From a virus, in the IMG/VR virus record IMGVR_UViG_3300047319_001490, positions 1 to 39,422 of that record: a stretch of 39,422 nt of DNA. One strand, written 5' to 3'. Positions 1 to 39,422 of the stretch are shown in pieces. A program made the translations under genes and the position numbers. Numbering within the stretch: the stretch's first letter is position 1; every line of letters starts with the position of its first letter. The notes beneath the pieces were generated by a model. It had not been told where the DNA came from, made no database searches, and saw only the letters and a program-made list of their open reading frames with translations.

Positions 1-74
1 CCCGCGACAAGGTGATGGCGCGCATTGAGGCGCTGGCTCCAGAGGTAGCGCGGCTGCGCGCTGAACAACGCGAA
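1..74. repeat. Left copy of 74-bp terminal direct repeat
   Basis: These 74 bases are identical to 39349-39422. A coding frame continues without a break from the right end into the left end. The simplest reading is a circular or circularly permuted genome assembled with a short end overlap. A true short terminal repeat cannot be excluded from sequence alone. Confidence 0.95.
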
Positions 75-227
75 TTGAACAAGCGGTACAAGGCGGCTCA
101 TCACGCCTGGGCAACGGCAGACATTGAGTTGAAGCACCACCGCTTGTATCTGTATTCACTAGCGGCGGGCGCTGCCAGCGGCACGCTGGTCATGCCGCTT
201 GATGACGCTAAATCCCGAAATGTCTGA
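3..227 (+). CDS. Small helical protein, 3' part (gene crosses the join)
   Basis: This is the 3' portion of a gene that begins at ATG 39303 and continues through the terminal repeat. The complete product is 90 aa. The part shown here is Arg/Glu/Ala-rich and looks like an amphipathic helix or coiled coil, followed by a mildly hydrophobic stretch (LYLYSLAAGAASG) and a TGA stop at 225-227. It is the last gene of the rightward accessory operon. I do not recognise the family. A local start (GTG 12 or ATG 15) exists, but the open frame across the join makes 39303 the better start. Confidence 0.7.
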   Translation, partial: RDKVMARIEALAPEVARLRAEQRELNKRYKAAHHAWATADIELKHHRLYLYSLAAGAASGTLVMPLDDAKSRNV

Positions 228-453
228 TATGTTTCACGCCTGGACCACAAGGCCGACACAGCGTGATGCGCGGCCTCGGCGCAGCGTCACAATCAGTACG
301 TCAGACGTGCCACAGGGCGGTCTACAATCGGCCTCGCGCTGGCCAAATCGCTCCCGTTTGCCCTGGAACGATGGGTGTACGCGCTCAAGCAGGCGCACTC
401 GATGCCGCCGCCCTGCGACGTACACCCCAGCGCTGCTTGATCGCTTAGACGGG
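228..453. other. Intergenic gap between convergent operons
   Basis: This lies between the end of the rightward operon (227) and the end of the leftward late operon (454). The short overlapping frames on both strands have low-complexity Arg-rich translations and no ribosome-binding site. I see no clear intrinsic terminator, although one would be expected here. Confidence 0.5.
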
Positions 454-615
454 CTAGGTCAGACGAGCGACCGCGAGCGCGCCGACCAACCCGAAGACCA
501 CCGTCGCCGACAACGGCAACACCCCGACCAGCCCCAGGATCGCCAGCAGCAGGACAATAATTGCTATCAGCGATCCGATCGACACCGCGTACGCCCCTAC
601 CGTTCCTATCTGCAT
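454..615 (-). CDS. Holin-like small membrane protein
   Basis: This is a 53-aa protein starting at ATG 613-615 and ending at TAG 454-456. A purine-rich ribosome-binding site (AGGGGAA) sits a few bases upstream. Two hydrophobic segments are visible, about residues 14-32 (rich in I, L, V) and 36-52, separated by a short turn (VLPLSA); there is almost no soluble domain. It begins 17 bases after the C39-like lysin gene ends, in the same direction, the usual place for a holin. The role comes from size, topology and position, not from a family match. It could instead be another small membrane lysis protein. Confidence 0.65.
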   Translation of the reverse strand: MQIGTVGAYAVSIGSLIAIIVLLLAILGLVGVLPLSATVVFGLVGALAVARLT

Positions 616-632
616 TACGTTCCCCTATCGCA

Positions 633-1058
633 CTAAGTAAGCCAGACCACGCTGAAGCCGCCCAGACGTTCAAAGTCTGAACGGCTCAGGATGTCGTAAA
701 TGCCCTTGTAGCCTTGCGCGCTGTTGGCCACCCACAGATTGGTGCCCTGCACCCCGCGCAGAGCGACCCAGTGGTACCAGTTCGCTCCACTGAGCATGCC
801 CGGCGTTTCACGTGCCAGCGCGTACACCGAGTCATAGTCGAGCCACCCCTGCGCGCTGTCCTGGCCGTACTCCCCGAGCACCCGCTGCAGCTCGGCGCCT
901 GAGCCATCCATCAGCCCGTAGGTCGGGTTGATGTTCTCGGTGTAGCCAATCTGCATGGTGGTGGTGTAGCGGTCACTCGCAGCCTCCATGCCGGTCGCCA
1001 CTTTGAGCCAATCCAGGCTGCACGCGGCGCACGTCCAGTCCAGCAACTGGGGCTCCAT
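633..1058 (-). CDS. C39-like cysteine peptidase domain protein, putative endolysin
   Basis: A 141-aa protein that looks like a C39/papain-like peptidase of the sort found in phage lysins. The motif DWTCAACSLDWL near residues 8-19 would supply the catalytic Cys in a helix start. NWYHWVALRG near residues 92-101 supplies the His, and NLWVANSAQ just after supplies an Asn/Asp. It is the second-last gene of the late operon and is followed by a two-TM holin-like gene, supporting a role in peptide cross-link cleavage at lysis. ATG 1058 is used; the frame stays open upstream, so a longer N-terminus overlapping the previous gene is possible. No wall-binding domain is evident, so it could also be a virion-associated peptidase. 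Confidence 0.65.
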   Translation of the reverse strand: MEPQLLDWTCAACSLDWLKVATGMEAASDRYTTTMQIGYTENINPTYGLMDGSGAELQRVLGEYGQDSAQGWLDYDSVYALARETPGMLSGANWYHWVALRGVQGTNLWVANSAQGYKGIYDILSRSDFERLGGFSVVWLT

Positions 1059-1108
1059 CGGTGTATAGGGATCCCATCGAACCGCCGGTGGTGCCGGCTC
1101 GATCCCTG

Positions 1109-1291
1109 CTAGAAAGCCAGTCGATTGACTTTGTTGTCTTGCTCGTAATACCAGTACTGCGCGTCGCGGGCGAGCGTGAGCGAGATCTTGTGGCCAGGGT
1201 CGAGGATCACGTACTGCTCGTCGCTGCGGGCCTCGTCGCCGTTGTCGTCGATGGCAGCCTGCACGCCTGGGCCGATGTTGTAGTCAGCCAT
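1109..1291 (-). CDS. Hypothetical protein (60 aa), late operon
   Basis: A 60-aa acidic protein starting at ATG 1289-1291, preceded by a clear GGAGG site nine bases upstream. It overlaps the end of the preceding gene by a few bases. The middle (QYVILDPGHKISLTL) looks like beta strands. No family is recognised. Its place between the fibre-associated gene and the lysin suggests a small tail accessory or lysis-associated protein. Confidence 0.6.
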   Translation of the reverse strand: MADYNIGPGVQAAIDDNGDEARSDEQYVILDPGHKISLTLARDAQYWYYEQDNKVNRLAF

Positions 1292-1691
1292 GCACACCCG
1301 CCTCCATGAGCGCGAGCGCCGCAATCAGGCTGTCATCTAAGATCCAGCGCTGCTCGCCGTCGGTATCGATCACGCGCTGCTTGACCTCGGCGGCGGCCTG
1401 CTCGGCGGTTTTGGCCTCGCGGCTCAGGCCGGGCTGCATCGCCACCATGACGTGCAAGCTCTGGCCCATCAGCGCGTCGGCACCACCACCTGGCGGCCAG
1501 TACGACACGCTGCCGCAGCCCTCGAACGGGCACGGCACCACCACCACGTTCAGGTTGTCGGTGCCGTCGATGTTGGTGCCGTAGGTGACCGTGGTGGGAT
1601 CGAGCGTGCCGCCGTGGCTGCCGCCGGGGGCATCATCATGGACATACTCCCAGGCAGCGGGATCGTCGAAAGAAGTGACCTTGACGCTCAT
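1284..1691 (-). CDS. Hypothetical protein (135 aa) downstream of tail fibre
   Basis: This 135-aa protein starts at ATG 1689-1691, overlapping the fibre stop as ATGA, which implies translational coupling. The reading frame is open further upstream, but that extension is Arg/His-rich and reads as the shadow of the fibre gene. The protein has a short PCPFEGCGSVSYWPPGG segment with two Cys. It ends in a helical half rich in Ala/Glu (KTAEQAAAEVKQRV) and a C-terminal helix (DDSLIAALALMEAG). Function is unknown. Coupling to the receptor-binding gene makes a chaperone or tail accessory role possible. Confidence 0.6.
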   Translation of the reverse strand: MSVKVTSFDDPAAWEYVHDDAPGGSHGGTLDPTTVTYGTNIDGTDNLNVVVVPCPFEGCGSVSYWPPGGGADALMGQSLHVMVAMQPGLSREAKTAEQAAAEVKQRVIDTDGEQRWILDDSLIAALALMEAGVHG

Positions 1692-2881
1692 CAGGCGTTT
1701 GCCTCCAGCGTGATGCAGTTGCCGGCGGTCCCGTTGTAGGCCGCCACCGCAGCGGTCGCCACCGCGATCATCGTCAAATACAGCGCATCTACGCCTGCTC
1801 CCACGGTTGGCTGGCCGCAATTGGAGACGACCCATGTCCCGACCTTCGTCGCCGTCGGCAGGACCGCCTTCCGGACATACCGATAACTCGTCTGGATCTG
1901 CCCCCCGGCCACGGTGTAGGACTGAGTGACCAGTGACGTTGTGGTCTCTCCCAGGATCTCGTAGTACCTGAGGCATCGCGCGAGGTCGTCGGCCGGGTGC
2001 ATGGGCACGTAGTTGGCCGCCTGGCTGCCCACCACCAGCATGGCTTGACCCGCGTACCACTGCGAGCACGTCGCCTGGAAATTCAACTCCACGTTGAGCA
2101 CCGTGGCGTCGTTCGGTACCAGCCCGCTGACCGTGAGTGTTACTGCCGCCGATGAGCCAGGGTGAAAACTGCTGACGGCATTCAGTGGACCGGTGCCATC
2201 GGTGCTCAGTGAAATCCGCACCGCATTCGCCGCGTTCGCCCACACCCGCATGGACAGCGACACCGTCTGTCCCCCCAGGTGCCCGACGTGATTCCCGTCA
2301 CCGGCAAATTTCACTTGCTGCAACAGGTAGGACGCCGTCGAATGGGTGTACGAACCCTGGACACAGGGAACGGTCGCGCCGCTGACTGCACCGATCCCCG
2401 CCGATGCACACGACACCGAGATCGCCGAGCCGCCGCCGAGGGCGATCTGCCAGCGGTCGGCCGTATACGCCGTGTTGGTGATGAACGGACCGTTGCCGCG
2501 CTGGGCGATAGCCATGCCACCATTCACCAGCAGGTTGTCGCGCGCGACGTCCGGGCCCAGCATGGAATTCGAGATCGAGCCCGCGGCGATCGCCGCCCCC
2601 GAGATGCTGCCCGGTGGCAGGTTGACCGGCGAGCCCAGCGTCACGCCCGTCGCGTCCACCTGGAGCAGCACCGTGGTGCCGTCCGCGGCATAGGCGATCA
2701 GATCCCTCGAGCCCGTGCCCGCGTTTTTGAGGGTCAGCGCATACGTGGCCGCGTCATTGATGCCCGAAAGTGAGATCGGGATGTTTCTCAGCCCCTGGAA
2801 ATCTTCGACGAGCTGCGCGACGTGCTCCGCGGTTGCCAGGTCGCCGTTCTGGGGATCTACAAATGAGGCCGTAGCAGCCAC
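1691..2881 (-). CDS. Tail fibre / receptor-binding protein
   Basis: A 396-aa virion protein with GTG start at 2879-2881 and an AAAGGCG site just upstream. The N-terminal ~110 residues are a fibre shaft with repeated short beta motifs (LPPGSISGAAIAAGSISNSML). From about residue 116 comes the signature NLLVNGGMAIAQRG...TADRW, which begins carbohydrate-binding-module-like jellyroll domains in many phage tail fibres. The C-terminal ~270 residues are beta-rich with Thr, Ser, Gly and Val, as expected for a trimeric adhesin. It sits near the end of the structural operon, right after the nozzle candidate. Host-surface recognition is inferred from the signature and position. Confidence 0.75.
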   Translation of the reverse strand: MAATASFVDPQNGDLATAEHVAQLVEDFQGLRNIPISLSGINDAATYALTLKNAGTGSRDLIAYAADGTTVLLQVDATGVTLGSPVNLPPGSISGAAIAAGSISNSMLGPDVARDNLLVNGGMAIAQRGNGPFITNTAYTADRWQIALGGGSAISVSCASAGIGAVSGATVPCVQGSYTHSTASYLLQQVKFAGDGNHVGHLGGQTVSLSMRVWANAANAVRISLSTDGTGPLNAVSSFHPGSSAAVTLTVSGLVPNDATVLNVELNFQATCSQWYAGQAMLVVGSQAANYVPMHPADDLARCLRYYEILGETTTSLVTQSYTVAGGQIQTSYRYVRKAVLPTATKVGTWVVSNCGQPTVGAGVDALYLTMIAVATAAVAAYNGTAGNCITLEANA

Positions 2882-2907
2882 CGCCTTTCAGATAAGCGCA
2901 CGTCTAG

Positions 2908-4824
2908 CTAAGACCAGCTCTTTCCGACCTGACCGTAGGTCGTCCCGTCATTCCACAGCCACGGCGTACCCGTCGTCGCCAGCACCGCCACCTGGAGATC
3001 CACGGTCATCACGCGCCGTGCCGACGCATCCCCGAGGGTGGCCTCGACCTGGGTCATCGTCATCCCCGCCACGATCAGCGTGGTCAGCGCGATCCCATTT
3101 TCGTCGACGAACGGCACCGGGCCTTTGCCCTGCAGACCCTCGAGCTTGCTCTGGGCCTGGTTGCGCGTGCGGCCATCCACCGCGCCGTCGCCGTACCGCA
3201 CTTCCTGACCGACCACCACCTGATACGTCCGCACCTGCAACAGGTCGGGCCTGGGGATGGTGCGGCGGCTCTGTTTTCTCAGCACCGCGGGCGTCGTGCT
3301 GGTGCCGCTGCCCACGTGCCGCAAGACGTACCGATTGGCCATCACCGGTAGCACCGGCCGCACCGTGGCCCGCGGGTTGCGGCGGTACGTGCCAATCGGG
3401 GTGTACGCGCTCGAGCCGTCGGTGGCCACGCTCAGCGCGATCTGCTGGCCCGTGCCCAGCGTCTCACCCTCCCCCACGAACTCTCGGAGAAACTTCGGCA
3501 GGCTGTCGTCACCGTGGTCCGTTTCGGGGCTGTCGTACTGAAAACTGGTGGCGAAACGGTACTGTCTGGCCTGGCGCAAGTCACGGTACGCCGAGTCCAG
3601 CGGCAGGTACGCCCATGACAGGCTGCGCACGCCCGAGCCGTCCACCGTCGCCATCCATAGCCGCGGGTTCATGGTCACCAGCCCGCTCACGTGCATGCTG
3701 GTCACTTTGAGGCCAGTCAGGACGATGGGCGCCACGAACCACACCAGCGGCCCCACAACGTCACCCTGGATGGACACCCTGGCCTTGCACACCCACGTGT
3801 TGGCGCCGTCGTACACCGACGCCCAGATCCAGCGGCCGTACTTGGCCAGTGCCGTGGCATACCCGCTCATGGGGCATTGCGGGGGCACCTGGGACGCCCA
3901 GCCGCAGTCCTCGGACGTGCCGTAGGTCTGGGCGTTCTGCACATTCAAACGTTTCAGGGTGTAGCCCGCGTTGAAGTACAGGTACCCGTCACTGCTCAGC
4001 GAGGCGACACCATTGCTATCCATCACCGTCTGCTCGACGTCGGGCGTCAGGTTCGGCGCCGTGCCGTCACTGCCGAAATCGAAGATGCCGCCGGTGGTCA
4101 CCGCGTACGCGTGGGCGCGGGTCGCCACCATGCTTCTCACCGGGTACGCCCCCAGCGCTAACGGCACTTTCCAATCGGGCGCATTGAGTGGGTTCGCGGC
4201 CACGTAGCTGAGGGTGGTGGGGCTGACCTCGGACACCATGCGCAGACTCGACAACCCGTCGGTGTTCCACCACACGGTCGTGCTTTTTCCGCGCTGCACG
4301 GCGCCGGCCACCATCGTGTTCGACCACGCCCCCAGACTCGGGAGTTGCCAGATGTTTCCCGTAGTACGGCCGCCCACGATCAGGTTGGTTTTCCAGGGCT
4401 CGATCGACACCGCCACGAACCCGGCACCCAGGTCCTGGTCCTGGGTGGGGGCGCCACTGCCGCCAGCAATTTTGTAGGCGTACCGTCCGCCGACCAGGTA
4501 GATGTTGTTGTCCTGCTCGGCCCAGTCGGCGATGTCCGCGCCAGGGGCGATCGGCAGCGGGACCGACGTGACCTGGGGACCGGGCAGCATCATGCCGTCC
4601 GCGTTGTCGACGTTGGTGCCCCAGCCGCGGCCGTCGCTCCAGTCCGTCTCGTTCAAGGGGTCGATCTGCACACTGGGCCGAATCTCGGCCGTCATGCGGA
4701 TCGCCACCTGGCCCTTTACCTGGGGGATGTACTCGACCACATAACTCGTTGGCGTGGACAAAGGACGTGCGCGGTATGACTCGCCGTCTATTTTGAGCTC
4801 ACACGGGAAGGCGATCGGGGGCAC
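2908..4824 (-). CDS. Large beta-rich tail protein, nozzle (gp12-like) candidate
   Basis: A 638-aa protein with GTG start at 4822-4824. It is beta-rich throughout, with recurring strand-turn units (NIYLVGGRYAYKIAGG, GGIFDFGSDG, DGYLYFNAGYTLKRL, GRWIWASVYDG) that resemble propeller blades. T7-type nozzle (tail tubular protein B) contains a propeller, has a similar size and lies next to the adaptor and fibre genes. Here the gene sits between the 399-aa adaptor candidate and the fibre. The assignment rests on architecture, length and order, not sequence identity. A baseplate-hub or other tail protein is the alternative. Its nearest neighbours are 6 and 26 bases away, consistent with one late transcript. 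Confidence 0.5.
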   Translation of the reverse strand: MPPIAFPCELKIDGESYRARPLSTPTSYVVEYIPQVKGQVAIRMTAEIRPSVQIDPLNETDWSDGRGWGTNVDNADGMMLPGPQVTSVPLPIAPGADIADWAEQDNNIYLVGGRYAYKIAGGSGAPTQDQDLGAGFVAVSIEPWKTNLIVGGRTTGNIWQLPSLGAWSNTMVAGAVQRGKSTTVWWNTDGLSSLRMVSEVSPTTLSYVAANPLNAPDWKVPLALGAYPVRSMVATRAHAYAVTTGGIFDFGSDGTAPNLTPDVEQTVMDSNGVASLSSDGYLYFNAGYTLKRLNVQNAQTYGTSEDCGWASQVPPQCPMSGYATALAKYGRWIWASVYDGANTWVCKARVSIQGDVVGPLVWFVAPIVLTGLKVTSMHVSGLVTMNPRLWMATVDGSGVRSLSWAYLPLDSAYRDLRQARQYRFATSFQYDSPETDHGDDSLPKFLREFVGEGETLGTGQQIALSVATDGSSAYTPIGTYRRNPRATVRPVLPVMANRYVLRHVGSGTSTTPAVLRKQSRRTIPRPDLLQVRTYQVVVGQEVRYGDGAVDGRTRNQAQSKLEGLQGKGPVPFVDENGIALTTLIVAGMTMTQVEATLGDASARRVMTVDLQVAVLATTGTPWLWNDGTTYGQVGKSWS

Positions 4825-4830
4825 GGTGGA

Positions 4831-6030
4831 TTACCAGGTGCTCCAGCCCATGCCGAGGGGCCACTCTTTTCCGTCGCCGTGCCACCCGTAGCCCGTGGTC
4901 AACTCACTGCCCAGTTGCCGCTGCTTGTGGCTCAGTTGCATCAATTTGGCTACGTTGGCCGCCGTGCGGGCCTTGGTGGCCAATGCGTCATATCTGGCGC
5001 CCTCTGGGCCGGTCGCCAGCGACTCGTAGGCATTGGCCAGCGTCACGGCCACCACCAGGTCCGGCGTCAGGAGGCATTCGTCCGAATCGTTGACCAGGCC
5101 CACGGTGGACGGTCCCCACGCGCCGCCCACGCGGATCCAGGTATCGGTAGGGCGGAACACCTCGACCGTCGCGGCGTTGCCCGTGGGCAGGGTGGGCGCG
5201 ATCTGCACGCTCAGGGCATCCACGTCGCCGACCGCCACGAACTGGCCCGCCGCAAACGAATTCAGCGTGCCGTCCAGTGCCGCGCGGCGGACCTCGAGCA
5301 CCGCGTCAGGATCGAGCCATTCCTCGTACGCCGCCAGGCTGTAACTGGCCTGGCCGTTCACCCCCGTCATGGGCAATCGCTGGGTGATCCAGCACTCTCC
5401 GAGAGCCTGGTTGATCAACGACCGAAGCCCCGTCCAGCCGTCGTCGTCGTCGGGTGGCAGCAGACGGTGGAGCTCGACGTCGACGCCGCTGGTCACCTGG
5501 CCGGGGAACGCTGGCGCCACCATCAATTCGCCGGTGGTCAGGTTCAAGGCGTCCTCGCTGCGGACCCGGCGCATCACAGCAGCCTGGGTGCCCGTCACGG
5601 GCATCACCCAGGCATGTTTGTAGCGATTCGCCGTCACCGCGTTGGCCAGTCGGGCTGACAGCACGCTGGTGCCGGCCGCGTTGCCTGGCGCGGTCGTGGT
5701 GACCGTGGTCAGACTGTGCAGGGCCTGGGCAACCAGCCGCCGCAGGGCCAGCAGTGAGCGCCGAGCGGACGCCGGCGCGGTGACCGGCCACGCCGCCGAG
5801 AACGGGCCGTAGGTGGGGCCTGGGGCGTAGCGCCTGACCTGGTACCAATCGGTCGACACTCCCGCCGAATCGACGTAGGTGTAGACCGTCTGGTGCAGCA
5901 CGTAGGGAATCGCTGACAGCAGCGTGAAGGGACCGGCTTGCACGCTGCCGTGCCACAGCTCCATCCCCGTCCACGTGCCGATCAGCGTGTCGACGAGGGG
6001 CTCGTTGAGCGAAATGGAATTACTGATCAG
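4831..6030 (-). CDS. Virion protein, head-to-tail adaptor candidate; likely CTG start
   Basis: A 399-aa protein. Its frame meets the end of the previous gene as CTGA: TGA stop 6027-6029, CTG 6028-6030. An AAAGGTGG purine run lies six bases before the CTG, and no ATG, GTG or TTG is suitably placed. ATG 5964 is the conventional alternative but would cut into an apparent beta domain. Residues 20-80 have an FN3-like beta pattern (ELWHGS..GPFTLL..YTYVDSAGV..WYQVRRY). The C-terminal half has helices such as LRSLINQALGECW and YESLATGPEGARYDALATKA. Size and position before the nozzle candidate suggest a tail tubular A-like adaptor, which is inference. Confidence 0.55.
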   Translation of the reverse strand: MISNSISLNEPLVDTLIGTWTGMELWHGSVQAGPFTLLSAIPYVLHQTVYTYVDSAGVSTDWYQVRRYAPGPTYGPFSAAWPVTAPASARRSLLALRRLVAQALHSLTTVTTTAPGNAAGTSVLSARLANAVTANRYKHAWVMPVTGTQAAVMRRVRSEDALNLTTGELMVAPAFPGQVTSGVDVELHRLLPPDDDDGWTGLRSLINQALGECWITQRLPMTGVNGQASYSLAAYEEWLDPDAVLEVRRAALDGTLNSFAAGQFVAVGDVDALSVQIAPTLPTGNAATVEVFRPTDTWIRVGGAWGPSTVGLVNDSDECLLTPDLVVAVTLANAYESLATGPEGARYDALATKARTAANVAKLMQLSHKQRQLGSELTTGYGWHGDGKEWPLGMGWSTW

Positions 6031-7250
6031 GTCACCACCTTTGCATTGCCGACCAGGGGCGGGACGTCGCTCGAGGTGATGCTGTGCTGCGGCCAGTCGA
6101 GGTAATTGCTGCCCGTTGCCCTGCCCGCGACCGGTATCTGGGTCGGGGCGGAGCTGCCCGTCGGTGGCGCCAGGGCCTGCAGGATGACGGGGGCATAGAC
6201 CACCTCGGCCGACACAATCGAGCTGGGGCTGACGGCCGTGCCCAGAGTGAGGGTCGGGCCGTAGACGACCTCGCCACTGGCGATCGTGCCAGGGCTGACC
6301 TGGCCAGACACGGTGCCCACCGTGACCGTGGGGCCGTACACCTGCTCCGCGGTGGTGATGACGCCTGGCAGCACCTGCAGGGTGACCGTTGGGCTGTAGA
6401 AGACTTCCGCGGTGGCGATGGCGTTGGGATTGACCGTCAAGCCACCACCGCCGGCACTCGGCACCCAGATGGTGAGCCACGGCTCCTGGCGCGGGGCCTC
6501 GCGGACGAAGGCGTACGGGTCGCGGTACAGCCAGTTGATCTCGGCTGCGGTCAGCACCCGCCCGCGCCAGATGTAGACGTAGCCAATCGAGCCGGGCAGA
6601 TACCCGCCCGCGGGTGCGCTGGTGTTGCCCATCGCACCGATGAACAGCGGTGTGGTGCTGACGTAGTTGGTGTTGGCCTGCGAGGTGTAGTTGAGCGGCT
6701 GGGAAATGCCATCCACGTAGAACTGCAGCGTGGTCGCGCTGTTGCGCAGCGCCGTGTACTGGTGGAACGCGCCATTGACCGGGCTGGTCGTCGTCGCGCC
6801 GCTCAACTGGTTGGTGCCGTCGTAGCAGAACAACCCGAACAATCCCGAGACGGGGCCGCCGTTGTTGTCCATGTTGGCGGCCATCGATATTTGCTGGAAC
6901 CCGCCGCCGTCGCGTTTGGACGCCAGGCCGAACGTCGTCCCACTCGCCGGCGGGTTGGCGTAGGCCATGATGGTGAAGTTCTGCGACCCCGTCCTGTAGC
7001 TGGCGATGTCGCCGAAGTTGGCCGCGTCACTCGAGCCGTTGAACAACGCCGCCTGACCCTGCGGCGTACTACGGATAACCGTGGGACCGCCCGACGCGCG
7101 CCGGCCCAGCACCAGGTCGCGCGGCACGCCGTCGCCAGTCAGTAACGTGGCAAACGTCAGCCCACGCGCCAGCGGGTGCTGCGGGTTGATTCTCGGCACA
7201 CCCAGCGGTTTTCGCCGCGGCAGCTCGAGGCCGAGGTCGCGGGCAATCAC
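6027..7250 (-). CDS. LamG/concanavalin-like lectin virion protein with C-terminal repeats
   Basis: A 407-aa protein, GTG start at 7248-7250. Residues ~65-250 form a LamG-type jellyroll: ALFNGSSDAANFGD, an internal FTIMAYANP strand, LQFYVDGISQPL and the typical closing GSIGYVYIWRGRVLTAAEI. Such domains bind sugars on phage fibres, spikes or decoration proteins. Residues ~274-357 carry four repeats of about 17 residues with the core AEVVYGPT. The C-terminus lies adjacent to the adaptor gene, overlapping it by 4 bases. It is probably a surface-exposed adhesin or decoration protein; whether it sits on head or tail cannot be told. Confidence 0.7.
   Translation of the reverse strand: MIARDLGLELPRRKPLGVPRINPQHPLARGLTFATLLTGDGVPRDLVLGRRASGGPTVIRSTPQGQAALFNGSSDAANFGDIASYRTGSQNFTIMAYANPPASGTTFGLASKRDGGGFQQISMAANMDNNGGPVSGLFGLFCYDGTNQLSGATTTSPVNGAFHQYTALRNSATTLQFYVDGISQPLNYTSQANTNYVSTTPLFIGAMGNTSAPAGGYLPGSIGYVYIWRGRVLTAAEINWLYRDPYAFVREAPRQEPWLTIWVPSAGGGGLTVNPNAIATAEVFYSPTVTLQVLPGVITTAEQVYGPTVTVGTVSGQVSPGTIASGEVVYGPTLTLGTAVSPSSIVSAEVVYAPVILQALAPPTGSSAPTQIPVAGRATGSNYLDWPQHSITSSDVPPLVGNAKVVT
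6180..6431 (-). repeat. Four coding repeats (AE-x-VY-x-PT) in lectin protein
   Basis: Four copies of about 17 residues lie at protein residues 274-291, 295-311, 320-336 and 342-357. Each has the pattern (I)-x-(S/T)-(A/G)-E-x-(V/F)-Y-x-P followed by beta-branched residues. The spacing suggests stacked beta hairpins forming a stalk. Confidence 0.75.
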
Positions 7251-7251
7251 G

Positions 7252-7689
7252 CTATTGGGTCTGCCACGAGTAGACCGACACCGTGCCCGCCGAAGCGGCC
7301 AGCGCGGTGCCGGTGTTGTTCTGAATGATCAAGTGCATGACGATCGGTCCAGGCATTGGAAACGGGGCTGAGGCCATCACCTGCGTTGTGGCCGTACTTT
7401 TGACGGGCAGGCTGGTCAGATACAGCGCCCCCTGCGGCAGGTTGCCCGACAGGACCGTCTGGTACGTGGTGCCCGTCCAGGCAGGCTGGGCGTACACGTC
7501 AAGCGTGTTGGAATCACTGATGGTGGGCGCCACGTTGAACGTGATGCTGCCCTGGATCGCTGCCCACGGGTCCAGGTTCGTGGTGTTGTCGACCACGGTG
7601 GTGCTCTGGACGATGGCGGCCGACGCCATGCTGTTGAGCTCGGTGGCGCCGACGCCGGCCTGTGAATGGCTGCTGCTGAATTTCGCCAC
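7252..7689 (-). CDS. Small beta-rich virion protein (145 aa)
   Basis: A 145-aa protein with ATG start, 3 bases from the preceding gene. The sequence is rich in Ser, Thr, Ala and Val, with alternating strands (GSITFNVAPTISDSNTLDVYAQ, TVSVYSWQTQ) and almost no charge, as expected for a single beta-sandwich capsid or tail accessory protein. No named family is recognised. It lies in a run of four such small structural genes between the capsid and the lectin gene. Confidence 0.6.
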   Translation of the reverse strand: MAKFSSSHSQAGVGATELNSMASAAIVQSTTVVDNTTNLDPWAAIQGSITFNVAPTISDSNTLDVYAQPAWTGTTYQTVLSGNLPQGALYLTSLPVKSTATTQVMASAPFPMPGPIVMHLIIQNNTGTALAASAGTVSVYSWQTQ

Positions 7690-7692
7690 GGG

Positions 7693-8115
7693 CTACAGCG
7701 TGAACAGACCTGAAACGTTGAACACGCAGGTGACGTCGGCACCGTTCGGCACCACAGGCAGCCCGGTGCCCGTGTCCACCCAGGCAATCAGCCGCTGCGC
7801 CGAGGCCGCCACGTCAGCCCCGCCGGTCACTGCCGAGCTCTGGAAGTAGAGCAACGAGTGACCGCTGGCATTGGCGGCCGGCGCGGTAAACACGATGTCC
7901 GCCGCGTCCGCGGTCCCGCTCGTGCCCGTCTTGGACGCGAGAGCCCCCGAGGTAGCGTGTAACACACCGCTGGCGCCGGTCACGTCGCTGACGAACTTGT
8001 GGGCCGCGTTGAACGTGTACGACCGCACCAGCGCGACCTTCTGGGTCGCCGTATCCCAGTCGATCTCGCCCAGCAAAAATCCTTCGCGGCCCGGATTGAA
8101 CAGCGCGTTCGCCAT
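7693..8115 (-). CDS. Phage structural protein (MANAL-type, 140 aa)
   Basis: A 140-aa protein with the pattern of a widespread phage structural family. It starts MANALFNPGREGFLLGEIDW, continues with KVALVRSYTFNAAHKFVSDV, then ADAADIVFTA and RLIAWVDTGTGLPVVPNG. Family members are usually annotated only as phage structural or hypothetical proteins and occur near head and tail genes, as here. The family resemblance is from memory of the motif order. The molecular role (decoration or tail accessory) is unknown. Confidence 0.7.
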   Translation of the reverse strand: MANALFNPGREGFLLGEIDWDTATQKVALVRSYTFNAAHKFVSDVTGASGVLHATSGALASKTGTSGTADAADIVFTAPAANASGHSLLYFQSSAVTGGADVAASAQRLIAWVDTGTGLPVVPNGADVTCVFNVSGLFTL

Positions 8116-8125
8116 GAAAGGGCGC

Positions 8126-8458
8126 CTACGCCACTCGGTACCAGAGTTGGCTGGAGGCGTCCCACCAGAACTCGCTGGCCCGCAACCCTGGAATGACCGT
8201 GGTCACCCCGTCGGCGCAGAACGACGTTCCGGCGGCGGCCATGGTGATGGTCGACGCGGCCAGCCCCGTGTTCATGACCACGCAGCGCTGACCGGGGATC
8301 GTCCCCTTCGCCAGGATCACGCCCGTGATCGCCGCCGCGGGAATCAGCCGTATCACGTCCACGCTGGTGTCGACCGTGCCACCGGTGGCGAGAGCGACCG
8401 CCCCCGCGTTCACCTCGGGCAAACGCCCCGCCTCCCCCGTTACGGAATTTTTCGGCAT
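8126..8458 (-). CDS. Small beta-rich structural protein (110 aa)
   Basis: A 110-aa protein, ATG start at 8456-8458. It contains alternating hydrophobic strands (VIRLIPAAAITGVILAKG, QRCVVMNTGLAASTITMAA) and ends SEFWWDASSQLWYRVA, like small receptor- or capsid-associated jellyroll subunits. The next gene upstream ends immediately before it. The family is not recognised; a structural role is inferred from the neighbourhood. Confidence 0.55.
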   Translation of the reverse strand: MPKNSVTGEAGRLPEVNAGAVALATGGTVDTSVDVIRLIPAAAITGVILAKGTIPGQRCVVMNTGLAASTITMAAAGTSFCADGVTTVIPGLRASEFWWDASSQLWYRVA

Positions 8459-8701
8459 TCAGTTCCTCTCTGGTGACCGACCACCCACGTGGACGTACTG
8501 TTCGCCCAGCAGTGGATCGGCCTCAATCAGGCGTTTCAAACACACGGCCACGTGCCGCATCTCGGCCTGCAGCGCATCCCCCACGAGCACGTGCGGCAAC
8601 CCTTCGGCATACGCGTCCAGGCACCGTACGCACATCTGCTCGAGCTTCAGGCTCAGAAAACCTGGGCAGGTGCAGGTGTACTCGGCGACGGGTGGCGTCA
8701 C
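8459..8701 (-). CDS. Small Cys-containing protein (80 aa)
   Basis: An 80-aa protein whose GTG start (8699-8701) overlaps the stop of the preceding gene as GTGA, so it is probably translationally coupled. The N-terminal third has a C-x-C ... C-x2-C arrangement (Cys 10, 12, 24, 27), a possible single zinc site. The rest is helical (DALQAEMRHVAVCLKRLIEAD). Function is unknown. Confidence 0.6.
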   Translation of the reverse strand: MTPPVAEYTCTCPGFLSLKLEQMCVRCLDAYAEGLPHVLVGDALQAEMRHVAVCLKRLIEADPLLGEQYVHVGGRSPERN

Positions 8702-8832
8702 TTCTTCTTGTTCGCCTGACGCTGCACGTCGAGCGCGATCGCCACCGCCTGCTTCTGCGGGCGCCCAGCCTTGATCTCAGCCTTGATGTTCTGGCTGACC
8801 GCGGCCTTGCTGGCAGACTTTTTGAGCGGCAT
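8698..8832 (-). CDS. Short basic phage protein (DUF6496-like, 44 aa)
   Basis: A 44-aa basic protein from ATG 8830-8832 to TGA 8698-8700. The pattern MPLKKSASKAAVSQNIKAEI, then GRPQKQAVAIAL, then a Lys-rich tail, matches the short phage protein family I know as DUF6496, in which a Lys/Ser N-terminus, a PQKQAVAIAL core and a KKK tail recur. It sits among head genes here, as family members often do. Its biochemical role is not established. Confidence 0.7.
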   Translation of the reverse strand: MPLKKSASKAAVSQNIKAEIKAGRPQKQAVAIALDVQRQANKKK

Positions 8833-8835
8833 CGT

Positions 8836-9255
8836 TCAGCCTTGCCGGCCGCGCGCTACTGACGGCGTGCCGACACCCGCGCGCAAGGCATCGAGCAACG
8901 CGGCCGGGATATCTCGGGAATTGGCGTACACCGGCCCCTCCGGGAACTCGTAGCCAGCAAACGCCTCGACGACCTCGAGCGTGTCCACGTCGACGAGGGT
9001 GCCGTTGGCGGGATAGACCATGCCGTCGCCCCACAGGCCGATCGCGTCGGCCTGCCGGCCGTGCAGGGCAAAGCCCTCGGTGTACAGCCGCGAGGCGACG
9101 TACCGCTGCTGCAGATCGGCCGGGGTCGCGTGCAACGCCGACACTTCGACGTCAGGGTCAGGGCGCAGCTCTTTCGTCGCCGTCGCCGTTGCCGTCCTCG
9201 TCGCCGCCTCGGGCTTTTCCGGCGCGGCGTGTTGGGGTTCTGAATGTTCGGCCAT
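8836..9255 (-). CDS. Hypothetical head-region protein (139 aa)
   Basis: A 139-aa protein, ATG start at 9253-9255 with an AAGGAG site about 10 bases upstream. The first ~35 residues are low-complexity Ala/Thr/Glu. The remainder is more ordered (QQRYVASRLYTEGFALHGRQ, GTLVDVDTLEVVEAF). No family is recognised. The position, two genes after the major capsid gene, suggests a head or connector accessory protein. Confidence 0.55.
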   Translation of the reverse strand: MAEHSEPQHAAPEKPEAATRTATATATKELRPDPDVEVSALHATPADLQQRYVASRLYTEGFALHGRQADAIGLWGDGMVYPANGTLVDVDTLEVVEAFAGYEFPEGPVYANSRDIPAALLDALRAGVGTPSVARGRQG

Positions 9256-9273
9256 GATGAGAAAACTCCTTGA

Positions 9274-9744
9274 TCAACCCAGACGGGCGGCTATGACGTC
9301 GAACGTCAGGGGCTTCTGTTTCTGTTGTGCTTTCCAGGGGTTCTGGGTGTAGGCGTACAACGCCGCGATGCTCTGGGGCACGCTGGTCTGTTCGCCCACC
9401 GGTACGCAGAGCTGCACCCCGTTGACCTGAAAGATGTGCGGCGGGAACTCCGCCGGCAGGCCCCGCGCTGCCAGCGCGGACGCCGCGCGGCGGTCGTTTT
9501 CATCGGGGCTGATGGTCATCTCGACGCGCGGCTCGCTCGCCCACGCGGCCAGGATGCGGTCGCGTTCGGTTTCCTTTGGCTCGAGGGGTTGCGGCGGCGG
9601 AGGTGGCGCGACCACCGAGGTGTCGCGGGCAGCCAGCACCGCGGATACCAGGGTGGTGAGACCCTGGATCTGCTGACGCATCGCGTCCATCTCGAGGTCG
9701 CGCGGGTCGGACATCTGGTCCGACGGCTGTTCGTCTTTCGGCAT
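9274..9744 (-). CDS. Hypothetical protein next to capsid gene (156 aa)
   Basis: A 156-aa protein starting at ATG 9742-9744, six bases after the capsid stop. The N-terminal part is a short helix (EMDAMRQQIQGLTTLVSAVL), followed by a proline run (APPPPPQPL) and then a compact domain. That domain includes RVEMTISPDENDRRAA, HIFQVNGVQLCVPVGEQTSV and PQSIAALYAY. The latter segments resemble a short beta domain plus helix seen in uncharacterised phage proteins beside N4-gp56-type capsids. The function is unknown. Confidence 0.6.
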   Translation of the reverse strand: MPKDEQPSDQMSDPRDLEMDAMRQQIQGLTTLVSAVLAARDTSVVAPPPPPQPLEPKETERDRILAAWASEPRVEMTISPDENDRRAASALAARGLPAEFPPHIFQVNGVQLCVPVGEQTSVPQSIAALYAYTQNPWKAQQKQKPLTFDVIAARLG

Positions 9745-9750
9745 GGCCGT

Positions 9751-10707
9751 TTACGGGCTGACAGATGTTTCGATGCGGATAACGCGCAGAGCGTCGAGCA
9801 CCTTGGCCACGAACACCACGCTCCAGCCCACGTACGCCCGCTGGTGCAGCGGGTCGCTCTTGCTGGGCACGTCGAGCCCGGTGGTGAACACCTGGACCCC
9901 CTTGTTCGTCTCGTCGTTGATCGAGCCCACGCCCATCGATTCGAGGTCGATCACCCCGTACGCATTCGGCCCGTAGATCACCGCGGCATGCACCGGGATG
10001 CCCGCCGCGCCACCCGTCGGGTAGATCGGCAGATCGGTGGTTTCACGTACCAGCGCGCCGTACACCTCGCCAACCTCGTTGGCCATCATCGGGCGCGTAT
10101 TGGTGTACCGGTAAATGTCCTGCCAGGCTGGATCCGTGACCAGGTCATATTTTTGACTGGGCGTCACCGCCGCGTGATAAAAGCCGTCGCTGAATTTCGG
10201 GACGTTCTGGTTTTCCAGATCCCTGACTGCCAGACGGATCAGGGCCACGGTCATGTTCATGCCCACGGCCACCGTGATGCGGCTGACGGCGGCGCCGCCG
10301 TAGCGCACCGTCGAGCCCGCGCCCAGTTCGTTGACCACCAATCGGTGGACCGTCTGGCCCGCCTGCTCGCCCAACTGCTCGACGGCCTGGACGACGCTGT
10401 CGTCGATGCCTGCCGTCTCGAGCACGTCGGAGACGGTGAGAAAGTCGCCGTACTGGGCAGCGGTGGCCGTGACCGCGGTGACCACCTGGGAGTTGCCCGC
10501 GGGCGTGACACCCTCGGACAGTGGCGTGGTGGCCAGCGACAACACACCGTATTTTCTGAAGTTGGCCACCAGGCCCATGTGTTTGGGGATGGTGACTTTC
10601 TGGCCGTCGCCAATCAGGGGCAGGTACGGCAGAAGCCGTTTGATGAGCACGCCGACGTAGAACGTGCGCTGTTCAGCGGTAAGCGTTCCGTAGGTGGATG
10701 TAGCCAT
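9751..10707 (-). CDS. Major capsid protein, N4-gp56 family
   Basis: A 318-aa protein with ATG start at 10705-10707. The N-terminal third carries the family signature: FRKYGVLSLATTPLSEGVTP at residues 50-69, then QYGDFLTVSDVLETAGID near 85-102. It continues with the helix QAGQTVHRLVVNELGAGS. These features are those of the N4-gp56 family of HK97-fold capsid proteins. The scaffold candidate lies immediately upstream and small head proteins downstream, the expected order. It would form the icosahedral shell. Length fits the shorter members of the family. Confidence 0.9.
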   Translation of the reverse strand: MATSTYGTLTAEQRTFYVGVLIKRLLPYLPLIGDGQKVTIPKHMGLVANFRKYGVLSLATTPLSEGVTPAGNSQVVTAVTATAAQYGDFLTVSDVLETAGIDDSVVQAVEQLGEQAGQTVHRLVVNELGAGSTVRYGGAAVSRITVAVGMNMTVALIRLAVRDLENQNVPKFSDGFYHAAVTPSQKYDLVTDPAWQDIYRYTNTRPMMANEVGEVYGALVRETTDLPIYPTGGAAGIPVHAAVIYGPNAYGVIDLESMGVGSINDETNKGVQVFTTGLDVPSKSDPLHQRAYVGWSVVFVAKVLDALRVIRIETSVSP

Positions 10708-10720
10708 TTACGACAATCTT

Positions 10721-11608
10721 TCAGTGGGTGGCGAGGTCGCGGAACCCGCCCTGGCGGGCGCGGCTAATGGCTTCCTCGGTCGGCAGGCCGTCACTGCCCA
10801 GCCACCCCGCCAGTACGCCGGAGCCGTTCACGGAACGACCCCCGCCACTCGCCGGTTGCTGGCCGTTCGCGGCCCGGTTGGTTTTCAGAGACTGCACCTC
10901 GGCCTCGAGCGCGGCGATCCGTTCCTTGTGTTCCGCCGTCGCCGCCTTATAGGCCACGTCATGCATCAACTTCAGCTTCTCCCCCGGTGTCTGGGCATTG
11001 AGCAGCCTTTGATGGCTATCCGCGTCCATGCCGTCGAGGGTTCGGAGCGATGCCAGATCCTGGTTGAATTGCTGCTGGTGCGCCCGTTCCGCCAGGTCGG
11101 CTATCGGCGCCACCATCCTGCGCCACTGGCGCGCGAGGTCGACCCGCTGCTTGGCTTCCCAGTCGCCGGCCTCGGCCTGCATCCTGAGTTGCTCGAGCTG
11201 CGCGTCGGGCAGCACCAGGTCGACGAACTGCCGCAGGGCGTGGGCATACTGCGCCTCACGCTGCTGGTGCTGTCCCTCGAGGGTGCGCGCCTTTTCTTCG
11301 GCCGCGGTCAGTTGGGCGCGGATGCGCTCGAACCGGCCGCCGGGCTTGGGCTTGTCGGCGGTATCGCTGGGATCTGAGGGTCCGTCGTCAGTGGCTTCCG
11401 GCGCGTCACCCTGCACGGGGTCGGCGGGTCGGCCTTGCGGCGGTGGGGTGCGGTCCACACCTTGCACAGGTGCGGCTGATCCAGCCTTGATCTCGGCCAT
11501 ACGCACGTCGAGGTCAGCCATCGACGTAATCGGTCCCGTCGATGGAGACGGGGCCGATTCGGTCGGGGCTGGTGCCGGGGGTGCGCTTGGGGCTGGACCT
11601 TCGGCCAT
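10721..11608 (-). CDS. Capsid scaffolding protein candidate
   Basis: A 295-aa protein from ATG 11606-11608, with an AGGGA site upstream; a TTG at 11644 is the less likely longer start. The first ~100 residues are disordered, Pro/Ala/Ser-rich and acidic. Then comes a long coiled-coil stretch (QLTAAEEKARTLEGQHQQRE, ERIAALEAEVQSLK) and a Gly/Ser-rich tail. It sits directly upstream of the major capsid gene. Disordered N-terminus, coiled coil and position are typical of scaffold proteins. No protease domain is seen, so maturation protease activity would have to come from elsewhere or be unnecessary. Confidence 0.7.
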   Translation of the reverse strand: MAEGPAPSAPPAPAPTESAPSPSTGPITSMADLDVRMAEIKAGSAAPVQGVDRTPPPQGRPADPVQGDAPEATDDGPSDPSDTADKPKPGGRFERIRAQLTAAEEKARTLEGQHQQREAQYAHALRQFVDLVLPDAQLEQLRMQAEAGDWEAKQRVDLARQWRRMVAPIADLAERAHQQQFNQDLASLRTLDGMDADSHQRLLNAQTPGEKLKLMHDVAYKAATAEHKERIAALEAEVQSLKTNRAANGQQPASGGGRSVNGSGVLAGWLGSDGLPTEEAISRARQGGFRDLATH

Positions 11609-11642
11609 GCTTGGTCCCTGAGCCACAGTCAGCGAGTGAAAC

Positions 11643-11672
11643 AAAAAAGGCCCAGACCTAACGGTCGGGGCC
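11643..11672 (-). terminator. Intrinsic terminator upstream of scaffold gene
   Basis: Read on the minus strand, the arms GGCCCCGACC and GGTCTGGGCC form a GC-rich stem with a GTTA loop, followed directly by TTTTTT. It lies between the 188-aa gene and the scaffold gene, all leftward, so it would end or attenuate transcription from the ParB-like unit into the capsid genes. Confidence 0.8.
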
Positions 11673-11751
11673 TCGCTGGCTAACTTGCGTCAGCGGCTGG
11701 GGTGACTACACGGTATCACACGGGTACAAATTCGCCCGCATGCCCCTCGGG

Positions 11752-12318
11752 TTATTGCTGCTGCGGGTGAGCCTCAACAAAACGCTTGATGACGGCGTAG
11801 TCCGCCACACGCAAGGTCGGCATATCGCCAGCGTGGTGGGTCGGTATCCACTCCGAGTCGATCTCTGCGACACGCGCGCGCCAGATACGCAGCAAGTCCA
11901 TCAGTGCGACGTGTTTGCGCGTGACTGAGCCGTCGAAGTCGTGCTGCTCATCGGTAAAGGCTGCCTTAGGCTTGCGTAATGCTGCGAAGTGGCCATCGGG
12001 TCGCTTGAGCGCCGAGCCCACCGCGGTCATATTGCTCAAGCTCTTGTACACCACAAATCGCACCGCACTCGCACGAGCCTTCGGGGTATCGACTACACTT
12101 GCTGCGACTCCAGCAAGTGTAGTCGCACGTGGCACCCGCTCTCGGTTGTAGCGTCGCCAGGCATAGCCCGCGGGAACGCGCGGGCTCACCTTCTCCAGTA
12201 TCTCATCGAACGTCAGGCCAGCCTGACCGGCCTGATCGAGCTCGTACCAGATTTGCATGGTGACGCTCGTGGCCCCAGCCGTATCACGGCCAGTGCCACG
12301 GACGCTTTCGCGCTTCAC
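11752..12318 (-). CDS. Hypothetical protein coupled to ParB-like gene (188 aa)
   Basis: A 188-aa basic, mainly helical protein. GTG 12316-12318 overlaps the ParB-like stop (GTGA); ATG 12258 (MQIWYELDQAG) is an alternative start. The segment GLTFDEILEKVSPRVPAG followed by AWRRYNRERVPRA looks like a winged-helix DNA-binding fold, as in phage helicase/primase-adjacent regulatory proteins. The C-terminal half (VALMDLLRIWRARVAEIDSE) is helical. Coupling suggests it works with the ParB-like protein. The exact role is unknown, and the winged-helix reading is tentative. Confidence 0.6.
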   Translation of the reverse strand: MKRESVRGTGRDTAGATSVTMQIWYELDQAGQAGLTFDEILEKVSPRVPAGYAWRRYNRERVPRATTLAGVAASVVDTPKARASAVRFVVYKSLSNMTAVGSALKRPDGHFAALRKPKAAFTDEQHDFDGSVTRKHVALMDLLRIWRARVAEIDSEWIPTHHAGDMPTLRVADYAVIKRFVEAHPQQQ

Positions 12319-13286
12319 GCGGTGACGAGTTCACGAGCTGGCTGATACAACTCGAGCATCCGTACGCTGAGTTGGGCCACCTGCTGCCACTGCTGGCTGC
12401 GCTCCTCGCGCTTGTCTTCACGCGGGTCGAACAACGCCTCCGGGTCAGCACTCAACTTCACGAGCGCGCTGATGTGCATCCCTACCTGGCGCACGGTGCC
12501 AGAGATGGAGACTTCACGGTCGCGCGGCGGGGGTCCGACCGAACTGTACTCACGCCTGGCCTGCACGATCGCCGAGATCGCATCGGCGTCTGATGGTGCC
12601 GCGTTGACCTGTTTGAGCAGATCGGTGATGGTCTTCTTGGCCGGGACCGCCTGGGCGACGAACTCGACGAACTCCCCGAATACGGGGTCGTGCTTGACCG
12701 AGTTCAGGCGAGCACGATTGTCCATGCTGATGCGATCGCGCTCGTTCTCGAGATGTAGTTTCAGGGTGCGCTCGGCGAACTCGAGTTGATTGCGAATACG
12801 CCGTACCTGCTCGGGTGATCGGCCGATCTCTCGCGCGATCGCCTCGTCTGCGAAATGCATGTCCATGAGCAGCTTCGCCGCATCGACGGCCTCTTCGGCC
12901 GATAGTCGCTTGCCGCCCATGTTGTTGATGGCGCCCGCCAACGACTTGGCCATCGGCACGCTCGGGAAGTTAATCAGATACGCGGCGATGGTTTTCTTGT
13001 GCAGTTTCCTGGCTGCACCAAGCCGCGTATTGCCATCGATCAAGGTATCCGGCGCCATCAGGATGACTGGCGGGAATGCAGCACCCGCCGCCATCTGCTG
13101 GCGGTACTCCTCGATCTCATCCTGGGGTGCGACGTGGTTCGCGCTGCGGACCTGAGCCCAGTCGGCAACGCGCAGTTGATCGATGGGAAAAGCGGGCTCG
13201 AGCCGATACTCGAGGTGCCACTCCTGAAACTTGGCCTCGTAGCGCGAGTCGCCGAGGAACAACGGTTGCGTGGTAGGTTCTGCCAC
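12315..13286 (-). CDS. ParB-like nuclease/CTPase-fold DNA-binding protein
   Basis: A 323-aa protein, GTG start at 13284-13286; an AAAGGAG purine run and a nearer AGG precede it. Residues ~34-105 form a ParB/sulfiredoxin-fold domain: FPIDQLRV, then FPPVILMAPDTLIDGNTRLG, the DGNxR variant of the ParB nucleotide-binding loop. Residues ~125-172 carry an HTH (LSAEEAVDAAKLL, AIAREIGRSPEQVRRIRNQL). The C-terminal ~150 residues are helical and end in a likely coiled coil. No ParA partner is present. Unusually, it lies inside the late operon between the 1900-aa virion gene and the scaffold. It could act in plasmid-prophage partition, in DNA packaging/ejection, or as a transcription regulator. Confidence 0.8.
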   Translation of the reverse strand: MAEPTTQPLFLGDSRYEAKFQEWHLEYRLEPAFPIDQLRVADWAQVRSANHVAPQDEIEEYRQQMAAGAAFPPVILMAPDTLIDGNTRLGAARKLHKKTIAAYLINFPSVPMAKSLAGAINNMGGKRLSAEEAVDAAKLLMDMHFADEAIAREIGRSPEQVRRIRNQLEFAERTLKLHLENERDRISMDNRARLNSVKHDPVFGEFVEFVAQAVPAKKTITDLLKQVNAAPSDADAISAIVQARREYSSVGPPPRDREVSISGTVRQVGMHISALVKLSADPEALFDPREDKREERSQQWQQVAQLSVRMLELYQPARELVTA

Positions 13287-13323
13287 GGGTTACCTGATCT
13301 CCTTTACAGATCGGGTGGCCTAG

Positions 13324-13356
13324 GGAGAGCCGCGAGGTCTCATCTCGCGGCTCTCC
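13324..13356. repeat. Perfect 13-bp stem inverted repeat
   Basis: Arms GGAGAGCCGCGAG (13324-13336) and CTCGCGGCTCTCC (13344-13356) flank a 7-base loop. No T-run follows on either strand, so it is not a standard intrinsic terminator. On the minus strand it would fold in the 5' leader of the ParB-like mRNA. Confidence 0.85.
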
Positions 13357-13484
13357 TGCCACTCAACGAAGAGTGTATCGCGCCACTGCGCAGTGCCGTC
13401 AACGCTGGGTTGACGCCACGTTGAGTTTCCGTGGCCTAGGTGCGCCAGTGCCAACACGGCCTGCAAAATTCTCGCAAAGCGCTA

Positions 13485-13501
13485 TCGCTGAAACTCAGCG
13501 A
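13485..13501. repeat. 7-bp arm palindrome, operator-like
   Basis: TCGCTGA and TCAGCGA are separated by AAC. It lies 27 bases from the larger palindrome at 13529 and could be a second protein-binding site. Confidence 0.6.
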
Positions 13502-13528
13502 AATCAGACACAACCCGAGCCGATCCAG

Positions 13529-13549
13529 GTTTGGGAGATTCTCCCAAAC
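13529..13549. repeat. Perfect 10-bp arm palindrome, parS/operator candidate
   Basis: Arms GTTTGGGAGA and TCTCCCAAAC surround a single T, giving 21 bp of dyad symmetry with no mismatch. It lies about 240 bp upstream of the ParB-like start codon. It is unlike the chromosomal parS consensus but has the form expected for a dimeric HTH protein. Confidence 0.75.
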
Positions 13550-13635
13550 CACGCACCCTTAACCGTTTCGTAACCCGACGCGAGAACGAAACACACCCCC
13601 ATTTTTCGGAGCGCGGCGTATAACCACGCTCACCC

Positions 13636-13815
13636 ATGAACCTCTCCTACTCGGACACCCTGTATGCCATCGTCGGGTTTGGCACGATGGCCCTCGGCCT
13701 GTGGGCGCTGTCCCGCCACCCGGTCATGCAGGATCTGCGCGGATGGGTGAGGTCGAAACTGCCGCATGACGACGGCTCCAGCTGGGCAACGCACTACTTC
13801 GGCCGACCACGCTAA
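13636..13815 (+). CDS. Small single-TM protein on the opposite strand
   Basis: A 59-aa frame on the plus strand, against all its neighbours. Residues ~9-26 (LYAIVGFGTMALGLWALS) form one likely membrane segment, followed by a basic/polar tail. A TATAAC hexamer at 13619-13624 ends 11 bases before ATG 13636, so the mRNA would be nearly leaderless, and no clear ribosome-binding site is seen. Its TAA overlaps the TAG of the convergent 1900-aa gene. It may be a real small membrane protein with its own promoter, but the support is moderate. Confidence 0.45.
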   Translation: MNLSYSDTLYAIVGFGTMALGLWALSRHPVMQDLRGWVRSKLPHDDGSSWATHYFGRPR

Positions 13816-16800
13816 GCCGCCGGTAACGCTTTCGGCGGTGTCAGCAGTCTGATCCGCCCCTCGGCCATCCTGGCCTGACGATCCGTCGGCGCCATCGCCG
13901 CGTACACCTGAGCCTCGGCATAATCTCGTGCCGCCTGGGTCTGCACCTCAAGCACTTTTTTGCGCGCCTCTGGCGTGCGCCGCTGCCAGTTCGGATCGCT
14001 CACCTGGGCGTTGAGGCGCTGTTGCAACAACTCACCGAACTTCTGCTGGTAGGTGTTCTTTTCCGCTTCGGTCAGCGTCATCGGCGGGCTCAAGCTATTG
14101 GTCAACGGATTCTTGACGCGGATCTCTGACGGTGCGTTGGGGATGCCCATGCCCACATCTCGAAACGCGTTCAGGATCGGCTCGGGCTGGGAGCTGCTGT
14201 ACTTCAGGGGCGAGATGAACGCGCCAGCCCCGGTCTGGTCGCTCTGGATGTCCTGGCCCAACGCGTTCTGCCGCCGCGGCACGTTCTCGGCTACGCCTGG
14301 GATGAGCGCCTCGATCGCTTGAATCGCGCCTTTCGGGTTCCGGTCGGCCTGCCCCAGAGCTCGGGTCATCTGCCGGGCGAACGAGGCGTAGGGCACGAAC
14401 GACGTGGCCAGTTGCTCGGTGACGTTCTCGCTGTACCGCTTGGGGTCCTGTACGGCGTTCATCACCGCGTTGAGCCCCTGCAGGAACGTCTGATCGGTCA
14501 TGAATTTCCCGAGGGACACGGCCAATCGGGTGGGGTCCGACACCGAGCCTTCCTGCTGCGACTGACCAACGACCGCGCCGATGGCCAGCGGGATGGAAAG
14601 CGGGCCAAGTTTGCTCAGGTCGATATAGGTGAAGTTGCCCTGACCATCGGGGATCTTGAGGCTCCAGGGCTGCCAGCCGGTTGGCAGCGTGTCGCGTTCT
14701 TTCGGATCGGCCGGGTACCCGCCGGTGACCAGGCCATGCGCCGCGAGCGCCGCGGTGCCGGCTATCACGCTCGAGCCGAACAGCACCCGCGCGCCCGAGT
14801 CTGCCGCTGCGCCCGTATCACCGGCTCTGATGTGCTGCAGCAGGTCGATCGCCCCCGCCGGCGAGAGTTCCAGCCCCTGGGCCAGGATATTCGCGGGCGT
14901 CTTCGTGAAGGGCACCACCAGCTCACGAATGATGCGGGCCGCCATATTCTTCGGACCAGGCCCGCGGCCGATAGAGCTGAACGCCGACGCCAGGGAATTC
15001 GGCTCCTGCAGCACCGAGTGGGCGGCGGTCTTGTCTGCCTCGGCCATGATGGCCGGATACTCGGGCAGGTTCTGCATGATCTCGTCCATGCGCGCCCGCA
15101 GCGCCTGGCCCGTGTAGCCCTCCTGAATCGCACGCCGCGCCACGATCGCCCTGGTCGCGCCACCACGCGCGGCACCCCTGAAGACCAGGTCCGACGCCTC
15201 GAGCGCACGCAGGGGCATCTCCACCGCCGCGTCGAGCTTGCTGCTGCCCGATTGAAAGCCGCCGCGCACGTTCTCGAGCTTTCCCGCGCTCTGGGGATTG
15301 ACCCCCGTTCGCAATGTCGTCAGGGCCTCGCCGAGTCCCTGCACGGCCCCTTCCGCCATACCCCGTAACTGGGGCGCGATCTCGCCCATGTAGCGCGTGC
15401 GCGGGCCCCCCGTGGCCGCGGCGCGTGCGGCGTCGATGCCGACCGCCAGCGGCTTCAGGCCCACGTCCAGGCCGCCCTGGATGGTGTTGCCCAGGGCATT
15501 CGTCAGATGCGTGGTGGTCGCGCTGAGCATGCTGGCGTAGCGCAACATGCTGATGCGGTCCCACCAACTGACGTGCTGCAAGCTCTGCAGGAACTTCGCC
15601 GCCGCCAGAGGATTGCCCGACTGCTGAGCCGCGACAAACTGTTTCAGCACGTCGTCGGTCACGGCTTTGCCGCCCATCTTCTCGAGCAACCGCCCTGCCT
15701 GCTCGGTCTGGCGCGAGGCAACCCGCGACTGAGCGTCGAACGCTGCCGCGCTGCGCCGGTTGGCCAGGTTCGCGTCCCGCCGAGCATTCTGGGCCTCCGC
15801 GTCGAGCCACGCCACCGGCCCATTCCTCGAACCGGGCTTGTCCACGCCGGCCTGCTTCAACCCCTCGAGCCGCTTGGCGGCATCCGCGGCAGTCCTGTCG
15901 CCCGCCGCCTTGGTGGTCTTGAAATAGCCACGTTCAGCGGCGAGTTCATTGTTCAGCGCGTCCAGCAATTCTTGAGGCGCGCTGGTGTTCTTCAGGGCCT
16001 CGGCCCGTTTGGCTGCCGCCGCTACGCGCTGGGCGTCCCGCGTGGCCAGGTCGGCGCCCTTCTCGTCGATCGACATGGCGTGGTACGCGGCCAGGTCGTC
16101 ATACGCCTTCGCAATCTTGTCCAGGAGCGTGCTGGTCTGCGGGGTGCTGGCCGGCCGGGCGGCGCGTGCCTCGGAGGTGATCCGTTGTGCGGCTCTGACC
16201 GCGTTCGCCTTCTCGGTGGCCAGTTGCGTGTTGTTCGCGGCCAGCTTCTGCGCTCGAGCCAGGCGCGCCTCCGCGGCATCAGCCGCCGCCTTGGCCGCGC
16301 GGGCCTCGTTCCCGCCAGTGATGGCCTGGGCCATCTCCTGGTTGATGACGATCTTCTGCTGGTTCAGCGTCCGCCCAGCCGTCGCCGCGGCGCCACGACC
16401 GACCGCCTGCAAGCGTGCGGCATCCACGATCTGGGCGATGTACTCGGCCTTCTGGGTCGGCGTCAGCGCCTCAACGCCACCTTTCGCGGCGATATCCGCG
16501 GCCATCCGCGCGGCCTGCACTTGCTTCTGGACGACCGCCGCACGCAGCGTCAGCAGCTCTTGGGGGTTGTACGCCTTGCCGATCGGTGATTTCTGGAACT
16601 CGGCGGTGGTCATGCCCAGTTTGGGGGCCAGGTCTTCGACGAGTTGCTGGTGGGTGATCCGCCCCTGGGTGTACGCGTCCATGAGGTTTGGGTTCTCTTC
16701 GGCCACGCGCTGCAGGGAGGCGGCTACCTCGGGCATCTCGGGCGCCAGCTTGGCAATGTTGGGCATACGCGCCACGGTGGCGGCGGATGGCGCAGCGACC

Positions 16801-19514
16801 TCGGCGCCGGCACCGGCTGACCGCACGATGCCCACGTCCTGACCCTGTCGGGCCACGGTGCTGAGCACTTCACCCCGAGGTCCCAGAATCTGGACCGGGC
16901 CAGTCTCACGTGGAACGATCAGCCCACGGTCGAGAGCTTGCTCGACGGGCGATGCCTTCGCACCTGGCGGGACCAGGTGGTCGAGCGCATTGGTCGCCGG
17001 CGCGGGAGTTACGGCCGGGGTTGTGGCTTCGGCTGGGGCTGGGGTTGGGACTGCGCCGGGTTCTGCTGCTCGAATCGGCGCTGTCGGTCCAGTGCCGCCT
17101 GGTGCAGTCGCCGGATTCGGGCCTGCGCTGCTCGGATTCGTTCCCGCGGCGTCATCGGGGGCAGTGTACGGCCGGACCGGTGCGGACACGGTAGGCGCAG
17201 CGGCGGCATCTTGCGCGAGCACGTCCTCCGCCCATGGCTTGTGTGGGACGTCCTCTGGCGCGGTCGAGGCGACAATGCGCTGGGCTTCGGCGATCACCGC
17301 GGGCGGAGCTTTGGAAGCGGTGACGTCTGCCACGGCACCGGCCGGTCGGCCAAGCCCCAGCAGACCGGCGCCACCCTCGAGCGTGCGACCGGCCATCTGG
17401 GCGGCCTGTTCCTCGAGCGGGGCGATCTTGTTACCCAGGGCATCCACGGCTTCCTTACCGCCGCCTAGCTCCATGCCACCGATGAGCATCACCATGTTGC
17501 CGGCGCGCTCCCGGTCCTCGGGTGTGAACCGATCGTCAGGGATGGTGGTGCCGTACTTGGCCATCAGGTCGCGCGAGATGGCCGTGTAGCTCTCGCCACC
17601 CGTGAGCGCCCTCAATGCCACCGCGGGCAGGCTCGGATCGTTCTGAATGTTCGAACTGACCGCATTGCCGACCGTGTTGATGGCGTTGAGAGCCAGGTTG
17701 CCCGCCCCGCTCACGATGGGGATGCCTGGAGGCACTGGTCCCTCGGTGGCGCCGGGCGTCGACGGTACCGTGCTGCGGTCAGCCGGCGGCACCGTGCTGA
17801 GGGTGGGGTTCGTCAGACTGTCTGACGGTGTAGGCTGCTGAGCGGCGGCCAGTGGCTGCGGACCCAGCGCAGTGTGGACGGCTGAGCCGACGCTACTGGC
17901 CGCGTTCCCCACGGTCTGGCCAATACCGCCCGCGATGTTGCCCGCCTGTCTGAGGGCTTCGCCAAACGGATTACTGATGGTCTCGTCGGTCTGCGGGGTG
18001 ACGCCAGCCACCAGGTTGGCCTTGGTCATCCACTGGGAGGCTTGCTGGGCAGGACCAGGCTGAGACGGCTGGGCGGGGGCAGCCACGCTGGGCGTGGCAC
18101 TGGTGGGGTTGTCGGCGTACAGTGCCGCACGGACGGCACCCATGCCCACGCCACCGATCTGGGCGGCGCTCATCCACTGGCTGCCCTGGCGCAAGTCGGT
18201 GCCGCTGGTGCCCACGTTGAACTCGAGTCCGTTCTGTCCCTGGCGGACGCCACTGACGTAGAAATAGTGACCGGGCGTGTCGAGGATGACGGGGTTGCCG
18301 TTGGCGGCGTCGGCGGCCACGTGGTTCCAGTCGACGGTGCTTTCGAGCTTGGTGGGGATGCCCATTTTGCCGAGCAACTGCTGCTCGGACGACACGCCGG
18401 CCATGCCCGAATCGGCGGTCCAGCCCACGCTGCTGGCCAACTGCATCGCCTCGTTGGGCGTGGGATACCGTCCGTACGTGTTGGCGAACGCGATCGCGGC
18501 GGCCGGGCCACACGCGGCGTACGCGGCCTGGGCACTCAACCCCAGGCCGAACTGCGAGGTCCGCGCGGCCGGGCCACTACCCAGCGGGTTGGTCAATGCG
18601 TCTGACGGCGTGGGGGCCAGGTTCGCCGGTCGGCCGCCGATCCCATCCATGGGACCAATGCCCACGCGTGCGGCGCCGTGGAACGGCCCCCAGCCCGATT
18701 TCGTCACGTTGCTCAGGGCGTAGTCGATGGCGGCAGCCGCGTTGTTGGGGTCGCGGGCGTCCAAACCCGTGGCCGCGGTGAACGCGTCCCCCAGGCCACT
18801 CACGGCGTTACCACCGCTGGCCACATCGCCGTAGTGCAACTGGAACGGCCCGAAGCTCGAGCCCGAGTCACCAGGTCGGGCGCCTTCGGACAGGCCGCCT
18901 TCGCTCATGGCCACGCGTACGGCCGTGTCGGGATCGATGCCGTAGCGGGCGGCGCTGTCGCGCACGATGCTTTCCAGATCGCCGCCGCTGGCCTGGTTGG
19001 CTTGCGTCTGGATGGGATTCGTCAGCGTGTCGCTGCCCGTGGGCGCCGACCAGGTGGGCGTGGGCGGTGGAGGTGCTTGCGGTTGGGTGATGCCCTGGAG
19101 TTGGCGGAACGCTTCCCCGAAGGGGTTGCTGATCGTCTCGTCGGGCGAGGGTGGCGCTGGGGCGATCGGCTGCTGGGTTGGTGGTGGCGCACCGGGAAAG
19201 ACCAGGGGCGCGGTGACGGGTGGTGGGGCTGAGGACGCTACAGGAGGAGGCTGGGACGCGTCAGTACTGGGCGTGCCCTCTGGAACGGTGCCGACTAAAG
19301 GGGCAGGTTGCGGCGCCGCCTGCATCGGTTGGGTGAGGCTGTCGCTCGAGGTGGGCACGTCCAGGGCTGGCGGGGGTGGCACGGGGATAGGCTGCAGGTT
19401 GGCCACCTGTTGCGCCTGCCACGCGTCGGCCACGGCAGCATTGGCCTTCTGTGCCCACTGGTCGGCCTGGAAACCGTTCAGTTGATCGGGCGTCAGGGCG
19501 AAGTTGACCGGCAT
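13812..19514 (-). CDS. Giant internal virion (ejection) protein with transglycosylase-like and C39-like peptidase domains
   Basis: A 1900-aa protein, ATG 19512-19514. Residues 1-170 are Pro-rich linker. Residues ~175-290 are a transglycosylase/lysozyme-like domain with Glu205 in VAMSEGGLSEG and SSFGPFQLH. Residues ~320-465 are a C39-like peptidase with Cys335 (YAACGPAAAI), His416 (DTPGHYFYVSG) and a following Asn/Asp. A linker motif (S/T)D-x-(L/I)-(T/S)-(N/Q)P recurs six times between residues 57 and ~570. The middle is long coiled coil. The C-terminal ~650 residues include RELVVPFTKTPANILAQGLE and hydrophobic segments, resembling the large polyvalent protein domain LPD38. It likely travels in the capsid, is ejected, opens the wall and helps form the DNA channel. 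Confidence 0.75.
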   Translation of the reverse strand: MPVNFALTPDQLNGFQADQWAQKANAAVADAWQAQQVANLQPIPVPPPPALDVPTSSDSLTQPMQAAPQPAPLVGTVPEGTPSTDASQPPPVASSAPPPVTAPLVFPGAPPPTQQPIAPAPPSPDETISNPFGEAFRQLQGITQPQAPPPPTPTWSAPTGSDTLTNPIQTQANQASGGDLESIVRDSAARYGIDPDTAVRVAMSEGGLSEGARPGDSGSSFGPFQLHYGDVASGGNAVSGLGDAFTAATGLDARDPNNAAAAIDYALSNVTKSGWGPFHGAARVGIGPMDGIGGRPANLAPTPSDALTNPLGSGPAARTSQFGLGLSAQAAYAACGPAAAIAFANTYGRYPTPNEAMQLASSVGWTADSGMAGVSSEQQLLGKMGIPTKLESTVDWNHVAADAANGNPVILDTPGHYFYVSGVRQGQNGLEFNVGTSGTDLRQGSQWMSAAQIGGVGMGAVRAALYADNPTSATPSVAAPAQPSQPGPAQQASQWMTKANLVAGVTPQTDETISNPFGEALRQAGNIAGGIGQTVGNAASSVGSAVHTALGPQPLAAAQQPTPSDSLTNPTLSTVPPADRSTVPSTPGATEGPVPPGIPIVSGAGNLALNAINTVGNAVSSNIQNDPSLPAVALRALTGGESYTAISRDLMAKYGTTIPDDRFTPEDRERAGNMVMLIGGMELGGGKEAVDALGNKIAPLEEQAAQMAGRTLEGGAGLLGLGRPAGAVADVTASKAPPAVIAEAQRIVASTAPEDVPHKPWAEDVLAQDAAAAPTVSAPVRPYTAPDDAAGTNPSSAGPNPATAPGGTGPTAPIRAAEPGAVPTPAPAEATTPAVTPAPATNALDHLVPPGAKASPVEQALDRGLIVPRETGPVQILGPRGEVLSTVARQGQDVGIVRSAGAGAEVAAPSAATVARMPNIAKLAPEMPEVAASLQRVAEENPNLMDAYTQGRITHQQLVEDLAPKLGMTTAEFQKSPIGKAYNPQELLTLRAAVVQKQVQAARMAADIAAKGGVEALTPTQKAEYIAQIVDAARLQAVGRGAAATAGRTLNQQKIVINQEMAQAITGGNEARAAKAAADAAEARLARAQKLAANNTQLATEKANAVRAAQRITSEARAARPASTPQTSTLLDKIAKAYDDLAAYHAMSIDEKGADLATRDAQRVAAAAKRAEALKNTSAPQELLDALNNELAAERGYFKTTKAAGDRTAADAAKRLEGLKQAGVDKPGSRNGPVAWLDAEAQNARRDANLANRRSAAAFDAQSRVASRQTEQAGRLLEKMGGKAVTDDVLKQFVAAQQSGNPLAAAKFLQSLQHVSWWDRISMLRYASMLSATTTHLTNALGNTIQGGLDVGLKPLAVGIDAARAAATGGPRTRYMGEIAPQLRGMAEGAVQGLGEALTTLRTGVNPQSAGKLENVRGGFQSGSSKLDAAVEMPLRALEASDLVFRGAARGGATRAIVARRAIQEGYTGQALRARMDEIMQNLPEYPAIMAEADKTAAHSVLQEPNSLASAFSSIGRGPGPKNMAARIIRELVVPFTKTPANILAQGLELSPAGAIDLLQHIRAGDTGAAADSGARVLFGSSVIAGTAALAAHGLVTGGYPADPKERDTLPTGWQPWSLKIPDGQGNFTYIDLSKLGPLSIPLAIGAVVGQSQQEGSVSDPTRLAVSLGKFMTDQTFLQGLNAVMNAVQDPKRYSENVTEQLATSFVPYASFARQMTRALGQADRNPKGAIQAIEALIPGVAENVPRRQNALGQDIQSDQTGAGAFISPLKYSSSQPEPILNAFRDVGMGIPNAPSEIRVKNPLTNSLSPPMTLTEAEKNTYQQKFGELLQQRLNAQVSDPNWQRRTPEARKKVLEVQTQAARDYAEAQVYAAMAPTDRQARMAEGRIRLLTPPKALPAA

Positions 19515-19517
19515 CGG

Positions 19518-21125
19518 CTAGACCCCGCCGCTGCCCTGACCAACCCCTGACGATGCGTACTGCTTCAGCCAGTCATCGGGGCTGTACCCGAGTTTGGTAC
19601 CGCCGGCCTTGAAGATCGCCAGTTCGGAGGGAGTCATTCGTTCAATAGACCCCGCTGCCAGTTGAGACGGCCCGCGCTGAAAGATGCTGCCGATCTGCGA
19701 CAGCGCCTGGTCGGTGTTGTAACCAGGGCTGCTCGTATCCGTGGCCCCGGTCAGACCACCCGCCAGTGAGCCCATGGTCACCGGTGTGGCCGTCTGAGAG
19801 CCAACACCGTTGAACGAGGGCAACTGGGTATTACTGGCCAGTGCCCCCAGAAATGACGGCATCTGACCTGTGGATTGGGCACCTCTCAGGAAATCCGCGG
19901 CGTTGAAGACGTTGGACGGTCCGCCCAGGCTGGCCGCGGTTGTCAGGTAATTCAAGCCCTGGGTCGAGTTGAACTGGGCCTGTTGCTGGGCAAGGTTACG
20001 AGAGAACTCGCTGGCGGCCTCGGTGGGGGCGCCGTTGTACATGCCGCTCAGGTTGGCCTGCTGGAGAGCGCCAGCCAGGGTCTGGGTGCCGAGCGGGGTC
20101 GTCGTGCCGTTGGGCACCACCGACGACCCACCGGACGCCAGGGGCACGCTGGGGGCTGCCGTAGCGGGTGCGGCCGCTGGTGGCGGGGCGGTGAACGAGA
20201 TGCCCTGAGGCATGCCGTAGGCCACGTTGCCTGACTGGGCGTAGCCCTGGGCAAACTCCGATTGCGCCGTCTGCGCCGCCTGGGTGGCGCCCATGCCGTT
20301 GGCTTGCAACTGCGGGATACGCGCGGCGAGCCACTGCGCGGAGGTGGGCGCTTGCCAGGTGCTCGCAGGTGCGGCTACCGCGGCCTGGGCTGGTGCCGTG
20401 AAACTGATGCCTTGCGGTAGGCCGTACGCGACGTTGCCGCTCTGGGCGTAACCCTGGCTCCATTCGGACTGGGCGGTCTGCTGGGCCTGCACGGCCCCCA
20501 TCCCCTGACCCTGAAGTTGCTGCGTCCTGGCCTGGATGTACTGGGCCTGCGTCGACGGCGTGAACGCCCCGCCCGCGGTACCCGATACCGCGGCCGCTCC
20601 GCCGCCGACGGGCTGACCGTACTGCATCTGCTGCACCGCGCTGCCGGTGGGGGTGATGTCGGGGGCGTTGTAGTAGCCCGTCAGCCCGGCCACGGTGGCC
20701 GCGTTGGCCTGGGCCTGGGTCTGCTGCGCCAGTGCCAACTGGGCACGGAACTGCTCGTCCTCGAGCGCTTGCGACCGCTGGGCGATCTCTAATGTCGGCA
20801 GACCCTGCTGCTGCCACATCAATTGCTGCTGCGCCAATGTGGCATTGAATTGCCGCGCTGACTCGGCCAGGGCTTCACGCGTGGTGCCGGCGCTCTGCTG
20901 CGCGGCATTGATGACAGCCTGTTGCTGAGCAGGCGTGCCTGGTAGCCCTGGATCGTACGCACCCCCGCCCGTGCTCTGACCGACTGCGCCACCACCGCCC
21001 CCGCCCGTGCCACCGTCGGGACTCACGCCGAACGTGCCCATGGCAGGCGTCCAGCCCTTGGCAAGCGCGTCAGCCGTCGAACTGACTTCCATCGAGCCAC
21101 CGTTGGGATTGGGGACTAAGACCAT
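19518..21125 (-). CDS. Gln/Ala-rich internal virion protein with tandem repeat
   Basis: A 535-aa protein, ATG 21123-21125 with GGAGG upstream. After a Gly-rich linker (TGGGGGGAVGQSTGGG) comes a Gln-rich helix (residues ~65-145, QQQLMWQQQGLPTLEIAQ). Then two ~55-residue near-copies follow at 191-245 and 261-314, sharing TAQSE and QGYAQSGNVAYG. The C-terminal part is Ser/Thr/Gly-rich, ending ELAIFKAGGTKLGYSPDDWL. Low complexity, size and position between the 589- and 1900-aa genes suggest an ejection protein packaged in the capsid, comparable in role to T7 internal core proteins. No sequence family is recognised. Confidence 0.6.
   Translation of the reverse strand: MVLVPNPNGGSMEVSSTADALAKGWTPAMGTFGVSPDGGTGGGGGGAVGQSTGGGAYDPGLPGTPAQQQAVINAAQQSAGTTREALAESARQFNATLAQQQLMWQQQGLPTLEIAQRSQALEDEQFRAQLALAQQTQAQANAATVAGLTGYYNAPDITPTGSAVQQMQYGQPVGGGAAAVSGTAGGAFTPSTQAQYIQARTQQLQGQGMGAVQAQQTAQSEWSQGYAQSGNVAYGLPQGISFTAPAQAAVAAPASTWQAPTSAQWLAARIPQLQANGMGATQAAQTAQSEFAQGYAQSGNVAYGMPQGISFTAPPPAAAPATAAPSVPLASGGSSVVPNGTTTPLGTQTLAGALQQANLSGMYNGAPTEAASEFSRNLAQQQAQFNSTQGLNYLTTAASLGGPSNVFNAADFLRGAQSTGQMPSFLGALASNTQLPSFNGVGSQTATPVTMGSLAGGLTGATDTSSPGYNTDQALSQIGSIFQRGPSQLAAGSIERMTPSELAIFKAGGTKLGYSPDDWLKQYASSGVGQGSGGV
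20184..20345 (-). repeat. Tandem coding repeat, copy B
   Basis: Second copy of the ~55-residue unit, residues 261-314. It shares QGYAQSGNVAYG-x-PQGISFTAP with copy A, and the DNA is also clearly related. Confidence 0.8.
20391..20555 (-). repeat. Tandem coding repeat, copy A
   Basis: First copy, residues 191-245, separated from copy B by a short Ala/Pro-rich linker. Substitutions (Leu/Met, Trp/Phe) are conservative, so the repeat is under protein-level constraint. Confidence 0.8.
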
Positions 21126-21134
21126 GGCGGCCTC

Positions 21135-22904
21135 CTAGTACTGCACGCCGTGGCGCGCGGCGGCATTTGGATACAGCGCCGCCACGTCGGCCGGTGTGCC
21201 GGGCACCGCCTGAGAGGCGGCCCTGACCAGACCGCTGACGCTCGAGGGACCGCTGCCGTACACGTCCTGGGCGCCGCCCACGGTGCGGCTGCTGTAGCCA
21301 GCCAGGGGTTGCAGGATGGGGTCGAGCCCCGTGCCAGCCACGCCTGGTTGCAGCAATGGCGCCGGGGTGGCCGGCGGGGCGCCGTTCGCGCCCGTGCCGC
21401 CGATGTTGATGGTGATGGTGTGGCCGCTCGAGTCGGTGGTGGTGGGTGGTGGTGGGGCGACCGTCGCCGGCGGAACCGCTACCGGCGGGACCGTCGCCAC
21501 CCCTGGCCCTTGACCCGAGGCGAGCTGCTGCTGGGCCTGGTTGACCATATTCCCGATGGGGCTGGGCGTGGGATTGGGACCGGTCCCCAGGTAATCCGTG
21601 GGAGTGGCTGCCGGCACCTGCTGGGATTTCAGGTAGTCCTGAGCCATGCCCATCATGGCCAGGTACGCGCGACCACTGGCATCCGAGCCTGGCTGACCGT
21701 TTTTGTTGAGGTCGCCGAACATGGTCCCGGCGCTACCAATCAGGTTGCCGTAGGTGCTGGCCAGACTGTCACGGTTCGTCACGTCCTGGCCGCGTGCCGT
21801 CAGCGCATCGGTGGCCTGACGTTGGGCAACCTCGTACGGGGTGGTGCCGCGCTTAACGGCGGCGATCATCTGGTCCGCGTCCTGGGGCGTGAGCTGGCCC
21901 GCGGCGATCAGGTCGTGGATCTGCTTGATCTTGTCCTGCAGCCCGTACAGCATCGGCCCCTGCAAGCCCTGCTGCACCGTGGCGTTGCTGGCGGCCGTAG
22001 CGGCCTGGGTACCGGCTAACGTGGCGCCCTGCTGGGCGACGGCGCCGGGGGCCAGAGCTTTCGCCTGGGCCAGGGCTTGCTGCGCGGTGTCGTTCTGGGT
22101 TTGCGCCGTGTCCAGCGCGTTCTGGATGGCTTGCTGCGCCTGGGCATCGGACGGCGCCTGGCGAGCTCGTCGCTGCGCATCCTCCAGGTTGGCCTTAGCC
22201 ACGTCAGCATTGGTCTGTAGCGTGGTGAGGTTGGCCGATGCGGTGGCGGCCGCGTTGGCCGCCGTGGCCGTGTCGACGGCGCGCTGGCCCGTGGTGAGCG
22301 CCTCGTCTGGCGTCTTGGGCGGCACGTACGCCGGGTTTTTGACGGGGTTGCCAGCGCCGTCGTAGATGAACTCGGACGTCGGTACGGCGCCACCCACGTT
22401 GGCCGGTCTGGGCGGTTCGTAGGCGGGGTTGTCGACCAGTACCCCGTTTTTCAAGATCATGCGCGACGTCGGCGCCGCGGTGATCTTGTCGTCGGCTCCG
22501 GCGGCGCCGGCTACGTCGACCTTGGTGATGGGCGTCGTCTTGTCGAGGGTCCATCCGCCCTGGCCGTCGGCGATCTCGCGGATCGTGACCAGGACGTTGC
22601 CGCTGGTCGTGTCGAGGCGGTCGCGCGTGGTGCCCTTGGGCTGGAACGTCTTGGCCGTGACCGCGGCCTTGTCCGACTCGGTGATGGCGGTCTGGTAAGC
22701 GGCCTCGGAGGTGGCCGACCGTTTGGCTGCGGCGTCGAGCTGCTTGGCCAGACTCTGGTATTCGTTCTCCCTGATGCCACCCGACGTCTTCTCATTGGCC
22801 GGGATGGCCTCCATGGCCTGGTTGATGCGGTCCCAATCGGCATTCGCGGCAGCGAGGGTGTTGGCCGCGGTTTCGATGGACCGCGCGTACGGGCTGTCAG
22901 GCAC
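21135..22904 (-). CDS. Coiled-coil internal virion protein candidate (589 aa)
   Basis: A 589-aa protein, GTG 22902-22904, overlapping the end of the 161-aa gene. Residues ~1-95 are helical (ETAANTLAAANADWDRINQA). Residues ~140-215 have two NPAY-containing segments (DNPAYEPPRP, KNPAYVPPKTPDEA). Residues ~215-310 are a long Ala/Gln coiled coil. The C-terminal third is Pro/Thr-rich with VAVPPATVAPPPPTTT. It sits in the cluster after the portal with two other low-complexity giants, a typical place for ejection proteins of short-tailed phages. The family is unrecognised and the role is inferred. Confidence 0.6.
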   Translation of the reverse strand: MPDSPYARSIETAANTLAAANADWDRINQAMEAIPANEKTSGGIRENEYQSLAKQLDAAAKRSATSEAAYQTAITESDKAAVTAKTFQPKGTTRDRLDTTSGNVLVTIREIADGQGGWTLDKTTPITKVDVAGAAGADDKITAAPTSRMILKNGVLVDNPAYEPPRPANVGGAVPTSEFIYDGAGNPVKNPAYVPPKTPDEALTTGQRAVDTATAANAAATASANLTTLQTNADVAKANLEDAQRRARQAPSDAQAQQAIQNALDTAQTQNDTAQQALAQAKALAPGAVAQQGATLAGTQAATAASNATVQQGLQGPMLYGLQDKIKQIHDLIAAGQLTPQDADQMIAAVKRGTTPYEVAQRQATDALTARGQDVTNRDSLASTYGNLIGSAGTMFGDLNKNGQPGSDASGRAYLAMMGMAQDYLKSQQVPAATPTDYLGTGPNPTPSPIGNMVNQAQQQLASGQGPGVATVPPVAVPPATVAPPPPTTTDSSGHTITINIGGTGANGAPPATPAPLLQPGVAGTGLDPILQPLAGYSSRTVGGAQDVYGSGPSSVSGLVRAASQAVPGTPADVAALYPNAAARHGVQY

Positions 22905-23382
22905 CGCTCATCTCCATGGCCATGGGCTCGGGTGTTGGCTCAGGGCTGGGCGGGGCCTGAGCCGCGATACGCGCGGCGCGCTGGGCCAGCTGCACGCTGC
23001 GTTCAGGTGTGGTCACCCCCAGCATCAGCAGTGCCGAACGGTGCGGGTACGCCTTGTCCAGGGCTGTCCTTTCGGCCATCTGGTGGGCCTGCTGGATCTT
23101 GTCGAGCCGATCCTGGGGTGCAAGGTTGGGCATCTGGCTGATCTCGTTCATCAGCGACTCGAGGGCCAGGTCGTGGAGCTGCCAGTACACGAACGGGGCG
23201 CGATCGCCGAAGGGGCTGAACGTCCACATGTCGCGCACCTGGTCCGTGCTGGGCTCCTGCGTGCCAGGCGGGGGCTCGTCGAGGGCATCCACGATGTGCT
23301 GGGCCTTGTCGTTGAGCATCTCCACGATCATCGTTGCCCTGCGCTCGAGGGTGTTGGGGATCTTCGAATAGTCGGTGGGCAT
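22897..23382 (-). CDS. Hypothetical protein downstream of portal (161 aa)
   Basis: A 161-aa helical protein, ATG 23380-23382 overlapping the portal stop by one base. It opens DYSKIPNTLERRATMIVEML, has a Trp/Phe-rich mid-section (DMWTFSPFGDRAPFVYWQLH) and ends in a Pro/Glu-rich tail (PPSPEPTPEPMAMEM). No family is recognised. Coupling to the portal and its small helical nature suggest a portal-associated, scaffold-like or head-completion factor. Confidence 0.6.
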   Translation of the reverse strand: MPTDYSKIPNTLERRATMIVEMLNDKAQHIVDALDEPPPGTQEPSTDQVRDMWTFSPFGDRAPFVYWQLHDLALESLMNEISQMPNLAPQDRLDKIQQAHQMAERTALDKAYPHRSALLMLGVTTPERSVQLAQRAARIAAQAPPSPEPTPEPMAMEMSGA

Positions 23383-25439
23383 CAGGGCGTGCTCACCTCT
23401 GGCCCGACGCCCGTCGCCTGCACCGACTTGGTGACTTCGCCGGGGTTGACCGCGGCGGCCGTCATGCCACCCAGTGCGCTGGCGGCCTGGTTGGGCATCT
23501 GTGGCTGCGGCACGCCGTTCTGGCCCATGCCTGGCTGGGGTGCCGTAGGCATGCCCGCCGGCTGAGCGGGGATCGCCTCAGTGGGCGTACCGCCGGCACT
23601 GAGGGTGCCCGCGGCCTGCAGACCCTTGATTTTCTGAGCCATCTGGTCGCCCTGGATACGGGCTATCAGAAGAGCCAGTTCTTTCTGGCCGTCGGGACTG
23701 TCGACGTACGCCTCGGCCGCGATCGTGTCCAATGCCTGTTCTGGCTGCGGATCGCCGTAGAAGTCACTGCGCCATTCGGCTTTTCCGATCAGGCCCATCT
23801 GTTGCCAGCCGACGCCCGCCTGCGCCTTGGGAAGATTGCTGCCCTTGGCGGTGGGCTGCTCGACATCCACGCGGTAATCGCCCATCAGGTCTTTGGCGCT
23901 GAGCTCCACGTACGTCTGCTCGGTGCCCTGGTCGGTGACGTGGCAGTACACCGGGATCGGGCCGCCGGTGGCCTCGGACAGGGCCGCGCACTGCTCGAGC
24001 AAGGATTCGGCCACGAGCTGGTACGCCTGCAGGGCGCCCGCGGTGATCTGACCCAGGATGGTGTCGGCACTGGCCAGACTGGTGGTCTGGGCAATGCTCG
24101 AGGCATCGGCTGAGGTTCGCACGCGCTGGGACTCGTCGAACTGGGCCACCAATCCCTGCAGGTATTCCAGGATCTTCCAGGCGTCGCCACCCACGCCCTG
24201 ATGCACCAGCGACGTGGGCTCGCCGAGCAGCAGGTGGATGGCGTCATCCTTGAGGTCGAACTGGGTGGGCTTGCCCATTTCGACCCACGCCTCGAGCATG
24301 GCGGGGTTGAGCTGAATTCCCCAGCCACCGTAGCCGGTGCGGTAGTTGTGCTCGACGATGCCCGCGAGGCTGCGGTTGGCGGCGCCCATGATCCCCCGGA
24401 ACGGAGCAAGGAGAGGGATGCCACGTTTGTCGGGGTCTTTCTCATGGGCGCGGTGCCAGCCGTAGAACACGCCCGCGGGCAGGGCCTGGATGCCGTACAG
24501 GTCTTCCATATCCAGGCCCATCTGGGCGGGGTTGCCGCCCATGGTGGCCGTGTACTGGGTGCCGTCCATGCCCACGATTTGATAGACGATGTGCCAGGGA
24601 TTACTGCTGTGGAGCTCGTAGAGCCAGTACGTTTTGCCCGAGCCGTCGACATTGGCCTCGTGGGCGCCGCCGGTGGCATACGACCACCACTCGAACCCCT
24701 GCGTCTTGAGGTGGGTGGCTGAGCAGACCGACCGGATCAGGACAGTGTCCAGTCGGCCGCTCAACGGGTTGCGGCCCAGGGGGAGGTACTCCGGGGCCGA
24801 CAACACCCTCACCACGAACGGCCACCTACGGGCCTTGTAATCCTTCGCGTACGCCTTCTGAGCCGCCGTCGACTTGCCGGTGCTCGGCCGGTAGCCCTTC
24901 TTCGAGCCCGTCTTTTCGGCATACTCTTCGGGGTCCAGGTTGTTGGCGTTGCGCGACCACTCGCCGCGGATGTTGCCCTGGTCGTCGAACAGCTCGAGCA
25001 ACCCGCTGTAGTGGGACGGGGCGGGCTGGACGAGAACGGCGTACTCGGCATCGCTGGTGCCGTGGGCGCAGAGCACCTCCCACAACGGCTCGCCGTCGAT
25101 CTTGATCTTGCTTTTGAAGGCTTCCTGCAGCCAGATCTCGATATCGCTGGCGGTGCGGGCGGCGCGTGAGCCTGAGCCGAGCGGGGTACGCACCAGCGCG
25201 GGCTGACGGCGGGCCACGAACGAGGCCACATCCTGCGGCATGGTGGTGGCGTTGGGGAGCTGCAACGAAAAACCCTGGCGGCGGCCGTCAGTGGTGGGGA
25301 CCGAGGGCGCACGATTCTGCAGACTCCACTGGGCGCAGTCGGCGATCAGGTCGCGGGACTGCTGGAAGCGGGACGCGTTCTGCGTCCACAGGGTGACGAG
25401 GTCTTTGGCCTGGTTGTAGTCGCTGTCGGACGTGGTCAT
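23382..25439 (-). CDS. Portal protein
   Basis: A 685-aa protein, ATG 25437-25439, whose start overlaps the terminase stop (ATGA). It lies directly after the large terminase, where portal genes normally sit. The N-terminal ~110 residues are helical (NQAKDLVTLWTQNASRFQQS). A mixed core follows with YGIQALPAGVFYGWHRAHEK and IPLLAPFRGIMGAANRSLAG. A helical stem region (WKILEYLQGLVAQFDESQRV, ASSIAQTTSLASADTILGQI) comes next, and the C-terminal ~90 residues are a Gln/Pro/Gly-rich barrel extension. Length fits large portals of short-tailed phages. The dodecameric ring would join head to tail and serve packaging. The call rests on order and architecture. Confidence 0.75.
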   Translation of the reverse strand: MTTSDSDYNQAKDLVTLWTQNASRFQQSRDLIADCAQWSLQNRAPSVPTTDGRRQGFSLQLPNATTMPQDVASFVARRQPALVRTPLGSGSRAARTASDIEIWLQEAFKSKIKIDGEPLWEVLCAHGTSDAEYAVLVQPAPSHYSGLLELFDDQGNIRGEWSRNANNLDPEEYAEKTGSKKGYRPSTGKSTAAQKAYAKDYKARRWPFVVRVLSAPEYLPLGRNPLSGRLDTVLIRSVCSATHLKTQGFEWWSYATGGAHEANVDGSGKTYWLYELHSSNPWHIVYQIVGMDGTQYTATMGGNPAQMGLDMEDLYGIQALPAGVFYGWHRAHEKDPDKRGIPLLAPFRGIMGAANRSLAGIVEHNYRTGYGGWGIQLNPAMLEAWVEMGKPTQFDLKDDAIHLLLGEPTSLVHQGVGGDAWKILEYLQGLVAQFDESQRVRTSADASSIAQTTSLASADTILGQITAGALQAYQLVAESLLEQCAALSEATGGPIPVYCHVTDQGTEQTYVELSAKDLMGDYRVDVEQPTAKGSNLPKAQAGVGWQQMGLIGKAEWRSDFYGDPQPEQALDTIAAEAYVDSPDGQKELALLIARIQGDQMAQKIKGLQAAGTLSAGGTPTEAIPAQPAGMPTAPQPGMGQNGVPQPQMPNQAASALGGMTAAAVNPGEVTKSVQATGVGPEVSTP

Positions 25440-26812
25440 CGGCGGATGCCGAACATACCTTCCAGTTTCGGATCGAGGCGTGGCGTGCCATTGCCAGTGT
25501 GGCGCACGATGGGCATCGTGTTGTTGCTGGCGAGACTGGCGAGGTCGCGGGTCACGTTGATGCCGTTTTCGGCCATCACGCCATACCGGAGGGCATCGAC
25601 CGCGTGGTCCTCGGTCTTCATAGTTTTGATCTTGTCGGCCAGGTCTTCAGCATCCAGCGGGTCGTGAACCATCGCTGGCAACGTCCGCATCAGATTGGGG
25701 CAGCGTTCGCGCATCACCTGCAGCCGCGGCAGTTTGCCCAGGTCGGCAGACAGGACCGCGCGTACGGCCTGCCAGCCTGGGATGCGGCTATTGGTGCCAG
25801 GCTCGAGGCGCACCCCGTGAGCCCGGTACACGCTGGCGATGCTGGGCTTGTCCTGCTCGGTGCGGTTGTTGAACATCGACGGGTCGCCGATGTGTCTGAC
25901 AATGCGTTCGCCCTGGCTGCGCCGGGCGATCAGATCGGCTTGCTGCTCGTCCCTGAGGCCAGTGGCGTACAACTCGCGGTAGACGTAGATCCTGCGCTCA
26001 GGTGAGCGGGCCAGCCACAGGGTGCAGAACGGATCGGCGAAGCCGTAGTCGGTGGTGGTCCAGCGGGTCCAGTCCGCGGGCAGATCACACGCGTCGACGA
26101 CGTGAATCTCGGGGTTCCACTCGGTAAAGAACATGCCTTCCGCGGCAACTCTGAGGCCGAGTCTGAGTCGCTTGTAGCGGAAGCCGGTGAGGGCATCCAG
26201 TGGCGCCAGGCGCTCCGGGGTGATCGTCGGGTTGTCGGCGTGGGTGGCCTTCAGAAACGCCACCTTGCCCTCAGCCTCGCGAACGTACAGCCAGAAGTCG
26301 GGGCGGGTGGGGTTCATATCGGCCAGGAGCTGCACGTAGGGCATGGTGGCGCCGCGGCCGGTGACGCGGGTGGTCAGGATCTCCCAATCTTCCTGCTCGA
26401 GCTCAGACGCTTCCTGCACGTAGACCATGTCGGCCTCGAGGGACATCACCTTGCCGACGTCGTCCATGCCGAGCAGGTAGATCCGCGAGCCGTTGGCATA
26501 GCGATACTCCTGGTCGCCCCACAGTTTGGCCGCGCCATCGGGACAGACCCAGCGTTCGTAGGTGACCATGGCCGTGGTCGAGAGACTCTTACGAGTTTTG
26601 CGGACCATGGCGGCGCGTGCGCCGGGGTACTTGGTCATGGCGATGTGGAGCTTTTCGAGACAGGCGCGCGACTTGCCGGTGTCGGCTGGTCCTTCGACGA
26701 CGAGCTCGCGGTCGCGGCGTGCGAACAGCTCGTACAGGGCACCGTGCGGGCGGTAGGGCTTCGTCTCTGGGCCGGGCACCGTTGAGACGCGCTGGACGGT
26801 GGCGGCGGTCAC
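25436..26812 (-). CDS. terL: Terminase large subunit
   Basis: A 458-aa protein, GTG 26810-26812 overlapping the small-subunit stop. The ATPase has Walker A GPADTGKS (residues 41-48), Walker B with catalytic Glu in ADMVYVQEA (about 127-135) and coupling motif LLADMNPT (about 162-169). The RNase H-like nuclease has TTDYGFADP (Asp255), an IGDPSMFNN Asp near 313 and DHAVDALRYG near the C-terminus. These are the three acidic positions of a headful- or cos-type terminase nuclease. It drives genome packaging through the portal encoded next. All key residues are present. Confidence 0.92.
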   Translation of the reverse strand: MTAATVQRVSTVPGPETKPYRPHGALYELFARRDRELVVEGPADTGKSRACLEKLHIAMTKYPGARAAMVRKTRKSLSTTAMVTYERWVCPDGAAKLWGDQEYRYANGSRIYLLGMDDVGKVMSLEADMVYVQEASELEQEDWEILTTRVTGRGATMPYVQLLADMNPTRPDFWLYVREAEGKVAFLKATHADNPTITPERLAPLDALTGFRYKRLRLGLRVAAEGMFFTEWNPEIHVVDACDLPADWTRWTTTDYGFADPFCTLWLARSPERRIYVYRELYATGLRDEQQADLIARRSQGERIVRHIGDPSMFNNRTEQDKPSIASVYRAHGVRLEPGTNSRIPGWQAVRAVLSADLGKLPRLQVMRERCPNLMRTLPAMVHDPLDAEDLADKIKTMKTEDHAVDALRYGVMAENGINVTRDLASLASNNTMPIVRHTGNGTPRLDPKLEGMFGIRR

Positions 26813-27090
26813 ACGGCGCCCCAGGCGTCGGCGTCGATGGCCTTGACGATCTCGCCCCTGACACTGAGGTCGATCTGCTCGAGCACCTTGCCGTCGATGC
26901 GTTCGAGCAAGGTCTTGATCGCCAGTTGATCGCCAGACTCGGCCATACTCACCAACTGCTCGGCGACGTGCTCGGCGCGTGTTTTGCCGTCCCGCTTGTC
27001 GGCCAGGAGCCGTTTGAGCCAGGGGGTGATGGTTGGCTCGGACTTTGGTCGACCGGCGGGATTCCCACTCTGGCCTTTCTGAAACGTCAA
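26809..27090 (-). CDS. Small terminase candidate (DUF5681-type N-terminus)
   Basis: A 93-aa protein. Its only upstream-bounded start is TTG 27088-27090; an in-frame stop lies shortly before, and the ribosome-binding site is weak. The opening MTFQKGQSGNPAGRPK is the motif of the DUF5681 family, common directly upstream of large terminases. The rest is helical (AEHVAEQLVSMAESGDQLAI, LLERIDGKVLEQ). It overlaps terL by GTGA. It probably recognises packaging-site DNA, but at 93 aa it is short for a small terminase and the nomenclature is inferred from position. Confidence 0.7.
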   Translation of the reverse strand: MTFQKGQSGNPAGRPKSEPTITPWLKRLLADKRDGKTRAEHVAEQLVSMAESGDQLAIKTLLERIDGKVLEQIDLSVRGEIVKAIDADAWGAV

Positions 27091-27123
27091 GGTTGTTCGC
27101 GGCTTGCTAAATCAAGGGCCATC

Positions 27124-27151
27124 AAAAAACCCCAACTCGAACGAGTCGGGG
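27124..27151 (-). terminator. Intrinsic terminator between early and packaging genes
   Basis: On the minus strand a CCCCGACTCG / CGAGTTGGGG stem (one G-U pair) with a TT loop is followed by TTTTTT. It sits 33 bases upstream of the small terminase start. It separates the replication operon from the late operon and would require antitermination, or a very close promoter, for late expression. Confidence 0.85.
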
Positions 27152-27221
27152 CAGGACGTGGCCGAGGGCACTCGGCTGGGTCTGTACGTGTGAGTCTACT
27201 CTAGCGACGCCCACGTGTAAC

Positions 27222-27395
27222 TCAGCCTGAGCCCAACTTTTCGCGGGCGGTGGTCTGGTAGGTGACGCGGGGGGTAACGCCGCGGTCGAGGATACGGAAA
27301 CGGATGATCTCGAGGGAGGCGTCGGCTTCCCATTCGGGGTGGGCGATGAGATGGGCGAGGATGCGCTGCAGGCGTGGGCCGAGGCCGAGGGACAT
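27222..27395 (-). CDS. Hypothetical small protein (57 aa)
   Basis: A 57-aa protein from ATG 27393-27395, starting 11 bases after the HNH gene. It is helical at first (LQRILAHLIAHPEWEADASL) and then beta (IIRFRILDRGVTPRVTYQT). The open frame continues upstream into the HNH gene, but that part is an antiparallel or shadow reading. It is the last gene before the terminator at 27151. The family is unknown. Confidence 0.5.
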   Translation of the reverse strand: MSLGLGPRLQRILAHLIAHPEWEADASLEIIRFRILDRGVTPRVTYQTTAREKLGSG

Positions 27396-27405
27396 CAGGC
27401 AGCAC

Positions 27406-27960
27406 CTACAGTGCTCTGGCACGTTCGGCCCGTTTTCGCTGTCGATCTCGATGGCAGGCACGACACATTCGGCCGCCGGTATCTTTTCGGACGTAGGCAT
27501 CAGCCAAAGAGTGCCCTCGCTTACACAGACCTGATCTCCACGCGATGGCGCTTGGAGCATTTCCGCGCAAATCATTGATGCGGTGAGTGACAGGATCGAG
27601 GTGATCCGGTCGAACGCAGCGACGATTGCGGCACAGATGATCGATCTCTAGACCATCAGGGATCGGACCGACGAGTAGTTCGTACACCTCTCGGTGGACA
27701 TACCGCATTCCAATACGCGCGTAGCCTTCACGCGAAACCCTGCCCGTCCAGTTCCAGCACCCGTCCGTTTTGTCGACTTTCGACCACAACGGAAACGGCG
27801 GTCGAGGATGCAAACTGGCTAGTCGCTTTGCTTCGCGTCGGACTTGTCCGGCTGACACCAGACAGGCACGGCTGCAATACGCTCCCCGACCTCTGGCGAT
27901 CTTAGACGGCTTGAGGTGAAAGGCAGCCCCACAGTGGGCGCACGTACAATTCGGCTGCAT
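27406..27960 (-). CDS. HNH endonuclease (HNH_3 type) with zinc-binding ends
   Basis: A 184-aa protein from ATG 27958-27960 with an AGGAGGA site nine bases upstream. The N-terminus is a Cys-rich finger (CTCAHCGAAF, then YCSRAC). The centre is the HNH_3 pattern: CWNWTGRVSREGYARIG, YVHREVYELLVG, then EIDHLCRNRRCVRPDHLDPV with Asp107-His108, Asn112 and His120 as likely metal/catalytic residues. The C-terminus is another Cys finger (LCKRGH, MCRACH). Such genes are usually free-standing homing endonucleases in phage genomes. It sits at the end of the early operon, just upstream of terminase, where HNH proteins in some phages assist packaging. Confidence 0.85.
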   Translation of the reverse strand: MQPNCTCAHCGAAFHLKPSKIARGRGAYCSRACLVSAGQVRREAKRLASLHPRPPFPLWSKVDKTDGCWNWTGRVSREGYARIGMRYVHREVYELLVGPIPDGLEIDHLCRNRRCVRPDHLDPVTHRINDLRGNAPSAIAWRSGLCKRGHSLADAYVRKDTGGRMCRACHRDRQRKRAERARAL

Positions 27961-28067
27961 CGCAGGGTTCCTCCTGAGGTGCCACGGTCCCGGACGGTTG
28001 CACGTCGCGGGACCACTTGGTGTCCTGATTCTACCAATCTGGGCGCAACACACGTGGGTCGTGGTGG

Positions 28068-28268
28068 TCACGTGGGTGTTGGCGTAGGCAGGGGACGGAC
28101 GTCGTCTGGCTGGTAGGGAGCGACGACGCCGTCCGAGTCGAATTTGATCAAGAGCAAGCCGCGGGGCCAGAGGTCCTGGATGGTGCCAGAGCCGGCGGTG
28201 ATGCCGCTGAGCGGGACATAGACGCGATCGCCGATCTGGAAGAGCTGCATGGATTCAGGATGATGCAT
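28068..28268 (-). CDS. Small beta-barrel-like protein (66 aa)
   Basis: A 66-aa protein starting at ATG 28266-28268; ATG 28250 and TTG 28274 are in-frame alternatives, none with a strong ribosome-binding site. The sequence FQIGDRVYVPLSGITAGSGT, then GLLLIKFDSDGVVAPYQPDD, looks like a small SH3- or KOW-like barrel with a Pro/Thr tail. It overlaps the upstream coiled-coil gene. Function is unknown; a nucleic-acid-binding role is possible from the fold guess. Confidence 0.55.
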   Translation of the reverse strand: MHHPESMQLFQIGDRVYVPLSGITAGSGTIQDLWPRGLLLIKFDSDGVVAPYQPDDVRPLPTPTPT

Positions 28269-28506
28269 GGTCAAGGATTCTGATGGCGCTTTCGAGGCGC
28301 TCGTGGCAGACGAGAGCGCCTGAGGCTGGGCAGTGGACGACCTCGCGGGCGGCTCGGATGACGGTGTCCTGTGAGGCGATGTGTTGCTCGAGCAGGTGAT
28401 TGATGGATGCCTGCAGGGTGATGTGGGTTTTGGCGTTGGCGAGCTCGAGGCGAAGCTGCTCGAGCTCGTCGGTCTGGATCTCTGAGAAGGAGAAGTTGGT
28501 GGTCAT
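28255..28506 (-). CDS. Small coiled-coil protein (83 aa)
   Basis: An 83-aa protein from ATG 28504-28506, overlapping the upstream stop as ATGA. It is one long helix with heptad-like Leu spacing (DELEQLRLELANAKTHITLQ, INHLLEQHIASQDTVI). It then has a Cys-containing C-terminal part (VHCPASGALVCHERLESAIR). The frame extends upstream, but that extension is the shadow of neighbouring genes. No family is recognised. Confidence 0.55.
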   Translation of the reverse strand: MTTNFSFSEIQTDELEQLRLELANAKTHITLQASINHLLEQHIASQDTVIRAAREVVHCPASGALVCHERLESAIRILDHASS

Positions 28507-28682
28507 CGGCGCCAGTACTCCCGCAGTTTTGCTGAGCGCAGGCTGCTGATCTGGACGCGCTGAAACCAGAGTTGGCGGGCCTTGAGGTCGTCGCCGTGGT
28601 CGAGGGCTGCTCTGGCTTTGGCTTCGAGGACGATCATTTTGCGGGCGAGGTCGCGGAGAGTGACCAGGGCGTAGTCGGTCAC
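28503..28682 (-). CDS. Small basic helical protein (59 aa)
   Basis: A 59-aa protein with GTG start 28680-28682 overlapping the previous stop as GTGA. It is basic and helical (LRDLARKMIVLEAKARAALD, LKARQLWFQRVQISSLRSAK). It is part of a chain of coupled small genes after the DnaC-like gene. Function is unknown. Confidence 0.55.
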   Translation of the reverse strand: MTDYALVTLRDLARKMIVLEAKARAALDHGDDLKARQLWFQRVQISSLRSAKLREYWRR

Positions 28683-28912
28683 GAGACTGCCCCCAGATTG
28701 GCGGTGTTGGCGCTTTCGTTGCCCCACACGTCCCAGCCCAGCCGGTGTCGTCGAGCGAAGAGCGAAGAGCGCTGGGCATACGCGGTATGTTCCACCTCCG
28801 TCGCATACCACTTGACGGTGGTCAACCGTTCGTAGTCTTCGTCATCGACGAGCGCGAACAATCCACGCGATAGTGGAATCAGCTTTGTCACAAGCGCAGG
28901 GTCACGCGGCAT
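28679..28912 (-). CDS. Truncated HNH/AP2-type N-terminal domain protein (77 aa)
   Basis: A 77-aa protein starting at ATG 28910-28912 (GTG 28915 also possible), overlapping the end of the DnaC-like gene. The core KLIPLSRGLFALVDDEDYER followed by TVKWYATEVEHTAYAQR is the conserved N-terminal domain of phage HNH/AP2 endonucleases (pattern IPLTQG-x-FALVDDEDYE-x-L-x-x-x-KW). The catalytic HNH part that normally follows is missing. The protein stops soon after, so it is either a remnant or a domesticated DNA-binding fragment. It remains intact and translationally coupled. Confidence 0.65.
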   Translation of the reverse strand: MPRDPALVTKLIPLSRGLFALVDDEDYERLTTVKWYATEVEHTAYAQRSSLFARRHRLGWDVWGNESANTANLGAVS

Positions 28913-29861
28913 CACTCCGGCGCAGATTGGGGCCGTCCACCGTCAGAAACACGGTGTCCTCCTCGAAGCGGCGCATGGTGCGTGCGCCGAGGTGCATGCC
29001 CAGGTGCATGTGGTCGAGGTTGGTGGTGACGATGGTTTTGCGCTGGTGGTCGTGGCGATCGTCGAGCACCTGGAACAGCATGGAGGTGGCCCAGTCGGTG
29101 TCTTTGTCGGCGCCGACGTCGTCGAGCACCAGGTAGTCCACGGTGCGGAGGCTGTCGAGCACGGTGGCTTCGGTGGTGGTGGCGTCTTTGGCGTAGGTGG
29201 CCTTGATGCGGGCGAGCAAGTCGGGCGTTTTGACGAACAGGCCGGGGCGGCGCTGGAGCTCGGCGACCTCGCGCAGGGCACTGATGGCGAGGCCGGTCTT
29301 GCCGACGCCGAAGTTACCCATCAGCACGATGGCCCAGCCTGGACTGACCAGCCAGGCACGCAGCGAGGCGATCGTCAGATCGGTGGTGGGTGAGCTGGGG
29401 AACGTGGCGAAGCTGCAGCCTGAAAAACGCTCGGGGATTCTGGCGCCCTCCCAGATGCCCATCAGGCGGACCTCGTGCTGCCAGGTTCTGGACTGCTGGC
29501 GCAGGTCGTCGTCGGCGAGTTTGCGGTTATGGCCGATAACGCAGCCGCAGTACGTGCTGAGCACCAGGGGCACCTCGTCGCCTGGCAGGAGCACGGCGCG
29601 TTCGTCTTTGCCGCCGGCGCCGTAGCACCAGCACCCCGGCGGCAAGGACGTAGCCAGGAGGTCGCGCTCCTGGGCGTCGACGAGCTGGCGTTCGAGGCGG
29701 CGGAGGCGATCGAGGCCGCCAGGGTCATCGAGGGCGACGGTGGCGAGGAGAGCCTGGAGGGTCAGCGTGTGGGGCAGGCGCAGGATGTTCTCGAGCGGCC
29801 AGGTGGCGACGGGCGTACGGTCGGCGGCGGTGGGATGGAGGAGCGCGGTGAGTGAGCGCAT
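28902..29861 (-). CDS. DnaC/IstB-like replicative helicase loader (AAA+ ATPase)
   Basis: A 319-aa protein, ATG 29859-29861 overlapping the upstream stop as ATGA. The N-terminal ~140 residues are helical with Cys78, Cys80, Cys105 and Cys107 that could bind zinc. RIPERFSGCSFATF at 141-154 is the usual lead-in of DnaC-type ATPases. Walker A is GNFGVGKT (182-189), Walker B LVLDDVG (244-250) and sensor 1 TIVTTNL (276-282), with an Arg-finger-like RTMRRF near 294-299. It follows the DnaD-like initiator, the classic phage helicase-loading pair. It would load host DnaB at the phage origin. Confidence 0.88.
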   Translation of the reverse strand: MRSLTALLHPTAADRTPVATWPLENILRLPHTLTLQALLATVALDDPGGLDRLRRLERQLVDAQERDLLATSLPPGCWCYGAGGKDERAVLLPGDEVPLVLSTYCGCVIGHNRKLADDDLRQQSRTWQHEVRLMGIWEGARIPERFSGCSFATFPSSPTTDLTIASLRAWLVSPGWAIVLMGNFGVGKTGLAISALREVAELQRRPGLFVKTPDLLARIKATYAKDATTTEATVLDSLRTVDYLVLDDVGADKDTDWATSMLFQVLDDRHDHQRKTIVTTNLDHMHLGMHLGARTMRRFEEDTVFLTVDGPNLRRSDAA

Positions 29862-30694
29862 CAGGACGCCACGCCGGTCTTGTTCCGCAGGTAGCCGAAT
29901 TCTTGCTCGAAGTACGCGAGTTTGGCGGCCTCCGCGGCGGCAGCGGCGTCGGCCTGGGGGGTGGGGCGTGTGTCGTTGCGGACCCGGTTCAGCCACTCGA
30001 GGTAGCGAGCGGTGGAGCACGTTTTGATCTTGTGGCGGCGCATCCAGTCGGCTTGCTTGAGAGCTTCGGCCTGGAGGTCGAGGCCCCCGTAGGTGTCGAG
30101 GGTTTTTCGCCACAACCCGGGATCGTGGGAGATGCCGAACGACTCGAGGACGACCGTCACCGCGTCGATGCGATCTTGCTCTTCGATTGAAAATTCTGCT
30201 GCCGTTGTCCCCTGGGGGTGCTGCGGCAGCAGCGGGGGTTTTACGTCTTCTACGTCTTCTTCTACGTCTACGTCTTTCGTCTTCGCGCGCTCAGCCCCGC
30301 GCGAGGGGCGTTCGCGTGTTGTTCCGTTGACGTTCGCGTGTTGTTCGTGAGTCGTTCGCGTGTTGTTCGTGAGTCGTTCAGGAGTGCTTCGTGAGTCGAT
30401 CGCGTCATCTTCGGGAGACCAACGCTGCCAGTCTGGCCAGTCGTGCAGCCACACTCCGTCTGGCTGGTCGTCCAGCAGTCTGGCGGCGATCAACCGCTTG
30501 ACTGAGGCCAGCGGTCGACGCACGACGGCGGCGGCGGTGGCGGCACTGTCGAAGTGACCGCGGGCGCTCTGCTGGGCGCCCGCGTCGAGCAGCTCCACCC
30601 ACGTCCGGAAGTCTGTATCGCTGAGGGTGGCGACCTTCTCATGTCGCGTAGCACCCACCCACACCTTGAACCACGGCAGACGTTTTGCTGGCAT
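29861..30694 (-). CDS. DnaD-like replication initiator, carries iterons in its gene
   Basis: A 277-aa protein, ATG 30692-30694. Residues 1-95 look like a winged helix (RLPWFKVWVGATRHEKVATL, TWVELLDAG, LASVKRLIAARLLDD), as in phage replisome organisers. Residues ~100-155 are a low-complexity linker (TNNTRTTHEQH, then acidic KDVDVEEDVEDV). Residues ~170-277 resemble a DnaD C-terminal helical domain (LWRKTLDTYGGLDLQAEALK, CSTARYLEWLNRVRND). It is directly followed by the helicase-loader gene. The linker is encoded by a 22-bp-period repeat, placing a likely origin inside the initiator gene, as in lambda O. The call is by architecture and context. Confidence 0.75.
   Translation of the reverse strand: MPAKRLPWFKVWVGATRHEKVATLSDTDFRTWVELLDAGAQQSARGHFDSAATAAAVVRRPLASVKRLIAARLLDDQPDGVWLHDWPDWQRWSPEDDAIDSRSTPERLTNNTRTTHEQHANVNGTTRERPSRGAERAKTKDVDVEEDVEDVKPPLLPQHPQGTTAAEFSIEEQDRIDAVTVVLESFGISHDPGLWRKTLDTYGGLDLQAEALKQADWMRRHKIKTCSTARYLEWLNRVRNDTRPTPQADAAAAAEAAKLAYFEQEFGYLRNKTGVAS
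30238..30285. other. Less GC-rich repeat tract, DNA unwinding element candidate
   Basis: TACGTCTTC-type units recur here, giving a stretch clearly less GC-rich than the surrounding genome and with strong purine/pyrimidine bias. It encodes the acidic linker. It lies 25 bp from the iteron array, the usual layout of iteron plus melting region. Confidence 0.55.
30310..30419. repeat. 22-bp iteron array, candidate replication origin
   Basis: GTTCGCGTGTTGTTC occurs exactly at 30310-30324, 30332-30346 and 30354-30368, each start 22 bp apart. Degenerate fourth and fifth units follow at 30376 and 30398, keeping the GTGAGTC-like right end. Because 22 is not a multiple of 3, the copies fall in different reading frames and encode different peptides. 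The DNA, not the protein, is therefore what is repeated. Two helical turns per unit suits same-face binding of an initiator. Confidence 0.8.
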
Positions 30695-30695
30695 A

Positions 30696-30911
30696 TCAGG
30701 CTGCCACCACCCTCCCTTCATTGAGATACGCGCGGGCTTTCGGCGTGAGCACGATGCCCCGCATATGCGCGATCCTCCGGTTGGCGGTGCCCTTGTGGGA
30801 GCAGCACGCCTTACACAATTTCCCCAGCTCGTCGAAGTGCTCGATGGACTGCCACCGGTCGCACCGTCGGCACCGTCGCACAATGCCGATCTCCTGGTGC
30901 TCAGTCGTCAT
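30696..30911 (-). CDS. Small zinc-finger protein (71 aa)
   Basis: A 71-aa protein from ATG 30909-30911, overlapping the end of the annealing-protein gene. Four Cys in CRRCDRW and LCKACCSHK, spaced about 17 apart, form a likely Cys4 zinc knuckle. The same arrangement is found at the start of many phage endonuclease VII and HNH proteins (C-x2-C ... L-C-K-x-C). A basic C-terminal helix follows (GTANRRIAHMRGIVLTPKAR). No nuclease residues are seen. It is probably a small DNA-binding replication or recombination accessory protein. Confidence 0.65.
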   Translation of the reverse strand: MTTEHQEIGIVRRCRRCDRWQSIEHFDELGKLCKACCSHKGTANRRIAHMRGIVLTPKARAYLNEGRVVAA

Positions 30912-31383
30912 AGAGAAACCGTCCGACCCCCCACTGGACCGCGGCGCGTTTAAAGGCGTCCGAGTACGCCGCTTTGAATGGCTCCTCCTCGAGCTCCGGA
31001 CGGCTGGGATTGTTGGGATACCCGACGTCGCTCTTGTGCTGACCGAAGATGGTGACCGTGCATTCCACGACCTGTTTCGTGAAGTCGAGCACCACGAACC
31101 GCGTCTCCCAGTTGCCTGGTCCGACCACGGCGTCGAGGCGATCGGCGACCTGGCGAGCAGTGACGTAGTCGAACTTCTGGGTGCCGCGTCCTGGGCGCTG
31201 TTTGACGTCCATGACCCGGCGCAACTGCTCACCGATCTTGCGCCAGCCCGCCGCGGTGGGCCGCCCGTCGGGAGTGATGAGCACCTCCTGGGGCTGAGGT
31301 GGCGCCTGGTCGCGCTGGAACTCGGCCCGCGCCGCCGCGTCCGCCTCGGCATCTGCCTGTCGTATCTGAACCGCCGTGCTCAT
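30901..31383 (-). CDS. Rad52/Rad22-type single-strand annealing protein
   Basis: A 160-aa protein from ATG 31381-31383 with a GGGGG site upstream; GTG 31389 is an alternative. Residues ~70-160 follow the Rad52-type pattern: FDYVTARQVADRLDAVVGPG, then CTVTIFG, KSDVGYPNN and the hallmark FKAAYSDAFKRAAVQWGVGR, then FLY. The core is compact compared with eukaryotic Rad52 and ends right after the hallmark. It anneals complementary single strands during recombination and concatemer formation. It leads the replication operon, with the promoter region just upstream facing the RHH regulator. Confidence 0.85.
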   Translation of the reverse strand: MSTAVQIRQADAEADAAARAEFQRDQAPPQPQEVLITPDGRPTAAGWRKIGEQLRRVMDVKQRPGRGTQKFDYVTARQVADRLDAVVGPGNWETRFVVLDFTKQVVECTVTIFGQHKSDVGYPNNPSRPELEEEPFKAAYSDAFKRAAVQWGVGRFLYDD

Positions 31384-31407
31384 TCGCACCCCCGATCTAT
31401 AGCATCA

Positions 31408-31436
31408 ATTCTACCACTTGTACGCACACCATGCAG
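31408..31436 (-). promoter_or_regulatory. Putative leftward promoter of replication operon
   Basis: On the minus strand, -10 TAGAAT (31413 to 31408) matches the consensus at five of six positions, but the -35 (CTGCAT at 31436 to 31431, 17-bp spacer) is weak. It would give a leader of about 18 bases for the Rad52-type gene. The weak -35 suggests activation or a phage-specific mode. Confidence 0.45.
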
Positions 31437-31447
31437 ACCGGTACTAT
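31418..31447 (+). promoter_or_regulatory. Putative rightward promoter of RHH gene
   Basis: TTGTAC (31418-31423), an 18-bp spacer and TACTAT (31442-31447) make a plausible sigma70-type promoter 29 bases before the RHH start codon. It overlaps the leftward promoter face to face, so occupation of one should affect the other. Confidence 0.45.
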
Positions 31448-31475
31448 GACCACCAGCATCATGGAGGCAACTAAG

Positions 31476-31646
31476 ATGACGGCCGTTCTGGCATATCCTG
31501 GGGTTGTGGCTGAGTTTGTTCGTTTCGTCGTCCGCCTCTACCCCGACCTGCACGGCAAGCTGGTCAAGCTCGCCGAACGCGAGCACCGCTCGCTCCACTC
31601 CCAGATCGTCTACCTGCTCGAGCGCGCCGTCGCCGATCAGCCCTAA
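31476..31646 (+). CDS. Ribbon-helix-helix (Arc-type) regulator
   Basis: A 56-aa protein on the plus strand, ATG 31476 with GGAGG eight bases upstream, which decides this start over upstream in-frame ATGs. The C-terminal part LHGKLVKLAEREHRSLHSQI followed by VYLLERAV is the Arc-like ribbon-helix-helix pattern: a beta strand, then helix A, the RSL turn and helix B. It is alone on this strand, divergent from the replication operon and convergent with the last gene of the RusA/methyltransferase operon (stop codons overlap). It is probably a repressor of its own and the replication promoter. Confidence 0.8.
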   Translation: MTAVLAYPGVVAEFVRFVVRLYPDLHGKLVKLAEREHRSLHSQIVYLLERAVADQP

Positions 31647-31819
31647 CACCCGGGCGTGACCTCCGCTGGTTCAGGCTCGCGGAGGGCGAGGAGCAGTACG
31701 GTCCGCCTGTCTTCCAAAAGATGCTTGGCGAAATGTTGTTGGAAATGGCCCGGCTCCTGGCTCAGCCGGTCGGCCGCCACCTGCATCTGCACCGCCAGAT
31801 CGTCTAAGTAGTTGGGCAT
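31643..31819 (-). CDS. Hypothetical helical protein (58 aa)
   Basis: A 58-aa protein from ATG 31817-31819, which overlaps the upstream stop as ATGA, to TAG 31643-31645. The product is amphipathic and helical (YLDDLAVQMQVAADRLSQEP, FAKHLLEDRRTVLLLAL). It is the final gene of its operon; its stop overlaps the stop of the RHH gene on the other strand. The coupling and tight packing argue that it is real. The family is unknown. Confidence 0.6.
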   Translation of the reverse strand: MPNYLDDLAVQMQVAADRLSQEPGHFQQHFAKHLLEDRRTVLLLALREPEPAEVTPGC

Positions 31820-32016
31820 CAGGCCGCGACCTCGATCCGCGCCCGGGCTTCGGGCGTAAACAGCGTCCAGAGCTTGTAGCGAACAGCCAGCGCCATCCAG
31901 CCCAGCGCGAAATCCGCCCGCGACGTCTTGCCACCATCTCGCCGCTCGACACCGCGGTAGTCGTCTTCAAGTCGTGCCCGACCGAAGTCACTCAGGTCGT
32001 CGATCGACAGGTTCAT
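31819..32016 (-). CDS. Hypothetical protein (65 aa) after methyltransferase
   Basis: A 65-aa protein from ATG 32014-32016, overlapping the methyltransferase stop as ATGA. It opens acidic (LSIDDLSDFGRARLEDDYRG) and continues with a hydrophobic helix (FALGWMALAVRYKLWTLF) that is probably an amphipathic or buried helix rather than a TM segment. No family is recognised. Confidence 0.6.
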   Translation of the reverse strand: MNLSIDDLSDFGRARLEDDYRGVERRDGGKTSRADFALGWMALAVRYKLWTLFTPEARARIEVAA

Positions 32017-32807
32017 GAGGCTTCTGGTGTGACCTTTTCTCGTTCCACCGCTACGCGAGAAAAGGTCACAGGCTGGCGGCGCGAAACGCGCATTTGGCAC
32101 CGCCCACTGCACGTCTTGGCGTGACTTCGTCGCGCGTGGAAGTCGCGCCCGCAGCCGTCGCACGTCTGCACGAGGCTGACACCAACAGCGGGACACTGCG
32201 GTCCAGGGTGCGCACAAATCCAGTACGACCAGGCCTTGCGGATGTGCAATTGCCGCCGCCATTTCGGATCGCTGGGACCCGGGCGGCGCATCTTCGGCAC
32301 CATCTCGCACACGGTCCAACCCGCTTCACGGCAGGCAATTACGAAGTCCACCGCCTGGAGGTGCTGCACGCCGCCGTGCGTCTGGTCGGCGATCTTGACC
32401 AGCACGGTGCCAACCTGAGGCTGGAGCACGGCCCGGGCGGCCTGGAGAAAGCCCGGGTACAGATGGTTGATATTCGGCCGTCGCTGCACATCGAGCCCGG
32501 CGGTTCCATAGGCATGCGCCCAGCCCCCGCCAAGCGCGCCCACCCCGCCGTCAGTCTGATGTGGCGGATCCCAGACCACCACCTGAAATTGCCCGGGCTC
32601 GAACAACTCGCCGAGACGGTCCCAGTCGCCGACCACGTCCACGTTGGGCAGTGGCCGGCGGTCAAGCCGCGTCGTCGGCTGGTAGGGACACCCCTGCCAC
32701 ATCCGCCCACCACCGAAGCTCGCATCCAGAATGATCGGCTCGTGGTAGTAGTGCAGTCCGACCAGTTGGCTCACGATCGCCGCGTCGGACGTCGTGCGCG
32801 TGCTCAT
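32013..32807 (-). CDS. DNA methyltransferase with C-terminal zinc finger
   Basis: A 264-aa protein from ATG 32805-32807, ATGA-coupled to the membrane gene. SAM-binding motif I is PIILDASFGGGRMW (about 24-37) and the catalytic motif IV is VVVWDPPH (about 76-83), a DPPY-type motif of N6-adenine or N4-cytosine methyltransferases. GTVLVKIAD and the segment around WTVCEMVPKMRRPGP continue the Rossmann fold. Residues ~216-237 add a Cys4 finger (C-x2-C ... C-x3-C: CDGCGRDF, KTCSGRC). No partner endonuclease is adjacent, so it is probably an orphan, protecting phage DNA from restriction or marking it. Target sequence unknown. Confidence 0.75.
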   Translation of the reverse strand: MSTRTTSDAAIVSQLVGLHYYHEPIILDASFGGGRMWQGCPYQPTTRLDRRPLPNVDVVGDWDRLGELFEPGQFQVVVWDPPHQTDGGVGALGGGWAHAYGTAGLDVQRRPNINHLYPGFLQAARAVLQPQVGTVLVKIADQTHGGVQHLQAVDFVIACREAGWTVCEMVPKMRRPGPSDPKWRRQLHIRKAWSYWICAHPGPQCPAVGVSLVQTCDGCGRDFHARRSHAKTCSGRCQMRVSRRQPVTFSRVAVEREKVTPEAS

Positions 32808-32995
32808 GACCAGAACCGCCTGACCACCGCGACGGTCAACACCACCGACCCCACCAGGATCAGCACACTGATGGCCACGATGACGCACCAGATCGTGCAG
32901 ATCACCACGATCTCGGTCACACTGCGGCGCCGACGGCCGGCGTTGTCCAGCGCGTAGATCTCATCGAGGTATTTCTGGCGGGCTGCTCTGTTCAT
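32804..32995 (-). CDS. Small membrane protein (63 aa)
   Basis: A 63-aa protein from ATG 32993-32995. The basic N-terminus (AARQKYLDEIYALDNAGRRR) is followed by a long hydrophobic run at residues ~26-58 (VVICTIWCVIVAISVLILVG and VVLTVAVV). That is one long or two closely spaced membrane segments. It begins one base after the stop of the secreted transglycosylase-like gene, so the two may act together, possibly as a membrane-spanning lysis or exclusion factor. No family is recognised. Confidence 0.65.
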   Translation of the reverse strand: MNRAARQKYLDEIYALDNAGRRRRSVTEIVVICTIWCVIVAISVLILVGSVVLTVAVVRRFWS

Positions 32996-32996
32996 G

Positions 32997-33398
32997 TCAG
33001 CATCCGTAGAACCTCACCGCGTCCCACTCGCGCGCCCTGCCAACCGACAGCATCCAGTTCGCCGCCGCCGTGGCCGCCACCGGGTCGTATGCGCTCAGAC
33101 CCGCCCGTCCCTGCGGCGTGGTCCTCCACGTCGACGGCAGGAACTGGTACAGCCCCATCGCCCCCGAGTACCGGTTGGTCGCGTTGGGGTCGTTGTGGCT
33201 CTCCACACGCCGTATACACGCCAACCGTGGGTTCTCCACTACCACCGGCTCGACGACGGCTTCGACCACCTGGTCCTGGGTATCGTCCTGATTGACGACC
33301 GGTACGGGATCGTCGCCGACGTCTCGCGCGTGGGCGACGTGGGTGGTCAGCACCAGCAGGGTCGCCGACAACAGCGCCGCTACCCTCACAACTGCCAC
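32997..33398 (-). CDS. Secreted Rpf/transglycosylase-like muralytic protein
   Basis: A 133-aa protein, GTG 33396-33398. Residues 1-24 are a signal peptide: short basic start, hydrophobic core (VAALLSATLLVLTTHV), then an A-H-A cleavage site. Residues ~57-133 form an Rpf-type transglycosylase fold: CIRRVESHNDPNATNRYSGA with likely catalytic Glu66, MGLYQFLPSTW, AATAAANWML and a final Cys that may pair with Cys61. It would act outside the membrane on peptidoglycan. Unlike the late lysin it sits in the early operon next to a membrane protein, suggesting a role other than, or in addition to, lysis. Confidence 0.8.
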   Translation of the reverse strand: MAVVRVAALLSATLLVLTTHVAHARDVGDDPVPVVNQDDTQDQVVEAVVEPVVVENPRLACIRRVESHNDPNATNRYSGAMGLYQFLPSTWRTTPQGRAGLSAYDPVAATAAANWMLSVGRAREWDAVRFYGC

Positions 33399-33739
33399 AC
33401 TTCCACAGACGTCCGCGGCTCGGGGCTCGAGCGGATCACGGTGACGGCTATCTCATCCACCAGCTTGTCATCTGCCCAGATCCGCTTATTGCCCGCGTCG
33501 AGCAGACACTTCAAAAAGTTGTCGCCGTCGCCGCGGGTGCCCTTGATGTAAAAGCGCGCCACCACTCTGAGCCGGCACGTCGCCGGCTGCATGTGCGGGT
33601 ACTTCACAAAGAAGTGCTGGACGATGCGTTCCTCGGCATCGCGCGTCTTTTTCGGAGTGAACGCGTGCCCCGTGCCGACCACCCGAGCACGTTGCTTCGG
33701 AACGGGCTGACCTGGGACCACAAACGCCGCCAGCAACAT
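33386..33739 (-). CDS. rusA: RusA-type Holliday junction resolvase
   Basis: A 117-aa protein, ATG 33737-33739. It matches RusA in length and motif order: VPGQPVPKQRARV (9-20), TPKKTRDAEERI (28-39) and the catalytic GDGDNFLKCLLDAGNK segment followed by RIWADD (70-91), with Asp71, Asp73, Asp81 and Asp90 as the metal-binding set. It cuts Holliday junctions as a dimer. In the early operon it complements the Rad52-type protein in recombination-dependent replication. It overlaps the next gene by 13 bases. Confidence 0.9.
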   Translation of the reverse strand: MLLAAFVVPGQPVPKQRARVVGTGHAFTPKKTRDAEERIVQHFFVKYPHMQPATCRLRVVARFYIKGTRGDGDNFLKCLLDAGNKRIWADDKLVDEIAVTVIRSSPEPRTSVEVWQL

Positions 33740-33742
33740 CGC

Positions 33743-34015
33743 TCAGGTCACCGGCTCGATCGACACCGAAAAAGACGTCAGTGGACGGTTCGGCTTCCCG
33801 TCGGCGCGCACGGGCTGGCGTGGGTCGTCAGCCTGCCAGACCCTGACCGCGTCCTGAAACGTGGCGAAGTGCCGCGCCTCCCGCGGATCGGCCACCGTGT
33901 CCAACCGGCACTCGCCTGGCTCACCCGCGCCAGGATCGTAGAACGACAGGTACTCGCCGTCGTACTCGCTCGGCCGGCCCACGGCCAATCCCTCGAGCTT
34001 GATGACGTACGCCAT
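33743..34015 (-). CDS. Hypothetical protein (90 aa)
   Basis: A 90-aa acidic protein, ATG 34013-34015, one-base overlap with the upstream gene. It is beta-rich at the start (AYVIKLEGLAVG, GEYLSFYDPG) and ends SFSVSIEPVT. The middle AREARHF-like segment (DPREARHFATFQDAVRVWQA) is a helix. It has the pattern of small phage proteins of unknown function that begin with a short sheet (YVIK-x-G). No activity can be assigned. Confidence 0.6.
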   Translation of the reverse strand: MAYVIKLEGLAVGRPSEYDGEYLSFYDPGAGEPGECRLDTVADPREARHFATFQDAVRVWQADDPRQPVRADGKPNRPLTSFSVSIEPVT

Positions 34016-34260
34016 CAGGGCTCGTCCTCAAATGCCTCGAGCAGGACGAGCAACCGCTGCACTCGAGCTTCAATGCGGTGGAGCTGCGGGATCACGTCGC
34101 CAAACTCGACCATGGCTTTGATCGCGTGTGAGCCGCCGGCGTTAAACATCGTGCTGGCGAAACCCTCGACGTCCGACAGATCGCCGTGATGGTCCGAGAC
34201 GTACTTGGTGTACGCACCCTGCACCGCGGCGGTCATCCGAATCGAGGGCATCGTCGTCAT
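34015..34260 (-). CDS. Hypothetical protein (81 aa)
   Basis: An 81-aa protein, ATG 34258-34260, overlapping the stop of the small membrane gene. It is helical with Met/Ala at the start and an acidic end (QRLLVLLEAFEDEP). The central segment SDHHGDLSDVEGFASTMFNA is unusual but matches no family I know. Confidence 0.6.
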   Translation of the reverse strand: MTTMPSIRMTAAVQGAYTKYVSDHHGDLSDVEGFASTMFNAGGSHAIKAMVEFGDVIPQLHRIEARVQRLLVLLEAFEDEP

Positions 34261-34388
34261 GCCACGTACGCCTGGTGGGTGAACTGCACGAGCGGCTCAC
34301 CGTTGGGCATGGGCGCGAACACCAGCCAGACCAGGCCCAGGATCACGGCCAGCAGGGTGACGCGGTAGACCACCTCGTCCCAGTTCAC
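34257..34388 (-). CDS. Small single-TM protein (43 aa)
   Basis: A 43-aa frame from GTG 34386-34388 (GTGA overlap with the upstream stop) to TGA 34257-34259 (ATGA-type overlap with the next start). Residues ~8-26 (YRVTLLAVILGLVWLVFAP) form one membrane segment. Tight coupling on both sides is the main evidence that it is translated. Function is unknown. Confidence 0.6.
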   Translation of the reverse strand: MNWDEVVYRVTLLAVILGLVWLVFAPMPNGEPLVQFTHQAYVA

Positions 34389-34711
34389 CGCGCGTCCTCA
34401 CGGGCTACAAGCAGGCCACCCAGTCGGTCGTTGAGCTCGCGCTGGAAGGAATCAAGCTTGAACGACAGCGAGGTGTCGTAGTGGTTCAGGAGCATCCTGA
34501 GGTCGCACACACGCTGGCGTGCGTCCTGGATCAGCGCGATGGCCTGGTCGCGGTCAGCCGCGGCCTGCATGCTCCAGGTGCGCTCGGGAGCAACGTTGTG
34601 TTGCGCGCCGTTGGTGTGCTGCGCAACATTGTCGTGCTGCGCAGCATGCGCACCATTGGCCGGGTGAGCTATGCTTGTCAGTGCAACCGCAGGATGTAGT
34701 GGGTCGTGCAA
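34385..34711 (-). CDS. Hypothetical protein with AQH repeats (108 aa)
   Basis: A 108-aa protein with TTG start 34709-34711, chosen because AAGAGGAAG lies just upstream. Residues ~20-42 hold three 6-residue repeats (AQHDNV, AQHTNG, AQHNVA), encoded by 18-bp DNA repeats. The C-terminal ~60 residues are a coiled coil (DRDQAIALIQDARQRVCDLR, SFKLDSFQRELNDRLG). It is the first gene after the HTH gene in this early operon. The family is unknown. Confidence 0.6.
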   Translation of the reverse strand: MHDPLHPAVALTSIAHPANGAHAAQHDNVAQHTNGAQHNVAPERTWSMQAAADRDQAIALIQDARQRVCDLRMLLNHYDTSLSFKLDSFQRELNDRLGGLLVAREDAR

Positions 34712-34740
34712 TGGTCTTCCTCTTTCTCGGTTGTTGAGAT

Positions 34741-34762
34741 GAGCCCCGTGGTAGCGGGGCTC
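34741..34762. terminator. Hairpin between HTH gene and early operon
   Basis: GAGCCCCG and CGGGGCTC form an 8-bp stem with a 6-base loop. A T-rich tail (TCTCTTTG) follows only in the plus direction, and no plus-strand gene precedes it. For leftward transcripts it lacks a U-run, so it may attenuate or be a processing hairpin rather than a true terminator. Confidence 0.5.
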
Positions 34763-34787
34763 TCTCTTTGTCTACGGATCGCTTAGA

Positions 34788-34985
34788 TCAGGCGGCGACC
34801 TCGGGCTGAGGTACGGTGCGGCCGATCTTGGCGAGCAGGTCTTCGACGGCCTGCGGGTCAATGCGGTATTGGCCGCCAGGCGTGATGAACGCGGGTAGCC
34901 GGCCAGACTTCACCCAGCCGCGTACCGTGCTGCCGTCAACCTCGAGCAGCTTGCCCACCTCCCTCGGCTTCAGCAGTTTCCCCAT
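34788..34985 (-). CDS. Excisionase/MerR-type HTH protein (65 aa)
   Basis: A 65-aa protein from ATG 34983-34985 with GGAGGG upstream; a longer start (ATG at 35025-35027) is possible. The pattern LLKPREVGKLLEVDGSTVRG, then WVKSGRLPAFITPGGQYRID, is the winged HTH_17 fold of excisionases and MerR-like proteins: helix-turn-helix ending in R-G-W, then a short wing with P-x-x-x-x-GG-x-x-R. It is the first gene of the leftward early operon and divergent from the XRE repressor, so it is probably an excisionase, a Cro-like regulator, or both. Confidence 0.8.
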   Translation of the reverse strand: MGKLLKPREVGKLLEVDGSTVRGWVKSGRLPAFITPGGQYRIDPQAVEDLLAKIGRTVPQPEVAA

Positions 34986-35029
34986 GTGTGTTGTTGTCCC
35001 TCCATCATAGGACGCGTCCGAATCCATGT

Positions 35030-35050
35030 CTAGGATGCTACGCATTCTAG
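35030..35050. promoter_or_regulatory. Operator-like palindrome O1
   Basis: CTAGGATGC and GCATTCTAG flank TAC, a 9-3-9 dyad with one mismatch. It covers the -10 hexamer of the leftward promoter, so a dimeric repressor bound here would block it. Confidence 0.65.
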
Positions 35051-35063
35051 GACTTGTGTGCAA
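35035..35063 (-). promoter_or_regulatory. Putative leftward early promoter
   Basis: On the minus strand TTGCAC (35063 to 35058), exactly 17 bp, then TAGCAT (35040 to 35035). The -35 lies in operator O2 and the -10 in O1. It would drive the HTH gene and the operon behind it. Confidence 0.55.
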
Positions 35064-35083
35064 GATATTCGGCTTGCACAAAA
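35054..35083. promoter_or_regulatory. Operator-like palindrome O2
   Basis: TGTGCAAG (35057-35064) and CTTGCACA (35073-35080) are perfect 8-bp arms around an 8-bp centre, with two more matching pairs outside. Each arm contains a TTGCAC -35 hexamer pointing outward, so one bound protein could control both divergent promoters. Confidence 0.65.
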
Positions 35084-35102
35084 CACACAGTTCTGGTGTA
35101 GA
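35074..35102 (+). promoter_or_regulatory. Putative rightward promoter for repressor/integrase
   Basis: TTGCAC at 35074-35079 with TGTAGA 17 bp on (35097-35102); TAGACT two bases later is an alternative -10. The hexamers are only partly consensus. It lies just before the XRE start codon at 35112, implying a very short leader. Confidence 0.45.
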
Positions 35103-35111
35103 CTGCCAGCA

Positions 35112-35687
35112 ATGGCTGTTGACGCGGACCCAGGCCTCTTCGCCGAAACCTTCGAACGTCTCCGTCTGTCGCGCGGCTGGACGCCCGCGGAGGTCGCCCG
35201 ACGGCTCGACGTGCGCGATACCGAAGTCTCGCGGTGGCGACGGGGAGGCACGCGCGGGGGCATCAGCATCCGCAACGTGCGCAAAATCGCCGATCTCTTC
35301 GAGGTCGACCGGAGCTCCCTCGAGCAACTCGCCGGCTTCGAGCCCAGCGTCCAGGCCGACGACGACCCCGAGCTGACGGCCTACGTCGAGCGTTTTCGAT
35401 CGGCCGTGAAAAGCGTGCCGCGGGCGTTCTGGCCCGTGGTGACGCAGGCGTCGGTCAGCCTGGCCGAAGCCATGCCGAGGGCTGTTACCTCCGTCACCGA
35501 CGGGCGCGTTACTGAACCTCTGGGGTCTGGTAACAGCCCCAAACCCGCATCACGACGTCGATTACATCCGAGGTATCAAGCCGGGTGGCATCACACGACC
35601 GGCTGGCGTATCCACGTTGTGACGCCCGCCTCACTTGACACGCGACGCCCAGGCGTTCGCGCAACCAGGGCTGTTTCCGCACGCTAA
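35112..35687 (+). CDS. XRE-family HTH repressor
   Basis: A 191-aa protein, ATG 35112. Residues ~10-72 are an XRE/Cro-CI helix-turn-helix: LFAETFERLRLSRGWTPAEV, ARRLDVRDTEVSRWRRGG, IRNVRKIADLFEV. An acidic helix follows (DDDPELTAYVERFRSAVKSV). The last ~60 residues are Arg-rich and low in predicted order. There is no LexA-type Ser-Lys autocleavage peptidase domain, so induction would work differently from lambda CI. It is divergent from the excisionase-like gene across two palindromes and leads into the integrase gene, so it is the likely lysogeny repressor. Confidence 0.8.
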   Translation: MAVDADPGLFAETFERLRLSRGWTPAEVARRLDVRDTEVSRWRRGGTRGGISIRNVRKIADLFEVDRSSLEQLAGFEPSVQADDDPELTAYVERFRSAVKSVPRAFWPVVTQASVSLAEAMPRAVTSVTDGRVTEPLGSGNSPKPASRRRLHPRYQAGWHHTTGWRIHVVTPASLDTRRPGVRATRAVSAR

Positions 35688-35693
35688 CCGGTT

Positions 35694-36845
35694 GTGCCCA
35701 AGCCTGTGACCCTTGACCCTCTCGACTCTCGCAAAACGCCACTCCATACTGAATCCCGCAGAACACACGTTCTACACTCAGGTGGGCGTGTGCTGCGGCG
35801 GGAGGATGTTTTGGATCTGGACAATGCCGCCACCTATCACCTGCAGACCCTGGCTATCGAGGGCGCCACTGCCGCCACTCAGCGCCAGTACGAGTTCTAC
35901 TGGGACCTGTTGATCGCCGGAATGCGCGCCCTGCACGTCCCCCTCGAGGTCGCCTCGCTCGACACCAACAACGTCCGCGCCGTCCTCGCCTGGTACCGCG
36001 ATCGCGTCAACCCCGCCAGCTCCCGCCATGGCGCCGTCAGCGTCCGCACCCTGGCCGCCCGCGCAAAAACCTTCGCCCGCTTCCTCGAGCGCGAGGGCAT
36101 TCTGCCGGACGATACGCTGCGCACACTGAAAGTGCCGCGGGTCGGCAAAATCCTGCGCGAGCCCTACACCCAGATCGAGGTCAACGCCATGTGGGGCGTC
36201 GCCCGCTCCTCGCGTACCGCGGCTCGTGACGAGGCCCTCTTCCTGTTGCTGCTCGACACTGGCATGCGCATCGGCGAGGCCGCCACGCTGACGGTCGATC
36301 GCCTGCGCCTCGATCAGCGCCAGGCACTCGTCGGCCGAGACGGCAAGGGACGCCGCGAACGCCTCGTACCTATGGGCGACGGCGCAAAACGTGACGGCGG
36401 CTGCACCGTGCGCGCGTTGCGCGCGTATCTCACCATTCGCCCCGCTCACGGTAAGGACGCCGGTCGCCTGTTCCTGTCGCACGAAGGCCGGCCACTGTCA
36501 TCGGAGGGCGCCAGCCGCATCATCCAACGCCTGGGCGAGGCCGCGGGGGTTCTGAACCCCATCGCCCATCGGCTGCGCCACACGTTCTGTACGTGGTATC
36601 TGGTGGCGTTCCCAGGTGATGAGATCGGCTTGCGGCGCATCGTCGGTCATCTCAGCCACGATGTCAGCGCAGATTACGTCCACTTTGCTCAGTCGATCAT
36701 TGCCGATCGTGCCGGCCGCGCCTCACTTGCCGAGCAGTGGCTGGGCGGCAGCCAGCACGCCCACCCGATCCCCTTCAAGGGCACCGGCAACGTCCGCGCG
36801 TTTCACTGCACCCAGTGCGCCCGCCGCGCGGCGCACAGCCATTGA
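35694..36845 (+). CDS. int: Tyrosine recombinase integrase
   Basis: A 383-aa protein. GTG 35694 is the listed start, without a good ribosome-binding site; GTG near residue 33 is possible. Residues ~45-140 are the SAM-like core-binding domain (ATAATQRQYEFYWDLLIAGM). The catalytic domain has Arg192 (DTGMRIGEAA), Lys218 (DGKGRRERLVP), His292 and Arg295 (HRLRHTF), His319 (VGHLSHD) and nucleophile Tyr328, the full tyrosine recombinase set. The C-terminus ends with a C-x2-C element (FHCTQCARRAAHSH), unusual for this family. It would integrate and excise the prophage. No attP could be identified by eye. Confidence 0.9.
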   Translation: MPKPVTLDPLDSRKTPLHTESRRTHVLHSGGRVLRREDVLDLDNAATYHLQTLAIEGATAATQRQYEFYWDLLIAGMRALHVPLEVASLDTNNVRAVLAWYRDRVNPASSRHGAVSVRTLAARAKTFARFLEREGILPDDTLRTLKVPRVGKILREPYTQIEVNAMWGVARSSRTAARDEALFLLLLDTGMRIGEAATLTVDRLRLDQRQALVGRDGKGRRERLVPMGDGAKRDGGCTVRALRAYLTIRPAHGKDAGRLFLSHEGRPLSSEGASRIIQRLGEAAGVLNPIAHRLRHTFCTWYLVAFPGDEIGLRRIVGHLSHDVSADYVHFAQSIIADRAGRASLAEQWLGGSQHAHPIPFKGTGNVRAFHCTQCARRAAHSH

Positions 36846-36855
36846 GTGAAGCCAC

Positions 36856-37194
36856 ATGAACGTACCTGAAGACTTCGCGCGCGACTTCGCTGATCTCTAC
36901 AACAACCCTGAGACCGTCGAGTTGGTCAGCACCCGGTACAAGGCGTGGTGCCTCATGGCTGCGGTGCAACTCGCGTCGCGTCATCCTGGAGCCATCAAGA
37001 CACAGCCGATGAAGACAGCGATATTGATGGCTCGTCGACTTCAAACGCTGTTGGCGACCACGCCTGCTCTGCAACGTGTGGCGGAAGACGGGTGGGATCA
37101 GACCCAGGATCTGCCGTCGATCAATTCGATGACATCGCGCCTCAAGACCACGCCATCGGAGGCAGCGCGGCCGTGTCCGCACTGCGGCCTGTAG
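36856..37194 (+). CDS. Hypothetical protein with C-terminal CxxC (112 aa)
   Basis: A 112-aa helical protein, ATG 36856, ten bases after the integrase stop. It reads DFARDFADLYNNPETVELVS, then a helix bundle with MAAVQLASRHPG and ILMARRLQTLLATTP, and ends with a C-x2-C (RPCPHCGL). It opens the accessory cassette of small genes; the C-terminal finger half-site links it to the Cys-rich proteins that follow. The family is unknown. Confidence 0.65.
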   Translation: MNVPEDFARDFADLYNNPETVELVSTRYKAWCLMAAVQLASRHPGAIKTQPMKTAILMARRLQTLLATTPALQRVAEDGWDQTQDLPSINSMTSRLKTTPSEAARPCPHCGL

Positions 37195-37205
37195 AGAGGG
37201 AGGGG

Positions 37206-37412
37206 ATGACGGGAGACACGTGTCTCGTTGCGGCCCGTGGGTCGTGCAAGGACCGGGTCACAGCGAACCAGCGTCTTCCCGTCATCCCCCCTACCCGTCT
37301 CGTGCGGGGAGACGACTCGCGCGCCTGCGCGTACCACAAGTCAACACCCGCGTTGTGTCCCGGTCAAGGTAACAATGGCCCGACATGTGCTCATCTCAAG
37401 GGGGCAAGGTGA
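37206..37412 (+). CDS. Small Cys-containing protein (68 aa)
   Basis: A 68-aa protein, ATG 37206 with a strong GGGAGGGG site, ending in TGA that overlaps the next GTG (GTGA). Cys at 6, 14, 41, 51 and 61 with His44 and His63 (ACAYHK, TCAHLK) could form a zinc site. The middle is Arg/Pro-rich. No family is recognised. The ribosome-binding site and coupling support translation. Confidence 0.6.
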   Translation: MTGDTCLVAARGSCKDRVTANQRLPVIPPTRLVRGDDSRACAYHKSTPALCPGQGNNGPTCAHLKGAR

Positions 37413-37621
37413 ACGACATCCCACAACTCTGTGACCGCGCGGGCTGCGGAGCTCCTGTGCAAACGTTTTGCCCTTTATGCTCCAGATGTTTCTGCCTGCC
37501 GCACGACAAGCTACCGGACGGTCATATCTGCCTGGCCTCGTATGGCTTTTTCAACGTCAGCCACCAGCTCGATGACGAAGAGGTCGAGCACGCCCTCGAG
37601 GGGTTCAGGCCCGTACCATGA
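37409..37621 (+). CDS. AN1-type zinc-finger protein (70 aa)
   Basis: A 70-aa protein, GTG 37409. Its first 41 residues give C8-x4-C13-x7-C21-x2-C24-x4-C29-x2-H32-x6-H39-x-C41. This is the ligand order of the AN1 zinc finger, including the distinctive C-x4-C-x2-H-x5/6-H-x-C half. The last ~25 residues are acidic and end in FRPVP. AN1 fingers are best known in eukaryotic stress and ubiquitin-linked proteins and occur sparsely in prokaryotes. In a phage accessory cassette it is most likely a protein-protein or nucleic-acid adaptor. The match is by eye on spacing. Confidence 0.7.
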   Translation: MNDIPQLCDRAGCGAPVQTFCPLCSRCFCLPHDKLPDGHICLASYGFFNVSHQLDDEEVEHALEGFRPVP

Positions 37622-37899
37622 CCACCACCAAACTCGTCGAGCACCCAGCCTGCGACTGCTGCCCGCATACGGAGCTCTCAGACCTCGAGCGGGACCGTCT
37701 GACGCGCGAGGTCTGGGACGGCTGCCCCGACTATGGCTGCCTGCGCGACGTCTGCGAAACGTGCCAGCGTGGCGAAGCCGACTACGTTCCCTGCTCCGGC
37801 TGCGGGCTACGCAACTACGACACCCGCGACCGCTTCTGGAACTGCCCCGACTACCCGAAGTGCCGCGCCAGCGTCGAGCATTTCCGACCCGTGCCATGA
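37618..37899 (+). CDS. Cys-rich zinc-binding protein (93 aa)
   Basis: A 93-aa protein whose ATG overlaps the previous stop (ATGA). It has 11 Cys: HPACDCCPHTE at the start, then WDGCPDYGCLRDVCETC, PCSGCGL and WNCPDYPKCRA. The W-x-(G)-CPDY-x-(K)-C unit occurs twice, suggesting duplicated zinc knuckles. It ends VEHFRPVP, the same FRPVP tail as the preceding protein. Family and function are unknown; it probably binds two or three zinc ions. Confidence 0.7.
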   Translation: MTTTKLVEHPACDCCPHTELSDLERDRLTREVWDGCPDYGCLRDVCETCQRGEADYVPCSGCGLRNYDTRDRFWNCPDYPKCRASVEHFRPVP

Positions 37900-38303
37900 G
37901 CTCTGACCCTGGTCAGACCCACTACGTGGGCGACGGGTGTCAGCCAGCCCACGATCCGCGCATCGACCAGGCGCCACCTGAGGAACGGTTCAAGTTAGAG
38001 GGTGGCCAGATTCTCCTTGAGTCTGAAGAATGGGATGCCCTGGCCAACGAACTTGAGCGCCTCCGTGTGGAGATTGAGGATCTCACAAAACTCGGGCAGT
38101 CTTACCTGGGGGAAGCGTCAGAAGAAAAGGTCCGGGCCGCGACTGCTGAGGCTGAAGTCGAGCGGCTGACAGTTGAGTTGACTCACCGCGTTGGATGGGA
38201 GGAACGCTGCCTGGACGCGGAGGCAGCACTCGCCACGCTGCGCGCGGAGAACGCTCGGCTCCGGGCGGTGCTGGATGAAATCGCGGCAGAGGATGACGAA
38301 TGA
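37896..38303 (+). CDS. Coiled-coil protein (135 aa) in Cys-rich cassette
   Basis: A 135-aa acidic protein, ATG 37896 overlapping the previous stop as ATGA. The N-terminal ~30 residues are polar. Residues ~35-130 form heptad-rich helices (DALANELERLRVEIEDLTKL, EAEVERLTVELTHRVG, ALATLRAENARLRAVLDEIA). It is probably a dimeric or trimeric scaffold. Lying between two Cys-rich proteins with ATGA joints, it may be the oligomerising partner of the cassette. Confidence 0.65.
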   Translation: MSSDPGQTHYVGDGCQPAHDPRIDQAPPEERFKLEGGQILLESEEWDALANELERLRVEIEDLTKLGQSYLGEASEEKVRAATAEAEVERLTVELTHRVGWEERCLDAEAALATLRAENARLRAVLDEIAAEDDE

Positions 38304-38530
38304 CCATCATCCCCCATGACTGCGGCCCAGTCGAGACGTGCGATTGCGTCAACCCGCCGCGCTCCGAACCGTGTGCCCTCTGCGGCGACCAGGCAAGCAT
38401 TTACAAGGTGCGCTGCCCTGAGTGTCAGGCGCTCTCCGATGTCTGTGGCTCCTGTGAACGGTTCGCATTCCTTGGCTGGTTGCAGTGTCCCGCCCACACG
38501 CTTGCCAGCGGTAAGGCCAATTATGTCTGA
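38300..38530 (+). CDS. Cys-rich zinc-finger protein (76 aa)
   Basis: A 76-aa protein with ATGA coupling. It has ten Cys, mainly as C-x2-C pairs: CALCGDQ, CPECQAL and CGSC, with C-x-C (CDCVN) near the N-terminus and a later CPAH. The spacing CALC-x10-CPEC-x6-CGSC suggests a cross-braced or double zinc ribbon, reminiscent of RING/FYVE-like or rubredoxin-like folds. No specific family is claimed. It ends 8 bases into the next gene. Confidence 0.65.
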   Translation: MTIIPHDCGPVETCDCVNPPRSEPCALCGDQASIYKVRCPECQALSDVCGSCERFAFLGWLQCPAHTLASGKANYV

Positions 38531-38819
38531 CTCACTCAGCGCCGAATTTCCATCGTCGCCCGACCTGGACGAGATCAGGGAGCGGTTCACTGCCGCGTTC
38601 GTTCAGGGTAGGTTCTTTCCAGAAGGGCACGAGTGCTCGCCATACGTGCGCCTCGCCAACGATGTTCAGCCGCTCCTGCGCGAGGTCGAGCGGCTGCGCG
38701 CAGGGCTGCGACACATCCGAGAGGTGGCCGAAAGCGGGGCGGCCGGCCGTGAGGCCTTGAGCTTCTGGTGGTTTGGCGAGCAGGTCCGCGTGCTGCTTGA
38801 AGAACCTAAAGCGAGTTAG
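38523..38819 (+). CDS. Hypothetical helical protein (98 aa)
   Basis: A 98-aa protein, ATG 38523, overlapping the previous gene by 8 bases. The central helix (YVRLANDVQPLLREVERLRA, GLRHIREVAES) is coiled-coil-like. The end is REALSFWWFGEQVRVLLEEP. It shares the LREVERLRAGL style with the 135-aa protein upstream, but no clear homology is visible. Function is unknown. Confidence 0.6.
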   Translation: MSDSLSAEFPSSPDLDEIRERFTAAFVQGRFFPEGHECSPYVRLANDVQPLLREVERLRAGLRHIREVAESGAAGREALSFWWFGEQVRVLLEEPKAS

Positions 38820-38823
38820 TCGA

Positions 38824-39300
38824 ATGAACCGTGATGAGCTTCGATTTGCCAAGTACGTCGAGAAAACGGATACCTGCTGGTTATGGACAGGTGCGACCAC
38901 GAACGGCTATGGGTCGTTCCGCGCGGGCAAGGTTATGGCAGGTGCGCATCGCTTTGCCTGGGAATGGGCTTCTGGAAAGCTCATACCAGAGGGGATGCAA
39001 ATTCACCACGTGTGTCGTACGCCCAGATGTGTCAACCCAGCACACCTCGAAGTCACCACCCGTCGTCGTAATCTGCAACAGCGCAGATATGACTCATGGC
39101 GCGAGTTAGCCGGTCCCGCTGGTGGCGTTGAGGCCGAACTTGTAACAGTGACGCTGAATTCCGAGCAATCAGCCTGGGTTCGAGCCCGAGCAGCCGAGAC
39201 GAACAGTCCCGTTCAGGACGTGGTAGAGCGGGCCGTATACCGATACATTCGCGGGCTGCTCAAGGATGAAGCGCGCAGACTTTCGGCTAAATCCCGTTAG
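38824..39300 (+). CDS. HNH endonuclease fused to ribbon-helix-helix domain
   Basis: A 158-aa protein, ATG 38824. Residues ~5-90 are an HNH_3 nuclease: CWLWTGATTNGYGSF, AHRFAWEWASGKLIPEGMQI, HHVCRTPRCVNPAHLEVTT with His61-His62, Asn71 and His74. Residues ~107-146 read VTVTLNSEQSAWVRARAAET and PVQDVVERAVYRYIRGLL. This is a CopG-like ribbon-helix-helix pattern that could add DNA-sequence specificity or autoregulation. HNH_3 proteins usually carry other DNA-binding ends, so this pairing is unusual. It is probably a homing or accessory nuclease in the rightward operon. Confidence 0.75.
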   Translation: MNRDELRFAKYVEKTDTCWLWTGATTNGYGSFRAGKVMAGAHRFAWEWASGKLIPEGMQIHHVCRTPRCVNPAHLEVTTRRRNLQQRRYDSWRELAGPAGGVEAELVTVTLNSEQSAWVRARAAETNSPVQDVVERAVYRYIRGLLKDEARRLSAKSR

Positions 39301-39302
39301 GG

Positions 39303-39422
39303 ATGGCAAGACCAACCCGTCCAGCTACTGCGGATGAGGCTCTGGATGCCCGCGACAAGGTGATGGCGCGCATTGAGGCGCTGGCTCCAGAGGTAGCGCG
39401 GCTGCGCGCTGAACAACGCGAA
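39303..39422 (+). CDS. Small helical protein, 5' part (gene crosses the join)
   Basis: The first 40 codons of the 90-aa protein, ATG 39303, two bases after the HNH-RHH stop. The N-terminus (ARPTRPATADEALDARDK) is polar, then the helix IEALAPEVARLRAEQRE begins. Through the terminal repeat the frame continues at base 3 of the window and ends at 227. It is the last gene of the operon. The family is unknown. Confidence 0.7.
   Translation, partial: MARPTRPATADEALDARDKVMARIEALAPEVARLRAEQRE
39349..39422. repeat. Right copy of 74-bp terminal direct repeat
   Basis: Identical to 1-74 and in the same orientation. It marks the circular join of the assembly. Confidence 0.95.

Follow-up and report, generated by a model that had tools for sequence, protein, structure and literature searches.

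Conserved modules and inverted repeats in a late-region gap between accessory genes of a temperate phage

The gap, its neighbours and its relatives

The window analysed here is the whole of virus record IMGVR_UViG_3300047319_001490 (39,422 bases). Its genes include those for an integrase, a repressor-like HTH protein, a DnaC-like helicase loader, a terminase, a capsid protein and an internal virion protein, which together mark it as a temperate phage; the internal virion protein is podovirus-like. Neither tRNAs nor known RNA families were found in the window. We compared it with seven related IMG/VR records, G001 (loci L004/L098), G002 (L005/L099), G003 (L006/L100), G004 (L007/L011), G005 (L008), G006 (L009/L105) and G007 (L010/L094), of which G001-G003 are fragments and G006 has only 8 kb. 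A ParB-like gene is carried by five of the eight records (the window and G001-G004) and not by the other three (G005-G007). The gap discussed here (13287-13635) lies between this gene and a small open reading frame, and the features in and around it are as follows:

11643-11694, minus strand: leader of the scaffold gene, with a GCAA-loop hairpin (11679-11694) and an intrinsic terminator (stem 11649-11674 plus T tract)
11752-12318, minus strand: ORF188, second gene of the cassette; its start overlaps the ParB-like stop
12090-12125, minus strand: perfect 15-bp inverted repeat in the ORF188 coding sequence
12315-13286, minus strand: ParB-like gene (323 aa, GTG start), first gene of the cassette
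13296-13312, minus strand: ribosome-binding-site hairpin (GATCT/AGATC), holding AAAGGAG at 13299-13305
13324-13356, minus strand: 13-bp leader hairpin, with an outer stem (13315-13319 with 13358-13362)
13362-13367 and 13420-13425: extra half-sites of the CGTCAAC/GTTGACG dyad
13372-13377, minus strand: proposed -10 hexamer TACACT, invariant in 5/5 carriers
13381-13398, no strand: palindrome in the -35/-10 spacer, CGCCACTGCGCAGTGGCG in G002-G004 and with one arm changed in the window and G001
13397-13415, no strand: dyad CGTCAAC-N5-GTTGACG, a candidate operator, with the proposed -35 TTGACG at 13397-13402
13480-13550, no strand: window-only spacer of about 70 bp, with a hairpin (13485-13501) and a palindrome (13528-13550)
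13559-13634, plus strand: right module, with a dyad (13565-13592) and a proposed -10 TATAAC (13619-13624) 11 nt before the ATG
13636-13815, plus strand: ORF of 59 aa, with a single membrane segment apparent by eye, convergent to the gene of the internal virion protein

At the DNA level we found no named relative for this phage group: window positions 11500-19400 and the gap gave 0 matches among 50,697 phage records, and the gap gave none among 72,556 plasmids. At the protein level, the ParB-like protein, ORF188 and the ORF188 homologue of locus L114 had no match in phages, nor did ORF188 in plasmids, and no description matching the gap or the cassette locus was met in the titles and abstract openings of the papers listed. 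Scans of genome contigs with the ParB-like protein and the portal protein, made in search of the host, returned no relative. The capsid protein matched 62 phage records, 29 from Streptomyces and 13 from Bacillus phages among them, all at <60% identity; from these matches we would only guess at a Gram-positive, perhaps actinobacterial, host.

An earlier note on this DNA had described a dense cluster of inverted repeats in the gap. The perfect 13-bp stem (with a 7-nt loop) is there, as are smaller dyads at 13397-13415 (7-bp arms, 5-nt loop), 13485-13501 (7 and 3), 13565-13592 (7 and 14) and 13381-13398 (8 of 9 pairs); the palindrome at 13528-13550 is also present, but its arms are 11 bp around a single base and not 10 bp. 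The arms of at least 6 bp sum to 63 in the gap against a mean of 7.0 (sd 6.8) in dinucleotide shuffles, a sum reached in 0 of 500 of them, and in a 230-bp scan of the whole record the dyad region scores 38, when the maxima of twelve shuffled genomes lie between 15 and 30. The gap is thus dyad-rich relative to shuffled sequence, but it is not, as had been claimed, the densest place in the record, since 12096-12325 inside ORF188 scores 44. That it is the only large gap of the late region hinges on gene calling: in our gene set 8459-8835 is a gap of 377 bp, most of which an 80-aa ORF could fill. It does lie directly upstream of the ParB-like gene; the earlier description left out its far side, where the 59-aa ORF begins on the plus strand.

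Two conserved modules and the genes behind them

When the relatives are aligned, the gap divides into two conserved modules with a variable spacer between them; the window and G004 alone combine the two. The left module begins at about 13436 and reaches down to the GTG at 13286 (about 13287-13436), and it is found in all five ParB-like carriers, at two genomic places. In the late sense it consists of a half-site TCAAC, the CGTCAAC-N5-GTTGACG dyad (half-sites 11 bp apart) with TTGACG inside it, the palindrome in a 19-nt spacer, TACACT, a half-site GTTGAG (in 4/5 carriers), the leader hairpin, the small AAAGGAG hairpin and the GTG; the minus strand carries a promoter-like TTGACG-N19-TACACT whose -35 is overlapped by the dyad. 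Its last 118 nt diverge by 0-7.6% (10 pairs) as against 12-26% at the four-fold sites of the ParB-like gene. Conservation of the individual dyads, one of the checks set by the earlier note, is divided. All carriers (5/5) preserve the leader hairpin, the palindrome of the -35/-10 spacer and the 7/5 dyad, whereas 13485-13501 occurs in the window only and 13528-13550 has a diverged counterpart in two relatives and none in two others. Even the kept dyads are imperfect in places: the leader stem has 13/13 pairs in two carriers and 12/13 in three, the spacer palindrome is imperfect in two, and the 7/5 dyad has one mismatch in G003.

With at most one mismatch, CGTCAAC-N5-GTTGACG is present in 5/5 carriers and 0/3 non-carriers (of which G006 covers only 8 kb). 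The window and G004 have one copy; G001-G003 have a second directly behind ORF188, and the outer arms of this second copy are not the same in G001 as in G002/G003 but stay complementary. Such a distribution is consistent with an operator, to which one of the cassette proteins might bind; the dyad and the gene are linked, and so their co-occurrence is no proof of binding. In IMG/VR the form CGTCAAC-NNGGN-GTTGACG occurs in 46 stretches, where chance hits are expected for 16 fixed bases, and, stretches of the known carriers aside, no newly retrieved one (L116 on) encodes the ParB-like protein. We considered the 13-bp hairpin as a terminator and ruled it out, as it has no T tract, and terminator-like sites in the gap (13592-13615, minus strand) are at chance level for the region (9 found, 7.5 expected).

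The name ParB-like has weak support: the protein matches the profiles phrog_1033 (E 7.8e-9) and TIGR00180 (E 3.3e-5, below cut-off), and its residues 51-181, an HTH-like segment, match a profile of ParB 4umk (E 0.023), against which stands the missing match to PF02195. Its structure model (pLDDT 38.8) was unusable, and structural comparison with it gave nothing reliable. The N-terminal part of ORF188 has a winged-helix-like predicted model; it had no Foldseek match at E 0.001 or better, and VIA-align returned mostly winged-helix proteins with Z up to 7.6, perhaps reflecting no more than a widespread arrangement. A further search for ORF188 homologues found them in 2 of 50 records, both known already.

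In the window and G004 the ParB-like gene and ORF188 lie between the internal virion protein and scaffold genes. In G001 they follow a terminase-like gene and precede a portal-like gene (both named from their translations), and the leader context of G002 and G003 is that of G001, after the terminase. The gene pair and its leader are thus found together at two genomic places and form one unit, which we read as horizontal movement. G005-G007 have neither gene, and in them the right module adjoins the scaffold leader; in G005 the bases that match window positions 11734 and 13528 are only 2 nt apart, an apparent empty site. Two neighbouring observations may be recorded. In G001 (L098 3757-3844) the portal-like gene has a TACACT about 10 nt ahead of its GTG, in the manner of a leaderless promoter, and three GTGTGAC repeats precede this hexamer. 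At the start of the L008 stretch of G005 there is, by eye, an HNH-endonuclease-like frame next to the scaffold gene and on the opposite strand.

The right module is common to the window and G004-G007 (five records). It holds the dyad GTTTCGT-N14-ACGAAAC and a TATAAC that stands 10-11 nt before the ATG across the records, so that any transcript would be nearly leaderless. Its 76 nt diverge by 0-3.9% (10 pairs), compared with 11-33% at four-fold sites of the capsid gene (only a fragment of which is available for G006). The genes behind its ATG differ: a 59-aa gene in the window and G004, an 86-aa and then a 59-aa gene in G007, an 86-aa and then another 59-aa gene in G005, and a 141-aa gene in G006. 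By eye, these small genes appear to encode membrane proteins. The 59-aa ORF has a weak match, below cut-off, to DUF1358, and its differences between the window and G007 number 0, 2 and 7 by codon position, mainly in the third, as expected of coding sequence. No second GTTTCGT/ACGAAAC site was found in the window beyond chance, and a loose search of IMG/VR for this dyad with TATAAC returned only the same four contigs.

Possible roles: control of the cassettes, partition and replication

We think it probable that the gap is a compound control region between two divergent, independently transcribed accessory cassettes in the late operon of this temperate phage. A minus-strand promoter (TTGACG, 19 nt, TACACT) would drive the ParB-like gene and ORF188, the dyads over its -35 and in its spacer would be operator sites, and the 5'-terminal hairpin might shield the leader or tune expression. 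A second, plus-strand promoter, with a GTTTCGT-N14-ACGAAAC dyad to itself, would drive the small membrane-type genes with almost no leader, and each module would recombine as a unit with the gene that it precedes. The modules, their conservation, and the different genes and locations they have in the relatives are observed; the candidate regulators, judged from sequence, would be the ParB-like protein, ORF188 or a host factor. Two results stand against this reading of the gap. A sigma-70 scan of 8000-20000 passed 0 promoter-like sites when 1.2 were expected, because it does not cover a 19-nt spacer and a clear -35 is lacking in the right module; and two of the prominent dyads, 13485-13501 and 13528-13550, are not conserved as sequence.

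The earlier note had suggested a late-operon control region, and as a control region the gap agrees with that suggestion. It appears to serve the two cassettes and not the late operon, however, because the capsid operon has its own leader at 11643-11694. This leader, beyond the other end of the cassette and shared by G004-G007, is the true control element of the late operon, and it looks like a late antitermination site. Its terminator is present in the window and in G004, G005, G006 and G007, that is, also where there is no cassette, and in the GCAA-loop hairpin one pair is A-T in G004 where the other records shown have G-T. It would be a stretch to make the left-module promoter drive the ParB-like gene, ORF188 and the capsid genes as the control of the whole late operon, and we hold this quite unlikely: the left module does face the capsid genes and is strongly conserved, but G005-G007 have the same capsid order without it, and a hairpin and terminator lie between ORF188 and the scaffold gene, so read-through would need antitermination.

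Two other functions proposed by the earlier note, a centromere-like site and a second origin, fare badly. If the ParB-like protein bound the gap as a parS-like centromere for partition of an extrachromosomal prophage, dyads immediately ahead of a ParB-like gene whose product has an HTH-like segment, and a CGTCAAC-N5-GTTGACG dyad restricted to carriers, would be natural. Yet PF13614 found no ParA-type ATPase gene, such as a ParABS system has, in the window (the control was matched in 14/14 genomes), the phage has an integrase, the window and G004 have a single copy of this dyad, no dyad forms a repeated array, and the ParB-like gene itself is absent from three related records; we regard a centromere as very unlikely. 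A replication origin is more improbable still. The gap is non-coding and rich in dyads, and its AT content is somewhat above that of the sequence around it (the 100 bp at 13465 have 49% AT and share places 4-7 among the ten AT-richest windows listed), but it has no iteron family, the cumulative GC skew reaches its minimum at 16559 in the window and at other places in G004 and G007, 15 kb separate the gap from the helicase loader gene, and the gap is a composite of two modules that are found apart in relatives.

The arrangement that we favour, cassettes with a control module each, resembles known systems in part. Morons are accessory genes that phages carry within their late operons, equipped with a promoter and a terminator of their own. 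As with morons (cf. the available part of PMC7067206), these are extra late-region genes of a temperate phage that are absent from close relatives at the same place, in cassettes with their own promoter-like modules, one on the opposite strand; they differ in that the promoter is only predicted, in the unusual content of a ParB-like pair at two genomic sites, and in that no significant cassette-specific terminator was found, 11649-11674 belonging to the scaffold leader. The PeSL cassettes of T4-like phages, as given in the portion of PMC4503421 that we could consult, have a conserved promoter and stem-loop bordering genes that differ, and a conserved promoter-like element with a stem-loop at the border of differing genes is what we see here. 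Ours is a 39-kb phage that is not T4-like, its 13-bp stem is without a T tract, and each module has a single copy per genome; the T4-type early promoter, terminator stem-loop and many copies of PeSL are not found. Moron-like and PeSL-like are therefore descriptions of how the region works, not proven memberships. Solo ParB-like genes occur in phage late or terminase regions (PMC5512222 and PMC9302106, in their accessible text), and the gene of the window is likewise solo, near virion genes or the terminase and without ParA; an HTH-like segment sets its protein apart from those phage proteins as they are presented there, and nuclease/NTPase activity is only putative. Read in this way, the dyad cluster resolves into parts that can be tested, namely two proposed promoters, a pair of candidate operators and the border of a cassette.

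Turnover of the hairpins and the repeats of ORF188

The spacer 13480-13550 (about 70 bp) is missing from G004 and had no convincing match elsewhere among the sequences compared. A related palindrome stands at the same border in G004 and G005; relative to G005, the palindrome 13528-13550 has two adjacent bases changed in both arms and has gained one more matched pair, and 13462-13476 is a decayed copy of the palindrome form of the relatives. In the leader hairpin 13324-13356 the loop is inverted in the window, with 1-2 mismatches of 7 after inversion and 4-6 before it, against 4/4 relatives. Loop inversions and multi-base compensatory changes are described as template-switching footprints (PMC8794818, in the part seen), and since the inverted loop and the matched arm changes are like those footprints, the perfection of the dyads may be partly mutational.

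Similar turnover is seen inside ORF188. Perfect inverted repeats lie in its coding sequence at one variable stretch of codons, immediately ahead of those for DT, and are 15 bp long in the window, 17 bp in G003 and G004, and 17 bp in G001 with matched changes in both arms; the distant L114 gene has an 11-bp repeat at the same stretch and a 12-bp repeat at another place (no ParB-like match was found in the part of L114 searched). G002 has no repeat >10 bp, and L115 holds only a partial gene. A perfect repeat is thus present in 5/6 full-length homologues, with unrelated sequences in three lineages. Synonymous-codon shuffles reached the longest repeat in 0/500 cases for each of the window, G001, G003, G004 and L114, in 15/500 for G002 and in 178/500 for L115, and four other genes of the window were unremarkable in the same test (12, 37, 66 and 99 of 100). 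The eight records together have 17 perfect repeats with arms of at least 12 bp, of which 11 lie in the cassette or directly after ORF188 and none in the three cassette-free records; the carriers share ancestry, so these 11 are not 11 independent events. The ORF188 repeats look like the product of template switching, of selection on hairpins, or of both.

It is conceivable, if unlikely, that the perfect dyads are largely a template-switching by-product of replication and not functional sites. The inverted hairpin loop of the window against all four relatives, the block change in both palindrome arms against G005, the turnover of the ORF188 repeats and the published footprints of the same kind (PMC8794818, as far as consulted) all speak for it, but the stem, the 7/5 dyad and the right-module dyad are far better kept than four-fold sites, which is unlike what a mutational by-product predicts. 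The two readings do not exclude each other, and template switching is compatible with control of the cassettes by the gap. We would put rather less weight on a hairpin-rich mobile cassette in which the ParB-like protein (HTH) and ORF188 (winged-helix-like) would regulate from CGTCAAC-N5-GTTGACG sites at the cassette ends, and in which the leader and ORF188 repeats would be functional structures that persist although their sequence turns over.

The nearest case that we found is in nematomorph mitochondria, for which PMC6649704 (in the text available) describes perfect palindromes in coding sequence, some with shared midpoints and different sequence, and proposes template switching. ORF188 shares with them perfect inverted repeats in coding sequence that differ in sequence at a common position; compared with what is given there, its arms are much shorter (11-17 bp) and lie in one phage gene, at a protein stretch that is variable and not conserved. 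The ORF188 coding repeats are a small test case, provided by nature, for whether selection or template switching in phage replication keeps hairpins in place.

Inverted repeats of this size also occur elsewhere in these genomes. G004 (29296-29448) and L099 (7058-7226) have a second hairpin-rich stretch, with closely similar perfect inverted repeats of 13-17 bp, which is not seen in the window at arms of at least 12 bp. The window has a perfect 15-bp inverted repeat with a 13-nt loop at 32028-32070, in the 3' part of a DNA methyltransferase-like gene.

Follow-up and report, generated by a model that had tools for sequence, protein, structure and literature searches.

A putative phage ejection protein with two wall-degrading domains, an internal virion protein hub and a slot for interchangeable cassettes

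The locus and its wall-degrading front end

We analysed the IMG/VR virus record IMGVR_UViG_3300047319_001490 over positions 1-39,422 (39,422 nt, the window), in which a 74-bp end repeat leaves 39,348 unique bases. An intact open reading frame (ORF) runs on the minus strand, which the initial annotation had left unstated, from an ATG at 19514 to a stop codon ending at 13812 and encodes 1900 amino acids (Table 1). Its 5703 bases make up 14.5% of the unique sequence, matching the previously given share of about 14%. An NCBIfam search with the protein returned no match. C335 is the sole cysteine of the chain, compared with ~11 expected from the average of the other window genes.

Table 1. Features of the 1900-residue protein and of the genes upstream of it.
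Feature	Position	Strand	Basis
Internal virion (ejection) protein ORF, 1900 aa	13812..19514	-	Intact ORF; phrog_6651, E 9.8e-17
N-terminal region, residues 1-178; 22% Pro, 3 of 6 copies of [SDT][DE]x[LI][TS][NQ]P	18981..19514	-	Composition, motif
Lysozyme-superfamily glycan hydrolase, transglycosylase-like, residues 179-300	18615..18980	-	Conservation; SLT alignment; homologues
E205, presumed catalytic Glu	18900..18902	-	Conserved 67/67; aligns with SLT catalytic Glu
C39-like papain-fold cysteine peptidase, residues 321-470	18105..18554	-	Pfam match in relatives; Cys/His conservation
C335, presumed nucleophile, only Cys of chain	18510..18512	-	Invariant 24/24
H416, presumed catalytic His	18267..18269	-	Conserved 24/24
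Linker, residues 471-725; motif copies at 510 and 564, conserved segment 641-724 at end	17340..18104	-	Alignment, composition, selection
Cassette slot, residues 726-841	16992..17339	-	Sequence and length differ in each of four close relatives
147-bp cassette remnant, residues 781-829	17028..17174	-	89.8% identical to 3' end of L181 cassette
Ala-rich region before hub, residues 842-1240, presumed helical	15795..16991	-	Composition
Helical hub, internal virion protein D family (type A), residues 1241-1770	14205..15794	-	Profile, tblastn, AF2, fold matches
C-terminal tail, residues 1771-1900	13815..14204	-	52% shared even with LPD38-type protein L005
Candidate co-ejected protein, 535 aa, Cys-free, directly upstream	19518..21125	-	No family match; inference
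Candidate co-ejected protein, 589 aa, Cys-free	21135..22904	-	No family match; inference
Candidate small ejection protein, 161 aa, Cys-free	22897..23382	-	No family match

Two wall-degrading domains had been proposed for this one chain, a transglycosylase-like Glu domain and a C39-like Cys/His domain joined by Pro-rich linkers. Both were detected, with low dN/dS and with active sites that are not degenerate, E205, C335 and H416 being invariant in the homologues. All 67 homologues of the first domain retain E205, S220, Q225 and G274-W275, and hhalign places E205 opposite the catalytic Glu of the Pfam SLT domain (E 1e-4); the SLT profile (PF01464) itself gave no match to the window protein. With 41-53% identity to its counterparts in phages OH, phiM5, GT1 and RHph and a dN/dS of 0.04-0.10, the domain appears to form a separate branch of the lysozyme superfamily whose catalytic helix aligns with SLT, and it is predicted to cleave glycan strands. 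Its homologue in phiM5 belongs to the particle proteome (GenBank note).

Tape-measure proteins of Rhizobium phages contain this domain as well, which would suit a long-tailed phage in which the chain served as tail tape measure. We consider this highly improbable, because the C-terminal hub is of the internal virion protein family (see below), the genome measures ~39 kb, and the major capsid protein is closest, among named phages, to those of podophages. Its nearest named relatives are Bacillus phages Pony, Palmer and Pavlov and the Paenibacillus vB_PlaP phages, all of which we take to be podophages.

The second domain matches Peptidase_C39_2 (PF13529) below threshold in the window (E 8.5e-4; 20.3 bits vs a cut-off of 24) and above threshold in relatives of 51-60% identity. 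Its dN/dS is 0.007-0.15, and C335 and H416 are found in all 24 homologues. Exactly one cysteine is present in 19 of the 21 C39-bearing ORFs, and two in the ORF with tandem C39 domains. Tblastn at E 1e-3 found no cultured phage with a C39 domain of the window type, and PDB sequence searches with the profiles of both domains returned nothing relevant.

Classical C39 peptidases cut Gly-Gly leader peptides. The domain might thus be a processing protease acting on its own chain or on partner proteins, in capsid maturation or after ejection, a role that would agree with the multi-domain, Gly-rich chain and with the frequent presence of processing peptidases in polyvalent proteins (PMC5512222). We regard this as rather unlikely, as in relative L022 an NlpC/P60 domain (E 2e-17), from a murein endopeptidase family, replaces C39 on the same hub and behind the same glycan hydrolase. 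Moreover, in L165 and L168 both enzymes form a small separate protein, encoded by a gene adjoining the hub gene, and C39 has partners from three different glycan-hydrolase families. The preferred role is that of a murein peptidase, predicted to cleave the peptide stem or cross-link. On the same hub, the front end consists of SLT and C39 in L157, L160 and L172 and of glucosaminidase and C39 in L162. By sequence, both wall-cutting positions appear to be interchangeable, the first among transglycosylase, SLT and glucosaminidase, the second between C39 and NlpC/P60.

The linkers are indeed rich in proline (19-22%). The chain holds six copies of the motif listed in Table 1, and the linkers may function as a tape.

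The C-terminal hub

Long coiled coils and an LPD38-like end had been assigned to the C-terminal part. Its helical character was retained, presumed for residues 842-1240 and modelled for 1241-1900, but not the coiled coil, since the AF2 model of the latter segment is a packed helical fold (pLDDT 84.7). The phrog_6651 'internal virion protein' profile matches residues 1576-1726 (E 9.8e-17), tblastn matched 'internal virion protein D' of phage ProddE and of Roseobacter phages (8e-14 and 1e-8), and the model resembles internal virion proteins of S-CBP2, S-CBP3, S-RIP1 and a Pelagibacter phage (E 1e-11 to 1e-15). Sequence comparison places the hub in the podovirus internal virion protein D family. 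Like the two wall-cutting domains, it is under strong purifying selection (dN/dS 0.02-0.035), and its C-terminus is nearly identical to that of L003 in the alignment. The model also matches ART-PolyVal, LPD and MuF-C proteins (E 1e-16 to 1e-21).

The LPD38 profile (PF18857) did not match the window protein, and the LPD38-like end was rejected. Such a match was found instead in the sister phage L005 (E 1.7e-6), which has the same front end on another hub and shares only the last ~95-130 residues of the window hub (hhalign ~95 aa). Homology to T7 gp16 by sequence was not detected either, even with a gp16 profile (hhalign E 0.26 for the single sequence, 0.76 for the six-member profile). Seven hub sequences aligned together diverged too far for the alignment to serve as a search query. 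Among PDB folds no chain was significant, Foldseek giving weak matches mostly to membrane transporters (VIA Z ≤5.3). A channel function of the hub is therefore suggested by family and analogy.

Cassette exchange between front end and hub

Phages that are 92-95% identical over residues 1-725 carry different inserts directly behind them. In the window, the slot holds low-complexity A/P-rich sequence and a 147-bp remnant of a cassette different from that of L002, with a counterpart in L005 (171 bp, 86%); domain profiles and composition revealed no recognisable domain there. L002 carries in its slot an ART-PolyVal-like cassette of ~0.6 kb; blocks in L180, L181 and L182 match it at 86-88% DNA identity. 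These blocks sit in ejection proteins with little or no other alignable DNA, and between L002 and L180 or L181 the block is the only alignable DNA. A second cassette is common to L005 and L181 (627 bp, 88.8%). At the DNA level, cassettes at the slot are exchanged by recombination between related phages.

ART-PolyVal (PF18760) matches the cassettes of L002, L180, L181 and L182 below threshold (Pfam E 0.01-0.04). The motifs YHGT and GHYLAT are present and the block has a dN/dS of 0.13-0.22. From the sub-threshold match, these cassettes are predicted to be probable host-modifying effectors. The AF2 model of the L002 cassette was too poor for use (pLDDT 50), and its structural matches were disregarded for this reason. 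Searches for the cassette found none in plasmids and, in cultured phages, weak matches only (Caulobacter phages, E 0.05).

A variable segment could also arise in a disordered linker without payload, through indels and ordinary drift. Free variation is usual for linkers of such proteins, and the window's A/P-rich slot without a recognisable domain would fit. This explanation appears doubtful given the conserved ~0.6-kb block, its low dN/dS together with a weak ART-PolyVal match in all four members, and the second shared cassette; furthermore, in other hub proteins the part preceding the hub contains ART-PolyVal, PBECR1, PBECR5, ddrB-ParB, MuF-C or helicase domains. Assembly chimerism, which would make the exchange unreal, is brought to mind by the L002 contig, which is short (7,959 bp) and truncated on the 5' side, and by the metagenomic origin of all variants. 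We judge it very unlikely, as the ART block lies in frame within open genes on four contigs from different metagenomes, the copies are 85-92% and not 100% identical, their neighbours differ, and the second cassette together with the exchanged hub of L005, on a 38.8-kb contig, independently repeats the pattern. What is new here is that residues 726-841 appear to be a slot for interchangeable cassettes, essentially empty in the window.

Early intracellular functions had also been suggested. The hub fold shared with polyvalent proteins and the effectors in relatives speak for them; the window's slot, having no recognisable domain, does not, so that such a function would here be read across from relatives, and for the window phage itself it is unsupported.

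Known systems and proposed mechanism

The window protein resembles T7 gp16 (internal virion protein D), a large protein that begins with a glycan hydrolase acting on murein and continues through an extended linker into a large helical C-terminal region; in the window's hydrolase, the presumed catalytic Glu is E205 (67/67). The second wall enzyme, the long Pro-rich motif-repeat linkers and the slot set the window protein apart from gp16, and the hub sequences have no detectable relation. Mosaicism of the hydrolase domain has already been described for the gp16 class (PMC8954989). The internal virion D proteins of Desulfovibrio phage ProddE and the Roseobacter CRP phages (1211-1334 aa) are homologous to the hub by sequence, with no match to the wall-cutting domains (tblastn, blastp). 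Internal virion proteins of Synechococcus S-CBP2, S-CBP3 and S-RIP1 resemble the hub in predicted fold. Sinorhizobium phage phiM5 gp28 ('internal virion protein/exolysin') shares the glycan-hydrolase domain (45% identity) but has 514 aa, neither C39 domain nor hub, and separate internal virion proteins downstream.

The 'DarB-like' gp69 of Burkholderia podovirus JC1 and its Bcep22 relatives also combine an N-terminal LT-like domain with mid-chain payload domains, and gp69, with an LPD38 C-terminus, is found in purified virions (PMC9144972). It differs in its length (4515 aa), in the LPD38-type domain at the position of the window's hub, and in that no C39 was reported. Polyvalent proteins are multidomain, thought to be injected with the DNA, and include lysozyme and ART domains (PMC5512222). 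The window protein shares with them a multidomain chain and the hub fold; unlike in them, neither an LPD nor an intracellular effector domain was detected in it. Against their combination of at least two disparate activities, it has two enzymes, both wall-directed, and a hub, with the slot empty.

The two intact wall-degrading domains and the podovirus hub are consistent with an ejected protein for wall opening and DNA entry. We therefore think it likely that the chain is a large ejection protein of a short-tailed phage, combining a double murein cutter, a tape, a DNA-entry hub and an exchangeable slot. Located in the virion, it would leave the capsid ahead of or together with the DNA and cut murein twice, on the glycan strand with its 179-300 domain and on the peptide stem or cross-link with its C39-like domain. 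The linkers with their six motif copies would form a flexible tape, possibly docking on a partner tunnel protein, and the ~660-residue helical hub would enter or contact the inner membrane and aid DNA passage. Some of the cassettes traded by related phages, the probable ART-like effectors, would be carried in along with the chain.

With about even confidence, we further suggest that the family constitutes interchangeable delivery chains, with a wall-opening front, a recombination-prone effector slot reloaded and emptied at the population level, and a hub common to T7-like internal virion and polyvalent proteins. Early host takeover would thereby evolve via swaps of pieces inside a virion structural protein. 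If so, internal virion proteins and 'polyvalent' injected proteins would be a single delivery system, and the hub a sequence handle for injected effectors, to be sought just upstream of it. The slot would provide natural near-isogenic pairs, one backbone with different cassettes, for testing such effectors, and the double front end a natural supply of murein cutters in pairs, one for glycan and one for peptide.

The three genes upstream of the ORF (535, 589 and 161 aa) gave no family match and are candidates for further ejected proteins. In addition, the genome of the window phage contains an integrase gene.

Predicted wall-cutting domains and linkers of a putative ejection protein

The ejection protein, a putative 1900-aa internal virion protein, is encoded by an uninterrupted ORF occupying 14.5% of the window's unique sequence. 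The record (39,422 bp) looks complete and has a 74-bp end repeat. It also encodes an integrase and a large terminase, and its major capsid protein is related to its counterparts in the Bacillus phages Pony, Palmer and Pavlov.

The transglycosylase-like Glu domain and the C39-like Cys/His domain proposed in the initial annotation were both confirmed. The former falls outside Pfam, is present in 249 IMG/VR stretches and also occurs in Ochrobactrum, Sinorhizobium, Sulfitobacter and Rhizobium phages, as part of internal virion or tape-measure proteins. E205, S220, Q225 and G274-W275 were unchanged across 67 homologues, and the helix bearing E205 aligns to its catalytic counterpart in a bona fide SLT domain (dN/dS of the domain, 0.04-0.10). 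Its sequence suggests a member of the lysozyme superfamily, either a transglycosylase or a hydrolase. The window's C39-like copy lies under the Pfam cut-off, which relatives at 51-60% identity exceed; C335 and H416 were unchanged in 24 homologues, and dN/dS was 0.007-0.15. C335 is the sole cysteine of the chain, and exactly one cysteine was found in 19 of the 21 C39-bearing ORFs, with two in the tandem-C39 ORF. That the one residue retained in a chain otherwise purged of cysteine is the presumed nucleophile points to an active enzyme.

Six copies of a linker motif, [SDT][DE]x[LI][TS][NQ]P, surround these modules (residues 57, 125, 161, 304, 510 and 564), vs at most one in shuffled versions of the region. 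The T7 gp16 "molecular tape", which binds gp15 (PMC8954989), offers a parallel: one may speculate that the motif copies dock on a tunnel partner.

Features of the window, of its ejection protein (residues) and of related stretches
Feature	Stretch	Position
Ejection protein gene	Window	19514 to 13812, minus strand
Glycan-hydrolase domain	Ejection protein	179-300
C39-like domain	Ejection protein	321-470
Cassette slot	Ejection protein	726-841
Second-cassette remnant	Ejection protein	781-829
Hub (helical C-terminal part)	Ejection protein	1241-1900
Block with ParB-like gene and 188-aa gene	Window	11734-13528
ParB-like gene	Window	12315-13286
535-, 589- and 161-aa proteins in a row	Window	19518-23382
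2107-aa protein, tandem C39-like pair, exactly two Cys	L163	4714-11034
C39, FlgJ-type glucosaminidase, L005-like (LPD38-type) hub	L167	7527-14822
Open frame of >3600 aa	L081 (contig shared with L173)	9479-20374
3925-aa hub protein	L153	2-11776
Possible second payload	L180	about 4861-6000

Exchange of predicted wall cutters and hubs

Proteins with the same hub carry NlpC/P60 in place of C39 (L022), Pfam SLT plus C39 (L157, L160, L172) or glucosaminidase plus C39 (L162). L180, L181 and L182 share an N-terminal scaffold and C39 and differ in the glycan cutter (a glucosaminidase, SLT and another glucosaminidase, respectively); in L165 and L168, hydrolase and C39 make up a protein of their own (483-489 aa), whose gene neighbours that of the hub protein. 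What is conserved is that one glycan cutter accompanies one papain-like peptidase, an arrangement more in keeping with joint opening of murein than with self-processing. L167 has the two cutters in reversed order. The L081 frame combines a window-like front end (glycan hydrolase plus C39) with an HSP90-type ATPase match and is a very large polyvalent protein; no hub was found in its available part.

The C-terminal part matches phrog_6651 and annotated internal virion proteins D, and not LPD38, as had been proposed; LPD38 belongs to a different hub type, found in the sister phage L005 and in L170, to which L164 and L167 add L005-like relatives. A 39-hub alignment yielded a confident AF2 model (pLDDT 84.7, pTM 0.78); among its BFVD matches are internal virion proteins of cyanophages and one Pelagibacter phage, as well as proteins named for ART-PolyVal, LPD and MuF-C domains. 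Hits from IMG/VR and genomes place the hub at the C-terminal end or close to it, after ~280 to >3,000 aa of other sequence, among which are ART-PolyVal, PBECR1, PBECR5, ddrB-ParB, MuF-C, LPD23 and a Strawberry-notch-type helicase. Going by these matches and upstream domains, T7-like internal virion proteins and polyvalent proteins share this hub; no link to T7 gp16 itself could be made, and our literature search found no paper combining the two terms. L005 retains the window's front end (93%) and its tail is related (52%), yet its hub is of the LPD38 type, so exchange extends to whole hubs. The L153 protein, on a contig labelled Candidatus Cloacimonadota MAG, unites ART-PolyVal stretches, PBECR5, ddrB-ParB and MuF-C domains.

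The cassette slot

In L002-L005 the flanks are 82-96% identical to the window's DNA where alignable, and the slot differs in each. That of L002 holds a ~0.6-kb block with 86-88% DNA identity to blocks in L180-L182. It is the only DNA alignable between L002 and L180 or L181; L182 adds one 324-bp piece (69%). At their wall-opening ends, L180-L182 share no more than about 29-30% identity with L002, and the hubs fall into two kinds. The block (dN/dS 0.13-0.22; motifs YHGT and GHYLAT) matches ART-PolyVal weakly and below cut-off in all four (E 0.01-0.04), and the L002 cassette model has low confidence (pLDDT 50). A second cassette is common to L005 and L181 (627 bp, 88.8%); since only 147 bp of its 3' end are left in the window (89.8%), the window's slot is nearly emptied. 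Upstream of the ART-like block, L180 encodes a region without Pfam match at E 0.5 that looks GNAT acetyltransferase-like by eye (motif QQRGGLATAAMRDL).

Proposed function and gene neighbourhood

The sequence analysis shows the domains, their conservation and selection, the family of the hub and the exchange of cassettes; ejection and its order, the bonds cut, the tape role and delivery of a payload are inferred. The ejected chain would probably open murein through glycan and peptide cleavage, its hub would take part in DNA passage through the inner membrane, and in relatives it may additionally deliver a payload. The closest experimental support comes from phiM5 gp28, noted in particles (GenBank), and JC1 gp69, an LT...LPD38 protein present in purified virions (PMC9144972). 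LT-bearing ejection proteins, mosaic exchange of hydrolase domains and LT...LPD38 virion giants are already known; what seems new is the double wall-cutter with a hub, a hub that spans both named classes, and a cassette slot whose contents are exchanged at the DNA level.

The three consecutive proteins, candidates for the remaining ejection proteins, contain no cysteine and match no family; that of 535 aa has an internal repeat of ~75 aa. The ParB-like block is an accessory insertion adjoining the ejection protein gene: L010 carries it, and L002, L005 and L006 lack it at that position.
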